DNA of 42,447 nt, taken from contig JAQUYQ010000007.1 in the NCBI GenBank assembly GCA_028691795.1, forward strand, positions 1-42,447, in the 5' to 3' direction. Origin of the DNA: Herbinix sp. (GTDB lineage Bacteria > Bacillota > Clostridia > Lachnospirales > Lachnospiraceae). The notes beneath the pieces were generated by a model. That model saw nothing but the letters and a program-made list of their open reading frames with translations, did not search any database and was not told the origin of the DNA. Shown here piece by piece: positions 1 through 42,447 of the stretch (positions are counted from its first letter, which is position 1; each line of letters starts with the position of its first letter). Made by a program: the position numbers and the translations under genes.

Positions 1-61
1 GGAAAAGAACTATTACCTGATTGACACTAGGACAATTATATCATGGGTTTAACTAAGCCTA

Positions 62-415
62 TTGAACAAAATTTTATTAAGTTATCAAGGTACATTTATG
101 TATCTAAAAAATATTATACGAGGGGGGTTGGCAATGATCTCTGAATTTGCTATTCCATTTGCAACCGGTAATCCGCTTCTTTATATTCCATGCTTTATGG
201 CAGGTGGTGCAGTGGGAGCAATTGCTTCCTATCTGTTTGGGTGTACGATGGCAGCTCCACATGGTGGTTATTTTGTAGTTGCATTATGTAACAAACCGGT
301 TCTTTTAACGTTGGCATTACTGATTGGTTCTGCGGTAAGTTGTGTACTCATCTTGCTAATAAAAAAAGCTCCAACAGAAGAAGAATTAGCAATGGATACA
401 GAAGCAGAGGAGTAG
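62..415 (+). pseudogene. PTS fructose-type EIIC, C-terminal fragment
   Basis: This matches the last part of a fructose-family PTS IIC membrane domain, which carries sugar across the membrane during phosphorylation. Visible are the SEFAIPFATGNP segment (residues 27-38, equivalent to the family's ITEGAIPFAAxDP), the APHGG motif (65-69) and a final hydrophobic helix followed by a charged tail. A full IIC is about 330 residues, so roughly two thirds is missing. The frame is closed upstream by a TAA at 50-52, and the 50 bases before that show no IIC sequence in any frame. The TTG start at 62 has no good ribosome site, and homology seems to begin only near residue 12. It is either a decayed remnant or a gene cut by a frameshift or deletion just upstream. 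An HPr gene follows after about 70 bp, so this was probably a PTS operon. Confidence 0.65.
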
Positions 416-484
416 TATCATTTTAAATTTATTAGGCTGATTAATTACAGGAATTTTGGATAGCTGACAGACAGGAGAAACAAT

Positions 485-742
485 ATGAAATCATTTAATT
501 ATGTTTTAAAGGATGAAGAGGGACTGCATGCAAGGCCAGCAAGACTTTTAGTAAAAGCTGCTGAAAAATTACAGAGCGTTATTTTAATTCATAAAAAGGA
601 CAAATCAGGAAATGCAAAAAAGATATTTGCAATCATGGGGCTTGAGGTAAAGCATGGAGAAGAAATAACAGTTACCCTAGAAGGAGAGACAGAAGAATTA
701 GATTATGTTGCATTAAAAGGATTTTTCGAAAATAATCTATAG
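485..742 (+). CDS. HPr-family phosphocarrier protein without Ser46
   Basis: An 85-residue HPr, the cytoplasmic phosphate carrier between enzyme I and the sugar-specific EIIA proteins of the PTS. The active-site motif GLHARPA is at residues 13-19, with His15 as the phosphorylated residue, and the length is normal. The usual regulatory Ser46, which HPr kinase modifies for carbon catabolite control in Firmicutes, is Lys46 here (sequence NAKKIFAIMGL, 43-53). This copy should therefore transfer phosphate but not act as a CcpA co-repressor. It sits behind a PTS IIC fragment and before a strong hairpin, so it is probably a dedicated HPr for a specific PTS and not the housekeeping ptsH. The start follows AGGAGAAACAAT. 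The family call is firm; the dedicated role is inference. Confidence 0.9.
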   Translation: MKSFNYVLKDEEGLHARPARLLVKAAEKLQSVILIHKKDKSGNAKKIFAIMGLEVKHGEEITVTLEGETEELDYVALKGFFENNL

Positions 743-833
743 GAGTCAGATGTGTTAAAGGAACGGCTCCATTGTCAATGACAACATGAAATTTCATTTC
801 AGCAGAAGACCAATTGACTTACAGCGGAAAATT

Positions 834-891
834 AGATATAGCGTTATGCCGTATGGAGAACGCTCCCTCCATACGGTATAACGCTATATCT
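834..891. terminator. Long hairpin between convergent genes
   Basis: A 25-bp inverted repeat (834-858 with 867-891, one G.U pair) with an 8-base loop lies between the HPr gene on the plus strand and the convergent MFS gene on the minus strand. The T-rich tract is weak on the plus side. It probably stops transcription from both directions. Confidence 0.75.
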
Positions 892-977
892 TTACTATCT
901 CGTTATCTTTTCTTCTAATTCATTTCATGAAGTATTGTAGAAAGACGATGCAACTTTTCAATATGATTTACCTCAAA

Positions 978-2153
978 CTACAACTCCTTAATTCGGAATA
1001 CATTAATAAATACAAAACCCATCATCATAACAATCGCAAATACGATGGAACTCATTCCAGCCAATATCCCCCAATGAAAAGAGAATGTACCGATAATCAT
1101 TGGCATGATAATTGAGCCAATACCGCCAAACAAAAGCAGGACTCCCATCGACATAGGATATGACTTGATGGTGCTGCCAAATATAGAAATTGTGATCGGA
1201 TAAACTCCTGCCATGGAAAATCCTAAACCCATAATAGCGATCGTAATGACGGTTATATTTTGTGTAGATAGTAATAACAAGTAAAAAACGACTGTCCCAA
1301 TGCTAGTTGCAAGTAGTAATGATTTTTTTGGTACTTTATCCCCTAACAATGCACATGTTAATCTTCCCGCGAGGATGACAGCCCATAATAAAGAGGCAAG
1401 CATTTGAGCATACTCAATTGTCATAATATCAGAGTCAACAAAATACTTCACAATCCAACCACTAACCGAGGATTCTACTGATAAATAAAAAAAGATGATT
1501 CCTGTAATGATCCAAAAATGCTTAAACTTTAAAAATTGATAAGATTTATTATTTAATCTTTTTGTTAAGTCATTTAGTTTCATTCTTGTAAAAAGAGTCA
1601 TAGAGATAAGCGCAAGAAAAATGATAACGCCAGCAGCTACTTTCCAACCATTGTTACCATCTAGGTTTGTACATAAAATTACTAAAAAGGGAGAACTTAA
1701 AGCTCCAACTGCAAAAATGCTATGCAATATATTAAGTGCTGCAGAACTACTGTTTGACACCTCGTTTACAACCGTATTATTAAAATTAGAAATACTGCCT
1801 CTGCTTAATCCTGTAAATAAAAACCCCAAAATAAGTAGAACAGGATTACCGGTAATGATCATAATAGAAAAGCCCATAACTACGAAACTACTTAGAAATA
1901 TAATTGATTTTTTTCTTCCCAAATAAATCGGCAACACTCCGGCGATAAATCCAGCAATTAAATTACCGACCTGATGTGCCGAGAGTAATGCTCCGCTTAC
2001 AATATTATTAAGATCATATTCCCTGCTGATCAGTGGTAATAATGATCCCAAAATCATAGAATATAAACCATTCACAGCAAAAACATAAAAACAACACTTT
2101 AAAATATATCTGTTATGCCGGTCCAGTTGTGTGTAAAATTGTGGCAATTTCAT
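978..2153 (-). CDS. MFS transporter
   Basis: A 391-residue integral membrane protein with about 12 hydrophobic helices in two halves split by a charged loop near residues 190-205. It has the MFS signature between helices 2 and 3 (YLGRKKS) and a second-half counterpart (LLGDKVPKKS). The segment SVESSVSGWIVKYF in the second half resembles the FucP/YfkF-like sugar-type MFS branch. ATG follows AGGAGATATTTCTAT. It is the last gene of the minus-strand run that starts with UbiD, 50 bp after the TauE/SafE gene, and ends before the hairpin at 834-891. Its substrate cannot be read from sequence. From context it may export or import an aromatic acid or its decarboxylated product, which is inference only. 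Confidence 0.85.
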   Translation of the reverse strand: MKLPQFYTQLDRHNRYILKCCFYVFAVNGLYSMILGSLLPLISREYDLNNIVSGALLSAHQVGNLIAGFIAGVLPIYLGRKKSIIFLSSFVVMGFSIMIITGNPVLLILGFLFTGLSRGSISNFNNTVVNEVSNSSSAALNILHSIFAVGALSSPFLVILCTNLDGNNGWKVAAGVIIFLALISMTLFTRMKLNDLTKRLNNKSYQFLKFKHFWIITGIIFFYLSVESSVSGWIVKYFVDSDIMTIEYAQMLASLLWAVILAGRLTCALLGDKVPKKSLLLATSIGTVVFYLLLLSTQNITVITIAIMGLGFSMAGVYPITISIFGSTIKSYPMSMGVLLLFGGIGSIIMPMIIGTFSFHWGILAGMSSIVFAIVMMMGFVFINVFRIKEL

Positions 2154-2203
2154 ATAGAAATATCTCCTGTCTAAATAAATATACGCGATAAAGACGATTA
2201 AAT

Positions 2204-2932
2204 TTATATGATACCGATGTTATTAATAATCAGTGAAATACCCGATAAGATAAGCATGGTTGTAAATACTTTTTTTACAATTTTTTCATTCATAACTTTA
2301 GCCAATAATATTCCAATGGCTAGTCCTGCTATCATAAACGGAACTAACAAAATGATAGTTTTTATAAGTTTTAACGTAATAATACCCATAAAAGAATATA
2401 GAATGATGCGAAAACTATTTTCGATAAGAAAGACAATGCAAAGATTTCCACGAAAAGCACTATTTGTATCAGTCGTTCTGCTTACGTAGGCTGCCAATAA
2501 AGCACCGATTCCAAATAAACCACATAGCAATCCGGATAATAAACCTATGATTCCTAAAATAAAGGGAGATGCCTTTGTATTCTTATTTTTAAATTCGCGA
2601 AATAGCATTTCGGTTCCTATAATTACAACTACAAAGCCAAATATTATTTTGAGCACCGTTGTATTTCCGTTTTTTAGAAAAAAGGTACCTGGAATACTGC
2701 CTGCGATTACCAGGCAGGTTAGAGGAAGCCATACTTTTGCAGATAAAGATTTTCTTTCTTTCCACGCAATAATTAAATTAGAGGGATATCCTAAAATTAA
2801 TTCAATTGGTGTAATATTAATATTGTTTGCTTGAAAGCTTAATATGGTACTAAACACGAGTGTATTTGCGAAGCCACACATCCCTTTTACGATATAAGCA
2901 CATACTACAGCAAAAATCATTAAATAATTCAT
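2204..2932 (-). CDS. TauE/SafE family membrane permease
   Basis: A 242-residue protein with about eight hydrophobic segments and the two internally related halves typical of the TauE/SafE (UPF0721) family. The glycine-rich LLSGLLCGLFGIGA near residues 131-144 is the family's repeated helix motif. Members are proposed to export sulfite, sulfoacetate or other organic anions. The start follows AAAGGAAAAAAG. It lies 34 bp after UbiX and 50 bp before the MFS gene in the same operon, so a role in moving an acid or other anion of the UbiD/UbiX pathway is plausible but unproven. Confidence 0.82.
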   Translation of the reverse strand: MNYLMIFAVVCAYIVKGMCGFANTLVFSTILSFQANNINITPIELILGYPSNLIIAWKERKSLSAKVWLPLTCLVIAGSIPGTFFLKNGNTTVLKIIFGFVVVIIGTEMLFREFKNKNTKASPFILGIIGLLSGLLCGLFGIGALLAAYVSRTTDTNSAFRGNLCIVFLIENSFRIILYSFMGIITLKLIKTIILLVPFMIAGLAIGILLAKVMNEKIVKKVFTTMLILSGISLIINNIGII

Positions 2933-2966
2933 TCTTTTTTCCTTTGCATCATGTCATTAATATTCG

Positions 2967-3554
2967 TTAATTCCTCCAACGTTTAAATCCATTTAATTCA
3001 ATACCGAACTTATCAAGAACCTTTCCGATGATCTGAAGGTTCATTTCCTCAAGGCTGTTAACACCACTATAATACGGAGCGACTGGTGGCATCAGGAAAG
3101 CTCCTGCCTCTGCCAGTGCCAACATATTTCTAAGGTGAATTGTACTTAAGGGGCTCTCTCTTGGAACGAGTACCAATGTCCTGCGTTCTTTCAGGGTTAC
3201 ATCTGCAGCCCGAAGAAGCAGATTATCGGAATAACCGCAGGCAATTCCTGCTACGGTCTTCATGCTGCAAGGTATGATAATCATACCTGCAGTATGGAAG
3301 GTTCCGCTGGCGATATTGCCGCCATGATCCCCGATATCATATACAGCAGTAGCGAGCTGCTCGACCTGATTCATTGCATAATCTGTTTCCAAAGCAATCG
3401 TTGTCTGCGCACCTTTGGAGATGACAAGATGTGTCTCCCAATCCGGACACTCCTTCATAATCCTGAGCAGTTGTATGGCAAGCGTTACACCGCTGGCGCC
3501 GCTCATACCTACTACAAGTCGCTTTTTCTGTTGGGAAGGTAGTTGCTGATCCAT
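2967..3554 (-). CDS. ubiX: UbiX-like flavin prenyltransferase
   Basis: A 195-residue member of the UbiX family, which joins dimethylallyl phosphate to reduced FMN to make prenylated FMN, the cofactor of UbiD decarboxylases. Visible family motifs are the flavin-binding GMSGASG (16-22), PCSMKT (95-100), the segment SDNLLLRAADV with KERRTLVLVPRE, and the PPxxPYYSG region. Length is normal, with a short hydrophilic N-terminal extension. ATG follows GAGAGGTATTAT. It is in the same operon as UbiD (7123-8826), so it most likely supplies that enzyme's cofactor. In Streptomyces the equivalent trio SCO4490-4492 (UbiD, UbiA and UbiX types) belongs to the late futalosine pathway of menaquinone synthesis. 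The family call is secure. Confidence 0.93.
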   Translation of the reverse strand: MDQQLPSQQKKRLVVGMSGASGVTLAIQLLRIMKECPDWETHLVISKGAQTTIALETDYAMNQVEQLATAVYDIGDHGGNIASGTFHTAGMIIIPCSMKTVAGIACGYSDNLLLRAADVTLKERRTLVLVPRESPLSTIHLRNMLALAEAGAFLMPPVAPYYSGVNSLEEMNLQIIGKVLDKFGIELNGFKRWRN

Positions 3555-3620
3555 ATAATACCTCTCTAAATAAAATATACTAATGTACCTGTACTATGAT
3601 AGGAACATCTCATATAAGCA

Positions 3621-4376
3621 TTAATTCATAGAACTATTCCATTTGCAAAGTTTTACCGCAAGGTAATCGATCGAAATAAATAATAAAAATCCGATTACTG
3701 CGATTGTAATGATACCAATATACATCTCAATATAGTTAATTCTTGACCAGGCATCCAGGATATAAAAACCCATTCCATAGGTTGTACCATAACCCTCCAC
3801 AAAAAAGAGGATGGATACCGCAGTACCAAGAGATACTCTGAGGCTGGTTAATAACTGAGGCAGGATGGCTGGCAGTGTGACATGACGTAACATCTGTAAT
3901 TTACTTGCGCCGGTACTTTGGATGACCTGATACATCGTCTTATCTATACTATGGATACTATCCCGGACGGATACGATGACCTGAAATACAATAACAAGAA
4001 CCATAATGATCACTTTGGAGCCATCCCGCATGCCCAATAATAGCATCGTGATTGGTAATAATGCCGTCTTAGGTATGGGATAACTAAAATAAATGAATGG
4101 ATATAAAATTAAATTTGCTTTCTTTGAGTATGCGATTAAAATGCCAATAGGTATTCCGATCAGAAGCGAAAGCACCAGGCCAGCTCCAATTCTTCGCAAG
4201 CTATATAGGATATGAAGGTACATATGATCAGTAAGCACGATACTAAAGTTTTTATATATCAAGAATGGACTGGGAATTACTTTGGTATCGGTCACCAGAT
4301 AACCAATCAGCCAAAGGAGATTAACGGAAAGGAAACCCTGCGTAAATATCATACATCGTTTCAATAATTTATTCAA
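3621..4376 (-). CDS. ABC transporter permease (SsuC/TauC/ThiX type)
   Basis: A 251-residue inner-membrane permease of the BPD_transp_1 family with about six helices. The coupling-loop region, with ASKLQMLRHVTLPAILPQLL, corresponds to the EAA motif that contacts the ATPase. The best start is the TTG at 4376, six bases after AAGG within GAAAGGAAGG. The longer frame from 4394 would put that ribosome site inside the gene. It overlaps the end of the ATPase gene by about 8 bp, so the two are translationally coupled. The closest types import sulfonates, nitrate-like anions or thiamine precursors. The UbiD/UbiA/UbiX context points instead to an aromatic acid, which is inference. Confidence 0.88.
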   Translation of the reverse strand: MNKLLKRCMIFTQGFLSVNLLWLIGYLVTDTKVIPSPFLIYKNFSIVLTDHMYLHILYSLRRIGAGLVLSLLIGIPIGILIAYSKKANLILYPFIYFSYPIPKTALLPITMLLLGMRDGSKVIIMVLVIVFQVIVSVRDSIHSIDKTMYQVIQSTGASKLQMLRHVTLPAILPQLLTSLRVSLGTAVSILFFVEGYGTTYGMGFYILDAWSRINYIEMYIGIITIAVIGFLLFISIDYLAVKLCKWNSSMN

Positions 4377-5148
4377 TTGTATCCTTCCTTTCAACCAATG
4401 GCATTAATTGTTCCCGTAATAATTGCTTCGTAATAAGATAATCCATTTTCTCCGGATATAATTCGCCAAAGTAAGCGTTACACATTTGGTATTTGATCAC
4501 ACCGGAATTGGAATCCATAACAAAGATTAAATTACCTAAATAGAGAGCTTCCTCAATGCTATGTGTTACTAGAATAGTAGTTGGTTTTTGCTGCTTCCAT
4601 ACCTGCAGGAATAATTCTCTGGCTTCTGCTCTTGTGATTTCATCCAATGCAGAAAATGGTTCATCCATTAATAATAAATCGGGCTGTAGGATAAAGGCTC
4701 TTGCTATTGCAGCCCTCTGGACTTGCCCACCGCTTAGTTCCAGAGGATATTTATCAAGAATGTCCAGGATATGCAAGGCTTTATAAATACTTGTGATTAT
4801 TTCGTGTTGAAGTTCACTCACCTGCTCCTTGCGGATTTTTAGCGCCAACATGCAATTCTCTCGAACGGTTTTCCAGGGTAGTAAACCACAGTTTTGTGGG
4901 ATGAGTCCGATTCTATGATGCTTGGGACTTAATGGTTGTCGTTGATTATTTGTGATAAAGTCTATTTTACCACTCTCGCTGGTCATAACCCCTGCCAGCG
5001 TATTTAATAAGGTTGATTTACCACAGCCGGATGGTCCCAGGATTGCCAATGCTTCACCCTGTTGAAGGTTAAAGGAGAGGTTTTGAATTACTTTGCTGAT
5101 ATTATTTTTTGTTTTATATTGAACGGATAAATGATCAATAATAAGCAT
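4369..5148 (-). CDS. ABC transporter ATP-binding protein (SsuB/TauB type)
   Basis: A 259-residue ATPase of the nitrate/sulfonate/thiamine-precursor importer group. Visible are Walker A GPSGCGKST, the Q-loop (IPQNCGLLPW), the signature LSGGQ, Walker B LLLMDEPFSALD and the H-loop ILVTHSIEEAL. The chosen ATG at 5148 is preceded by GGGGATTAT. The frame can be extended to a TTG at 5181, but that site lacks a ribosome-binding sequence. The order lipoprotein, ATPase, permease is that of a complete importer. The protein should work at the inner face of the membrane with the permease encoded just downstream. Confidence 0.92.
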   Translation of the reverse strand: MLIIDHLSVQYKTKNNISKVIQNLSFNLQQGEALAILGPSGCGKSTLLNTLAGVMTSESGKIDFITNNQRQPLSPKHHRIGLIPQNCGLLPWKTVRENCMLALKIRKEQVSELQHEIITSIYKALHILDILDKYPLELSGGQVQRAAIARAFILQPDLLLMDEPFSALDEITRAEARELFLQVWKQQKPTTILVTHSIEEALYLGNLIFVMDSNSGVIKYQMCNAYFGELYPEKMDYLITKQLLREQLMPLVERKDTIE

Positions 5149-5219
5149 ATAATCCCCATCACTTTCCCTAATGTACAGCAAGCAGGATGCATTTAGAATG
5201 TAGCATCCACCGCCAGGTA

Positions 5220-6209
5220 TTATTTTGTATAGACATCAAAAATCATTTGCTCATAAGTCAGATCAGCACTACATAAGCCTTTTGAGCTTGCCCAGCTTAT
5301 TGCAGCCTCTACATCCTCTCTTGGCGGAAGTTCACTGGTTCGAATTGGTTCCATGGTTATCTGGCCCTTCATTTCCACCGGATATCCGACCGTCTTAATG
5401 ACGATATCCTCATAACTTGCGATATCAGTTTTGTTAATATATTCCACCGCTTCATTATAAGCCTTATATAAGTTTTTAACAGCTTCGGTCTTATCATCGA
5501 GCACAGGTTTGGCAAATGCGGAAATAGCAGGATAAAGGCCGATATCATTAGCACTACCCAAATATACGGCTCCTTCATTTAAGATAATGGAGGCAAAAGG
5601 CTCCGGTAATAAGCCTAAATCAATTTGTTCATTGCGAAGTAATTCTACCCGGTCCGGAATACGAGGAACGATTTCCTTTACCACAGCGCTGCTTTCCAGA
5701 GAATTTGCAGCAAGAATATTATCTAAGGTGTAGTCAATTAAGGTGTTTTGGGATATTGCGATACTTTTTCCTTTGATTTCATTGATATTTGATATACCAC
5801 TATTCTTACCGGCTACCAATACATAATCACCATCGGTAATTCCTGTAATTTTTACATCAAAATCTGCATTCTGATAAATGCATACCCCTATGTAATCCGT
5901 TAAAACTCCGTCCAGTTCTCCGGCAAGAAAAGCCGCATCTCTGTCCTTGGCGGAGGTAAATGTTTCTAACTGCAGGTCAAGATTATATTTCTCTGCCAGA
6001 CCAAGTTCATTGATCATAACATAAGGAATAACATCATAAGAGGACATCATGCCGATGCGAAGTACAGCTTTATCCGTATCACTCTTGGTATCAGTTGAAG
6101 CAGTATTGTTTGATTGATCATCTACCGGTGATGGATCCTTGGCTGTACATCCGACAAATAACATGGTAATTATAATCAGCAGGGGTATTACGTTATATAC
6201 TTTTTTCAT
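5220..6209 (-). CDS. ABC substrate-binding lipoprotein (NMT1/THI5-like)
   Basis: A 329-residue solute-binding lipoprotein. An N-terminal signal peptide ends in the lipobox LFVGC near residue 21, followed by a Ser/Thr/Asp-rich linker. The mature part starts with VLRIGMMSSYDVIPYVMINELG and continues in the pattern of NMT1/SsuA-like proteins (AEKYNLDLQLETF, GELDGVLTDY, KGKSIAISQNTLIDY). ATG follows AAAGGAAGGATTTAAAA. It lies between ubiA and the ATPase gene. Relatives bind sulfonates, nitrate, pyrimidine thiamine precursors and aromatic acids. The same fold occurs in the menaquinone enzymes MqnA and MqnD. Together with the linked prenyltransferase and decarboxylase this suggests an aromatic carboxylate ligand, possibly a naphthoate, which is inference. 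Confidence 0.9.
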   Translation of the reverse strand: MKKVYNVIPLLIIITMLFVGCTAKDPSPVDDQSNNTASTDTKSDTDKAVLRIGMMSSYDVIPYVMINELGLAEKYNLDLQLETFTSAKDRDAAFLAGELDGVLTDYIGVCIYQNADFDVKITGITDGDYVLVAGKNSGISNINEIKGKSIAISQNTLIDYTLDNILAANSLESSAVVKEIVPRIPDRVELLRNEQIDLGLLPEPFASIILNEGAVYLGSANDIGLYPAISAFAKPVLDDKTEAVKNLYKAYNEAVEYINKTDIASYEDIVIKTVGYPVEMKGQITMEPIRTSELPPREDVEAAISWASSKGLCSADLTYEQMIFDVYTK

Positions 6210-6263
6210 TTTTAAATCCTTCCTTTGATCGTTTTAATACGTATATTATTTTTTAAATAGTAG

Positions 6264-7136
6264 TTAAAATATCAGAATATCTAATAATCCACTGACCAGC
6301 AGAACAATACTGATTAACTGGTTAATGCTATAAGAAGCGATATTGACATTGGTTAAATTCGTGGGAGACACTAGACGATATTCTATGCAAAATAAGCAGA
6401 ATATGATAAAAAGCCCAATCATATATACTACGCTCAGCTCAGCGGCTAATATGCCGATAACCACAAGACATAAAACCGTGATGATGTGAAACAGCATAGC
6501 GATCCGTAATGCATTTTTAACGCCGAATTTAACCGGAATAGAATGTAAACCATTTGCGTTATCAAATTCATAATCCTGGGAGCCGTAGATGATATCAAAG
6601 CCGGCTACCCATAAGGAATTAGCTGCTCCCATAAACAAAGGCATCAAGGTTATTTCTCCGGTTACCGCAAGCCAAGCTCCAACCGGTGCACAGGCGCAAG
6701 TGACGCCGAGAACCAAATGACACAAAAAGGTAAAACGTTTGCAATAAGAGTATACGATCATTAAAAATAATGCTGCCGGGGATAACAAAAAACAGATGAA
6801 ATTTATCTGATAAGCCCCAATTAACATAATAAGAAAGCAGATTGCCGTAAATATGATTACTTCTTTCTTTTTGATCTCGCCTTTTGGAAGCTGCCGTCCT
6901 GAGGTCCTGGGATTCCGGGCATCAATCTCGGCATCAATTACACGGTTAATTGCATTCGCTCCGGTTCTTGCACCCAGAAAGCATACGACAATCCAAAATA
7001 GGGTAGCGATGTCTGGCAAACCTTTCGCTGCAAGCAACATGGATAGAAGAGCAAAACTAAAGGAAAAGATGGTATGGGAAAACATCACTAACTTCCCATA
7101 TTCCTTCATTTTATAGATAAGCTTAGTCAATATCAT
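6264..7136 (-). CDS. UbiA-family aromatic prenyltransferase
   Basis: A 290-residue integral membrane enzyme of the UbiA family, which attaches a polyprenyl chain to an aromatic acid. The first Asp-rich motif is Asn64, Asp68 and Asp72 in AINRVIDAEIDARNPRT. The second, DIIYGSQDYEFD, lies near residues 185-200. Both bind the Mg2+-diphosphate of the prenyl donor. The NPRTSGRQLPKGE stretch is typical of the subgroup annotated as putative 4-hydroxybenzoate polyprenyltransferase, which includes the futalosine-pathway enzyme MqnP. The start at 7136 follows AAAGGTGG. An upstream ATG at 7154 would include that ribosome site. It overlaps the ubiD end by about 14 bp, so the two are coupled. No polyprenyl synthase or methyltransferase is linked. 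Confidence 0.9.
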   Translation of the reverse strand: MILTKLIYKMKEYGKLVMFSHTIFSFSFALLSMLLAAKGLPDIATLFWIVVCFLGARTGANAINRVIDAEIDARNPRTSGRQLPKGEIKKKEVIIFTAICFLIMLIGAYQINFICFLLSPAALFLMIVYSYCKRFTFLCHLVLGVTCACAPVGAWLAVTGEITLMPLFMGAANSLWVAGFDIIYGSQDYEFDNANGLHSIPVKFGVKNALRIAMLFHIITVLCLVVIGILAAELSVVYMIGLFIIFCLFCIEYRLVSPTNLTNVNIASYSINQLISIVLLVSGLLDILIF

Positions 7137-8826
7137 AATCGTTCCACCTTTCATCCACCTGATGCTTCATCTGTTGTGTCATAGTAATATCATTTGGCCA
7201 ATCTCTGGTTAAGCCTTCTTCACGCCACTTTCTAGTAGCGTCAATGCCAATCTTACCCTCTACGATAAACAAGTCTCTTTTTGCATCAATGTTATTAAAT
7301 ACCTTCCACATAACTGTGGATAGGTCCTGGGGATCGACTTCATCATCAACGACGATAACGAATTTGTCCGGATGGCATATCATGTATTCATCCAACACTT
7401 CTCTGCCGTGTCCTGGCCGTTGCTTATTTACGGTTAGGATATGATAGCAGGGAATAAGTTCATTATTTAAATTTCTCTCACATAGGCTGGTTGCGTCCAC
7501 ACCTAACCGGTTACCAAACAAAGCACGATTGGAGGAATGATCCAGAGCATCCAGTGGGCCTTCAGAAATGAACAGACTACTCTTTAAATCTACATTGTAA
7601 AGAACAGCATCCAGTACCTGTGACAAATCCTGAACATTAACGCTGTCATTTACGACTATAATTAATTTCGTATACATCATCTGGCCCATTCCCCAGATAC
7701 TATTCATTGTCTTTATAGCAGATCCCGGAAAGTTCGTCTTAATTGAGACAATAGCACAATTATGGAATACTCCTTCCAGTGGAAGATTTATATCGACCAG
7801 TTCCGGAATGATCATACGAAGAATGGGTAAAAAGATGCGTTCCGTTGCTTTTGCCATATAACAATCCTCCATCGGAGGTTTACCAACGACAGTTGCGGGG
7901 TAGATTGCATTTTTACGATGAGTAATACAGGTTACGTGAAATCGAGGATAATAATCCGCCAGTGAATAATATCCGGTATGATCGCCAAACGGACCTTCCA
8001 GGACCAGTTCTTCGTTTGGATCTACGTAGCCCTCTAATATAATTTCTGCATTACCTGGAACATAGATGTCATTGGTAATGCATTTAACCATTTTGACCCG
8101 GGATTTCCTCAGCCAACCGGCTAGCATCATCTCATCAATCATCGGGGGGAGCGGAGCAGTAGAAGCATAGGTAATTGAGGGATCACAACCAAGAGCAACG
8201 GATACCGGCATTTTTTGATTACGTTCCTGATAACCTTTATAGATTTCACTACCGTCCTTATGTTTATGCCAATGCATTCCAGTACTGGTCTTATCAAGAA
8301 TTTGCATACGATACATACCAACATTCTGACGTTTGGTTTTCAGATCCTTAGTATAAACCAGAGGAAGAGTAACAAACTTACCGGCATCCTCCGGCCAGCA
8401 TTGCAATACCGGAAGGGTAGTAAGATCAACTTCTCGTTCAATTACTTCCTGACATTTTCCCTTTCTTCTTGATCTGGAAGGAAAAACATAGAGAAGGCGT
8501 AACAGACGGGGAATGCTTTTGATCAGCCGACCGAATGATAGATAATTACTCAAATCCAGGTACTCAGAGATCATAGCGCCAAGCTCGTCCAATTCCCTTA
8601 CACCAAGGCCCATGCTCATTCTATGATAACTACCCATTGCATTGATCAGCACAGGATAGGATGAATCCTTTACCTTCTCAAAAAATAACGCAGGACCATG
8701 AGCTTTCGATATACGATCCGTTATTTCTGTAATCTCAAGCTCAGAAGACACCTCAGCGCTCACTCGCTTTAATTCCCCATGCTTTTCTAGTTCTGCAATA
8801 AATGTATGTAAATCCTTATAAGACAT
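7123..8826 (-). CDS. UbiD-family prenylated-FMN decarboxylase
   Basis: A 567-residue (de)carboxylase of the UbiD family, acting on aromatic or conjugated acids with prenylated FMN and a metal ion. The segment LEGPFGDHTGYY, at roughly residues 270-285, carries the catalytic Glu and the nearby acidic residue of the family's active site. The Arg-containing NVGMYRMQILD upstream supplies the conserved arginine. The chosen ATG at 8826 lies 9 bases after AAGG. The ATG at 8835 abuts that ribosome site and is unlikely to be used. It heads the eight-gene minus-strand operon and is followed immediately by ubiA. The pairing resembles the MqnP/MqnL/MqnM set that prenylates and decarboxylates 1,4-dihydroxy-6-naphthoate. 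A catabolic or detoxifying aromatic-acid decarboxylase is the main alternative. Confidence 0.92.
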   Translation of the reverse strand: MSYKDLHTFIAELEKHGELKRVSAEVSSELEITEITDRISKAHGPALFFEKVKDSSYPVLINAMGSYHRMSMGLGVRELDELGAMISEYLDLSNYLSFGRLIKSIPRLLRLLYVFPSRSRRKGKCQEVIEREVDLTTLPVLQCWPEDAGKFVTLPLVYTKDLKTKRQNVGMYRMQILDKTSTGMHWHKHKDGSEIYKGYQERNQKMPVSVALGCDPSITYASTAPLPPMIDEMMLAGWLRKSRVKMVKCITNDIYVPGNAEIILEGYVDPNEELVLEGPFGDHTGYYSLADYYPRFHVTCITHRKNAIYPATVVGKPPMEDCYMAKATERIFLPILRMIIPELVDINLPLEGVFHNCAIVSIKTNFPGSAIKTMNSIWGMGQMMYTKLIIVVNDSVNVQDLSQVLDAVLYNVDLKSSLFISEGPLDALDHSSNRALFGNRLGVDATSLCERNLNNELIPCYHILTVNKQRPGHGREVLDEYMICHPDKFVIVVDDEVDPQDLSTVMWKVFNNIDAKRDLFIVEGKIGIDATRKWREEGLTRDWPNDITMTQQMKHQVDERWNDYDID

Positions 8827-8896
8827 AAGCCACATCCTTCATACGAATAAGATTCTAGTACTAATTAAAACCAATATGTAGATAAGTACCACATAT

Positions 8897-8925
8897 ATAC
8901 TAAATCAGACAGAAGTATTATTCAA
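8897..8925 (-). promoter_or_regulatory. Candidate promoter of the ubiD operon
   Basis: On the minus strand, TTGAAT (8920-8925) and TAGTAT (8897-8902) are separated by 17 bp, about 70 bp before the ubiD start. It is moderately close to the sigma-A consensus. No other promoter-like pair is evident before the terminator hairpin at 9030-9062. Confidence 0.45.
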
Positions 8926-9021
8926 TAGTAGATTTATTTTAATTATTAAATCATTCCCGATCATTTGAAATTATAGACATACATTTTATGCGTTAATGAC
9001 ATATTATCTAACTTTCATAAA

Positions 9022-9062
9022 CAAAAAAACGTCAGTAGCCTCTTACATGAGGATATCTGACG
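9022..9062 (-). terminator. Intrinsic terminator, minus strand
   Basis: Inverted repeat CGTCAG...CTGACG (9030-9062) with an inner CCTC/GAGG pairing, followed on the minus strand by seven T (9023-9029). It insulates the ubiD operon from the cold-shock gene upstream. Confidence 0.75.
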
Positions 9063-9150
9063 AGTTATAAAAAGCAAATAGTACGATTGTTTAAAAACTT
9101 GTGAATCGAAAGAACCGCAATATACCGAATGGTACTTACCTATAGAAAGA

Positions 9151-9185
9151 GAGGTCGGCTAACCAACGAATGGCTAGCCGACCTC
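9151..9185 (-). terminator. Hairpin after cold-shock gene
   Basis: The inverted repeat GAGGTCGGCTA/TAGCCGACCTC lies within 20 bp of the stop codon of the cold-shock gene and is followed on the minus strand by a pyrimidine-rich TCTCTTTC. It is probably the gene's first terminator or an mRNA-stabilising 3' hairpin, backed up by the one at 9030-9062. Confidence 0.7.
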
Positions 9186-9202
9186 CCGATCGTTCATTGA
9201 TA

Positions 9203-9406
9203 TTAGTCTAAAACTACATTAACAGCCTGTAAGCCGCGTGCACCTTTAGTAATATCAAAAGTAACATTTTGGTTTTCATCCAAAGACTTAAATCCTTCTG
9301 AAGCTATTCCAGAGAAATGTACGAATACATCCTCACCATTTTCGCTGTTTGTGATAAATCCAAATCCCTTTTGAGCATTAAACCATTTTACTGTACCTTT
9401 ATTCAT
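9203..9406 (-). CDS. Cold-shock protein (CspA family)
   Basis: A 67-residue single cold-shock-domain protein that binds single-stranded RNA and DNA and acts as an RNA chaperone. The nucleic-acid motifs are KGFGFI (RNP1, residues 13-18) and VFVHF (RNP2, 27-31), and the length is standard for CspA proteins. ATG follows AGGAGGTATCTTTC. It is transcribed alone, with a strong promoter at 9542-9570 and terminators behind it. The leader of about 130 bases contains a perfect 22-bp hairpin with a T-run, described separately, which suggests control after initiation. Confidence 0.97.
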
Positions 9407-9452
9407 GAAAGATACCTCCTAATATAATATTTTTGAATATTTAGGTGAAAAT

Positions 9453-9511
9453 AAAAAATCACATATTTTTGTAAATCATTAAACTCAATAATGATTTACA
9501 AAAATATGTGA
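9453..9511 (-). promoter_or_regulatory. Terminator-like leader hairpin of the csp gene
   Basis: A perfect 22-bp inverted repeat (9459-9480 with 9490-9511, 9-base loop) is followed on the minus strand by six T. It lies between the promoter (9542-9570) and the ribosome site of the cold-shock gene. It has the form of an intrinsic terminator inside the leader, so it may be a transcription attenuator or temperature-responsive structure. The stem is very AT-rich. Confidence 0.7.
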
Positions 9512-9541
9512 ATCAAAACTTACATCTAAAACAACTTGTTA

Positions 9542-9570
9542 ATCATACCATGAATATTAGTTGTTGTCAA
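9542..9570 (-). promoter_or_regulatory. Promoter of the csp gene
   Basis: Minus-strand TTGACA (9565-9570) and TATGAT (9542-9547) are spaced by exactly 17 bp, close to the sigma-A consensus. The predicted transcript starts near 9535, giving a leader of about 130 bases before the ATG. Confidence 0.75.
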
Positions 9571-9605
9571 CTCTTATTTAAAATGAATTAAGTTCGGTGT
9601 AATTA

Positions 9606-9663
9606 TTATTGGGAACCTTATGCCTGTTGAAGATTTAAATTGTGATACACAAGGTACCAATAA
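9606..9663 (-). terminator. Possible terminator of the GntR gene
   Basis: An imperfect inverted repeat (9606-9619 with 9651-9663) lies 45 bp past the stop codon of the regulator gene. The T-rich tail is modest, so the call is tentative. Confidence 0.4.
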
Positions 9664-9707
9664 GCTCTTCTATATCGTAATTCATAGGGTCTGCATAGGG
9701 TCTATGT

Positions 9708-10421
9708 TTATTTGTCGTCAAACTGTAAATCTTTCCAATAATCAACAGAAACTTCAATCGCATTTTTTATGAGATCTATATCTTGTGCTTCAATCGCGTT
9801 TAAAATAGCAATATGAGATTCAAGTGCTATATGACCACTTTGCTGATGCTTGTGTGAATTAAGTATAGAATTTTTGAAAAAAACCATGACAAAAGAATAG
9901 ATTTTTTTGGCCAAGCTATTATGACAGGCTTCGCCTAGTAAACTGTGAAATTCCATATCATTTTTAGTTAATATATCAGGCGAAGCTTTTGCTATTTGCA
10001 ATTCTTTTAAAGAATTGACATTTTCCTTTATTAACATACGTTCTTTTTCATTTTCATGATAATGTGAAATAATCAGCTTGATAATATCAGTTTCAAATAA
10101 TTTTCTAAACTCTGATAACTCTGTCAACTCTGGGTTTATAAGAAAAAAACTAAATAATAGAGGATCGATTAAAGTATCTTTGGGTTTATCAACAATATAA
10201 GTTCCATTTCCTACTTTTACTTCTACAACGCCTAAAGCAGCTAAAATTTTCATTGCTTCTCGTACTGAACCACGGCTTACGCAGAGCCCTTCAGATATTT
10301 CTAGTTCATTTGGTAATTTATCACCAAGATGAAGTTTGTTTTCAAGTAATAATTGCTTGATTCTATTTACTACAGTGTCTACTGCAGATTCTTTTTCATT
10401 TGCAACAAATAATTTGTTCAA
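9708..10421 (-). CDS. GntR-family regulator (FadR/FCD subfamily)
   Basis: A 237-residue transcription factor. Residues about 10-78 form the GntR winged helix-turn-helix (KLPNELEISEGLCVSRGSVR, the family's classic recognition segment). The rest is an all-helical FCD ligand domain with Asp and His in NDMEFHSLLGEACHN and His in SHIAILNAIEA. The last conserved His of metal-binding FCD domains seems replaced near SVDYW. The start is a TTG at 10421, seven bases after GGAGG. It is divergent from the transketolase operon across a 282-bp gap, so it most likely represses that operon and responds to its sugar acid or an intermediate. FCD regulators commonly sense organic and sugar acids. Confidence 0.9.
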   Translation of the reverse strand: MNKLFVANEKESAVDTVVNRIKQLLLENKLHLGDKLPNELEISEGLCVSRGSVREAMKILAALGVVEVKVGNGTYIVDKPKDTLIDPLLFSFFLINPELTELSEFRKLFETDIIKLIISHYHENEKERMLIKENVNSLKELQIAKASPDILTKNDMEFHSLLGEACHNSLAKKIYSFVMVFFKNSILNSHKHQQSGHIALESHIAILNAIEAQDIDLIKNAIEVSVDYWKDLQFDDK

Positions 10422-10532
10422 TATATCGCCTCCACATGGTTTGCTAATGTTAAATAATAAGTTTGATGATTGAAATATATCAGATTAAAAGTAAAACGTC
10501 AAATGAATTTTAAATTATATAATGATATTATT

Positions 10533-10659
10533 GAACAATATGTTTGGATTATCATTTTACCTATACAAATATAATAATAAATTTAAACTAATGACTTTTT
10601 TTATAGAACATATTGACAATAAAGTAAAAATGATTATAATTAAACATAGAACGTTAAAC
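10533..10659. promoter_or_regulatory. Candidate GntR operator sites
   Basis: The 9-mer CAATATGTT (10536-10544) recurs inverted as AACATATTG (10607-10615), the second copy overlapping the -35 box of the transketolase promoter. A related GAAC-starting word lies just after the -10 box near 10650. The placement fits repression by the divergent FCD regulator, though no site is experimentally known. Confidence 0.4.
10613..10640 (+). promoter_or_regulatory. Promoter of the transketolase operon
   Basis: Perfect consensus boxes TTGACA (10613-10618) and TATAAT (10635-10640) are separated by 16 bp. The start codon follows about 60 bp later, behind AAAGGAGAG. Such a strong core promoter implies tight repression when the substrate is absent. 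Confidence 0.8.
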
Positions 10660-10703
10660 ATCCTACCATTAACACAAATAAAATATTAAAGGAGAGTTTA
10701 CAG

Positions 10704-11525
10704 ATGGGTAATGAGGAATTAAAAGAGATTGCTGGTCATTTAAGGTTTGAAGCAGTTAGAATGATCTATCAAGGCAAGGATGGTCACCCTGGACCAGCAC
10801 TAGGCATTGCAGATATTGTTACAACGTTATATTTTGATGAAATGAATATCGATCCTGAAAATCCAAAATGGGAAGACAGAGATAGATTCATTTTGTCAAA
10901 AGGACATGCTTGTCCTATTTATTATGCAGCACTTTCTGAAAGAGGTTATTTTGGGAAAAAAGTAAAGGAGTATAAGTTAAGAGCATTAGGAAGCAAATTC
11001 CAAGGTCATCCGGTAATGAATAAAACAGAGGGAGTTGATATGACATCAGGTTCCTTGGGAAATGGATTATCAATAGCATGCGGTATGGCCATTGCGGGAA
11101 AATATAATAAAAAGGATTATAATGTATTCGTAATAGTAGGAGATGGAGAAATTCAGGAAGGTATCATTTGGGAAGGTGCAAATACTGCAGCATCAAAAAA
11201 ACTGGATAATCTTATTTTATTCGTAGATAAAAATAATTGGCAAAGTGGTGGTGCTGTAAGTGATACGATAGGAAGCAATAACGTAAAAGAAAAATTCGAA
11301 GCGTTCAACTGGCATGTTCAAGAAATTGATGGTCATAACATTGATGAAATAAAAAAGGCCATTGCTTTAGCTAAAAGTAAAAAAGGAATGCCAAGTGCTA
11401 TTATATGCAATACGATTAAAGGAAAAGGTTTAGACTTTATGGAAAATAATAATTTATGGCATAAAGGTGTCCCAACGGATGATCAGTATGCAATTGCAGT
11501 AAAAGTACTAGGGGGTGCAAAATAA
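10704..11525 (+). CDS. Transketolase, N-terminal subunit
   Basis: A 273-residue thiamine-diphosphate-binding half of a split transketolase. The region GHPGPALGIADI and SKGHACPIYYAAL match the family's N-terminal His motifs. The ThDP motif runs from GDGEIQEG to KNN about 30 residues later. It pairs with the C-terminal half encoded directly downstream (ATG overlapping the stop, TAATG). ATG follows AAAGGAGAGTTTACAG. Two-subunit transketolases in catabolic clusters can have specialised substrates. AptA/AptB, which cleave apulose 4-phosphate in D-apiose use, are one published example. The surrounding ABC importer, oxidoisomerase and dehydrogenase argue for a pathway enzyme, not the housekeeping pentose phosphate enzyme. 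Confidence 0.93.
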   Translation: MGNEELKEIAGHLRFEAVRMIYQGKDGHPGPALGIADIVTTLYFDEMNIDPENPKWEDRDRFILSKGHACPIYYAALSERGYFGKKVKEYKLRALGSKFQGHPVMNKTEGVDMTSGSLGNGLSIACGMAIAGKYNKKDYNVFVIVGDGEIQEGIIWEGANTAASKKLDNLILFVDKNNWQSGGAVSDTIGSNNVKEKFEAFNWHVQEIDGHNIDEIKKAIALAKSKKGMPSAIICNTIKGKGLDFMENNNLWHKGVPTDDQYAIAVKVLGGAK

Positions 11526-12463
11526 TGACAAAGTTTCATGGAACACGAGAAGCATTTGCTGCGGCAATCACTGACATGGCAAAAACTGACCGTAAAATTA
11601 TGTTTATTTCACCAGATTCATTAAAGGCAATGAGAGCGACGGATTTTGCGGAGGAATTTCCAGAAGCCTATATCGAAGTGGGGATCGCAGAACAAAATGC
11701 AGTAGCAGTAGCTGCCGGATTAGCAAGCTGTGGACAAATTCCTTTTGTTGGTACATATGCAGGATTTATGACTATGAGAGCTTGTGAGCAAATGAGAACT
11801 TTTGTGGCATATCCAAAACTAAATGTTAAGTTTATTGGCATCAATGCAGGTCTAAATGGTGGAGAGCGAGAAGGTGTCACCCATCAGTTTTATGAGGATT
11901 TGGGAATTTTATCAAGTATTCCCAACTTCACAATTTTTACACCGGCGGATGGTGCACAGACGTATCACGCTGTAAAAAGAGCTGCAGAGATAGATGGACC
12001 AGTATATATAAGAGCAGGTAGTGGCCGAGAAATAGATATCTATAACAAAGAAGATCCCTTTAATCCAGATGGGGTAACGGTTTTAAAAGATTACGGTACA
12101 GATACGTTAATTCTTGCAAGTGGCTTTATATTAAATAAAGTATTGGAAGCAGCTGACTTATTATATAAAGAGAATATAAAAGTTACCGTGGGTGATGTTA
12201 ATATTTTAAATGGTGAAAATAATACAAAGATACTAAATTTAATGGCTATGACTAACAAAATTGTTACAGTGGAAGATCATAATATTAACGGCGGGTTAGG
12301 AAGTTTTATCAGTAAACTGGCGTGTGAAAATAGGCCAGTTAATGTGAAGAGGATTGGATTAAATAGCTTTGGAGAATCGGGACCTGCAAATGATTTAATT
12401 GATTATTATGGGTTTAGTCCAGAGAATATCGCAAAAACGGTAATTGAAAATTTAAAATTGTAA
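11525..12463 (+). CDS. Transketolase, C-terminal subunit
   Basis: A 312-residue partner of the preceding gene, holding the pyrimidine-binding and C-terminal domains. The segment YIEVGIAEQNAVAVAAGLA contains the conserved Glu that activates the ThDP ring, and the transketolase pattern GLNGGEREGVTHQ is visible near residue 118. The start codon overlaps the stop of the N-terminal subunit by one base, so the two products should be made in equal amounts and assemble in the cytoplasm. It transfers a two-carbon ketol unit from a ketose donor to an aldehyde acceptor. The specific donor in this cluster is unknown. Confidence 0.93.
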   Translation: MTKFHGTREAFAAAITDMAKTDRKIMFISPDSLKAMRATDFAEEFPEAYIEVGIAEQNAVAVAAGLASCGQIPFVGTYAGFMTMRACEQMRTFVAYPKLNVKFIGINAGLNGGEREGVTHQFYEDLGILSSIPNFTIFTPADGAQTYHAVKRAAEIDGPVYIRAGSGREIDIYNKEDPFNPDGVTVLKDYGTDTLILASGFILNKVLEAADLLYKENIKVTVGDVNILNGENNTKILNLMAMTNKIVTVEDHNINGGLGSFISKLACENRPVNVKRIGLNSFGESGPANDLIDYYGFSPENIAKTVIENLKL

Positions 12464-12485
12464 ATAGAATATGGAGGTATTTAAA

Positions 12486-13346
12486 ATGGATAAAATCGTA
12501 GTTTCTGTCATTGGCGCAGGTGGTAAAATGGGAACAAGGACAAGCAATAATCTTTCTAAAGTAACAGATCAAATTGAACTGTACTTTGTTGAAACATCAC
12601 TTGCAGGCATAACAAGCATTAGAGATAGAGGTTTTGATGTAACACCTATGGAAAAAGCAGTAGCAAAATCAGATGTCATAGTACTTGCAGTACCGGACAC
12701 AATAATTAAAGTAGCAAGCAAATCAGTTGTAGAGGCAATGACACCTGGAAGTGGACTGATTATTCTGGATCCAGCAGCTGCAGTTGCAAAAGAATTGGCC
12801 TTAAGGGATGATTGCACGTTTGCAGTGGCACATCCTTGCCACCCTTCCTATTTCATGGATCAGGATACTTACGAATCACGTCATGACTACTTCGGAGGTA
12901 TGGGTGGAAAGCAAGATATTGTTATGGCTAAAATACAGGGAGATGATGCAAAATTTCAAGAATGTAGAACTGTAAGTGAAATTATGTTCAGTCCAGTAAT
13001 GAAAAGCCATGTCATGGGTATCAGAGATATTGCATTTTTAGAACCTACATTAGTGGAGCTAATGGGTGCAACATGTCTTTTTGCCATGGCTGAAACTGTC
13101 GCAGAAGCTGAAAGGAGAGGCATTCCTAAAGAAGCGGCTGTGTCATTCCTGGCAGGCCATATCTATAACTTATCAGCAAATTTCCTTGGATTCTTAGGAA
13201 ATACACCGGTTTCTGATGCATGCAAAGTTGCAATTGGGTTAGGAAATAAGTTGGTTTTAAGGGATGATTGGAAGAAGATTTGGCAGGATGACGTATTAGA
13301 CAAAGTAATTGCAACAATGCTGCATCCAGAAAACCCACAAATTTAA
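12486..13346 (+). CDS. ApnO-like NAD(P)-dependent oxidoisomerase/dehydrogenase
   Basis: A 286-residue enzyme with an N-terminal dinucleotide-binding fold (VSVIGAGGKMGTR, residues 5-17) and a helical C-terminal half like that of the phosphogluconate-dehydrogenase-C group. The conserved VAHPCHPSYF near residue 115 fits the family of D-apionate oxidoisomerase (ApnO), which oxidises and rearranges a branched sugar acid. The start at 12486 follows GGAGG at 12473-12477. The ATG at 12471 contains that ribosome site and is rejected. It is 23 bp behind the transketolase subunit. The exact substrate cannot be read. Any sugar acid needing oxidation at C3 is possible, and the ApnO link comes from recalled family features. 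Confidence 0.75.
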   Translation: MDKIVVSVIGAGGKMGTRTSNNLSKVTDQIELYFVETSLAGITSIRDRGFDVTPMEKAVAKSDVIVLAVPDTIIKVASKSVVEAMTPGSGLIILDPAAAVAKELALRDDCTFAVAHPCHPSYFMDQDTYESRHDYFGGMGGKQDIVMAKIQGDDAKFQECRTVSEIMFSPVMKSHVMGIRDIAFLEPTLVELMGATCLFAMAETVAEAERRGIPKEAAVSFLAGHIYNLSANFLGFLGNTPVSDACKVAIGLGNKLVLRDDWKKIWQDDVLDKVIATMLHPENPQI

Positions 13347-13425
13347 TAAGTATTTACGAACGAGCTTAATATATGATTACCATCCTGTTAAGTGGTCTCA
13401 TATTGACGAAGAAAGGTAATATAAT

Positions 13426-14385
13426 ATGAAAATTATAGTTCTTGATGGGTATACAGAAAACCCAGGAGATTTGTCTTGGGCCGGGTTTGAAGCTTTAGGT
13501 GAGTTTATATGTTTTGATCGAACTCCAGAAGAGTTAATTAAAGAAAGAATTGCGGATGCGGATGTTGTTATCGTAAATAAGACACCCATTTCAAGGGATA
13601 CTTTGGAGGCATGTAAGAATATTAAATATATTGGCGTGTTAGCAACTGGTTATAATGTAATCGATGTCAATGCCGCAAAAGAAAAAGGAATTTTGGTATG
13701 TAATATTCCGACGTATGGAACAGCTGCAGTAAGTCAATTTGCAATCGCCATGCTACTGGAAATCTGCCACCATATTGGCCATCATAGTGATGAGGTTCAT
13801 TCAGGGAGATGGGAGAGAAATGCAGATTGGTGCTTTTGGGATTACCCATTAATCGAGTTGGCGAATAAAACAATTGGAATTATAGGCTTTGGCCGTATTG
13901 GACAAAGCACAGGAAAATTAGCTCAGGCATTTGGAATGAACGTGTTGGCCTATGATTCTTTTAAAAACCTTGACCTCGAAAGTGAAAATTGCAAATATGT
14001 AGAATTGGAAGAGCTTTTCACTAAGTCAGATGTAATTGCTTTACACTGTCCACTATTGCCAGGTACAGAAGGAATAATTAATAAAGAAACTATTTCAAAA
14101 ATGAAAGATGGCGTCATCATCTTAAATAATTCCCGAGGTCCGTTAATTATCGAACAAGACTTATGTGATGCCCTAAATAATGGGAAAGTGTATGCTGCAG
14201 GTTTAGATGTTGTGTCCTCAGAACCAATAAAAGGAGATAATCCCTTATTAAAAGCAAAAAACTGTTTCATTACACCACATATTTCTTGGGCACCCAAAGA
14301 AGCTCGGCAGAGATTGATGGATATTGCAGTAGAAAATTTGAAAGCTTTCATCTTATCTAAACCAATTAATGTCGTTAATAAATGA
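13426..14385 (+). CDS. D-2-hydroxyacid dehydrogenase (NAD-dependent)
   Basis: A 319-residue member of the D-isomer-specific 2-hydroxyacid dehydrogenase family, nearest in look to hydroxypyruvate or glyoxylate reductases. The Rossmann motif GFGRIG lies near residue 155. The catalytic Arg is in NNSRGPLI, Glu in VVSSEP and His in TPHISWAP, so the triad is complete. It follows the oxidoisomerase gene by about 80 bp, behind GAAAGG. In this cluster it may reduce a 2-keto acid such as hydroxypyruvate made by the preceding steps. No terminator is obvious after it, but a 460-bp gap separates it from the binding-protein gene. Confidence 0.92.
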   Translation: MKIIVLDGYTENPGDLSWAGFEALGEFICFDRTPEELIKERIADADVVIVNKTPISRDTLEACKNIKYIGVLATGYNVIDVNAAKEKGILVCNIPTYGTAAVSQFAIAMLLEICHHIGHHSDEVHSGRWERNADWCFWDYPLIELANKTIGIIGFGRIGQSTGKLAQAFGMNVLAYDSFKNLDLESENCKYVELEELFTKSDVIALHCPLLPGTEGIINKETISKMKDGVIILNNSRGPLIIEQDLCDALNNGKVYAAGLDVVSSEPIKGDNPLLKAKNCFITPHISWAPKEARQRLMDIAVENLKAFILSKPINVVNK

Positions 14386-14846
14386 AACCTCTAACATGAA
14401 TCTTGATTTTACACCTTGAAAACACAATATTTGGCAGTATTCTTTTATTTCGTTTCACATCTGGACTATTTAATCTATTAAAGCCGAAGTATTCATGCTA
14501 TTATATTGCCAAATAGTACTGAATATGAATTTGAGCAAAAACTATTATGTGTTGGAAGTTTCAATTTATAAATAATTTATTTATCCTAAAGTTCATCGGA
14601 TATAGATTTATAAGATTATTTTGAAATTCCACTGTTACCAGAGACAGTGACATTAGCAAAGACTGTATTGCAAAAAGAGGATGGAATATCATAATGATAA
14701 AATTGAGGGGAATGGAGGTTAGTAAAAATAAAAAAGTATAATTAATGTGAAAAAAATTTTAGGGGCAATCCAGTTTATGTTGTTATTTAAGAAGTCTGGT
14801 AATTAATTTAGCATATCAATTATTCTTATGGGAAAAGGAGAAAATA
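14386..14846 (+). other. Gap between metabolic and transport genes
   Basis: This 461-bp AT-rich stretch holds no convincing gene. A 10-bp inverted repeat (ATATTTGGCA near 14428, TGCCAAATAG near 14507) could be an operator or weak hairpin. Around 14620-14693 a short open stretch ending in KTVLQKEDGIS reads like protein but has no start, so it may be a fragment of a lost gene. It probably also holds a second promoter for the binding-protein gene. Confidence 0.4.
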
Positions 14847-16004
14847 ATGAAAAAGAAATTATTGTGTGTATTATTAAGTGTAGCAATGATAGCAAGTATA
14901 TTATCAGGATGTGGTGCAGCTAAGGAAACGTCTAATAAATCGGAAAGTCAAACAGAGGCAACAAATCAAGAAACTAAAACAACGGAAGAAGGAAAAGATA
15001 GTACTGTAGCAGAAGATACTGAAGCAGCAGATACTGAAGCAGTAAACGAATCTGTTTTGGCTGAAGGTGATTATGTAATTGGTTTGTCTAATTCCTATTT
15101 TGGTAATACGTGGAGAAAGCAAATGGTAGATGCATTCTCAAAAGCAGCAGAAGAAGCAAAAGCAGCAGGGTATATTTCAGATTTTCAAGTTCAGAATGGT
15201 GACGGTACAGTCAATTCACAAATTGCTCAGATTAATAGTTTTATTTTAAGTGGAGTAGATGCTATTTGTATTTGTGCTGCATCTCCAACGGCGCTTAATA
15301 ACACAATTCAAAAGGCATTAGATGCTGGCATTAAAGTAATCGCATTTGACTCAATTGTAGATCTTGAAGGTGTTTATACTATGGATTATCCTTGGGAACA
15401 AATTGGTAAGGACAGTACAGATTATGTTGCTAGCCAAATTGGAGAAAAAGGAAATGTTGTGGTTGTAAGGGGTGTATCCGGAGCGGCTCCTGATAAGGGC
15501 ATTTATGCTGGAATTACAGAAGCTATGGGTAATTATCCAAACATTAAGATTGCAGCCGAGGTATGGGGTGAGGCAAGTGCAACAACAACTCAAGAAGAGC
15601 TTATAAAAATATTACCATCATTGCCAGATATTGATGCGGTTATTACTCATTGTGGCGGTGATGCAATTGGTGTTGTAAATGCTTTTGAACAAGCTGGTTT
15701 AGATCTTCCGGTAATTATTGGTGATAATACAGGCGAATACATAAATTGGTGGATACAAGAAGATAAAGCAAATGGTTATTCAACACTTAGCCAAGGTTCT
15801 ACACCTGGCTGTGGTGCAGCCGCATTCTGGGTAGCTCTTGATGTTTTAAATGGTTATGATGTACCTCAAGAAATGATGTTAAGTGTACCTCATATTACAA
15901 ATGAAAATTTAAATGAATATGCTGATTTGCAACCTGGCTCGTTTGTTTCGCCCAACTTTACTAACGAATATGTAATTGAGAATATAATAGATAAAGCAAA
16001 ATAG
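14847..16004 (+). CDS. Sugar ABC transporter substrate-binding lipoprotein (RbsB type)
   Basis: A 385-residue lipoprotein with a signal peptide ending in LSGC (Cys22), a long acidic/Thr-rich linker (about 23-70) and a type I periplasmic-binding fold. The fold begins with YVIGLSNSYFGNTWRKQM and shows GVDAICICAASP, a typical ribose/galactose-group segment for this family. ATG follows AAAGGAGAAAATA. It delivers the ligand at the outer face of the membrane to the permeases encoded downstream, and may also present it to the chemoreceptor at 20478. A 13-bp hairpin follows the stop codon, fitting the usual excess of binding protein over transporter. The ligand is unknown. Confidence 0.92.
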   Translation: MKKKLLCVLLSVAMIASILSGCGAAKETSNKSESQTEATNQETKTTEEGKDSTVAEDTEAADTEAVNESVLAEGDYVIGLSNSYFGNTWRKQMVDAFSKAAEEAKAAGYISDFQVQNGDGTVNSQIAQINSFILSGVDAICICAASPTALNNTIQKALDAGIKVIAFDSIVDLEGVYTMDYPWEQIGKDSTDYVASQIGEKGNVVVVRGVSGAAPDKGIYAGITEAMGNYPNIKIAAEVWGEASATTTQEELIKILPSLPDIDAVITHCGGDAIGVVNAFEQAGLDLPVIIGDNTGEYINWWIQEDKANGYSTLSQGSTPGCGAAAFWVALDVLNGYDVPQEMMLSVPHITNENLNEYADLQPGSFVSPNFTNEYVIENIIDKAK

Positions 16005-16027
16005 TTGGATTGTATTACCGGTTTTAA

Positions 16028-16063
16028 AGAAACGGCATTTATTTATCATGAAATGCCGTTTCT
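16028..16063 (+). terminator. Intra-operon hairpin after binding-protein gene
   Basis: A perfect 13-bp inverted repeat (16028-16040 with 16051-16063) has a 10-base loop and no true T-run. It lies 23 bp after the binding-protein stop and 17 bp before the transporter start. It more likely protects the upstream mRNA or partly attenuates transcription than ends it. Confidence 0.6.
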
Positions 16064-16080
16064 AAAATTTAATAAAGGAT

Positions 16081-18549
16081 GTGATTAGACTGGGTAACCT
16101 AGGAGAAAGCACTGAAAATAGTAGAGAGGTTCTTTTAGAAGCAAAAAATCTTTTAAAAGTATACGGATCAACAATAGCGGTTAACAATTTAGATATTACG
16201 ATATACAAGGGGGAAATTCTTGCGCTTGTAGGCGGAAATGGAGCGGGCAAGAGCACATTAACAAAGTTATTATCAGGTGTGGAGTCAAGCGACAAAGGAA
16301 GTCTTAGATTTGAGGGCGAAGATATTAACTTACATAGGTATTCCCCCTCTGTTGCAAGAACAAAGGGAATACGTGTAGTGCATCAAGAGTTATCATTATG
16401 TAAGAACTTAACAGTATATGAAAACTTTTATATTGAACAATACCAAAGGTTTAATGTAAAATCACCAATTTGGCGGAAGCAAGCGAAAGAGATGGCTTTA
16501 GAAGCATTGAATAATGTTTTCCCTAATCACGGCATTGATGTAAATGCAGTTCTTGCAACCTTAAGTTTAGCACAACAGCAAATGGTAGAAATTGCTAGAG
16601 CAACAAGTGATACAGAAGTGAAACTAATGATATTAGATGAACCAACGTCCTCATTACCACTGGAACAAACTTCACAGCTTCAAGATTATTTTAAAAAGAG
16701 TGTAAAAAAAGGTATATCGTATATTTATATTTCTCATAGACTAAATGAAATTATGTTTTTAGCTGATAGTATCTATATTATGCAAAATGGATGCAATAAA
16801 TATCAATGTCCAATTCATGAGACAAGTGAAGAGAATATGATAGCTAGAATGGGCGATGGCATTGCAAATACCAACTTAACAGAATGTGATTTTAAAACAC
16901 CAGAACTCAATAAGAATGTTTCAGTTGTGATGGATAAGTTCTCAACAAAGGAACTAAAGAACATAAAACAAGAAATGTTTGGTGGGGAAATTATCGGGGT
17001 CACAGGCCTAGAAGGAAATGGGCAGTTAGAACTTCTACAAGAAATCTTTTATAAAGCAAATAAGAAAACGAAAGGTCTCAAAATTTGTGGAAAGGTTGCA
17101 TATGTAGCAGGAGACAGGAAAAAAGAAGGCATCTTCCCACTGTGGTCAATATTGGACAACACCATAATTTCCAATATAACAAAAGGGCATTTGTTTAAGA
17201 TCCTATCGATGGGGTCGGTAAAAGAAATTGTAGAGAAGTGGAATGGACAGTTAAAAACAAAATGTACGTCATCAGCCGATTTGATTACGAGTTTAAGTGG
17301 TGGTAATCAGCAGAAGGTGCTAATTGCCAGGGCACTGGCGGTTGATGCAGATATTATCTTGCTAGATGACCCTACAAAGGGTGTAGATATGGGGACAAAA
17401 CTGGAATTATACCAAATCTTTCGAGAAGCTGCAGACAAAGGAAAACTAATCGTTTGGAGAACCTCGGATGATGCGGAGCTGGAGTATTGTACTAAACTTG
17501 TGGTTATGGCTTCTGGAACCATAACAGGTGAACTTAATCATGATGAACTTGTACACTCTTCAATATTAAGCTTATCTTTTAAAAACAAAGAAAAAGCCGA
17601 AAAAATTGTAGAGAAAAAGAAAACCAAAAATTCCGGGCTTTATCTCTTTTCACTGATATCAATGATCTTTTTATATGGATTGTGTGGTATTTTATCACCA
17701 TCTGTAATGACGAAATTTGGGTTCGAACTTCTGGCCGTTGGTTTTACTCCATTTCTATTTGCTGCAATGGCACAGACCTTTGTCATTGGGTTAGGGCATA
17801 TTGATTTGGGAGTTGGTGCTTATATGGGACTTGTCAATGTAGTGTGTGCAACTTTATTAGATCAAAATCCTGTTTTGGGAATAGGCTTTCTCCTTACACT
17901 TTTATTCGCTTACTGTTGTCAGGGTATATTGATTTGCTTGAGACAAGTACCACCCATCATTGTAACGCTAGGTATGTCATTTGTATGGACAGGAATATCT
18001 TATGTTATACAAGATGCTCCAGGTGGCCACGTTCCGGATTTTATTCTAAAGATATTTAATCCGAGAAATCCTTTGTTTGAAGGTGTTGTGTTATTGTTAA
18101 TAATATTCATTATTATTGCTATTGTGTTCTATCGTTCCAAGTATGGAACAGTATTACGAGGATTTGGTAATAATGATTTAGCTATGAGAAATAGCGGGTG
18201 GTCAAAAGTAAAAGCATATGCTATTACATATTTAGTTGCAGGTATTTTTGCTATGTTAGGTGGATTTGCACAATCGGCAATTACAGGAGCATCTGATGTA
18301 AATGCTTCGGCTACTTATACAATGCTTACAGTTGCGGCAGTAATTATTGGTGGAGGATATTTCTCGGGTGGAGTTGTAACGCATATCGGAGCAATTTTTG
18401 GTGGTATCTCATTAACAATGATTAGTGTATTACTAGGATTAATGAGAGTAAGCACCGATTACACTGCAACTATACAAGGTTTAATATTGATTTTGATCCT
18501 TTCTCTTCGATTATTGAAAAAAGACCAACTGATAAAATTGAACAATTAA
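16081..18549 (+). CDS. Fused sugar ABC ATPase-permease (RbsA + RbsC type)
   Basis: An 822-residue fusion. Residues about 18-245 form the first ATPase domain, with Walker A GGNGAGKST (51-59), signature LSLAQQQ, Walker B MILDEPTSSL and an H-loop in ISHRL. Residues about 275-500 form a second ATPase domain with a degenerate Walker A (GLEGNGQLE, no Lys), an intact LSGGNQQK and Walker B LLDDPTKGVD, where Asp replaces the catalytic Glu. From about 520 to the end is a permease of the RbsC/BPD_transp_2 type with about eight helices. In most bacteria these are separate proteins. The proposed GTG start sits only one base after AAAGGAT, so the exact start is uncertain. A second permease gene follows, suggesting an asymmetric membrane unit. 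Confidence 0.9.
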   Translation: MIRLGNLGESTENSREVLLEAKNLLKVYGSTIAVNNLDITIYKGEILALVGGNGAGKSTLTKLLSGVESSDKGSLRFEGEDINLHRYSPSVARTKGIRVVHQELSLCKNLTVYENFYIEQYQRFNVKSPIWRKQAKEMALEALNNVFPNHGIDVNAVLATLSLAQQQMVEIARATSDTEVKLMILDEPTSSLPLEQTSQLQDYFKKSVKKGISYIYISHRLNEIMFLADSIYIMQNGCNKYQCPIHETSEENMIARMGDGIANTNLTECDFKTPELNKNVSVVMDKFSTKELKNIKQEMFGGEIIGVTGLEGNGQLELLQEIFYKANKKTKGLKICGKVAYVAGDRKKEGIFPLWSILDNTIISNITKGHLFKILSMGSVKEIVEKWNGQLKTKCTSSADLITSLSGGNQQKVLIARALAVDADIILLDDPTKGVDMGTKLELYQIFREAADKGKLIVWRTSDDAELEYCTKLVVMASGTITGELNHDELVHSSILSLSFKNKEKAEKIVEKKKTKNSGLYLFSLISMIFLYGLCGILSPSVMTKFGFELLAVGFTPFLFAAMAQTFVIGLGHIDLGVGAYMGLVNVVCATLLDQNPVLGIGFLLTLLFAYCCQGILICLRQVPPIIVTLGMSFVWTGISYVIQDAPGGHVPDFILKIFNPRNPLFEGVVLLLIIFIIIAIVFYRSKYGTVLRGFGNNDLAMRNSGWSKVKAYAITYLVAGIFAMLGGFAQSAITGASDVNASATYTMLTVAAVIIGGGYFSGGVVTHIGAIFGGISLTMISVLLGLMRVSTDYTATIQGLILILILSLRLLKKDQLIKLNN

Positions 18550-18651
18550 TAATGTGCTATTGAGTATTGCTACCTAATCATCAGGGTTCGTTTTTTAAGA
18601 AAATATTAGGGTTTATGATGTTATTATATTGTTTTGCAAGGAGAACATACA

Positions 18652-19617
18652 ATGATTGATGATGTTAGAAAGTATTGTAAAGAGAATATTTGGATATGGG
18701 CAGCATTGGGAGCTTTCTTATTATGGCTGGCAATGGGAATAGTATCTGCAAGATTAAATGTATCAAGTATATTGGCGAATGCCTTCACAGCCTCATTCTT
18801 AGCATTAATGGCATTTGGACAAATGCTGGTAGTAACATCAGGAAGGGGGGCAATCGACCTTTCTATTCCAGGTGTATTAACTTTTTCAGCTTTTGTTTCA
18901 ATGAGTATTATTAATGGTGAAAATAAGAATGTATTCTTGGCTATTGTGGTAGTTTTAGCAATTGGCATACTCGTTGGTTTCTTAAATAGCGTATTAGTTA
19001 TCTATTTAAAATTACCAGCTATCATTGCAACTATGTCAATGAACTATATTTTAACAACAGCTTCGTTACTTATTAATAAGAATTTTTCTGTATTTACGAT
19101 AGCCCCAGTTTTAAAAGGATTGTTAAGAACAAAGATAATGGGTATTTATTTGATGATCTATTTAATTATACTTGTGGGAATAGGCTTCTGGTTTTTAATG
19201 AACAGAACTACCTATGGCAAATCCTTGCTAGCTATGGGTCAGAATATTACTGCAGCCAGACTGGCTGGTATTAATGTTGTTAAAGTAGAAATGCTGACAT
19301 ATATTTTCTGCAGTATATTAGCTGCAATATCAGGCATTTTAATTTCGGCTAGAGTTGGAAGTGCAATTTTAGGAATGGGTAATGACTATACCTTGGAAAC
19401 AGTTGCAAGCATTGTTGTTGGTGGAACGTTGATCTCAGGAGGGAAAGCAAATGTCCCGGGTACCTTAGTTGGATGTTTGTTTTTGGGGTTGATTGTAACT
19501 TGTATGCAAATTATGGGATTTTCGGTTGGAGCGCAAAATATAGCCAAAGGTGCGTTAATTGTTATAGTCTTGGTAATTGGAGCAGATCAACGTGGAAGTA
19601 AGAAAATCAAAAATTAG
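18652..19617 (+). CDS. Sugar ABC transporter permease (RbsC type)
   Basis: A 321-residue membrane protein of the RbsC/XylH family with about nine helices. Family segments include NVSSILANAFTASFLALMAFGQMLVV, shortened here, the periplasmic SGRGAIDLSIPG and the loop TTYGKSLLAMGQN before AARLAGINV. The start at 18652 follows AAGGAGAACATACA. A TTG at 18634 is in frame but contains that ribosome site. It should pair with the permease domain fused to the ATPase in the upstream gene, so the importer would have two different membrane subunits, only one tethered to the ATPase. Confidence 0.92.
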   Translation: MIDDVRKYCKENIWIWAALGAFLLWLAMGIVSARLNVSSILANAFTASFLALMAFGQMLVVTSGRGAIDLSIPGVLTFSAFVSMSIINGENKNVFLAIVVVLAIGILVGFLNSVLVIYLKLPAIIATMSMNYILTTASLLINKNFSVFTIAPVLKGLLRTKIMGIYLMIYLIILVGIGFWFLMNRTTYGKSLLAMGQNITAARLAGINVVKVEMLTYIFCSILAAISGILISARVGSAILGMGNDYTLETVASIVVGGTLISGGKANVPGTLVGCLFLGLIVTCMQIMGFSVGAQNIAKGALIVIVLVIGADQRGSKKIKN

Positions 19618-19665
19618 AAGCAAAACACGTATTAACTCAAAAATCATTTGAAAAGAGGAAAGATT

Positions 19666-20412
19666 ATGATTATTGATATACATGCACATTTAGGAGAGGA
19701 TGTTGTATTTGATGAGAGTCTAAATGAGCAAGAATTGATTAATGCTTATAAGGAACATCATATAGATGGTGGAATCGTACAACCGTATTTACCAAGACCA
19801 TACGTTAGTGACACAATGGAAATACATAACCGTATCTACCAATTAACCAAGAACAAAGAAAAAAAATTCTGGGGGATGGCTTCGATATGCCCTCACTTTA
19901 GGCCAGGCGATTATGATAAAGAAGCTAAAAGATGTATCAATGAGTTGAGGTTTGTGGGCATTAAAATAACCCCAATAGGACATGCTACACATCCATCCTC
20001 TAAGGATGCTTTGCATGTATGGGAGGTCTGTCAAGAGCTAAAAGTTCCAATCATGATCCATACTGGAGCAGGCGTACCTTTCTCGGACCCAATAAGTATT
20101 GCAAAAGCAATAGAATTATTTCCTGATGTTACCTGTGTTTTGGCACATGGAGGCTCCGAGATGCATAATCAACAAGCTACCTATTTGGCGAAGAAGTATG
20201 ACAATGTATATCTAGAGCCGAGTTGGGTAGGTGTTTTAGGTGTCATGAATATGATTAACCAGCTAGGTTATGATAAAATCATGTATTCTTCAGACAATAT
20301 TTATAATATTCCGGTTGAACTAGCTAAATATAAATCATTGGTAAAAAATCAGGATGATCTAGATAAAATACTCTATAAAAATGCAGTTAGAATTTATCAC
20401 TTAGATGTATAA
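19666..20412 (+). CDS. Amidohydrolase-family enzyme, possible lactonase
   Basis: A 248-residue TIM-barrel hydrolase of the Amidohydro_2 type. Metal-ligand positions are visible as DIHAH (residues 4-8), MIHTG and LAHGG in the middle, and SSDN near residue 210. The ATG at 19666 follows AGAGGAAAGATT; the TTG at 19648 is rejected because it precedes that site. Members include lactonases, decarboxylases and other hydrolases. Next to a sugar importer and sugar-acid enzymes, a lactonase that opens a sugar lactone is the most natural guess, but decarboxylation cannot be excluded. It lies 48 bp after the permease gene in the same operon. Confidence 0.82.
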   Translation: MIIDIHAHLGEDVVFDESLNEQELINAYKEHHIDGGIVQPYLPRPYVSDTMEIHNRIYQLTKNKEKKFWGMASICPHFRPGDYDKEAKRCINELRFVGIKITPIGHATHPSSKDALHVWEVCQELKVPIMIHTGAGVPFSDPISIAKAIELFPDVTCVLAHGGSEMHNQQATYLAKKYDNVYLEPSWVGVLGVMNMINQLGYDKIMYSSDNIYNIPVELAKYKSLVKNQDDLDKILYKNAVRIYHLDV

Positions 20413-20477
20413 TAAAAGGCTGAAGTATTGTGAAATACAGTAGTAAGTGGCACATATAGATCATGGGGGTAACTTGA

Positions 20478-22181
20478 ATGAAAAAACATTCAAAGGTTAA
20501 ATCTGGAAATGTTAGTGTAAGACAGAAGATTATTGCCACAGTAGTAGGGATTATTGTATTTTTAGGAATCACTAACTTATTTACAATGTATAATAGCTCT
20601 CAAACCAGAAGAGATTATAACGCTGTCTTGAACCAAATAAGTGATACCTATGAAGTGATTTCATTGATTAATCAAATTGAACCTCAGATAACTGAGTATA
20701 TTTTGAAAGAAAATGATACAGAAAAATTAAATTATATGGGTTATACTGAGTCTGCCGGGACAATTCTCGTTAGATTAAAAGAAAGTACATCAGATCAAGA
20801 TGGATTAAGTAAACTGAAATTTTCAGAAAGGCTATTAACGTCAATTCATAAAAGCATTGCTAAAATTGAAGAATTGAAAAAAAGCAGGCAATTCGATGAA
20901 GCAATTATTGTGAAAAGCGATATCAAGGATGCCGCAGCATTTATCACTGTTTCAATGCAAGAATATACTTTCTTTTTGTTAAAGCAAGTTGACTCTTTAA
21001 ATGATGAAATTGAAAAACAATCCAATGAATCAACTTATATTTCAATCATTATGCTTGGAGCTGTGCTTATATTTGCTCTTTCTATTATTCTAAAGATAAC
21101 AAAAGATATTTCCAAACCATTAATGGAAGTATGTTTGAATGCAGAGAAGGTAGCGGCTGGAGACTTAACAGTTCAATCATTAAAAGTTAAGACACGAGAT
21201 GAAATTCAAGACTTAGCTATTGCATTTAATAAGATGGTGGAAAATATTAAAGATAGTATGTTGAAAATCAAAGAAGTCAGTCAACAGGTGCATCAGAGTT
21301 CATCGCAACTATTATTAATTTCAGAGCAAAATAGTAAAGCGAGTGAAGATATTTCCGATGCTGTCCTAACTATGGTGGATGGAATTAAAACACAAAGTCA
21401 AGAAACCAAAGCTAATAGTGATAGTATTAGAAAGGTTTACCAAATCACTGAACAAATTGATCAAAACGACCACAAAATTATTGTAAGTATGAATAAAACT
21501 GTCGAGTTAGCAGTTAAAGGAGCCATTTACATTAATGATTTTGTGGGACAGATGCATTTAATTAGTAATAAAATAGAAAATTCTTTGCATACCAATGAAC
21601 AACTTAATAAGAGTTCATGGGAAATGAATAGTATGTTAATAGCCATAGCAGATATTGCAGAACAAACCAATCTTCTTTCCTTAAATGCATCTATCGAAGC
21701 AGCGAGAGCAGGAGAAGCAGGTAGAGGCTTTGCGGTTGTTGCTGAAGAAATCAGAAAGCTTGCTGCAAGCTCAACAAATTTTTCTAATAAAATTACAAAT
21801 ATGATAAAAGATTTTGAAACTAGGTTAGCAGAAATGAGTATTCAAATGTTTGAAAATGTTGATCAAATTCGAAAGGGCAACATCCTTGTGAATAAAAGCC
21901 AAGACTATTTTGAATTGATTAAAGAAGCTAGTGCTCTTGTGGATAATGAGATTAGTACTAATGCCATGCAACTTCAAGATTTGATCATAAAGATGAGAGA
22001 TATGGATAATAGTATCGAAAAGAACAACCAGATTGTCCAGAGTAACGAATATTCAAGTGAAAACATATCGGCCGCGACACAAGAGCAATTAGCAAGCTTA
22101 GAGGAACTTTCATCACAGGCGATACAATTGAATGATCTAGCTGCTGAAATGGACAAAATTGTTCAAGGTTTTAAAATATAA
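20478..22181 (+). CDS. Methyl-accepting chemotaxis protein
   Basis: A 567-residue chemoreceptor. The order is one helix near residues 18-37, an extracellular helical sensor of about 150 residues (four-helix-bundle type), a second helix near 187-208, a HAMP domain and a long signalling coiled coil. The hairpin tip is near residue 390-425, with [20 protein letters not shown] and [18 protein letters not shown] follows GGGGGTAACTTGA. It is the last gene of the catabolic cluster, 65 bp after the amidohydrolase, so it probably steers cells toward the imported substrate, either directly or through the binding lipoprotein. That link is inferred from position. Confidence 0.94.
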
Positions 22182-22220
22182 GGATGGTTTTTAAACTCTG
22201 TCATAGATTATTAAAGAACC

Positions 22221-22278
22221 GAATTGTGAATATTACGTTGCGGCGAGGATCAAAGTGAGCCGGAATATTCACGAATTG
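22221..22278 (+). other. Nested hairpin after chemoreceptor gene
   Basis: An outer inverted repeat (22221-22234 with 22264-22277, one bulged base) encloses an inner CGGC/GCCG pair (22241-22244 with 22259-22262). It lies just before the hairpin at 22280-22333. It may be part of a compound terminator or a small structured RNA. Confidence 0.4.
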
Positions 22279-22279
22279 T

Positions 22280-22333
22280 TTGCTCCTTGTAATATAAAAT
22301 TTTATTATTTTCACTGTCCATTACAAGGAGCAA
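22280..22333. terminator. Terminator between convergent genes
   Basis: A perfect 14-bp stem TTGCTCCTTGTAAT/ATTACAAGGAGCAA (22280-22293 with 22320-22333) is followed by TAATTTT on the plus strand. It separates the chemotaxis operon from the convergent cis-prenyltransferase gene. Confidence 0.7.
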
Positions 22334-22375
22334 TAATTTTCGAATTATTTGTTTTTATATCCGTTATAAACATAA

Positions 22376-23007
22376 TTAACCTCCTAGGGTAACATCACAA
22401 TTTTGATACCATCTTAAAGCTTCTTCAAAATGAGATTTATTGAAACTAGGCCAGTAATCATCAATGATAAAAAATCTGCATAGACGGATTGAATAGGCAG
22501 AAAACCACTTAAACGTCTACGTCCACCCCATCTTACGATTAAGTCAACTCTCGGTATATCAAAGGAAGCTAACTGTTTATTCTCCATGAGGTTTTTTAGA
22601 TCCCACTCCCAATCATAATTAACGAGAAAATTAAGGTTTATTAAACCTCGGCCAAAGTGCATTCTTTTATTTGCATATTGTAATAATTCTTTAGGAAATG
22701 CTGCTGATTTGGTATTTCCGATTACTAGCAGATTAGCATCTTTACCACTTAATAATTCAACTGCATCAATACAGGCTTTTGTAAAAGCATCGCGCTGTTC
22801 CTTTTCCCTTTTGTTATTATCTTTTGTAAAACCATAAAAGGTAGCTTCTTTTATACCAAATTCCAGCATCATCTCATAGAGCTCAAATCCTGGCATAATA
22901 CCATGCATATATCCATCTTTTTTTTGAAATCCATTCTCTGTAGCCCACCGCCTATTACCATCTGGTATAATCCCAATATGAGAAGGAATTCTTTTGAACA
23001 CTTCCAT
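22376..23007 (-). pseudogene. UppS-like cis-prenyltransferase with -1 frameshift
   Basis: A relative of undecaprenyl diphosphate synthase, which condenses isopentenyl diphosphate into long cis-polyprenyl chains. The N-terminal motif HIGIIPDGNRRWA (residues 10-22) has the catalytic Asp, and the later DLIVRWGGRRRLSGF matches the family's DLxIRTSGExRLSNF, though the TSGE is changed. In the zero frame the protein ends at 22414 (197 residues). Reading one base back at 22469-22474 continues as FIIDDYWPSFN and HFEEALRWYQ, the normal C-terminus, to a TAA at 22376. The shift sits exactly on T TTT TTA. It is a homopolymer indel, a decayed gene or a programmed frameshift. It is shorter and more divergent than a housekeeping UppS. 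Confidence 0.8.
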
Positions 23008-23194
23008 CTATTATCATCCTTTAATAGAAATATTTATATTACATCTTACATCTTAACCAATTATTAGAAAATTATTTCTTTTAATTAACTGATACTAAAT
23101 AATCAGATTGATTTTATGTAATATAAATATAGGCTACACCGATAGAATATATATTCATTGCTAATGGAAATCCTGCAGTAAATAAAGATAAAGG

Positions 23195-23971
23195 TTAAAC
23201 TTTCTTATTCACGAAATATAATTTAGGATTAACTGCTGCATAATCAATTACAAGGCTTAATGTACCTATCAGACACAATATGATAAGTGATGGTAAAATC
23301 TTACTTGTAGCAGGCATAACTTCCCAGAATGCATTGATGGTAGCGTGGGAAAGTATCGATAATAAAATACTTCCTGATATATAACGTACAGAACCAATAA
23401 AAAAGGATAGTGTGAGAGCGTTGATACAAAACCATAAGAAATTTATATTTTGTTGATTGGTACCTGGAATGAACCATAATGGTAAATGCCATAAAGACCA
23501 TATTACTCCAACAATTAATGTTGCATTACAATGAGACATTAATTTCTCAAGTTCGGGCTGTAATAGTCCTCTCCAGCCAATTTCCTCCAGACCTCCACCG
23601 ATAACCATTGGTAATATTAAGATAAATCCCATATAGAATGGTTGTTTCATGGTAGAGTAACCAGTCAGCATCGGAATGCATTGGATTAAAATAGCTCCTC
23701 CTATGGCATAAAGATATAGCCATATAGAGTACTTCAGATTTACGATACTTTTTAAAAAATTCTTGAATTCTTCCTTATTACAACTTCTCTTTTGAATAAT
23801 AATTTCGCATATTGCAGGTGAAATACCACCAAATACATAAAGTATCATCCCGATTGGAGTACCAAATGCCAAACCGGGAATTCCTAATCTTCCTCCAATT
23901 GCAACCAGCCCCCACATCATCCAGGAACATAAAAAAGTACTTATTAAATATTGTTTGATTTTACTGGACAT
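23195..23971 (-). CDS. CPBP-family intramembrane metalloprotease
   Basis: A 258-residue membrane protein with about seven or eight helices and the three CPBP (CAAX protease/bacteriocin-processing) motifs: EEIGWRG near residue 128, WSLWHLPLW and LSHATINAFW. The Glu pair and the His residues needed for metal binding are all present. ATG follows AAGGAGAACTAT. It is preceded by a strong promoter overlapped by a 13-bp inverted repeat (23986-24015), and a TetR-type gene lies just upstream, so it is very likely a repressed, inducible gene. Family roles include bacteriocin self-immunity, peptide processing and stress response; which applies is unknown. Confidence 0.9.
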   Translation of the reverse strand: MSSKIKQYLISTFLCSWMMWGLVAIGGRLGIPGLAFGTPIGMILYVFGGISPAICEIIIQKRSCNKEEFKNFLKSIVNLKYSIWLYLYAIGGAILIQCIPMLTGYSTMKQPFYMGFILILPMVIGGGLEEIGWRGLLQPELEKLMSHCNATLIVGVIWSLWHLPLWFIPGTNQQNINFLWFCINALTLSFFIGSVRYISGSILLSILSHATINAFWEVMPATSKILPSLIILCLIGTLSLVIDYAAVNPKLYFVNKKV

Positions 23972-23985
23972 ATAGTTCTCCTTTC

Positions 23986-24039
23986 ATTATAAATGAGACT
24001 TATCTCATTTATAATACGTCGAAAATAAACCTATGTCAA
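23986..24039 (-). promoter_or_regulatory. Promoter with overlapping TetR-type operator
   Basis: Minus-strand TTGACA (24034-24039) and TATTAT (24011-24016) are spaced by 17 bp. A perfect 13-bp inverted repeat with a 4-bp spacer (23986-23998 with 24003-24015) overlaps the -10 box and runs to the ribosome site of the CPBP gene. This is the usual geometry of a TetR-family operator that blocks polymerase. Confidence 0.75.
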
Positions 24040-24058
24040 CAGCAAAATGACTGTACTC

Positions 24059-24703
24059 TCATTTATTTTTTAATAATAATATCTGACTATGAACAAATTG
24101 CTGGAAATACTCTCTCGTAGGACGTTGCAGCGGTTTTCCACCATATACTTTTGAACTAACAATTCGATCAGAAATTCCATCGATATAGGCAGATACATTG
24201 TTCATAATAATTTCCATAGGTATTTCCTTATCAAATATATTTTGATCCATGCCTTTTTGAATGAGTAAAGCGACATTCTCCATAAAATGTGCACCAACAT
24301 TATTCAATTGTAACTTGGACATAATGGTATCTGCTTTTTCCGGGTTATTAGATATATAAGTCATAAGTTCAAATCTGATTTTACCTATTATGGCAGGGCA
24401 CGAATCAATGTAGTTTCCTAACTCTTCAAAAAGTAGGGCCAAACTACTTTCAATACGATCATCATCTCTTACGGAACTTAATTCGATTAAATCTTGTTCC
24501 CTTCCAATCCTATTAATTGCTTCAATTAGTAATTCATCAATATCCTTAAAATATAAGTAAATTCCACCTTTACTTAATCCGGCGGTCTTAATGATATCTA
24601 GCATAGTAATGTCATATAGTGGTTTTATCTTAAGGACCTCGATGGTAGCTTTCACGATCTTATCTACTTTTTCTTTTTTATAGTTTTCTGTTACTTTAGG
24701 CAT
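24059..24703 (-). CDS. TetR/AcrR-family transcriptional regulator
   Basis: A 214-residue repressor-type protein. Residues about 10-60 form the TetR helix-turn-helix, with ITMLDIIKTAGLSKGGIYLYF as the recognition region, shown here in shortened form as TAGLSKGGIYLYF. The C-terminal helices are variable, as usual for ligand-binding parts. The start at 24703 follows GAGAGGTGACAAGC; a GTG at 24712 is possible but too close to that site. It lies 87 bp upstream of the CPBP gene on the same strand, with a palindromic operator in between, so it likely controls that gene. Its inducer is unknown. Confidence 0.92.
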   Translation of the reverse strand: MPKVTENYKKEKVDKIVKATIEVLKIKPLYDITMLDIIKTAGLSKGGIYLYFKDIDELLIEAINRIGREQDLIELSSVRDDDRIESSLALLFEELGNYIDSCPAIIGKIRFELMTYISNNPEKADTIMSKLQLNNVGAHFMENVALLIQKGMDQNIFDKEIPMEIIMNNVSAYIDGISDRIVSSKVYGGKPLQRPTREYFQQFVHSQILLLKNK

Positions 24704-25212
24704 GCTTGTCACCTCTCAATATACATTTCTGACGCTCAAATAAATTAAGTTTAGCAGCTTCTGTAGGTTTGAAAAAAACTTTTTAGCTACATTTTTACTT
24801 ATTATATCGGATTAAGTTTGAATAGTAAATAAATTATCCTACAAGGGACTACTTCTTATAAATTCTTTTTAGTAACTTAATAGTAAAGCGAGATGCCACT
24901 TTGTAAAATGAGATGCAAGGTTTGTAACCGACAACCAATCTTTCTGTAAGACAAGGTGCAACCACTTGGCATAAATATTAAATCAAAGAATTATAACTCA
25001 ATCTGGAATCGATAAGGTTGCATTTCGATTTTCAATTAGGTATGGAATACTTTTGGGTAATCTGGCATTTAACATTATTCAGTTATAACGGTTACACATC
25101 ACATCTATGTATGAATAGAACTGTGTACTCAAGGGTACTTAAAACTCCAGAAACGAAAAATGGCCAGAAGCCTCATAAATTAAGAACTTCAGACGAAATT
25201 AGTTAAGCTTGG
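24704..25212. other. Gene-free stretch left of the integrated element
   Basis: About 500 bp with no supported gene. A 62-codon open frame at 25018-25206 lacks a ribosome site and family likeness. Near 24890-24920 the word GAGATGC occurs twice about 22 bp apart (GCGAGATGCCAC, ATGAGATGCAAG), which could be leftover transposon end sequence, but no transposase is present. The stretch ends at a copy of the tRNA-Gly T-arm. Confidence 0.35.
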
Positions 25213-25226
25213 GACGGGATTCGAAC
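25213..25226 (-). repeat. Left attachment-site copy of the tRNA-Gly T-arm
   Basis: The 14-mer GACGGGATTCGAAC is identical to the T-arm of the tRNA-Gly gene (28583-28596), but here it has no tRNA around it. With the integrase gene next to the intact tRNA, the two copies look like the att core repeats flanking an integrated element of about 3.37 kb. Confidence 0.65.
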
Positions 25227-25327
25227 AAATCCCCGCACACACAAACACTGATAAATAGGAGGTTTGCGGCTTCTGTTATTTATCTGCACACATACTTGCA
25301 TAAAGATATGTATAGGGAAATTGAAAG

Positions 25328-26155
25328 TTATTTTACTTCCGAAAGATGAATATAAGTTTCATCTTTAGTTCCTAAATATAATGTAAATTCTGTACTGTCC
25401 TTGGGTAAAGCATAAAAATATGCACCGTATGCGACGCCACCAGCCTTAGAGTTGGTTATTGATATAAACGAATCATATAATCCAAAAGACTTATATTTCT
25501 GAGTTTCTCCATTTTTAAAAGCAGACGAATATGTAGCTTCTGCACATACATTTATACATGGATTATCTTCAGACAATGGAAAATTGTCTGGTAATGCAAG
25601 AGCATATTCTATATATATTAATCGTTTGTTGGTGACATCTGGTACATTGTATTCAGAGAAAAGAAGACCACTTACTAATTCAGCTTCTTCATTGAATTTT
25701 ACATCGGTAATACAAATCTTTATAGGAAAAACATCAAAATATTTGTTCATATAAGTTGAATCGACCCATTGTCCCAATTCGGCGGGATTATCATATGTTA
25801 TATTTTTAATAGTCTCTATATCAGAGAATAATGCGTCTTGCTGATTCAATGCTAAGTCAGAAGGTACTGCTATTTCTTCAAGTGGGTCATTTGGTAATTC
25901 AGTTATTTCTTCAAGCGGGTCATTAGGAAATTCAATTATTTCCTCGGGCAAATTATCAGAGGGCTCATATGAAGTTTCATTAGTAGCCTCTTTTAATTTA
26001 TTTATTTCTTCTTTAAGAGTTTTGTTTTCTAACTCTAATTGATTGATTTGTGACTGCAATTCAATTGTTTCATCCGACTTCTCGTTATTTGATTGACATC
26101 CCATCAAAATACACATAGTTAAAAAAACAATAAATGCTGCTTTTATATACTTCAT
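25328..26155 (-). CDS. Lipoprotein with coiled coil and short tandem repeats
   Basis: A 275-residue secreted lipoprotein with a signal peptide ending in ILMGC (Cys20). Residues about 28-58 form a predicted coiled coil (SQINQLELENKTLKEEINKL). A repeat region near residues 70-95 has PNDPLEEI twice in a row. The C-terminal 160 residues form an unrecognised, probably beta-rich domain. ATG follows AAGGAGAAAGTT. It lies alone inside the integrated element and is probably cargo. I do not recognise the domain. A surface-anchored accessory or exclusion protein is possible, with no direct support. Confidence 0.8.
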   Translation of the reverse strand: MKYIKAAFIVFLTMCILMGCQSNNEKSDETIELQSQINQLELENKTLKEEINKLKEATNETSYEPSDNLPEEIIEFPNDPLEEITELPNDPLEEIAVPSDLALNQQDALFSDIETIKNITYDNPAELGQWVDSTYMNKYFDVFPIKICITDVKFNEEAELVSGLLFSEYNVPDVTNKRLIYIEYALALPDNFPLSEDNPCINVCAEATYSSAFKNGETQKYKSFGLYDSFISITNSKAGGVAYGAYFYALPKDSTEFTLYLGTKDETYIHLSEVK

Positions 26156-26301
26156 AACTTTCTCCTTGTGTGAATTTCATTGTTTGTATCATTTTACCAA
26201 ATTTCACTAGTCTGTTCAACATAAATTGGCAAGAAAAATCATCTCAAATTATTTGTTTAAATTATTTGAAGTAAAAATAATAAATACATTATGGGATTTT
26301 A

Positions 26302-26601
26302 TTACAATATTTCAATTTCCTTTGCCAAAACTAAGGTGCTATCCAGTTTTATAGGTACAAATCGTATCCGCTTACCAATTCGAAACATATTACTTCTATC
26401 GTCAACTATTATATCATCTCGTTTTATATAGTACTCTTGATTATTATCGTCTTTTACAAAACCACTAGTATTTTCGCTATTTAAATATGATATCTCGCCT
26501 TCTATTTTATTTGGTAGAATTGCCTGTTCTATTAAATTATCTGAAATTTTAGTGATTTTCTTAATAAAGTCACCTGTAATTCTGCTACGTGCTTTGTCCA
26601 A
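26302..26601 (-). CDS. Small protein with cold-shock-like C-terminal domain
   Basis: A 99-residue frame from a TTG at 26601. Residues about 34-99 have the layout of an OB-fold/cold-shock domain: GEISYLNSENTSGFVKDD, then a YYIKRDDI strand, then IGKRIRFVP and a final AKEIEIL, resembling CspA but with changed RNP motifs. No ATG and no good ribosome site is present. The frame stays open upstream to a TGA near 26641, so it may be the tail of a longer, truncated gene. It lies back to back with the broken recombinase at 26640. Function is unknown; nucleic-acid binding is inferred from the fold pattern. Confidence 0.55.
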   Translation of the reverse strand: MDKARSRITGDFIKKITKISDNLIEQAILPNKIEGEISYLNSENTSGFVKDDNNQEYYIKRDDIIVDDRSNMFRIGKRIRFVPIKLDSTLVLAKEIEIL

Positions 26602-26639
26602 TCTTTCACTGCCTATAAGATAATGAGAGGTCTGGCTTC

Positions 26640-27124
26640 ACAAGAAGCTGTAAAGCCGCAAAACGTGATAAGAATTTCTCAGTAAGAAAGAATAAGGTAT
26701 TCATAGAATTCTGCAAGTCAACCGGATTGCGTAAGAAGGAATTAAAATGCCTAAGGGGAACGCAATTAATGATGAAGAACGGGTTGTATTACATAGCCGT
26801 TACCAGAGGAGCTAAGGGCGGTCGGTATCGTGAAGCACTAATCATATCAAATGTTGATGCGGTAGTGAAACGCATGGAAGAAGCCGGAAACGGAAAAGTG
26901 TGGTCATATGTTCCTGATATGGATTACATTCTTTCCGTAGTGATTATTGTACGGAACTCTACAATATGCTAGCTAGACCGATAGAAAAGATACCGAGGAA
27001 CGAACGTTACCATTGTCGGTGTGACTTGAAAGGTATCTGTTATGATAAACGTGCCATGTTGATTGCAAGCCAGTTCCTTGGGCATAACCGAATCAATGTA
27101 ATGGCAGAACATTATTTACGCTAA
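26640..27124 (+). pseudogene. Broken tyrosine recombinase/integrase fragment
   Basis: This region codes, across one frameshift, for the catalytic part of a phage-type integrase. The first frame reads EFCKSTGLRKKELKCLRGTQL, which I shorten to GLRKKELKCLRG (conserved Arg region), and the RGAKGGRYRE strand (Lys region) up to about 26930. Near 26930-26945 the frame shifts and continues as RSDYCTELYNML, then CDLKGICYDKRAM and ASQFLGHNRINVMAEHYLR, the normal LGHxxxxxxxHY end. The N-terminal core-binding part is missing. It is an inactive relic from an earlier insertion. A strong GC-rich hairpin (27130-27152) follows. Confidence 0.65.
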
Positions 27125-27129
27125 CTCTT

Positions 27130-27152
27130 ATGCCCGCAGGATCTGCGGGCAT
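27130..27152 (+). terminator. GC-rich hairpin between relic and integrase
   Basis: A perfect 10-bp stem ATGCCCGCAG/CTGCGGGCAT with a 3-base loop starts 5 bp after the stop of the broken recombinase. The following tract is ATTTCAG, so termination is plausible but not ideal. Confidence 0.6.
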
Positions 27153-27250
27153 ATTTCAGAAAAAAGCTTCGTTTTTAAAATCACCTATCATATTGTTTTT
27201 ATGAAACAATAACAGAGAGTTTCAAAACTTAAACAGGAGGACACATAATT

Positions 27251-28468
27251 ATGCTTGATGCATTACTTGTATTGCAAGAAGCGTTTGAATGTGGTATCTT
27301 GGATGCAACAGAAGTCGCATTAAAAACAAATATGACTAAAGAAGCCTATGTAAAAGAGCGCCATTCGTATTCCATCAGCGCAAGGAAGGATGGGCGCATC
27401 ATAACCACCGTAAGAAGAGAGGAAGAAGAAAGACAACAGATATCTGCGACAACATATGAAGAGCTGATTGGTAAGCTGTATGATTTTTATGCTGACCGTA
27501 AAAGAGACTATACTATCAGCGATTTGTATGAAGTCTGGATAGAAAAGAGAGGGAAGCAGGCTATAGAGGGTAACATCGATATAAAGACTGTAAAAAGGGA
27601 TGACGAGCACTGGATAAAGTACTATACCGCTAATAAGCTTGTCACCATACCCGTTAAAAAGATAACCACCAAGATGTTGAACGAATTTCTGAATGATTCC
27701 ATTACCATGTTCAAGCTATCGAGAAAAGAAATGAACAACATGAAAACCATTATTAACGCGGTATTCAAGCTCGCAATGGATTTGGAGATACTGACAATCA
27801 ATCCTTTGCTGAATGCACGCGTAGACGTTAAATTTCGCTCAGTCCAGAAGAAAAAGGATGGTTCTAAGCTTTATCTTGAAAATGAGATGGAAATCCTCGA
27901 AAGCTTTCTTTATCAGCAAAAAACTATTGAATCCTATGCCATCCTAATGGACTTTCAAATCGGGACCCGAGTTGTAGAACTAGTAGTTCTTACAAAGGAA
28001 GATATGCTTGATAGCGAAGTTTATATTCATAAGATGGAGATTGTGGATGAGGAGAGAGTAGACGGTAAATATTTCCGTAAAGGCTATAAGATAGTGGAAT
28101 ACGTGAAACATGATATCTCATCTGGTTATCGTACCATTCCCCTGACAGTTAAGGCTCAAAAGATTTTAGAAGAGGTTAAAAAGCTTTCTGAAGGCTGTGA
28201 GTATTTATTCACGCAAAGTAATGGACAAAGAATGACGAGCAGAAGCTTTAATTATTGGTTAGCAAAATACTGCAGGGACGCAGGAATTTCTTTTAAAAGC
28301 AGTCATTGTATCCGCAGGACATTTGCTAGCCGGTTGTTTGCTGCAGGTATGCCATTAGCTGAAATCAGTGTGTATATGGGGCATGAGGACATTGAGACAA
28401 CCAAAGGTTATATCTACAATTACCATGAGGTAGAGCAGAACCGGTCCTACATGAACAAGGCCTTATAA
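27251..28468 (+). CDS. int: Site-specific tyrosine integrase
   Basis: A 405-residue recombinase that would insert and excise the surrounding element. An N-terminal arm-binding/DNA-binding part (about 1-90) and a core-binding region (about 95-200, with YTISDLYEVWIEKRG) precede the catalytic domain. Catalytic residues are visible as Arg in QIGTRVVEL, Lys in YVKHD, His-x-x-Arg in SSHCIRRTFAS, His in MGHEDIETT and a Tyr in YIYNY. ATG follows CAGGAGGACACATAATT. The gene ends about 110 bp from the T-arm of the tRNA-Gly gene, the usual position for a tRNA-targeting integrase. All catalytic positions seem intact, so it may still be active. Confidence 0.93.
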   Translation: MLDALLVLQEAFECGILDATEVALKTNMTKEAYVKERHSYSISARKDGRIITTVRREEEERQQISATTYEELIGKLYDFYADRKRDYTISDLYEVWIEKRGKQAIEGNIDIKTVKRDDEHWIKYYTANKLVTIPVKKITTKMLNEFLNDSITMFKLSRKEMNNMKTIINAVFKLAMDLEILTINPLLNARVDVKFRSVQKKKDGSKLYLENEMEILESFLYQQKTIESYAILMDFQIGTRVVELVVLTKEDMLDSEVYIHKMEIVDEERVDGKYFRKGYKIVEYVKHDISSGYRTIPLTVKAQKILEEVKKLSEGCEYLFTQSNGQRMTSRSFNYWLAKYCRDAGISFKSSHCIRRTFASRLFAAGMPLAEISVYMGHEDIETTKGYIYNYHEVEQNRSYMNKAL

Positions 28469-28492
28469 TCGTATGAGTACGTAAAATGACCT

Positions 28493-28512
28493 TGCACACA
28501 TCCTGCACACAT
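28493..28512. repeat. Tandem arm-type integrase site, right end
   Basis: TGCACACAT occurs twice 11 bp apart (28493-28501 and 28504-28512). Another copy lies at the left end (25285-25293), with a near match at 25234. Such repeats next to an integrase gene and att core are typical arm-type binding sites. This is inferred from position. Confidence 0.5.
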
Positions 28513-28532
28513 GATTTTTGGACACAAAAAAA

Positions 28533-28569
28533 CAGGAAAGCTTGATTTTACTAGCTTTCCTGCCATTTT
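28533..28569. terminator. Bidirectional terminator of int and tRNA-Gly
   Basis: The stem CAGGAAAGCT/AGCTTTCCTG (28533-28542 with 28553-28562) is followed by ATTTTT on the plus strand and by seven T on the minus strand (28526-28532). It can end both the integrase transcript and the tRNA transcript. Confidence 0.85.
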
Positions 28570-28575
28570 TCATTA

Positions 28576-28647
28576 AGCGCGAGACGGGATTCGAACCCGC
28601 GACCCTCGCCTTGGCAAGGCGATACTCCACCACTGAGCCACTCGCGC
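28576..28647 (-). tRNA. tRNA-Gly (anticodon GCC)
   Basis: On the minus strand the sequence starts with the acceptor arm GCGCGAG and ends with CTCGCGC. It has the D-arm region GGCTCAGTGGTGGAG, an anticodon arm with loop TTGCCAA, and the T-arm GCGGGTTCGAATCCCGT. All stems pair. CCA is not encoded. It has its own consensus promoter at 28677-28705 and a terminator at 28533-28562. Its T-arm is the right attachment core of the adjacent integrated element. Confidence 0.96.
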
Positions 28648-28676
28648 ATATTTGCTGTATTTCATGTACAAGAGAT

Positions 28677-28705
28677 ATAATAAATGATAAAAGAGGGTTT
28701 GTCAA
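28677..28705 (-). promoter_or_regulatory. Promoter of tRNA-Gly
   Basis: Minus-strand TTGACA (28700-28705) and TATTAT (28677-28682) are spaced by 17 bp and lie about 30 bp before the tRNA 5' end. Confidence 0.8.
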
Positions 28706-28715
28706 TACCTATATT

Positions 28716-28977
28716 TTGAAATGTTATTTTTACCAATGAACAGCAGAAAATAGTAATCCGCATGTCAGAACTGAGCGAGAAAAATGATATAGCGAAAACT
28801 CTATATCCAATTGAAATAAAATCCATGGTGGGTACCATAGTAAGTGGTTTTTTGCGTATGAAGAGTAATGCAGCTGCGACTCAGTTTGGAAAGGGGATTA
28901 ACTTTTTATTTCCTGCATTTGATAGGGCACAATCAATATTTATTGATACCGAAGAAATTTCCCAAATGCTAGAATGA
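28716..28977 (+). pseudogene. Truncated gene of unknown function
   Basis: An open frame from about 28716 encodes up to 86 residues, including QQKIVIRMSELSEKNDIAK and AFDRAQSIFIDTEEISQMLE. The in-frame ATG at 28762 has no ribosome site, and homologous-looking coding continues upstream of it, so the 5' end is probably lost at the tRNA side. It stops in an ATGA overlap with a 34-codon frame (28974-29078), then a MerR-like pseudogene follows. The three together look like the remains of an accessory operon. I do not recognise the family. Confidence 0.45.
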
Positions 28978-29078
28978 GACTAGAGAATGTCTTAGATCGA
29001 GTCGCTTCACAGGGGCATACTTATGAAGTTGGAGGCAGGATTCCAATTCATGGTGTAAGATTGCGCCGTTATTTTTAG
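28974..29078 (+). CDS. 34-residue ORF in a decayed operon
   Basis: A short frame that overlaps the stop of the previous one (ATGA) and contains RLENVLDRVASQGHTYEVGG. Thirteen bases after its stop the MerR-like pseudogene begins. Tight coupling suggests it was real coding sequence, perhaps the 3' part of a gene broken by a frameshift with the upstream frame. No family is recognised. Confidence 0.4.
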   Translation: MRLENVLDRVASQGHTYEVGGRIPIHGVRLRRYF

Positions 29079-29091
29079 CAAGGAGAACGCG

Positions 29092-29347
29092 ATGTCAAGA
29101 CAAAGGACGTTAGAAATAATTAAGGAGTCAGAGTATGTAACCATCGGTGAATTAGTACGCTTAACAAACACAAGGTATAGCACACTCAAATATTATTCGG
29201 AAGAAGGAATGCTTCCTGTTTGAACAGGAAGATAGTAATCTTACAAGACGTTATAAAAGAACGGAAGCAATTAGAAGAATTGAAGAAATTAGGACAATGC
29301 GTAAGGAGGGAAAAACGATACCCCAAATTATAGAGATTTTAAGCTAA
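29092..29347 (+). pseudogene. MerR-like regulator with a frameshift
   Basis: ATG at 29092 follows AAGGAGAACGCG. The first 43 codons read as a MerR-type helix-turn-helix (VTIGELVRLTNTRYSTLKYY, then SEEGMLP) and run into a TGA at 29221. Removing one base near 29217-29220 restores the family continuation FEQEDSNLTRRYKRTEAIRR, and then EGKTIPQIIEIL up to a TAA at 29347. The total of about 85 residues is a minimal MerR-like protein. One inserted base is the simplest explanation. No metal- or drug-binding domain is present even in the restored form. Confidence 0.7.
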
Positions 29348-29406
29348 AAGAGAGTTTTCCTTAAGTGTAGTTAATCAAATTAACACACAAGGAAACTCTC
29401 TTTTTT
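29347..29406. terminator. Strong bidirectional terminator
   Basis: The stem AAAGAGAGTTTTCCTT/AAGGAAACTCTCTTT (29347-29362 with 29389-29403, one bulged T) is followed by TTT on the plus strand. Runs of A before it give T on the minus strand. It separates the MerR relic from the convergent leucine-rich-repeat gene. Confidence 0.85.
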
Positions 29407-29453
29407 CTCAGTCATTATATTTTAAGTCATGGTAACCGCATTACTTTGGCGAG

Positions 29454-31757
29454 TTACTCAATATCAATTAAAAAACCATTAGCCATTGCATAATCATAGG
29501 CTGCTGAGTCAGGCTGACAATAGATGGTCTGGTTTCCTTCCAGGGCCCAGTGATAAAAAGCACGCTTTCCAATCTTGGTAATTGTGTCTGGAACATGGAT
29601 TTTGGTAAGGTTTTGGCACCATCCGAAGGAATAGTTAGCTACGTTATCTATACCACCGGAAAGCCAGATCTCTTCAAGATCATTACAGTTGCTAAAAGCA
29701 TATTCTCCGAGAGTAGTTACATTATCCGGCAAAGTAACTGTAGTTAATCCACTGTTAGAAAAGGCATAGTTTCCAATGGAATTTAATGTAGCAGGAAAAT
29801 CAATTTCCGTTATGTTTTTACAATTATAAAAAGCATAGGATTCAATTGCCTTTAGCTTCGAAGGAAACGTTACTTCGACTAAATTCGTGCAGGAATAAAA
29901 TGCATGACGTGCTATCGTAGTAAGTTTCTTCGGAAGAGTAACCTTTTTTAAGGATCCGTTGTTCTTAAATGTGTAAGGGGCAATGAATACAATTTGATCT
30001 GGCAGGGTCAGATCAGTATCGGTACCGGTGTATTTTACAAGAAAGCCGTTGTTGGTAATGACCATATGATCAACTTCATTTTCACGGATCCACTTCGTTC
30101 CGGTAAAGAGATAGCTGCCGATCGTTTTAAGGGACTTCGGCAAGAGTACGGTTTCTACATTAGCACAACCGTTAAATGCGCTGGTACCAATTTCCGTTAC
30201 GCCTTCTGGTATATCGATGTCTGTTAAAGAGCGGCAGTCTGAAAAGGCATAGGAGCCAATTTTCATTAACTTAGCCGGATATTCGATATCCGTTAAGGAA
30301 GTACACCCGCTGAGCATATAATTAGGTATGGATGATAGCTGATCCGATAAAGTTATCTTTTTCAGACCGACACATTCGGAGAAAGTATTGTTCCCCATCG
30401 AGGTTACGGAATCGGGTACAAGAACTTCAGCCAACTGGTGACACTGTGAAAACGCATTGTTGCCAATATACTTTAATGTTTCCGGAAGATCAATCTGTGT
30501 CAGACTATAGCATCCGCTAAAAGCCCCATCCTTAATATCTGTAGTACTCTTCGAAAGAGAGATGCTGGCTAGGCGGACACAGTTTCTAAAAAGGTCATTG
30601 CTGATCTTTGTAATGCTTTCGGGTATGGTTAAGGCAGTCAGCTTCTTGCATCCGCTAAAAGCAGCATTTCCAAGAGCTTTCAGAGAAACTGGCAGAGTTA
30701 TCTCTGTTAAGGAAGAGCAATTATAAAAAGCATTGTCGCCAATACGGGTTACCGTTTTTGGTATGGTAATCGCTTTTAATTTACTGCAGTTTTGAAATGT
30801 TCCATCTGCTATGGAATCAAGCGTATTGGGAAGGTTAATGCTGGTTATCGCTTTACAGTTTGAAAAAGCATTATCTTCAATACGAGTGATACCTTCCGGT
30901 AATTGAATGCCGGTAAGTAACTTGCAGCCTTCCAACATGCCTTGTGTAATCACTGTTACTCCCTTTGGAATTTTAATACTTTTAAGTTTATCACAGTAAG
31001 AAAATGCATACGCTCCAATTTCAGTTACGGAATCAGGTATTGTAACAGATGCCAGGTTGTTGCAGTACTGGAAGGTTTCCCGCTGGATATTAGTTACACC
31101 ATTAGGGATGTTAATCTTCTTTAACGTATTGCAGTAGCGAAAGGCTTGCATTCCTAATGAGGTCAGCTTTTTCGGTAAGTTAATACTGGATAACTGATAG
31201 CAGCCCTGGAACGCTCTTCTTGATATATAGGTCAGATTGCTGTTTTCGGGAATGCTAAATGTTTTTATTTTTCCGCACCAGCTAAAGGCTTCAATGCTGA
31301 TGAAGCTAACTGATTTTGGAAGTGTTACCTTTGTAAGAGCATTACAATTCGAAAATGCTCCCTCTCCGATGTAAGTAAGCTGATCTGGTAAAGTAACATT
31401 ATTTAGTTTATAACAGTTGTAAAATGCATGATATGGAATTCGTTTAATGTCATTTGGCAAATTAATTTTTTTCAGAGCGCGACAATCTGAAAATGCTTCC
31501 TCGTTAATTACTTTTACGCTGCTGGGTAAAACGACCGTAGTAACTTTTGCATTATTATAAAAAGCACGTTTACCTATTTCGGTAACAGTGGACGGTACGT
31601 TTACCGTCTTGGATGAACCCAGATAGCTGGTGAGAACCCCGTCTTTAATTTGAAAGTCGCTGGAACTTGCAGCCATAGCTTTTGTCTGAGTTATTGCTAA
31701 AAAACAGATGGAAAAGATAAATAGAAAGCAAATCACATTTCTTAGTTTTCTTTTCAT
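29454..31757 (-). CDS. BspA-type leucine-rich-repeat surface protein
   Basis: A 767-residue secreted protein. The ATG at 31757 follows AAGGAGGTGTATT; the frame is open to 31862, but no ribosome site is there. A signal peptide (about 1-32, ending TKAMA) is followed by roughly 28 repeats of about 23 residues of the LRR_5/BspA (Treponema pallidum) type, with the pattern IGxxAFxxCxxLxxIxLPxxL. One irregular spot near residue 545-580 (TKWIRENEVDHMV) interrupts the run. It ends with a typical C-cap (YDYAMANGFLIDIE). No sortase signal, cell-wall-binding repeats or transmembrane anchor is seen, so it is probably released or loosely attached. Family members bind host or bacterial surfaces. Confidence 0.93.
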   Translation of the reverse strand: MKRKLRNVICFLFIFSICFLAITQTKAMAASSSDFQIKDGVLTSYLGSSKTVNVPSTVTEIGKRAFYNNAKVTTVVLPSSVKVINEEAFSDCRALKKINLPNDIKRIPYHAFYNCYKLNNVTLPDQLTYIGEGAFSNCNALTKVTLPKSVSFISIEAFSWCGKIKTFSIPENSNLTYISRRAFQGCYQLSSINLPKKLTSLGMQAFRYCNTLKKINIPNGVTNIQRETFQYCNNLASVTIPDSVTEIGAYAFSYCDKLKSIKIPKGVTVITQGMLEGCKLLTGIQLPEGITRIEDNAFSNCKAITSINLPNTLDSIADGTFQNCSKLKAITIPKTVTRIGDNAFYNCSSLTEITLPVSLKALGNAAFSGCKKLTALTIPESITKISNDLFRNCVRLASISLSKSTTDIKDGAFSGCYSLTQIDLPETLKYIGNNAFSQCHQLAEVLVPDSVTSMGNNTFSECVGLKKITLSDQLSSIPNYMLSGCTSLTDIEYPAKLMKIGSYAFSDCRSLTDIDIPEGVTEIGTSAFNGCANVETVLLPKSLKTIGSYLFTGTKWIRENEVDHMVITNNGFLVKYTGTDTDLTLPDQIVFIAPYTFKNNGSLKKVTLPKKLTTIARHAFYSCTNLVEVTFPSKLKAIESYAFYNCKNITEIDFPATLNSIGNYAFSNSGLTTVTLPDNVTTLGEYAFSNCNDLEEIWLSGGIDNVANYSFGWCQNLTKIHVPDTITKIGKRAFYHWALEGNQTIYCQPDSAAYDYAMANGFLIDIE

Positions 31758-32265
31758 AATACACCTCCTTATGGTATTCCTTTCTTTACTTGTACATATA
31801 TTTTCTTCTTTATTGTATTCCAAATAATTCCAGTTTACAAGAAAAACACGATAAAAGTCCATGAACCAGAGCTATGAGGAAAATAATAAATTCAGCCGTA
31901 ATGGCTGCCATATGATTAGACGCATAAGTTTGCTACATGGTGCCATAAAATGATAAATTTATCAAAAATTGTATCAATGAATCACATTACGGAAGAAATT
32001 TACAAAATTCATAAGAAAGATATTTACAAATGATTTGTATTGTGCTAAAGTGTATAAAACAAAGAAAAATGGAAAATAAAGTGAAATAAAGTAAAATATG
32101 TGGAGATGCCGTCATCTTGTGATGATATGGTATCAGTAATTTACATAAATATAAAATAATTTTCTAATGGTCGAGTATTTATTAAAAAAATATTTAGGTT
32201 TGCTAATAAGAAGGGAACTTGTTTTATGCATGCATCTTCGTTTCCCGAGTAGCATGGAGGTTAAT
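31758..32265. other. Divergent intergenic region, LRR gene and agrB
   Basis: About 500 bp with no supported gene. It should hold the promoters of the leucine-rich-repeat gene and of agrB. A single TAAAGTGTATAAA near 32048 resembles the repeats at 42317-42350, but no partner lies 21 bp away, so I do not call a regulator site. The frame from 32167 into agrB lacks a ribosome site. Confidence 0.4.
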
Positions 32266-32847
32266 ATGACGAATGAACAGATGATTGAATTTATCAAGGA
32301 TCATAAAAATTATAATGACTTGAAAGCAATGAAAGCTGCGTATCAGGTACGGCTGTTCAAACGCAGTCTGGTTTATACCGTACTACTGGGTATCATTCTT
32401 GGTTTTATGGGGCTTTTAAAGGAGTGTCTAATTCTCTTTGTATTTTTAAAGCTTTTCAGAACGAATTCAGGAGGAATTCACGTGACAGGACAAATCAAAT
32501 GTTTTGTTTTTTCCTTCCTTATTTTGATATCTGCAATTGGTTTATCCAGGTTTATCAGCCTGAATATCTATATAGAAGCAATATTATATATGTTTATTGC
32601 AGCGGTATGGTATATTTTAATACCCCAGGGAACATCCCAGAGGCCATTTAGAAAAGCCGAAGAAAAGAGAAAGATGAAATATACGATGCTTGTTTTAATC
32701 GTAATCACTTTCGCATTACGTTTTGTCAATACCGAGATCTATACACTTGCTTTGTGGGCGCTTGTGATTACATTCGTATTAACCACACCACCAATTTACA
32801 GTCTGTTCCGTGTAAAACACGACAGAATACAAAACTGCACACAGTAA
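32266..32847 (+). CDS. agrB: AgrB-like autoinducing-peptide processing protease
   Basis: A 193-residue membrane cysteine protease of the AgrB family, which trims the AgrD precursor and forms its cyclic thiolactone. The catalytic His and Cys lie in NSGGIHVTGQIKCF, with the family's RTxSGGxH pattern. About five or six helices surround it, and the conserved Pro of IPQGTSQRPF follows. The ATG at 32266 is chosen because GGAGG lies 5 bp before it; an in-frame ATG at 32167 has no ribosome site. The agrD gene follows 32 bp later. Sensor and regulator genes are not adjacent, but a GHKL/LytTR pair of the AgrC/AgrA type lies 7 kb downstream. Confidence 0.92.
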   Translation: MTNEQMIEFIKDHKNYNDLKAMKAAYQVRLFKRSLVYTVLLGIILGFMGLLKECLILFVFLKLFRTNSGGIHVTGQIKCFVFSFLILISAIGLSRFISLNIYIEAILYMFIAAVWYILIPQGTSQRPFRKAEEKRKMKYTMLVLIVITFALRFVNTEIYTLALWALVITFVLTTPPIYSLFRVKHDRIQNCTQ

Positions 32848-32879
32848 ATGTGTGAAATATGAATAAGGAGGAAAAAGTA

Positions 32880-33032
32880 ATGAAAAAGGTTAAAGATTTT
32901 TTAAAAAAATGTCAAAGAACTAGTTTCCTGACATCATTAGCATTGGTAGTTGTAGCACTTTCAGAAGTTGCTGCTGATACTTGTGTTATTTGGATCTTAG
33001 GTCAGGAAGACATGCCGGAAGAGTTACTTTAA
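32880..33032 (+). CDS. agrD: AgrD-like autoinducing peptide precursor
   Basis: A 50-residue peptide gene behind AAGGAGGAAAAAGTA, directly after agrB. Residues 1-11 are basic and 16-32 hydrophobic, as in AgrD leaders that hold the precursor at the membrane. The core is ADTCVIWIL (residues 32-40) with a single candidate ring Cys35. The acidic tail GQEDMPEELL (41-50) matches the AgrD recognition tail pattern ending PxEL. By analogy with Staphylococcus AgrD, AgrB would cut near Leu40-Gly41 and close a ring from Cys35, so a ring of five or six residues is predicted. Another Cys at position 11 lies in the leader. The exact mature peptide is inferred. Confidence 0.88.
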   Translation: MKKVKDFLKKCQRTSFLTSLALVVVALSEVAADTCVIWILGQEDMPEELL

Positions 33033-33079
33033 TCACCGACACATATACTTGCTTTGGACTGAATAGGTTCGACGAAATA

Positions 33080-33120
33080 AGCACCGGCATTTTTTGCATG
33101 AAGCAGAAAATACCGGTGCT
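33080..33120 (+). terminator. Terminator-like hairpin after agrD
   Basis: The stem AGCACCGG/CCGGTGCT (33080-33087 with 33113-33120) has additional inner A/T pairing (33089-33093 with 33107-33111). The tail AAAATTTTGG is weak. It lies about 47 bp after agrD and probably ends the agrBD transcript. The gap from here to 33319 shows no gene. Confidence 0.6.
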
Positions 33121-33319
33121 AAAATTTTGGTGCAGGCAAAGTGAGCATTTGTAAGCTACGTTACTTTTCGTACACAGTTACCAAACCATCCATTTGCTCT
33201 CATGATAAATCAAATGTTCTCTAAAATTGATTGGTTATTATTACACAGACTTAGAATTGTTGTATATTTAATTGGTTATTACATATGATAAACTTAAATA
33301 TTTTAAGGAGATTATTTCA

Positions 33320-33532
33320 ATGCAAAATAATAATAATCAAAATACAAACAGTCCCCGTGTATCAGATACATCGGAACGTGATTTAAGAAGTGAAGGCAAA
33401 AACACGTCGGGTAATACTAAGGATTATATCAGTGGAGATTCTACACCTTCTTCCTCCAGCCATCAGTTTCCCAGGATTGCTACGGATCCGCTGCATGAAA
33501 GTAAAAAGTCGGCGATGAAGACAAATAAGTAA
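33320..33532 (+). CDS. Small hydrophilic protein of unknown function
   Basis: A 70-residue, Asn/Ser-rich, low-complexity protein. ATG at 33320 follows AAGGAGATTATTTCA, a strong ribosome site; the frame from 33272 without one is rejected. It starts with MQNNNNQN and contains SSSSH and a basic end. No membrane segment, cysteine or known motif is visible. A clear terminator follows (33535-33570), so it is a single-gene unit. Such small hydrophilic proteins occur among spore and stress proteins of Clostridia, but nothing here proves that. Confidence 0.65.
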   Translation: MQNNNNQNTNSPRVSDTSERDLRSEGKNTSGNTKDYISGDSTPSSSSHQFPRIATDPLHESKKSAMKTNK

Positions 33533-33534
33533 AG

Positions 33535-33570
33535 AAAAACAGGAACCCAAAATATAAGGTTCCTGTTTTT
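33535..33570. terminator. Terminator, convergent
   Basis: The perfect stem AAAAACAGGAACC/GGTTCCTGTTTTT (33535-33547 with 33558-33570) has T-rich flanks for both strands. It lies between the small hydrophilic gene and the convergent lipoprotein gene. Confidence 0.9.
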
Positions 33571-33586
33571 GATTAACGAAACATTC

Positions 33587-34609
33587 TTACTTTGCAATGA
33601 TATCAAAAGCATAATCGGCATTATAAGTACGTACATATAAAATATTGTCTTTTTTAATGAAATAGGACGGGGCGGTTTTTAATAGAAGTTTTTCCAAAAT
33701 CTCACCGGTATGAATATTAACTTGATACAAATAATCAGGTTCATCGGTAAATCCGTATCCACAAACAATTACATCATCAATAATCACAAAATTATAGGAA
33801 TTGCAAACTAATGCATCCGTTCTCCAAACAATACTTTGGTCAGTAAAATCAATGGCAGTGATATAAGCATTCATTTGCTTTGAGCTATTTGCATATGTAT
33901 TATGGCTATGAGAAATATATAATATATCATCTTTAATGACGGCCCAATTAATTTTTTGCTGAATAAAATCATAATCCTCTTCGATATATTCCGGTGAATA
34001 GCGATAAGCAGAGAAGTCATAAGTATAAACAAGTTGAAAGGTTTTTACATCATATATATTCAAAATATAACCTTCCGAGTAATCTGAACCGTAGGTACAA
34101 TAAATATAGGAATCATCAAAAAATGACTTTGTTATGATTAAGCCGTTCCAATTAACAGCTATGTTATCTGGTAAATTACCATTGTTATTCTGAAATGCAT
34201 TCGGAACCTGAAATGTATCTAAGGACAGGTTGTTATTAATAAACCATTCATCCTCATCAATGATTTTATTCGGCTCACATGATTTCATTTCTAATGTAAT
34301 CGGTTGGATTTCTTTTTTTATTGTATTGTCGGATTTGTAAAAATGAAATGGGGGAGTTTCCATAAGGAAAGGAGCCAAATTTGTACCGATCTCATGATCC
34401 TCATTAGAGGGTGCATCATTCGCATTTATCGTTTCGTTAGTTGCATCAGTAATATCTGTGGGATCCTCAGCTTTTGCTACTTCTTCGAGAGCTGACTCTT
34501 CTTCGGTGATAGTTTCTTTTGCTTCATTTAGTTCCGTTTCTTTTTTGCATGCACCAAGTGCAGTTATTATAAAGAAAGCAAATATAATAATGCTGAGTTT
34601 TAACTTCAT
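33587..34609 (-). CDS. Lipoprotein with beta-propeller-like C-terminus
   Basis: A 340-residue lipoprotein with a signal peptide ending in LGAC (Cys20) and an acidic, Thr-rich linker (about 22-75). The rest has repeating strands such as AYITAIDFTDQSIVWRT and YLYQVNIHTGEILEKLLL, the pattern of PQQ-like (BamB-type) beta-propeller blades, though only some blades are evident. ATG follows GGAGGTGTCTGTTAC. It probably sits on the outer face of the cytoplasmic membrane. No catalytic residues or partner genes are visible. Function is unknown. Confidence 0.82.
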   Translation of the reverse strand: MKLKLSIIIFAFFIITALGACKKETELNEAKETITEEESALEEVAKAEDPTDITDATNETINANDAPSNEDHEIGTNLAPFLMETPPFHFYKSDNTIKKEIQPITLEMKSCEPNKIIDEDEWFINNNLSLDTFQVPNAFQNNNGNLPDNIAVNWNGLIITKSFFDDSYIYCTYGSDYSEGYILNIYDVKTFQLVYTYDFSAYRYSPEYIEEDYDFIQQKINWAVIKDDILYISHSHNTYANSSKQMNAYITAIDFTDQSIVWRTDALVCNSYNFVIIDDVIVCGYGFTDEPDYLYQVNIHTGEILEKLLLKTAPSYFIKKDNILYVRTYNADYAFDIIAK

Positions 34610-34800
34610 GTAACAGACACCTCCATCATCTTAGTAAAATTAATAAATTCTAGTCTAGAAATAAAGTTATACTTTGCTTCTATCTTATCATAAATGAATT
34701 AATGATCAACTAAATATTTCCATAAGTTTTGCTTAATATTTTATTAAGATGATCAATTACGGTAGACTAATCATATAAATTTATTTAGGTAACAAAAAAT

Positions 34801-34826
34801 TAGGAGTAGTGCATGCACTACTCCTA
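34801..34826 (-). terminator. 26-bp perfect palindrome with minus-strand T-run
   Basis: TAGGAGTAGTGCA and its exact complement form a 26-bp palindrome. On the minus strand it is followed by ATTTTTTG, so it can act as a terminator for minus-strand transcription from the 35107-35744 region. The long gap between it and the nearest gene fits a deletion of the transporter gene that once lay there. Confidence 0.65.
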
Positions 34827-35106
34827 TATGTATCGTATTTTGTTATGTAAGTGCTATCAAATTGTAAACCCACCAAGGGTGAAAATAACCTCCTTTTTAA
34901 CAAATATGGTTTCATAAACTTGTAAATGGAGTAACTATGTTCCCTTTATGGTTCGATATGTTTGTTTAACAATCTTAATATGGTGTCTTGAACTATGTAT
35001 TTGCATTTGTTCTGTTTTTTAATAATATTATATGCATCTGTAATATAAATGTTATAAATTTATTTACTTATTATTTCCGGATTTTTATTCAACCTCAATG
35101 TTCGTT
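34827..35106. other. Gap with probable gene decay
   Basis: AT-rich sequence with many stops in all frames. It lies between the truncated EamA-like start and a terminator in the same direction, so it may hold the degraded remainder of that gene. No readable fragment was found. The 66-codon frame at 34988-35188 on the plus strand has no ribosome site. Confidence 0.35.
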
Positions 35107-35208
35107 TTATGATGAGATCCCCAAAGTTAAACTGGTAAAAACATATGCCATAGACCAGAAAATAATTGTTATCATAGCGTATGGATGAAAGCTGTCTTTT
35201 AATTTCAT
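35107..35208 (-). pseudogene. EamA/DMT transporter, N-terminal remnant
   Basis: Just after the GNAT gene a minus-strand ATG at 35208, behind AAGAAGGGATCATT, opens 33 codons including HPYAMITIIFWSMAYVFTSL. This resembles the first helix of EamA/DMT-family exporters (HPYxMITIxFWSxAYVFT). It then meets a TAA at 35107, and no further helices are readable. A full gene would be about 290 codons. It is probably a truncated pseudogene; a genuine 33-residue membrane peptide is the alternative. Confidence 0.4.
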
Positions 35209-35234
35209 AATGATCCCTTCTTAATGAGGTAAGT

Positions 35235-35744
35235 TTAAAAATCATTTATTAGAGAATACATCTTCATATCAAGTATTTTCCCGTTTTTAACTGCATTCTT
35301 TCTCAAAACACCTTCACAGATAAATCCTGCTTTTTCAAGAATTCGGCAGGAGGCAATGTTATTGGCAAAAGGTTCTGCAAATATGCGTATTATGTCTGTG
35401 TTATGAAAAATAGAGTGACACATTTGCTTCACAGCACTCGTTCCAATACCTTTTCCCCAGTACTTTTCCGAAATATAATATCCCATTTCAGCGGTACGGG
35501 AATGTATATTATCTTTTCGAAAAACTCCGATGCTTCCGATTACTTGATCATCGAAGGTGATTGCAAAGGCATACGTTTCATCTTTTTCAGAATCTAGCAT
35601 TGCTCTAATAAATGCTTCTGCATCCTTTGTAGTGTATGGAAAAGGCAACCCATCCCGCAAGTTATCGTGAATCTTTTTATTATTCAGAGCAAGTGCAAGG
35701 TCATTTGCATCTTCCATTAACCATGGACGAATTTTACAATCCAT
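35235..35744 (-). CDS. GNAT acetyltransferase (RimJ/RimL type)
   Basis: A 169-residue N-acetyltransferase of the Acetyltransf_3 group, which moves the acetyl of acetyl-CoA to an amine. The acetyl-CoA loop is near residues 94-104 (SEKYWGKGIGTSAV, the Q/RxxGxG/A pattern). EPFANNIASCRILEKAGF near 130-147 is the family's typical C-terminal segment. ATG follows AGGAGGTGCTATA. Its promoter is likely at 35904-35932, leaving a leader of about 150 bases. The substrate is unknown; RimJ-like enzymes modify ribosomal proteins, peptides or small molecules. Confidence 0.9.
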   Translation of the reverse strand: MDCKIRPWLMEDANDLALALNNKKIHDNLRDGLPFPYTTKDAEAFIRAMLDSEKDETYAFAITFDDQVIGSIGVFRKDNIHSRTAEMGYYISEKYWGKGIGTSAVKQMCHSIFHNTDIIRIFAEPFANNIASCRILEKAGFICEGVLRKNAVKNGKILDMKMYSLINDF

Positions 35745-35903
35745 TATAGCACCTCCTTACATTAAGATCTTCTTGTTTTAAGAATAACAGTTCAGATTTT
35801 ATTAATATATTTTATATTATCATCCCTTTGGTTTTATCATAAAAATTAATCAATAATGAATTCAGCTGTTAGGTAATATTTATCAAAATCACCAATTTAT
35901 CCA

Positions 35904-35932
35904 ATTATACATTTCCTGATTCAGGAAGTCAA
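35904..35932 (-). promoter_or_regulatory. Promoter with palindromic spacer, copy 1
   Basis: Minus-strand TTGACT (35927-35932) and TATAAT (35904-35909) are spaced by 17 bp. The spacer region is a 15-bp palindrome TTCCTGATTCAGGAA (35913-35927), a likely operator. It drives the GNAT gene. A related copy lies at 37187-37215. Confidence 0.7.
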
Positions 35933-36065
35933 TTCTCATCTGTACCGGTACCCAACGACCATTGCTACGTTGAATTTAAGCTTATTCTGGATTATAGGAA
36001 CACTTTATGTTAAAATATTAGAATTAATATTAGATAAAACCTATGTAAGACAAGGAAAGGAATTT

Positions 36066-36545
36066 ATGAAAATGAAGATTAAAGTGCTGTTTGTCTGCCA
36101 TGGAAATATCTGTCGTTCACCAATGGCGGAGTTTGTCTTCAAGGATATGGTAAAAAATATAGGATTAGGTGATTTGTTTTATATAGCTTCCGCAGCAACA
36201 AGTACGGAGGAGATTGGTTGTGGTGTTCATCAAGGAACCAGAAGAATATTAAGCGGTTTAGGCATCTCTACAGAAGGAAAGCGTGCTGTACAGATGACAA
36301 AAGGAGATTATAAAGCATATGATTACATTATAGCAATGGACCAAAAGAATATGATCAATATCAATCGAATTATTGGGAAGGATTCTGAGAATAAAGTGCA
36401 GAAGTTATTAGATTACACTCATAATCCGAAGGACGTAGCTGATCCATGGTATACCGGAGATTTTGAGCAGACCTATATCGATATCGTTAATGGCTGTGAG
36501 GCATTACTTCGTACAATCTGTGAAGAACACCATATACATAGCTAA
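36066..36545 (+). CDS. Low-molecular-weight protein tyrosine phosphatase
   Basis: A 159-residue cytoplasmic phosphatase of the LMW-PTP family. The P-loop CHGNICRSPMAE (Cys and Arg of CX5R, near residues 10-21) and the acid loop DPWYTGDF near residue 128 are intact, so it should be active. The ATG at 36066 follows AAGGAAAGGAATTT; the longer frame from 35970 is rejected. It is divergent from the GNAT gene. A decayed second copy of its 3' end lies at 37268-37309. Firmicute relatives act on tyrosine- or arginine-phosphorylated proteins; the target here is unknown. Confidence 0.95.
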   Translation: MKMKIKVLFVCHGNICRSPMAEFVFKDMVKNIGLGDLFYIASAATSTEEIGCGVHQGTRRILSGLGISTEGKRAVQMTKGDYKAYDYIIAMDQKNMININRIIGKDSENKVQKLLDYTHNPKDVADPWYTGDFEQTYIDIVNGCEALLRTICEEHHIHS

Positions 36546-36686
36546 TTGTAAATATCTTGTAGTTATAATACAATCATTTCAGTAAACTATAATATCCCTA
36601 GGAATTCCCATGGCAGATTATTAACTTATGGCTACGTTGTAGGACAGAACATAGCAAAAATGTAATTATATCATATACATAAAAAG

Positions 36687-36733
36687 ATATGGCAGCTTAC
36701 CTTTAGAGGAGCATTAGGGGTAAGCTGCCATAT
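36687..36733. terminator. Terminator between phosphatase and lipoprotein genes
   Basis: A 15-bp stem ATATGGCAGCTTACC/GGTAAGCTGCCATAT (36687-36701 with 36719-36733) is flanked by A-rich sequence on the left, giving CTTTTT on the minus strand, and by TTTATCTT on the right. It serves both convergent genes. Confidence 0.8.
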
Positions 36734-36765
36734 TTATCTTATATAGTTATAATAAATTAGTTCGT

Positions 36766-37155
36766 TTACTCAGACGATGATTTAATAAAAGATACACTTC
36801 CCTTTGCTTTACTCCCTGTAACATAAAAGGTATAAGTACCTGGTTCATCAATAATAATCGTAAAGTTCCCAGTTTCTACATCATTGCCCCGATACGCAAT
36901 AGTGCCATTTTCGTTTTCTACAAGAATATCAACATCGCCCTTTTTTATATCGATCGTAGTTTCAACCATTTCGCCAACTGTTAGAGGGATATCGTTATCG
37001 ACTGTTGAATTCAGTACATCAAAATCAACCAGAAACTGTTTATCATTTCCTGTCTTGCTCCCGGAAAATTTTGTGTTACTATTGTTACATCCCGTTAAAC
37101 CGATTATAATCGCAATCGAAATACCAATCAGTGAAATTAATCTTACTTTCCTCAT
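36766..37155 (-). CDS. Small lipoprotein of unknown function
   Basis: A 129-residue lipoprotein with a signal peptide ending in LTGC (about Cys23). The mature part is predicted beta-rich, with DGxxxDxxVDNDIPL-like strands and a final TYTFYVTGSKAKGSVSF, in the style of small pre-peptidase or immunoglobulin-like folds. ATG at 37155 follows ATAGGAGATGTAAAT; the frame from 37215 is rejected, since it runs through the promoter. It is transcribed alone from 37187-37215. The DIKKGDVDILVENENG and EPGTYTFYVTG pattern hints at a carbohydrate- or ligand-binding sandwich, which is weak. Confidence 0.8.
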   Translation of the reverse strand: MRKVRLISLIGISIAIIIGLTGCNNSNTKFSGSKTGNDKQFLVDFDVLNSTVDNDIPLTVGEMVETTIDIKKGDVDILVENENGTIAYRGNDVETGNFTIIIDEPGTYTFYVTGSKAKGSVSFIKSSSE

Positions 37156-37186
37156 ATATTTACATCTCCTATTAATAAGTATATTA

Positions 37187-37215
37187 ATTATACATTTCCT
37201 GATATAGGAAGTCAA
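37187..37215 (-). promoter_or_regulatory. Promoter with palindromic spacer, copy 2
   Basis: Minus-strand TTGACT (37210-37215) and TATAAT (37187-37192) with 17-bp spacing, as in copy 1. The palindrome is imperfect here (TTCCTGATATAGGAA, 37196-37210). It drives the small lipoprotein gene. Homology with copy 1 extends about 30 bp further right, including CCGGTACC. Confidence 0.7.
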
Positions 37216-37267
37216 TCTGCACTGTTCCGGTACCCTAACCCATGCACCTGATTCATAGTATACAGTA

Positions 37268-37309
37268 GACTTTGAGCAAACCTATGTGGATATCTATGAA
37301 GGCTGTTAA
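37268..37309 (+). pseudogene. Remnant of a second LMW phosphatase gene
   Basis: Thirteen codons and a stop read DFEQTYVDIYEGC, nearly identical to residues DFEQTYIDIVNGC of the intact phosphatase at 36066-36545. The sequence to the left (37187-37250) is a copy of the intact gene's upstream region. So this is an internal-deletion remnant of a duplicated gene. It overlaps the stop of the neighbouring minus-strand gene. Confidence 0.75.
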
Positions 37310-38031
37310 GATGAATAGTTATTCATTAATTCAAATATTGCAGGGTTAATCGAAGTCATTAATATTTGGGTACCAGTTGCGATATCTAAAAAAGCGTGAC
37401 CAATCATTAATGGTTGGAGTTTTTTCTTTCGATAATAAATAAAACCTAATACACACATCAGAGGAAGAAATGACATGAATCGGAACAGAATATGCTTCCA
37501 ATCAAATAGAAGAGGAATAAAACTATGCTGTAAAGCATAAAAAAACATCGGATACAGAATAGATAATGTTTTGTTTCCGGTAGTTTTTTCAATACGATTT
37601 AGAGAGTAACCAAAATATAAAGGTAGTTCAGCAAAAACGATAGTGAAAGGTAATAATATAGCATTTGCTGCTGCAAGCCATACTGGAATTGGCTGAACCA
37701 TTGTTGCTGGTACATAACCATAAAGAATAAACCCAAATCCATACATCCCACCTATTCCCAATAGGAGCATTAAAAATACAATGAGAAATGTATGTTTCAG
37801 TTGGTTTTTACCTTTTTCATAATCAATTAATTCTCTATATGTAATACCTTCATTTTTACAGATAATCATTAATAAAGCAATCGTTATAATGTTGCATACG
37901 GTACATATAATAGACCACCATCGACTTGATTGTTCTAACGTTTGACCGGTTAAACCTGCAAATAATACTCCAATCATAATAAACAAAACGCTTCTGAATA
38001 ATGGAATGATAAATGGCCACGTTTTTTTCAT
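37306..38031 (-). CDS. CPBP-like membrane protein with altered motif 1
   Basis: A 241-residue membrane protein with about seven helices that follows the layout of CPBP intramembrane proteases. Motif 1 reads AELPLYFGY instead of EExxxR: one Glu is kept, and the first Glu and the Arg are lost. The later FYALQHSFIP and MIGHAFLDIA keep the two histidines. It may be an inactive homologue or an active variant. The start at 38031 is an ATG a few bases after AGGAGTTCATAGA. It lies alone between a phosphatase remnant and a gene-free stretch. Confidence 0.75.
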   Translation of the reverse strand: MKKTWPFIIPLFRSVLFIMIGVLFAGLTGQTLEQSSRWWSIICTVCNIITIALLMIICKNEGITYRELIDYEKGKNQLKHTFLIVFLMLLLGIGGMYGFGFILYGYVPATMVQPIPVWLAAANAILLPFTIVFAELPLYFGYSLNRIEKTTGNKTLSILYPMFFYALQHSFIPLLFDWKHILFRFMSFLPLMCVLGFIYYRKKKLQPLMIGHAFLDIATGTQILMTSINPAIFELMNNYSS

Positions 38032-38356
38032 TCTATGAACTCCTATAATGCATCTGAATTAGTTTTTTTATTGGTCTATTTCTCCAATGAAGATAAAATA
38101 ATAGACGGTTTAAATTGTAATATTTTCCAAACTAATTATTATAATATCTTAGTTTTCAATTGTTGTAAATATAAATATACAGCCATTCGATCTGATGTGT
38201 TAGATCATTCTTTCAAAGTCTCAGTTTGGATGATACCAAAGCTCAACGTACTCAGAATAAAAAAGAAGTCCATCTTGTCAGATAAACTTCTTTTTTAAGT
38301 GCGAGACGGGTTTGACAAAACTCTATTATCTACATTAAGATAATTAGAAATAAAAT
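38032..38356. other. Gap with terminator and tRNA-tail scar
   Basis: No supported gene; the 87-codon plus-strand frame has no ribosome site or family likeness. A hairpin AAGAAGT/ACTTCTT followed by six T lies near 38263-38297. Directly after it, TAAGTGCGAGACGGG (38296-38310) nearly copies the 3' end of the tRNA-Gly region (TAAGCGCGAGACGGG). This may be a scar of an attachment site. Confidence 0.5.
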
Positions 38357-38920
38357 TTACAGCTTGATCACGGTTTTTCCAAATTCCTGATTGATGATCT
38401 GTCCCATAGCACTGTAAATAGCAGAGGCACCACAGAAGATTCCTACATATCCGGCCAGGGTATGAATTTTTTCAACACCTGTAAAGTTCGCAAGAGAAAG
38501 CAGTAGGAATAAAACCGTTAATGAGCCAAACACTACCTGGCTGATTTTATTATGCTTTAATGTACCGATAAACATAAAGAGAGTAAAAACAAACCAAAGA
38601 CCCAAATAAAATCCCATGCTCTTAGCATCGGCAGCTTCAATTCCTTTTACTGGATTACTCCAGATTATAATTAATGACCACCAGAAGAAGCCATAGGCTG
38701 TGAATGCAGTAGCCCCAAAGGTGTTTCCTTTCTTAAATTCCATAATTCCGGCGATGATTTGGGCAGCTCCGCCTAAAGCAAAACCCATTGCAATAATCAT
38801 AATACTGAGGGGAATAAAGCCTGCATTATGTATATTTAGTAAGCAGGTGGTCATTCCGAAGCCTAATAGACCAAGTGGAGCAGGATTAGCGATACTGGGC
38901 TTATCTGATTGTGTAGACAT
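38357..38920 (-). CDS. Acetate uptake transporter (SatP/YaaH type)
   Basis: A 187-residue, six-helix membrane protein of the GPR1/FUN34/YaaH family, which carries acetate and succinate with protons or as anion channels. The signature NPAPLGLLGFGMTT near residues 11-24 is intact. The C-terminal half shows the typical AGYVGIFCGASAIY segment. The ATG at 38920 is preceded by AAGGATG; the frame from 38983 is rejected. A structured stretch at 39070-39163 lies in its leader region. It is probably used to take up or release acetate during fermentation. Confidence 0.93.
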   Translation of the reverse strand: MSTQSDKPSIANPAPLGLLGFGMTTCLLNIHNAGFIPLSIMIIAMGFALGGAAQIIAGIMEFKKGNTFGATAFTAYGFFWWSLIIIWSNPVKGIEAADAKSMGFYLGLWFVFTLFMFIGTLKHNKISQVVFGSLTVLFLLLSLANFTGVEKIHTLAGYVGIFCGASAIYSAMGQIINQEFGKTVIKL

Positions 38921-39069
38921 ATTATTATTGACATCCTTTCGATAGCTATTTTTATGCTGAACGCACATGGCATATCGTATCATTTTTATTGACTTAATTC
39001 AACATAAAAATACATGAAATTTCTTGCTTCTAAATACTCAGGAATTTAGTTAAGAGAGAGGATGTGCGG

Positions 39070-39163
39070 GATTTCATCTATGCTCCTCAAAGCTGCAAGA
39101 AGAATGAGAAGATCGGCGTAAGTGCCTCCGTTCTCATTCTTCCTAAGGATTACTATGAAATCA
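39070..39163 (-). ncRNA. Candidate structured leader upstream of acetate transporter
   Basis: An outer 8-bp pairing GATTTCAT/ATGAAATC (39070-39077 with 39156-39163) encloses a perfect 12-bp stem GAAGAATGAGAA/TTCTCATTCTTC (39099-39110 with 39131-39142), whose loop contains a further CGG/CCG pair. Pairing is the same on either strand. It lies about 150 bp before the transporter start. It lacks a T-run, so it is not a plain terminator. I do not recognise a known riboswitch class. Confidence 0.45.
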
Positions 39164-39220
39164 CAAATAGATTAGAATGTGCCATCTTATTCTATCTTAG
39201 GTATAGATCGCTAATCTTAA

Positions 39221-39859
39221 TTAACACAGACGATTAAAATATATTATATTTGCATTTCCATACTCTTTATTCGCTTTATCAAATTCTCCTTCACTTACAA
39301 TTTTGTTTACGTCGCCAATAATTCCTATTGTTATTGCATTTACTTCTTCACCTATTGTATAGAAAAACATCATACATTTATTTATCAATTTTAGTTTTCG
39401 ATTTTGAATATCCAAAGCATACTTTGTTACTTCGTGCCCACCTGCGGTAAAAATTCCTGTTGTATTAGCCGATATGGGATATGCGGTTCCATTAGAGCCT
39501 ATTCCACCAAATCTTGTTACTTCATTGTTAACAGGATAATAAATATCTGTCCCCATTGCAACCTTACGCTCATCTTTATAATTATAAACACCATCCGAAA
39601 GTAAAAGAATTGGATAATCATAACCAACTAATTCTATAAAAGAGTAATAATACTCTTTTCCTTGGCATTTAAAATTATTTAGGAACGTATTATAAACATC
39701 TGTATTTTCTATATTTTTATTGTCCTGAATGATAATATTAACGTTTTTACCTAATATCCTTCCGTTTTCTTCTCTTCGAAAATGTATACTATATACGATG
39801 GTACTAATACAAATTAAAAGTAAAATAAAGCTAAGTATTAACTGGATTTTTTTATTCAT
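39221..39859 (-). CDS. Membrane-anchored extracellular protein of unknown function
   Basis: A 212-residue protein with one N-terminal hydrophobic segment (about 5-26) that fits an uncleaved signal anchor, then an outside domain. It contains GGIGSNGTAYPISAN near residue 120 and GGHEVTKYALDIQNRKL near 142, with no cysteine pair or known catalytic pattern evident. ATG is preceded by AACATGGTGTTTAT, a weak ribosome site. No neighbour is co-directional and close. I do not recognise the family. Confidence 0.7.
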   Translation of the reverse strand: MNKKIQLILSFILLLICISTIVYSIHFRREENGRILGKNVNIIIQDNKNIENTDVYNTFLNNFKCQGKEYYYSFIELVGYDYPILLLSDGVYNYKDERKVAMGTDIYYPVNNEVTRFGGIGSNGTAYPISANTTGIFTAGGHEVTKYALDIQNRKLKLINKCMMFFYTIGEEVNAITIGIIGDVNKIVSEGEFDKANKEYGNANIIYFNRLC

Positions 39860-40272
39860 ATAAACACCATGTTCTTTTTATAAACATATGGATTATTTTT
39901 AAAGATAGACCGATGGCACTTGTTTATGATGGAGAGTATATCTTTGAAAGAGATAGGGAGCGAATAATTGCAAGATAACCTATTCGCCAAGTAAATATTG
40001 CAGTTATAGTTTAATTTCTTCGATTGCTTTATCTAAAAAAATTTCACCATTAATCATTTCTACTTTTGAATATTTCATACGTATCCTGACTTCCGTTTTC
40101 TTCTTCATTTTCACTGCGCTTTATTGAAAAATTATCAGTATTCGTATATAATATATTTTATGAATTTTTTCCACAGTGGGTGAGGTTTTGATCGGCGATA
40201 TCTTGAGTCATTCTCTACGAATCAAAAAGCCTACCGACTGTTGTAATAACATATGATAAGGAAGTGACCGCT
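39860..40272. other. Gap with two short open frames
   Basis: A 21-codon plus-strand frame (39913-39978; ALVYDGEYIFERDRERI) reads like the end of a larger lost gene but has no ribosome site. A 34-codon minus-strand frame (40004-40108; KYSKVEMINGEIFLDKA) also lacks one. Both look like fragments. The promoter of the two-component pair should lie near 40130-40250. Confidence 0.35.
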
Positions 40273-41010
40273 ATGCTACGCATTGCCGTCTGCGATGACC
40301 AACCGAAAGAGTTGGAGATCATCAACGAATACATAACAGATTACCTTAACACTCATGCCTTGGAAGCAGAGCTAAAAGAATTCATTCACCCTGATCAATT
40401 GCTGACCACCATTAATACTGCGAGCTTTCATCTCTACCTATTGGATATTGTCATGCCCATGGTCAGTGGCATCAAGCTTGGTAAGGAAATACGCCGTCTT
40501 GACCGTGAGGCACAAATTATCTATGTCACCACCGAGCCTCAATTTGCTTTGCAGGCCTATGCTGCAAGCCCAATAAATTATCTCATAAAACCGATAGATA
40601 AGGACAAGCTGTTCAATACCCTCACCCTTGCCATCTCGAAAATAGATTTATCCGATGAGCAGACAGTTACGGTAAAAACAGCCGAGAGCCTGCGTGTATT
40701 TCCGCTATCTGATATTCTTTACTGTGAATACCGTAGCCATACGGTCATCTTTACCCTGATAAACGGTGAGGAGGTAACCAGTCGTACCATTCGGGAAAGC
40801 TTTACAAAGTACATTATTTCTATCCTGAAGGATGCTCGCTTTATACAATGCCACACCTCGTACCTTATTAATATGCGGCGGGTGGAACGTTTTTCAAAGG
40901 ATAGCTTTACCCTTCATGGTGGAAAAGTTGTTCCCATTGCGGCAAAGCAATATCCGCTGGTACGGGACCAATACATGAACTTTCTTATGGCAAAGGAAGG
41001 AGGCAAATGA
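40273..41010 (+). CDS. LytTR-family response regulator (AgrA-like)
   Basis: A 245-residue response regulator. The N-terminal receiver domain begins LRIAVCDDQPKE, with the acidic pair, and the phospho-acceptor Asp in LYLLDIVMP near residue 58. The switch Lys is in NYLIKPID near residue 107. The C-terminal LytTR DNA-binding domain, about 145-245, ends in FIQCHTSYLINMRRV and AAKQYPLVRD. The ATG at 40273 follows AAGGAAG at a suitable distance; the GTG at 40264 is rejected. It overlaps the kinase gene by 4 bp (ATGA). LytTR proteins bind direct repeats spaced two helix turns apart, such as those found at 42317-42350. Confidence 0.94.
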   Translation: MLRIAVCDDQPKELEIINEYITDYLNTHALEAELKEFIHPDQLLTTINTASFHLYLLDIVMPMVSGIKLGKEIRRLDREAQIIYVTTEPQFALQAYAASPINYLIKPIDKDKLFNTLTLAISKIDLSDEQTVTVKTAESLRVFPLSDILYCEYRSHTVIFTLINGEEVTSRTIRESFTKYIISILKDARFIQCHTSYLINMRRVERFSKDSFTLHGGKVVPIAAKQYPLVRDQYMNFLMAKEGGK

Positions 41011-42293
41011 AGGAGTTTTTTCCAAATTTTCTACGGGGTGTCATATCCACCACCGCCAATGTTCTGCTAATGAATACGATTCTTCAGCCAAAATACTCCA
41101 AAAAAGCGACACTGGGTATTATGCTTAGTATTCTTGCCACTGATCTGGGTACCGCTGTTTATTGTTATCTTAGTGGCAATCTGACCATGCTGGCAAAAAT
41201 AGATATTATTCTTTTTACTGTATTGTGCTTTGTAGTGCGACCCCTGTTTAAAGATACTTTTATGCAGTGGTTGTTCAGTTATCTGACGGTCCTAAATATC
41301 AGTTATGCGGTGATTGTAATCAGCTTTGTCGGCTCAAGAGGATTACCATATCCAGTCTATGCAAACTCAGTATTACGCTTTATCCTCTTTGGCACTTTTC
41401 TGTTCATACTAACACGTTATGTCCGCCCCTTATACCGGCAGGTTGTGGAGCATTGGACGGTGTACTTCGCCGTAGCACTGGGCATTAATGTTTCCTTTGC
41501 CTATTATATGCTCTTTTCCGATGATATTGTTCTTACACTGACTACACAGGCAGTTCCGATGTTGTTATTGATTTTTGTCGGACTCGCGGCCTACAGTTCA
41601 ATCTTTCTGTCTCTCAAAAATCTTCAGAGAGAGTATCGGATAAGAGAGGAAAATCAAAAAATTCAGGCAGAGCGGGAATATCTGCAGCTAGCCGCAGGCA
41701 ATATGACGGAACGCCTGAGACTTATGGAGGAGGTATCGGCGCAGAACAGCCGTGCCGCCCATGACCGTCGTCATTTCAATAACCTGATTTTAGAGCTTTT
41801 AAAGAAAGGGAATGATCATGAGGCTGTCGAACTGCTGAATAAGCAAAATCAAACGATACCCAAGAAAAGCAGGGATTATTGTGAAAATCCGGCTGTCAAT
41901 GCTGCTGTTTGCCATTATGCAAAGCTTGCAGAACAGTCGGGTATTCCTGTAGAAATTGAGCTGGACATTCCAAGTAATCTGACCTTGGATTCCCTGGAAT
42001 TATCCATGGTGGTGTCAAATCTACTGGAAAATGCCATTGTGGCTTGCAGGAAGCAATCAGACAGTAAGCCATTATATATCAAATTTATCTGTCGCCATAT
42101 AGGACGTTTGCTTTTGGAAATGGAAAATCCTTGTACAGCAGATACTTCACTTGACGAGAATGGTTACCCCGCTACCCTTGAAAAAGGTCATGGTATTGGT
42201 AGCAAAAGCGTCATTGCCTTTGCCAGAAAATATGAAGGCGAACTAATATACAAAATAGAAAAAGGAGTTTTTCAGGTTCGCCTGTTGGTGTGA
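41007..42293 (+). CDS. GHKL sensor histidine kinase (AgrC-like)
   Basis: A 428-residue membrane sensor kinase. The first 200 residues have about six helices with no large extracellular domain, as in AgrC-type receptors for peptides. A coiled region follows and then the phosphorylation motif AAHDRRHFNN near residue 250. The ATPase domain shows NLLENAIVAC (N box) and GHGIGSKSV (G box). ATG follows AAGGAGGCAA. It is coupled to the LytTR regulator. Its ligand may be the AgrD peptide from 32880, although the two loci are 7 kb apart, or a peptide from the gene beginning at 42439. Confidence 0.94.
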   Translation: MKEFFPNFLRGVISTTANVLLMNTILQPKYSKKATLGIMLSILATDLGTAVYCYLSGNLTMLAKIDIILFTVLCFVVRPLFKDTFMQWLFSYLTVLNISYAVIVISFVGSRGLPYPVYANSVLRFILFGTFLFILTRYVRPLYRQVVEHWTVYFAVALGINVSFAYYMLFSDDIVLTLTTQAVPMLLLIFVGLAAYSSIFLSLKNLQREYRIREENQKIQAEREYLQLAAGNMTERLRLMEEVSAQNSRAAHDRRHFNNLILELLKKGNDHEAVELLNKQNQTIPKKSRDYCENPAVNAAVCHYAKLAEQSGIPVEIELDIPSNLTLDSLELSMVVSNLLENAIVACRKQSDSKPLYIKFICRHIGRLLLEMENPCTADTSLDENGYPATLEKGHGIGSKSVIAFARKYEGELIYKIEKGVFQVRLLV

Positions 42294-42316
42294 ACGAATT
42301 TTAAGAGAATATGGGT

Positions 42317-42350
42317 TTTTAAGTGTAAAAATGAGTCTTTTAAGTGTAAA
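42317..42350 (+). promoter_or_regulatory. Candidate LytTR-regulator binding direct repeats
   Basis: TTTTAAGTGTAAA occurs twice, at 42317-42329 and 42338-42350, exactly 21 bp apart. AgrA-type regulators bind two 9-bp direct repeats with a 12-bp spacer, the same 21-bp period. The pair lies about 90 bp before the ATG at 42439 and right after the kinase gene. This is a strong positional fit. Confidence 0.65.
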
Positions 42351-42369
42351 GGCTCATTTTTCCTTTTTT
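42327..42369 (+). terminator. Terminator of the two-component operon
   Basis: The stem AAAAATGAG/CTCATTTTT (42327-42335 with 42353-42361) has extra inner pairing and is followed by CCTTTTTTC. It overlaps the direct repeats at 42317-42350, so one stretch may serve both as terminator and as regulator site. Confidence 0.7.
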
Positions 42370-42438
42370 CTATTGTACCCTTTTTGCTGTAACTGATAGG
42401 AAAATCTATCTGCATTTAGGGCAAAGGAGAGTGATATT

Positions 42439-42447
42439 ATGGAACAT
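42439..42447 (+). CDS. Start of a gene cut by the window edge
   Basis: ATG GAA CAT at the very end of the window is preceded by AAAGGAGAGTGATATT, a good ribosome site. Only three codons are visible. Its position behind a LytTR-type site suggests a target of the regulator at 40273, for example an agr-type peptide or exporter gene, but nothing of the product can be read. Confidence 0.55.

What the first reader, a model, noticed from the sequence alone, without database searches (positions are those of the whole stretch)
978..8826. Candidate aromatic-acid or quinone-precursor salvage operon
Eight co-directional genes with short gaps combine a complete NMT1-type ABC importer with UbiA, UbiD and UbiX homologues plus two further transporters. 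The UbiD/UbiA/UbiX trio parallels the late futalosine menaquinone genes (SCO4490-4492 type), yet none of MqnA-D, a methyltransferase or a polyprenyl synthase is present. An importer in place of the early steps suggests that an external aromatic acid, such as a dihydroxynaphthoate, is taken up, prenylated and decarboxylated. Sequence shows the families and their order; the substrate is inference.
Basis: partly seen in the sequence, partly recalled or inferred. Interest (0 to 1): 0.75.

Follow-up and report, generated by a model that had tools for sequence, protein, structure and literature searches.

The report
Quinone-precursor import and finishing operon
An anaerobic bacterium's operon joins a nutrient importer to the last enzymes of vitamin K-like quinone synthesis, while the known first half of that pathway was not found in its genome or its close relatives', so it probably lives on quinone building blocks made by neighbours; the importer's cargo has not been tested.

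Summary
Confirmed: eight co-directional genes. The UbiD is a curated match to the menaquinone decarboxylase MqnL (TIGR03701, 639 bits, cut-off 496). UbiD–UbiA–lipoprotein–ATPase–permease–UbiX is a conserved cassette in Clostridia and some Enterococcus-like Bacilli; TauE and MFS are not part of it. In an even sample of the class, 16 of 17 MqnL loci carry importer genes within 10 kb, against 0 of 17 control UbiD loci. None of those 17 genomes has MqnA/D (weak hits are lipoproteins) or a MenB over cut-off. The six operon genomes of the window's genus lack MqnA/D and MenB and have no MqnC or MenG over cut-off. The window's genome has two Ndh2–polyprenyl synthase–MenA-like loci; in the genus all 6 operon genomes have this Ndh2, against 8 of 28 others. 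Best reading: import of a carboxylated dihydroxynaphthalene, most likely 1,4-dihydroxy-6-naphthoate, then prenylation and decarboxylation to demethylmenaquinone for Ndh2-linked, perhaps extracellular, electron transfer. Ligand and product are inferred. Some relatives add a doubled U32 protein and a class III aminotransferase, unexplained. Two papers seen in part ask for such transporters or say none was described.

The parts
7123..8835 (-). UbiD-family decarboxylase, MqnL type (start possibly 8826)
   Evidence: TIGR03701 639 bits, cut-off 495.9; R176, E264, E268 invariant in 9 aligned sequences
6264..7154 (-). UbiA-family prenyltransferase, MqnP-like
   Evidence: PF01040; better on three MqnP models (287, 243, 217 bits) than on proteobacterial UbiA (125), none over cut-off; N70, D74, D78, D194, D198 invariant in 8 aligned sequences
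5220..6209 (-). Lipoprotein substrate-binding protein, NMT1/SsuA type
   Evidence: PF13379 44.4 bits, cut-off 24.7; C21 invariant in 56 aligned sequences; model mean pLDDT 90.1
4369..5181 (-). ABC transporter ATPase
   Evidence: PF00005
3621..4394 (-). ABC transporter permease
   Evidence: PF00528
2967..3554 (-). UbiX-family flavin prenyltransferase (maker of the UbiD cofactor, recalled)
   Evidence: TIGR00421 219 bits, cut-off 108.9; NF004685 241, cut-off 188
2204..2932 (-). TauE/SafE permease, co-directional, membership doubtful
   Evidence: PF01925; no counterpart in the loci held (tblastn, E up to 1e-10)
978..2153 (-). MFS transporter, co-directional, membership doubtful
   Evidence: PF07690; one 71% identical copy about 1 kb upstream of the cassette in Geosporobacter L085, opposite strand

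Best explanation
A salvage cassette for a prenylquinone. The lipoprotein catches a soluble carboxylated dihydroxynaphthalene, most likely 1,4-dihydroxy-6-naphthoate released by bacteria with the futalosine pathway, and the permease and ATPase bring it in. UbiX makes the prenylated flavin for UbiD. UbiA attaches a polyprenyl chain from a synthase encoded elsewhere in the genome, and UbiD removes the carboxylate, giving demethylmenaquinol. No MenG was found, so the product stays demethylated. An NADH dehydrogenase of the Ndh2 type then uses it to pass electrons on, perhaps outside the cell. Shown: gene families, their linkage, absence of the searched upstream genes, co-occurrence with Ndh2. Inferred: ligand, reaction order, product, electron route.
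For: MqnL match over cut-off. Cassette conserved: of 80 loci found with the binding protein, 45 hold UbiD and UbiA and 37 also ATPase and permease. In the class sample, 16 of 17 MqnL loci have importer genes (15 the binding protein), against 0 of 17 loci of other UbiDs for binding protein, permease or UbiA. Known first halves: no PF02621 match in the 6 genus genomes; in 0 of 17 class genomes at 128 bits or more, and the weak hits there are lipoproteins; MenB over cut-off in 1 of 67 genomes; no MqnC or MenG over cut-off in 12 genomes. Quinone use: Ndh2 in 6 of 6 operon genomes and 8 of 28 others of the genus; two Ndh2-polyprenyl synthase-MenA-like loci in the window's genome. In some other genera the cassette lies beside Ndh2, polyprenyl synthase, ApbE and PF07456 genes. 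The UbiD of Moorella thermoacetica, whose genome has MqnE and MqnC over cut-off, falls among the cassette UbiDs and E. coli UbiD outside them.
Against: No ligand evidence. By predicted fold the binding protein is as close to sulfonate and bicarbonate binders as to PqqT. UbiA is below every MqnP cut-off. In one search the UbiDs of other MqnA/D-bearing genomes (Thermincola, Gorillibacterium, Paenibacillus) form a separate branch outside the cassette UbiDs. Both Moorella genomes carry the cassette although they have a strong PF02621 gene, so import is not confined to genomes lacking futalosine genes. Six Enterococcus-like genomes have the importer without any UbiD match. U32 and aminotransferase genes, beside UbiD/UbiA in 16 and 14 of 80 loci, are not needed by this scheme. 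The window's genome is 82% complete, and MqnE, MqnB, MenA and other Men genes were not searched for by their own models.
Confidence: 0.7

Rival explanations
1. The cassette ends an unknown third route to a naphthoquinone or makes a quinone not yet described, with the U32 hydroxylase-like protein and the class III aminotransferase as extra enzymes; the importer brings in an earlier or different aromatic compound.
For: U32 in 17 and aminotransferase in 15 of 80 loci, 16 and 14 of them with UbiD or UbiA in the locus. The U32 protein is two U32 halves fused, the first with four invariant cysteines, and the NCBIfam matches of the two members scanned are led by TrhP and UbiU, below cut-off. No class-sample genome with MqnL has MqnA/D or a MenB over cut-off.
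Against: U32 of this type (590 bits or more) is found in 15 of 53 genomes searched and is absent from five of the six genus genomes, the window's included, so it is not required.
Confidence: 0.15
2. 4-Hydroxybenzoate or a similar benzoate is imported, prenylated and decarboxylated to a benzoquinone-type lipid, as in ubiquinone synthesis.
For: UbiA, UbiD and UbiX all have ubiquinone-pathway namesakes; U32 proteins that match UbiU below cut-off lie nearby in some loci.
Against: UbiD scores 639 bits on the MqnL model against 413 on the E. coli-type UbiD model; UbiA 287 on MqnP against 125 on proteobacterial UbiA. No UbiE-type methyltransferase over cut-off in 12 genomes.
Confidence: 0.08
3. Catabolic or detoxifying decarboxylation of a plant aromatic acid, or an importer for an unrelated sulfonate that happens to lie in the operon.
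For: NMT1/SsuA-type importer; TauE and MFS transporters follow in this genome.
Against: A UbiA prenyltransferase accompanies UbiD in 17 of 17 class loci and in none of 17 control UbiD loci. SsuA model 76 bits, cut-off 163.5. The cassette sits in Ndh2-polyprenyl synthase-ApbE loci in some genera.
Confidence: 0.05

Closest known systems
Late futalosine genes mqnP-mqnL-mqnM (Ravcheev and Thiele 2016, PMC4746308; section 10, the first part of section 13 and search passages read)
   Same: UbiA, UbiD and UbiX homologues of the predicted prenylation and decarboxylation steps; TIGR03701 match
   Different: That paper reports these genes in every genome with the Mqn pathway and in no other; here PF02621 and MqnC were not found in the window's genus at curated scores, and an ABC importer is joined on
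External naphthoate use by quinone auxotrophs: Lactiplantibacillus plantarum (PMC10746273, passages) and gut isolates (PMC5738691, passages)
   Same: An external quinone precursor feeds electron transfer in bacteria that cannot make it
   Different: The L. plantarum work names DmkA/MenA-type enzymes and leaves uptake open; here a UbiD-UbiA-UbiX set comes with its own importer
Flavin-based extracellular electron transfer locus (gene set recalled from Light et al. 2018, not read here)
   Same: Ndh2, polyprenyl synthase, MenA-like prenyltransferase, lipoprotein and ApbE in the same genus
   Different: The cassette is not next to it in the window's genus but is in some other genera; EetA/EetB-like genes were not seen in the two window-genome stretches
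PqqT, binding protein for pyrroloquinoline quinone (PDB 9b1u)
   Different: 15-16% identity in the structural alignment; SsuA and CmpA fit as well

Membership tests
Complete futalosine (Mqn) pathway | MqnA and MqnD (PF02621) | tested here: not met
   no match in 6 of 6 genus genomes. In the 17 class genomes no hit of 128 bits or more; weak hits in 6, of 22 to 47 bits, three of them over Pfam's cut-off of 26; all six start as lipoproteins
Complete futalosine (Mqn) pathway | MqnC (TIGR03699) | tested here: not met
   over cut-off in 0 of 12 genomes, 9 of them with the cassette; best 67 bits, cut-off 428
Complete futalosine (Mqn) pathway | MqnE and MqnB | not tested
   no search with their own models; the related radical SAM model MqnC gave only weak hits
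MqnL decarboxylase | TIGR03701 over curated cut-off | tested here: met
   639.2 bits, cut-off 495.9
MqnL decarboxylase | decarboxylates prenylated 1,4-dihydroxy-6-naphthoate | not testable with these tools
   needs an enzyme assay
MqnP prenyltransferase | curated MqnP model over cut-off | tested here: inconclusive
   287 of 430, 243 of 420 and 217 of 375 bits; better than UbiA models but below all three cut-offs
Classical Men pathway | MenB (TIGR01929) | tested here: not met
   no match in 9 of 9 genomes with MqnL; over cut-off in 1 of 67 further genomes, 27 more with weaker hits
NMT1/SsuA-type ABC importer | secreted binding protein, permease and ATPase together | tested here: met
   PF13379, PF00528, PF00005 over cut-off; lipobox-like start, C21 invariant
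Aliphatic sulfonate binder SsuA | TIGR01728 over curated cut-off | tested here: not met
   76 bits, cut-off 163.5
MenG/UbiE methylation | TIGR01934 over cut-off | tested here: not met
   0 of 12 genomes, best 88 bits, cut-off 158
Flavin-based extracellular electron transfer locus | Ndh2, DmkB, DmkA, FmnB and flavinylated lipoprotein (set recalled) | tested here: inconclusive
   Ndh2, polyprenyl synthase, MenA-like gene and a partial lipoprotein in the window's genome; ApbE only in relatives, the contig ends there

The most novel reading that the evidence does not exclude
In the window's class, bacteria with MqnL do not make the naphthoate by a known route and live on a traded, vitamin-like exometabolite through a dedicated importer family; in the branch with the doubled U32 protein and aminotransferase the imported ring is changed further, into a quinone that has not been described.
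Probability: 0.2. Interest if true: 0.92.

Novelty: new variant of a known kind. Interest (0 to 1): 0.78.

Why it matters
Exchange of quinone precursors between microbes has been proposed; one paper says that importers must first be predicted and then tested (PMC4746308, section 13, first part) and another that none had been described (PMC5738691, passage). This cassette names candidate genes in cultured species, makes the idea directly testable, and suggests that electron transfer in many fermenting anaerobes depends on neighbours.

Tried and rejected
Rfam scan of the window at gathering scores: only a tRNA, so no listed riboswitch over the operon. Weak PF02621 hits: G085 (L034) is a lipoprotein beside a permease. 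Of the 12 genomes with weak hits, eleven were inspected, and the twelfth (G527) gave the same contig position as G321; with the hit in G097 all twelve stretches inspected begin with a hydrophobic stretch and a cysteine, nine found by pattern and three by eye. UbiA tree: E. coli UbiA sits on a branch of 2.85, so the tree says nothing on MqnP against UbiA. The UbiD tree is FastTree only, with flagged long branches. A fold search with the U32 model gave only loose matches (TM-score by query length 0.26 or less in the 50 rows listed). A role for the MFS or TauE was not found. Paper searches gave nothing on the point. The PF02621 and MenB searches covered 67 of the 96 genomes first wanted, because of limits on the list. 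Of the 29 left out, four had been searched under a G handle; among the other 25, L078, L082 and L141 do hold UbiD or UbiA.

Against my reading: both Moorella genomes and Gorillibacterium carry cassette genes with strong PF02621 genes. One class genome (G164, L174) has no importer gene on its contig stretch and one (L182) has ATPase and permease but no binding protein. Of 32 genomes with the binding protein and mostly no linked UbiD, 24 had no MqnL over cut-off. The control took 17 of the 27 class genomes that have only sub-cut-off UbiD, in order of listing and not at random. The queries came from loci gathered with the binding protein, and at least four class genomes are the same assemblies as such loci.
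Full report
What is there. The window's - strand carries eight co-directional ORFs between 978 and 8835, at most 66 nt apart and overlapping by up to 32 nt. Pfam and NCBIfam name them, in transcription order, UbiD, UbiA, an NMT1/SsuA-type binding lipoprotein, an ABC ATPase, a BPD_transp_1 permease, UbiX, a TauE/SafE permease and an MFS transporter. The UbiD is over the curated cut-off of the menaquinone decarboxylase model TIGR03701 (639.2 against 495.9 bits). The UbiA scores higher on three MqnP models (287, 243, 217) than on proteobacterial UbiA (125) but passes none of their cut-offs. The binding protein scores 76 bits on the SsuA model, whose cut-off is 163.5.

What belongs to it. TIGR03701 is over cut-off in 9 of 117 genomes, the window's own and its relatives: six of the window's genus, counting its own, and three from other families of the order. 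Neighbourhoods show UbiD-UbiA-binding protein-ATPase-permease-UbiX complete in G003 and G016, cut by contig ends in G027, G028 and G002, reordered in G097 and G085, and without importer in G081. TauE and MFS do not recur, except one 71% identical MFS near a Geosporobacter copy. So the unit is the first six genes.

How widespread. A scan of named genomes with the binding-protein alignment kept the best 80 of 92 confirmed places, from Herbinix and other Lachnospiraceae to Caproiciproducens, Clostridium, Geosporobacter, Enterococcus, Bacillus and Moorella. Of the 80, 45 hold UbiD and UbiA, 37 of these also ATPase and permease, 25 all six; UbiA and binding protein lie on one strand within 1.5 kb in 40 of the 45. 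These loci were chosen by the binding protein, so an even draw was also made: of 393 class genomes, drawn at 90% completeness or more (the window's own is 82%), 18 have TIGR03701 over cut-off, counting the window's. Around the other 17, importer genes are present in 16 (binding protein in 15, one of them a fragment at a contig end) and UbiA in 17. As a control, UbiD genes below the cut-off from 17 of the 27 other genomes with a match in that draw have binding protein, permease and UbiA in 0 of 17.

Is a known first half present? PF02621 (MqnA and MqnD) has no match in the six genus genomes; in G085 and G097 there are weak hits of 36 and 32 bits. In 67 further genomes, matches of 128 bits or more occur only in six: two Moorella, Gorillibacterium, two Paenibacillus and Thermincola. 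Twelve others have hits of 47 bits or less, six of them over Pfam's cut-off of 26. The weak hits inspected, those of G085, G097 and eleven of the twelve (the last is the same contig place as another), start as lipoproteins, that is, as binding proteins and not as MqnA or MqnD. None of the 17 class genomes is among the six. MqnC is over cut-off in 0 of 12 and MenG/UbiE in 0 of 12 genomes. MenB gives no match in the nine genomes with MqnL and is over cut-off in 1 of 67, Bacillus sp. 522_BSPC. The 12 genomes include three without MqnL. Completeness of the six genus genomes runs from 77 to 98%.

What uses the quinone. The window's genome has two. Stretches around them show Ndh2, polyprenyl synthase and a MenA-like prenyltransferase, followed in one by a lipoprotein fragment at the contig end; in most of the relatives looked at a lipoprotein and ApbE follow. 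The MenA-like protein scanned has 1,4-dihydroxy-2-naphthoate prenyltransferases as its best models, below cut-off. Hence the organism may use two naphthoates: DHNA through the MenA-like enzyme, and the 6-naphthoate through the operon. In some other genera the cassette lies beside Ndh2, polyprenyl synthase, ApbE and PF07456 genes; their likeness to the flavin-based extracellular electron transfer locus is recalled.

The ligand. A model of the binding protein (mean pLDDT 90.1) matches CmpA, SsuA, TauA and PqqT with Z between 25 and 27, which I take as no clear winner, and MqnD (2czl) at 19.9 and MqnA with 3-hydroxybenzoate (6o9a) at 15.9. By sequence profile the first PDB matches are PqqT (E 2.5e-5; named) and SsuA (9.5e-5). 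This allows, but does not show, an aromatic ligand. The choice of 1,4-dihydroxy-6-naphthoate rests on pathway logic: DHNA loses its carboxylate at the MenA step and would need no UbiD (recalled), whereas the futalosine intermediate does.

What does not fit. A U32 protein (17 loci) and a class III aminotransferase (15) recur near the cassette (names from the members scanned). The U32 protein has four invariant cysteines (C178, C185, C201, C205) and a second half without them that aligns to the first (HHalign probability 99%). Matches of at least 590 bits are found in 15 of 53 genomes, among them G027 of the genus but not G000, G002, G003, G016 or G028. They may alter the ring; I have no mechanism. 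Both Moorella genomes carry the cassette with one strong PF02621 gene, and in M. thermoacetica MqnE and MqnC are over cut-off beside it, so import can accompany synthesis. UbiDs of Thermincola, Gorillibacterium and Paenibacillus, which have strong PF02621 genes, branch outside the cassette UbiDs. Six Enterococcus-like genomes have the importer and no UbiD match at all.

What is known. Ravcheev and Thiele (PMC4746308; section 10, the first part of section 13 and passages read) predicted MqnP, MqnL and MqnM, reported them only with the whole pathway, and asked for transporters of quinone precursors. PMC5738691 (passages) says that such transporters had not been described. PMC10746273 (passages) leaves quinone uptake in L. 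plantarum open. In the open-access library the words MqnL, MqnP or MqnM occur in ten papers, of which two are on the subject by title, and six phrases for a DHNA or naphthoate transporter occur in none, with looser terms, listed no paper on such a transporter. Subscription papers were not searched. I rate it a new variant of a known kind: known late enzymes, joined to an importer for which I saw no precedent.

Noticed in passing
L085:12413-15641, L084:12449-15674, L027:10765-13995 and others: A fused double U32 protein (best matches TrhP and UbiU) and a class III aminotransferase recur near the quinone cassette in 17 and 15 of 80 loci; role unknown.
   Followed up: partly
window 8836-9707: A small ORF that looks like a cold-shock protein (by eye) lies on the - strand between UbiD and the GntR gene (9708-10421).
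   Followed up: no
window 27251-28647: A phage-type integrase gene ends about 100 nt from a tRNA-Gly gene, as at the edge of an integrated element.
   Followed up: no
window 29454-31862: An 802-residue protein of BspA-type leucine-rich repeats.
   Followed up: no
window 10704-19617: Transketolase-like gene, a 2-hydroxyacid dehydrogenase and an ABC importer with a Peripla_BP_4 binding protein, next to a GntR regulator.
   Followed up: no
L212:6908-10830 (Moorella thermoacetica): A futalosine gene cluster with MqnE, MqnC, an MTA-phosphorylase-like gene and the genome's only PF02621 match.
   Followed up: partly
L185:11619-15032 and L186-L188: In four genomes of one genus (one is Ruminiclostridium papyrosolvens) a protein of about 1137 residues, without NCBIfam match in the one scanned, sits between UbiA and the binding protein.
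   Followed up: partly
L101, L103, L109, L110, L112, L113: Enterococcus-like genomes carry the importer genes but no UbiD match at all, so the importer may also serve another route.
   Followed up: partly
window 7123-8835: This UbiD and the eight others aligned are about 567-625 residues long; Pfam sees two UbiD C-terminal stretches in the window's, and TIGR03701 matches a second, partial C-terminal piece in most of them.
   Followed up: no
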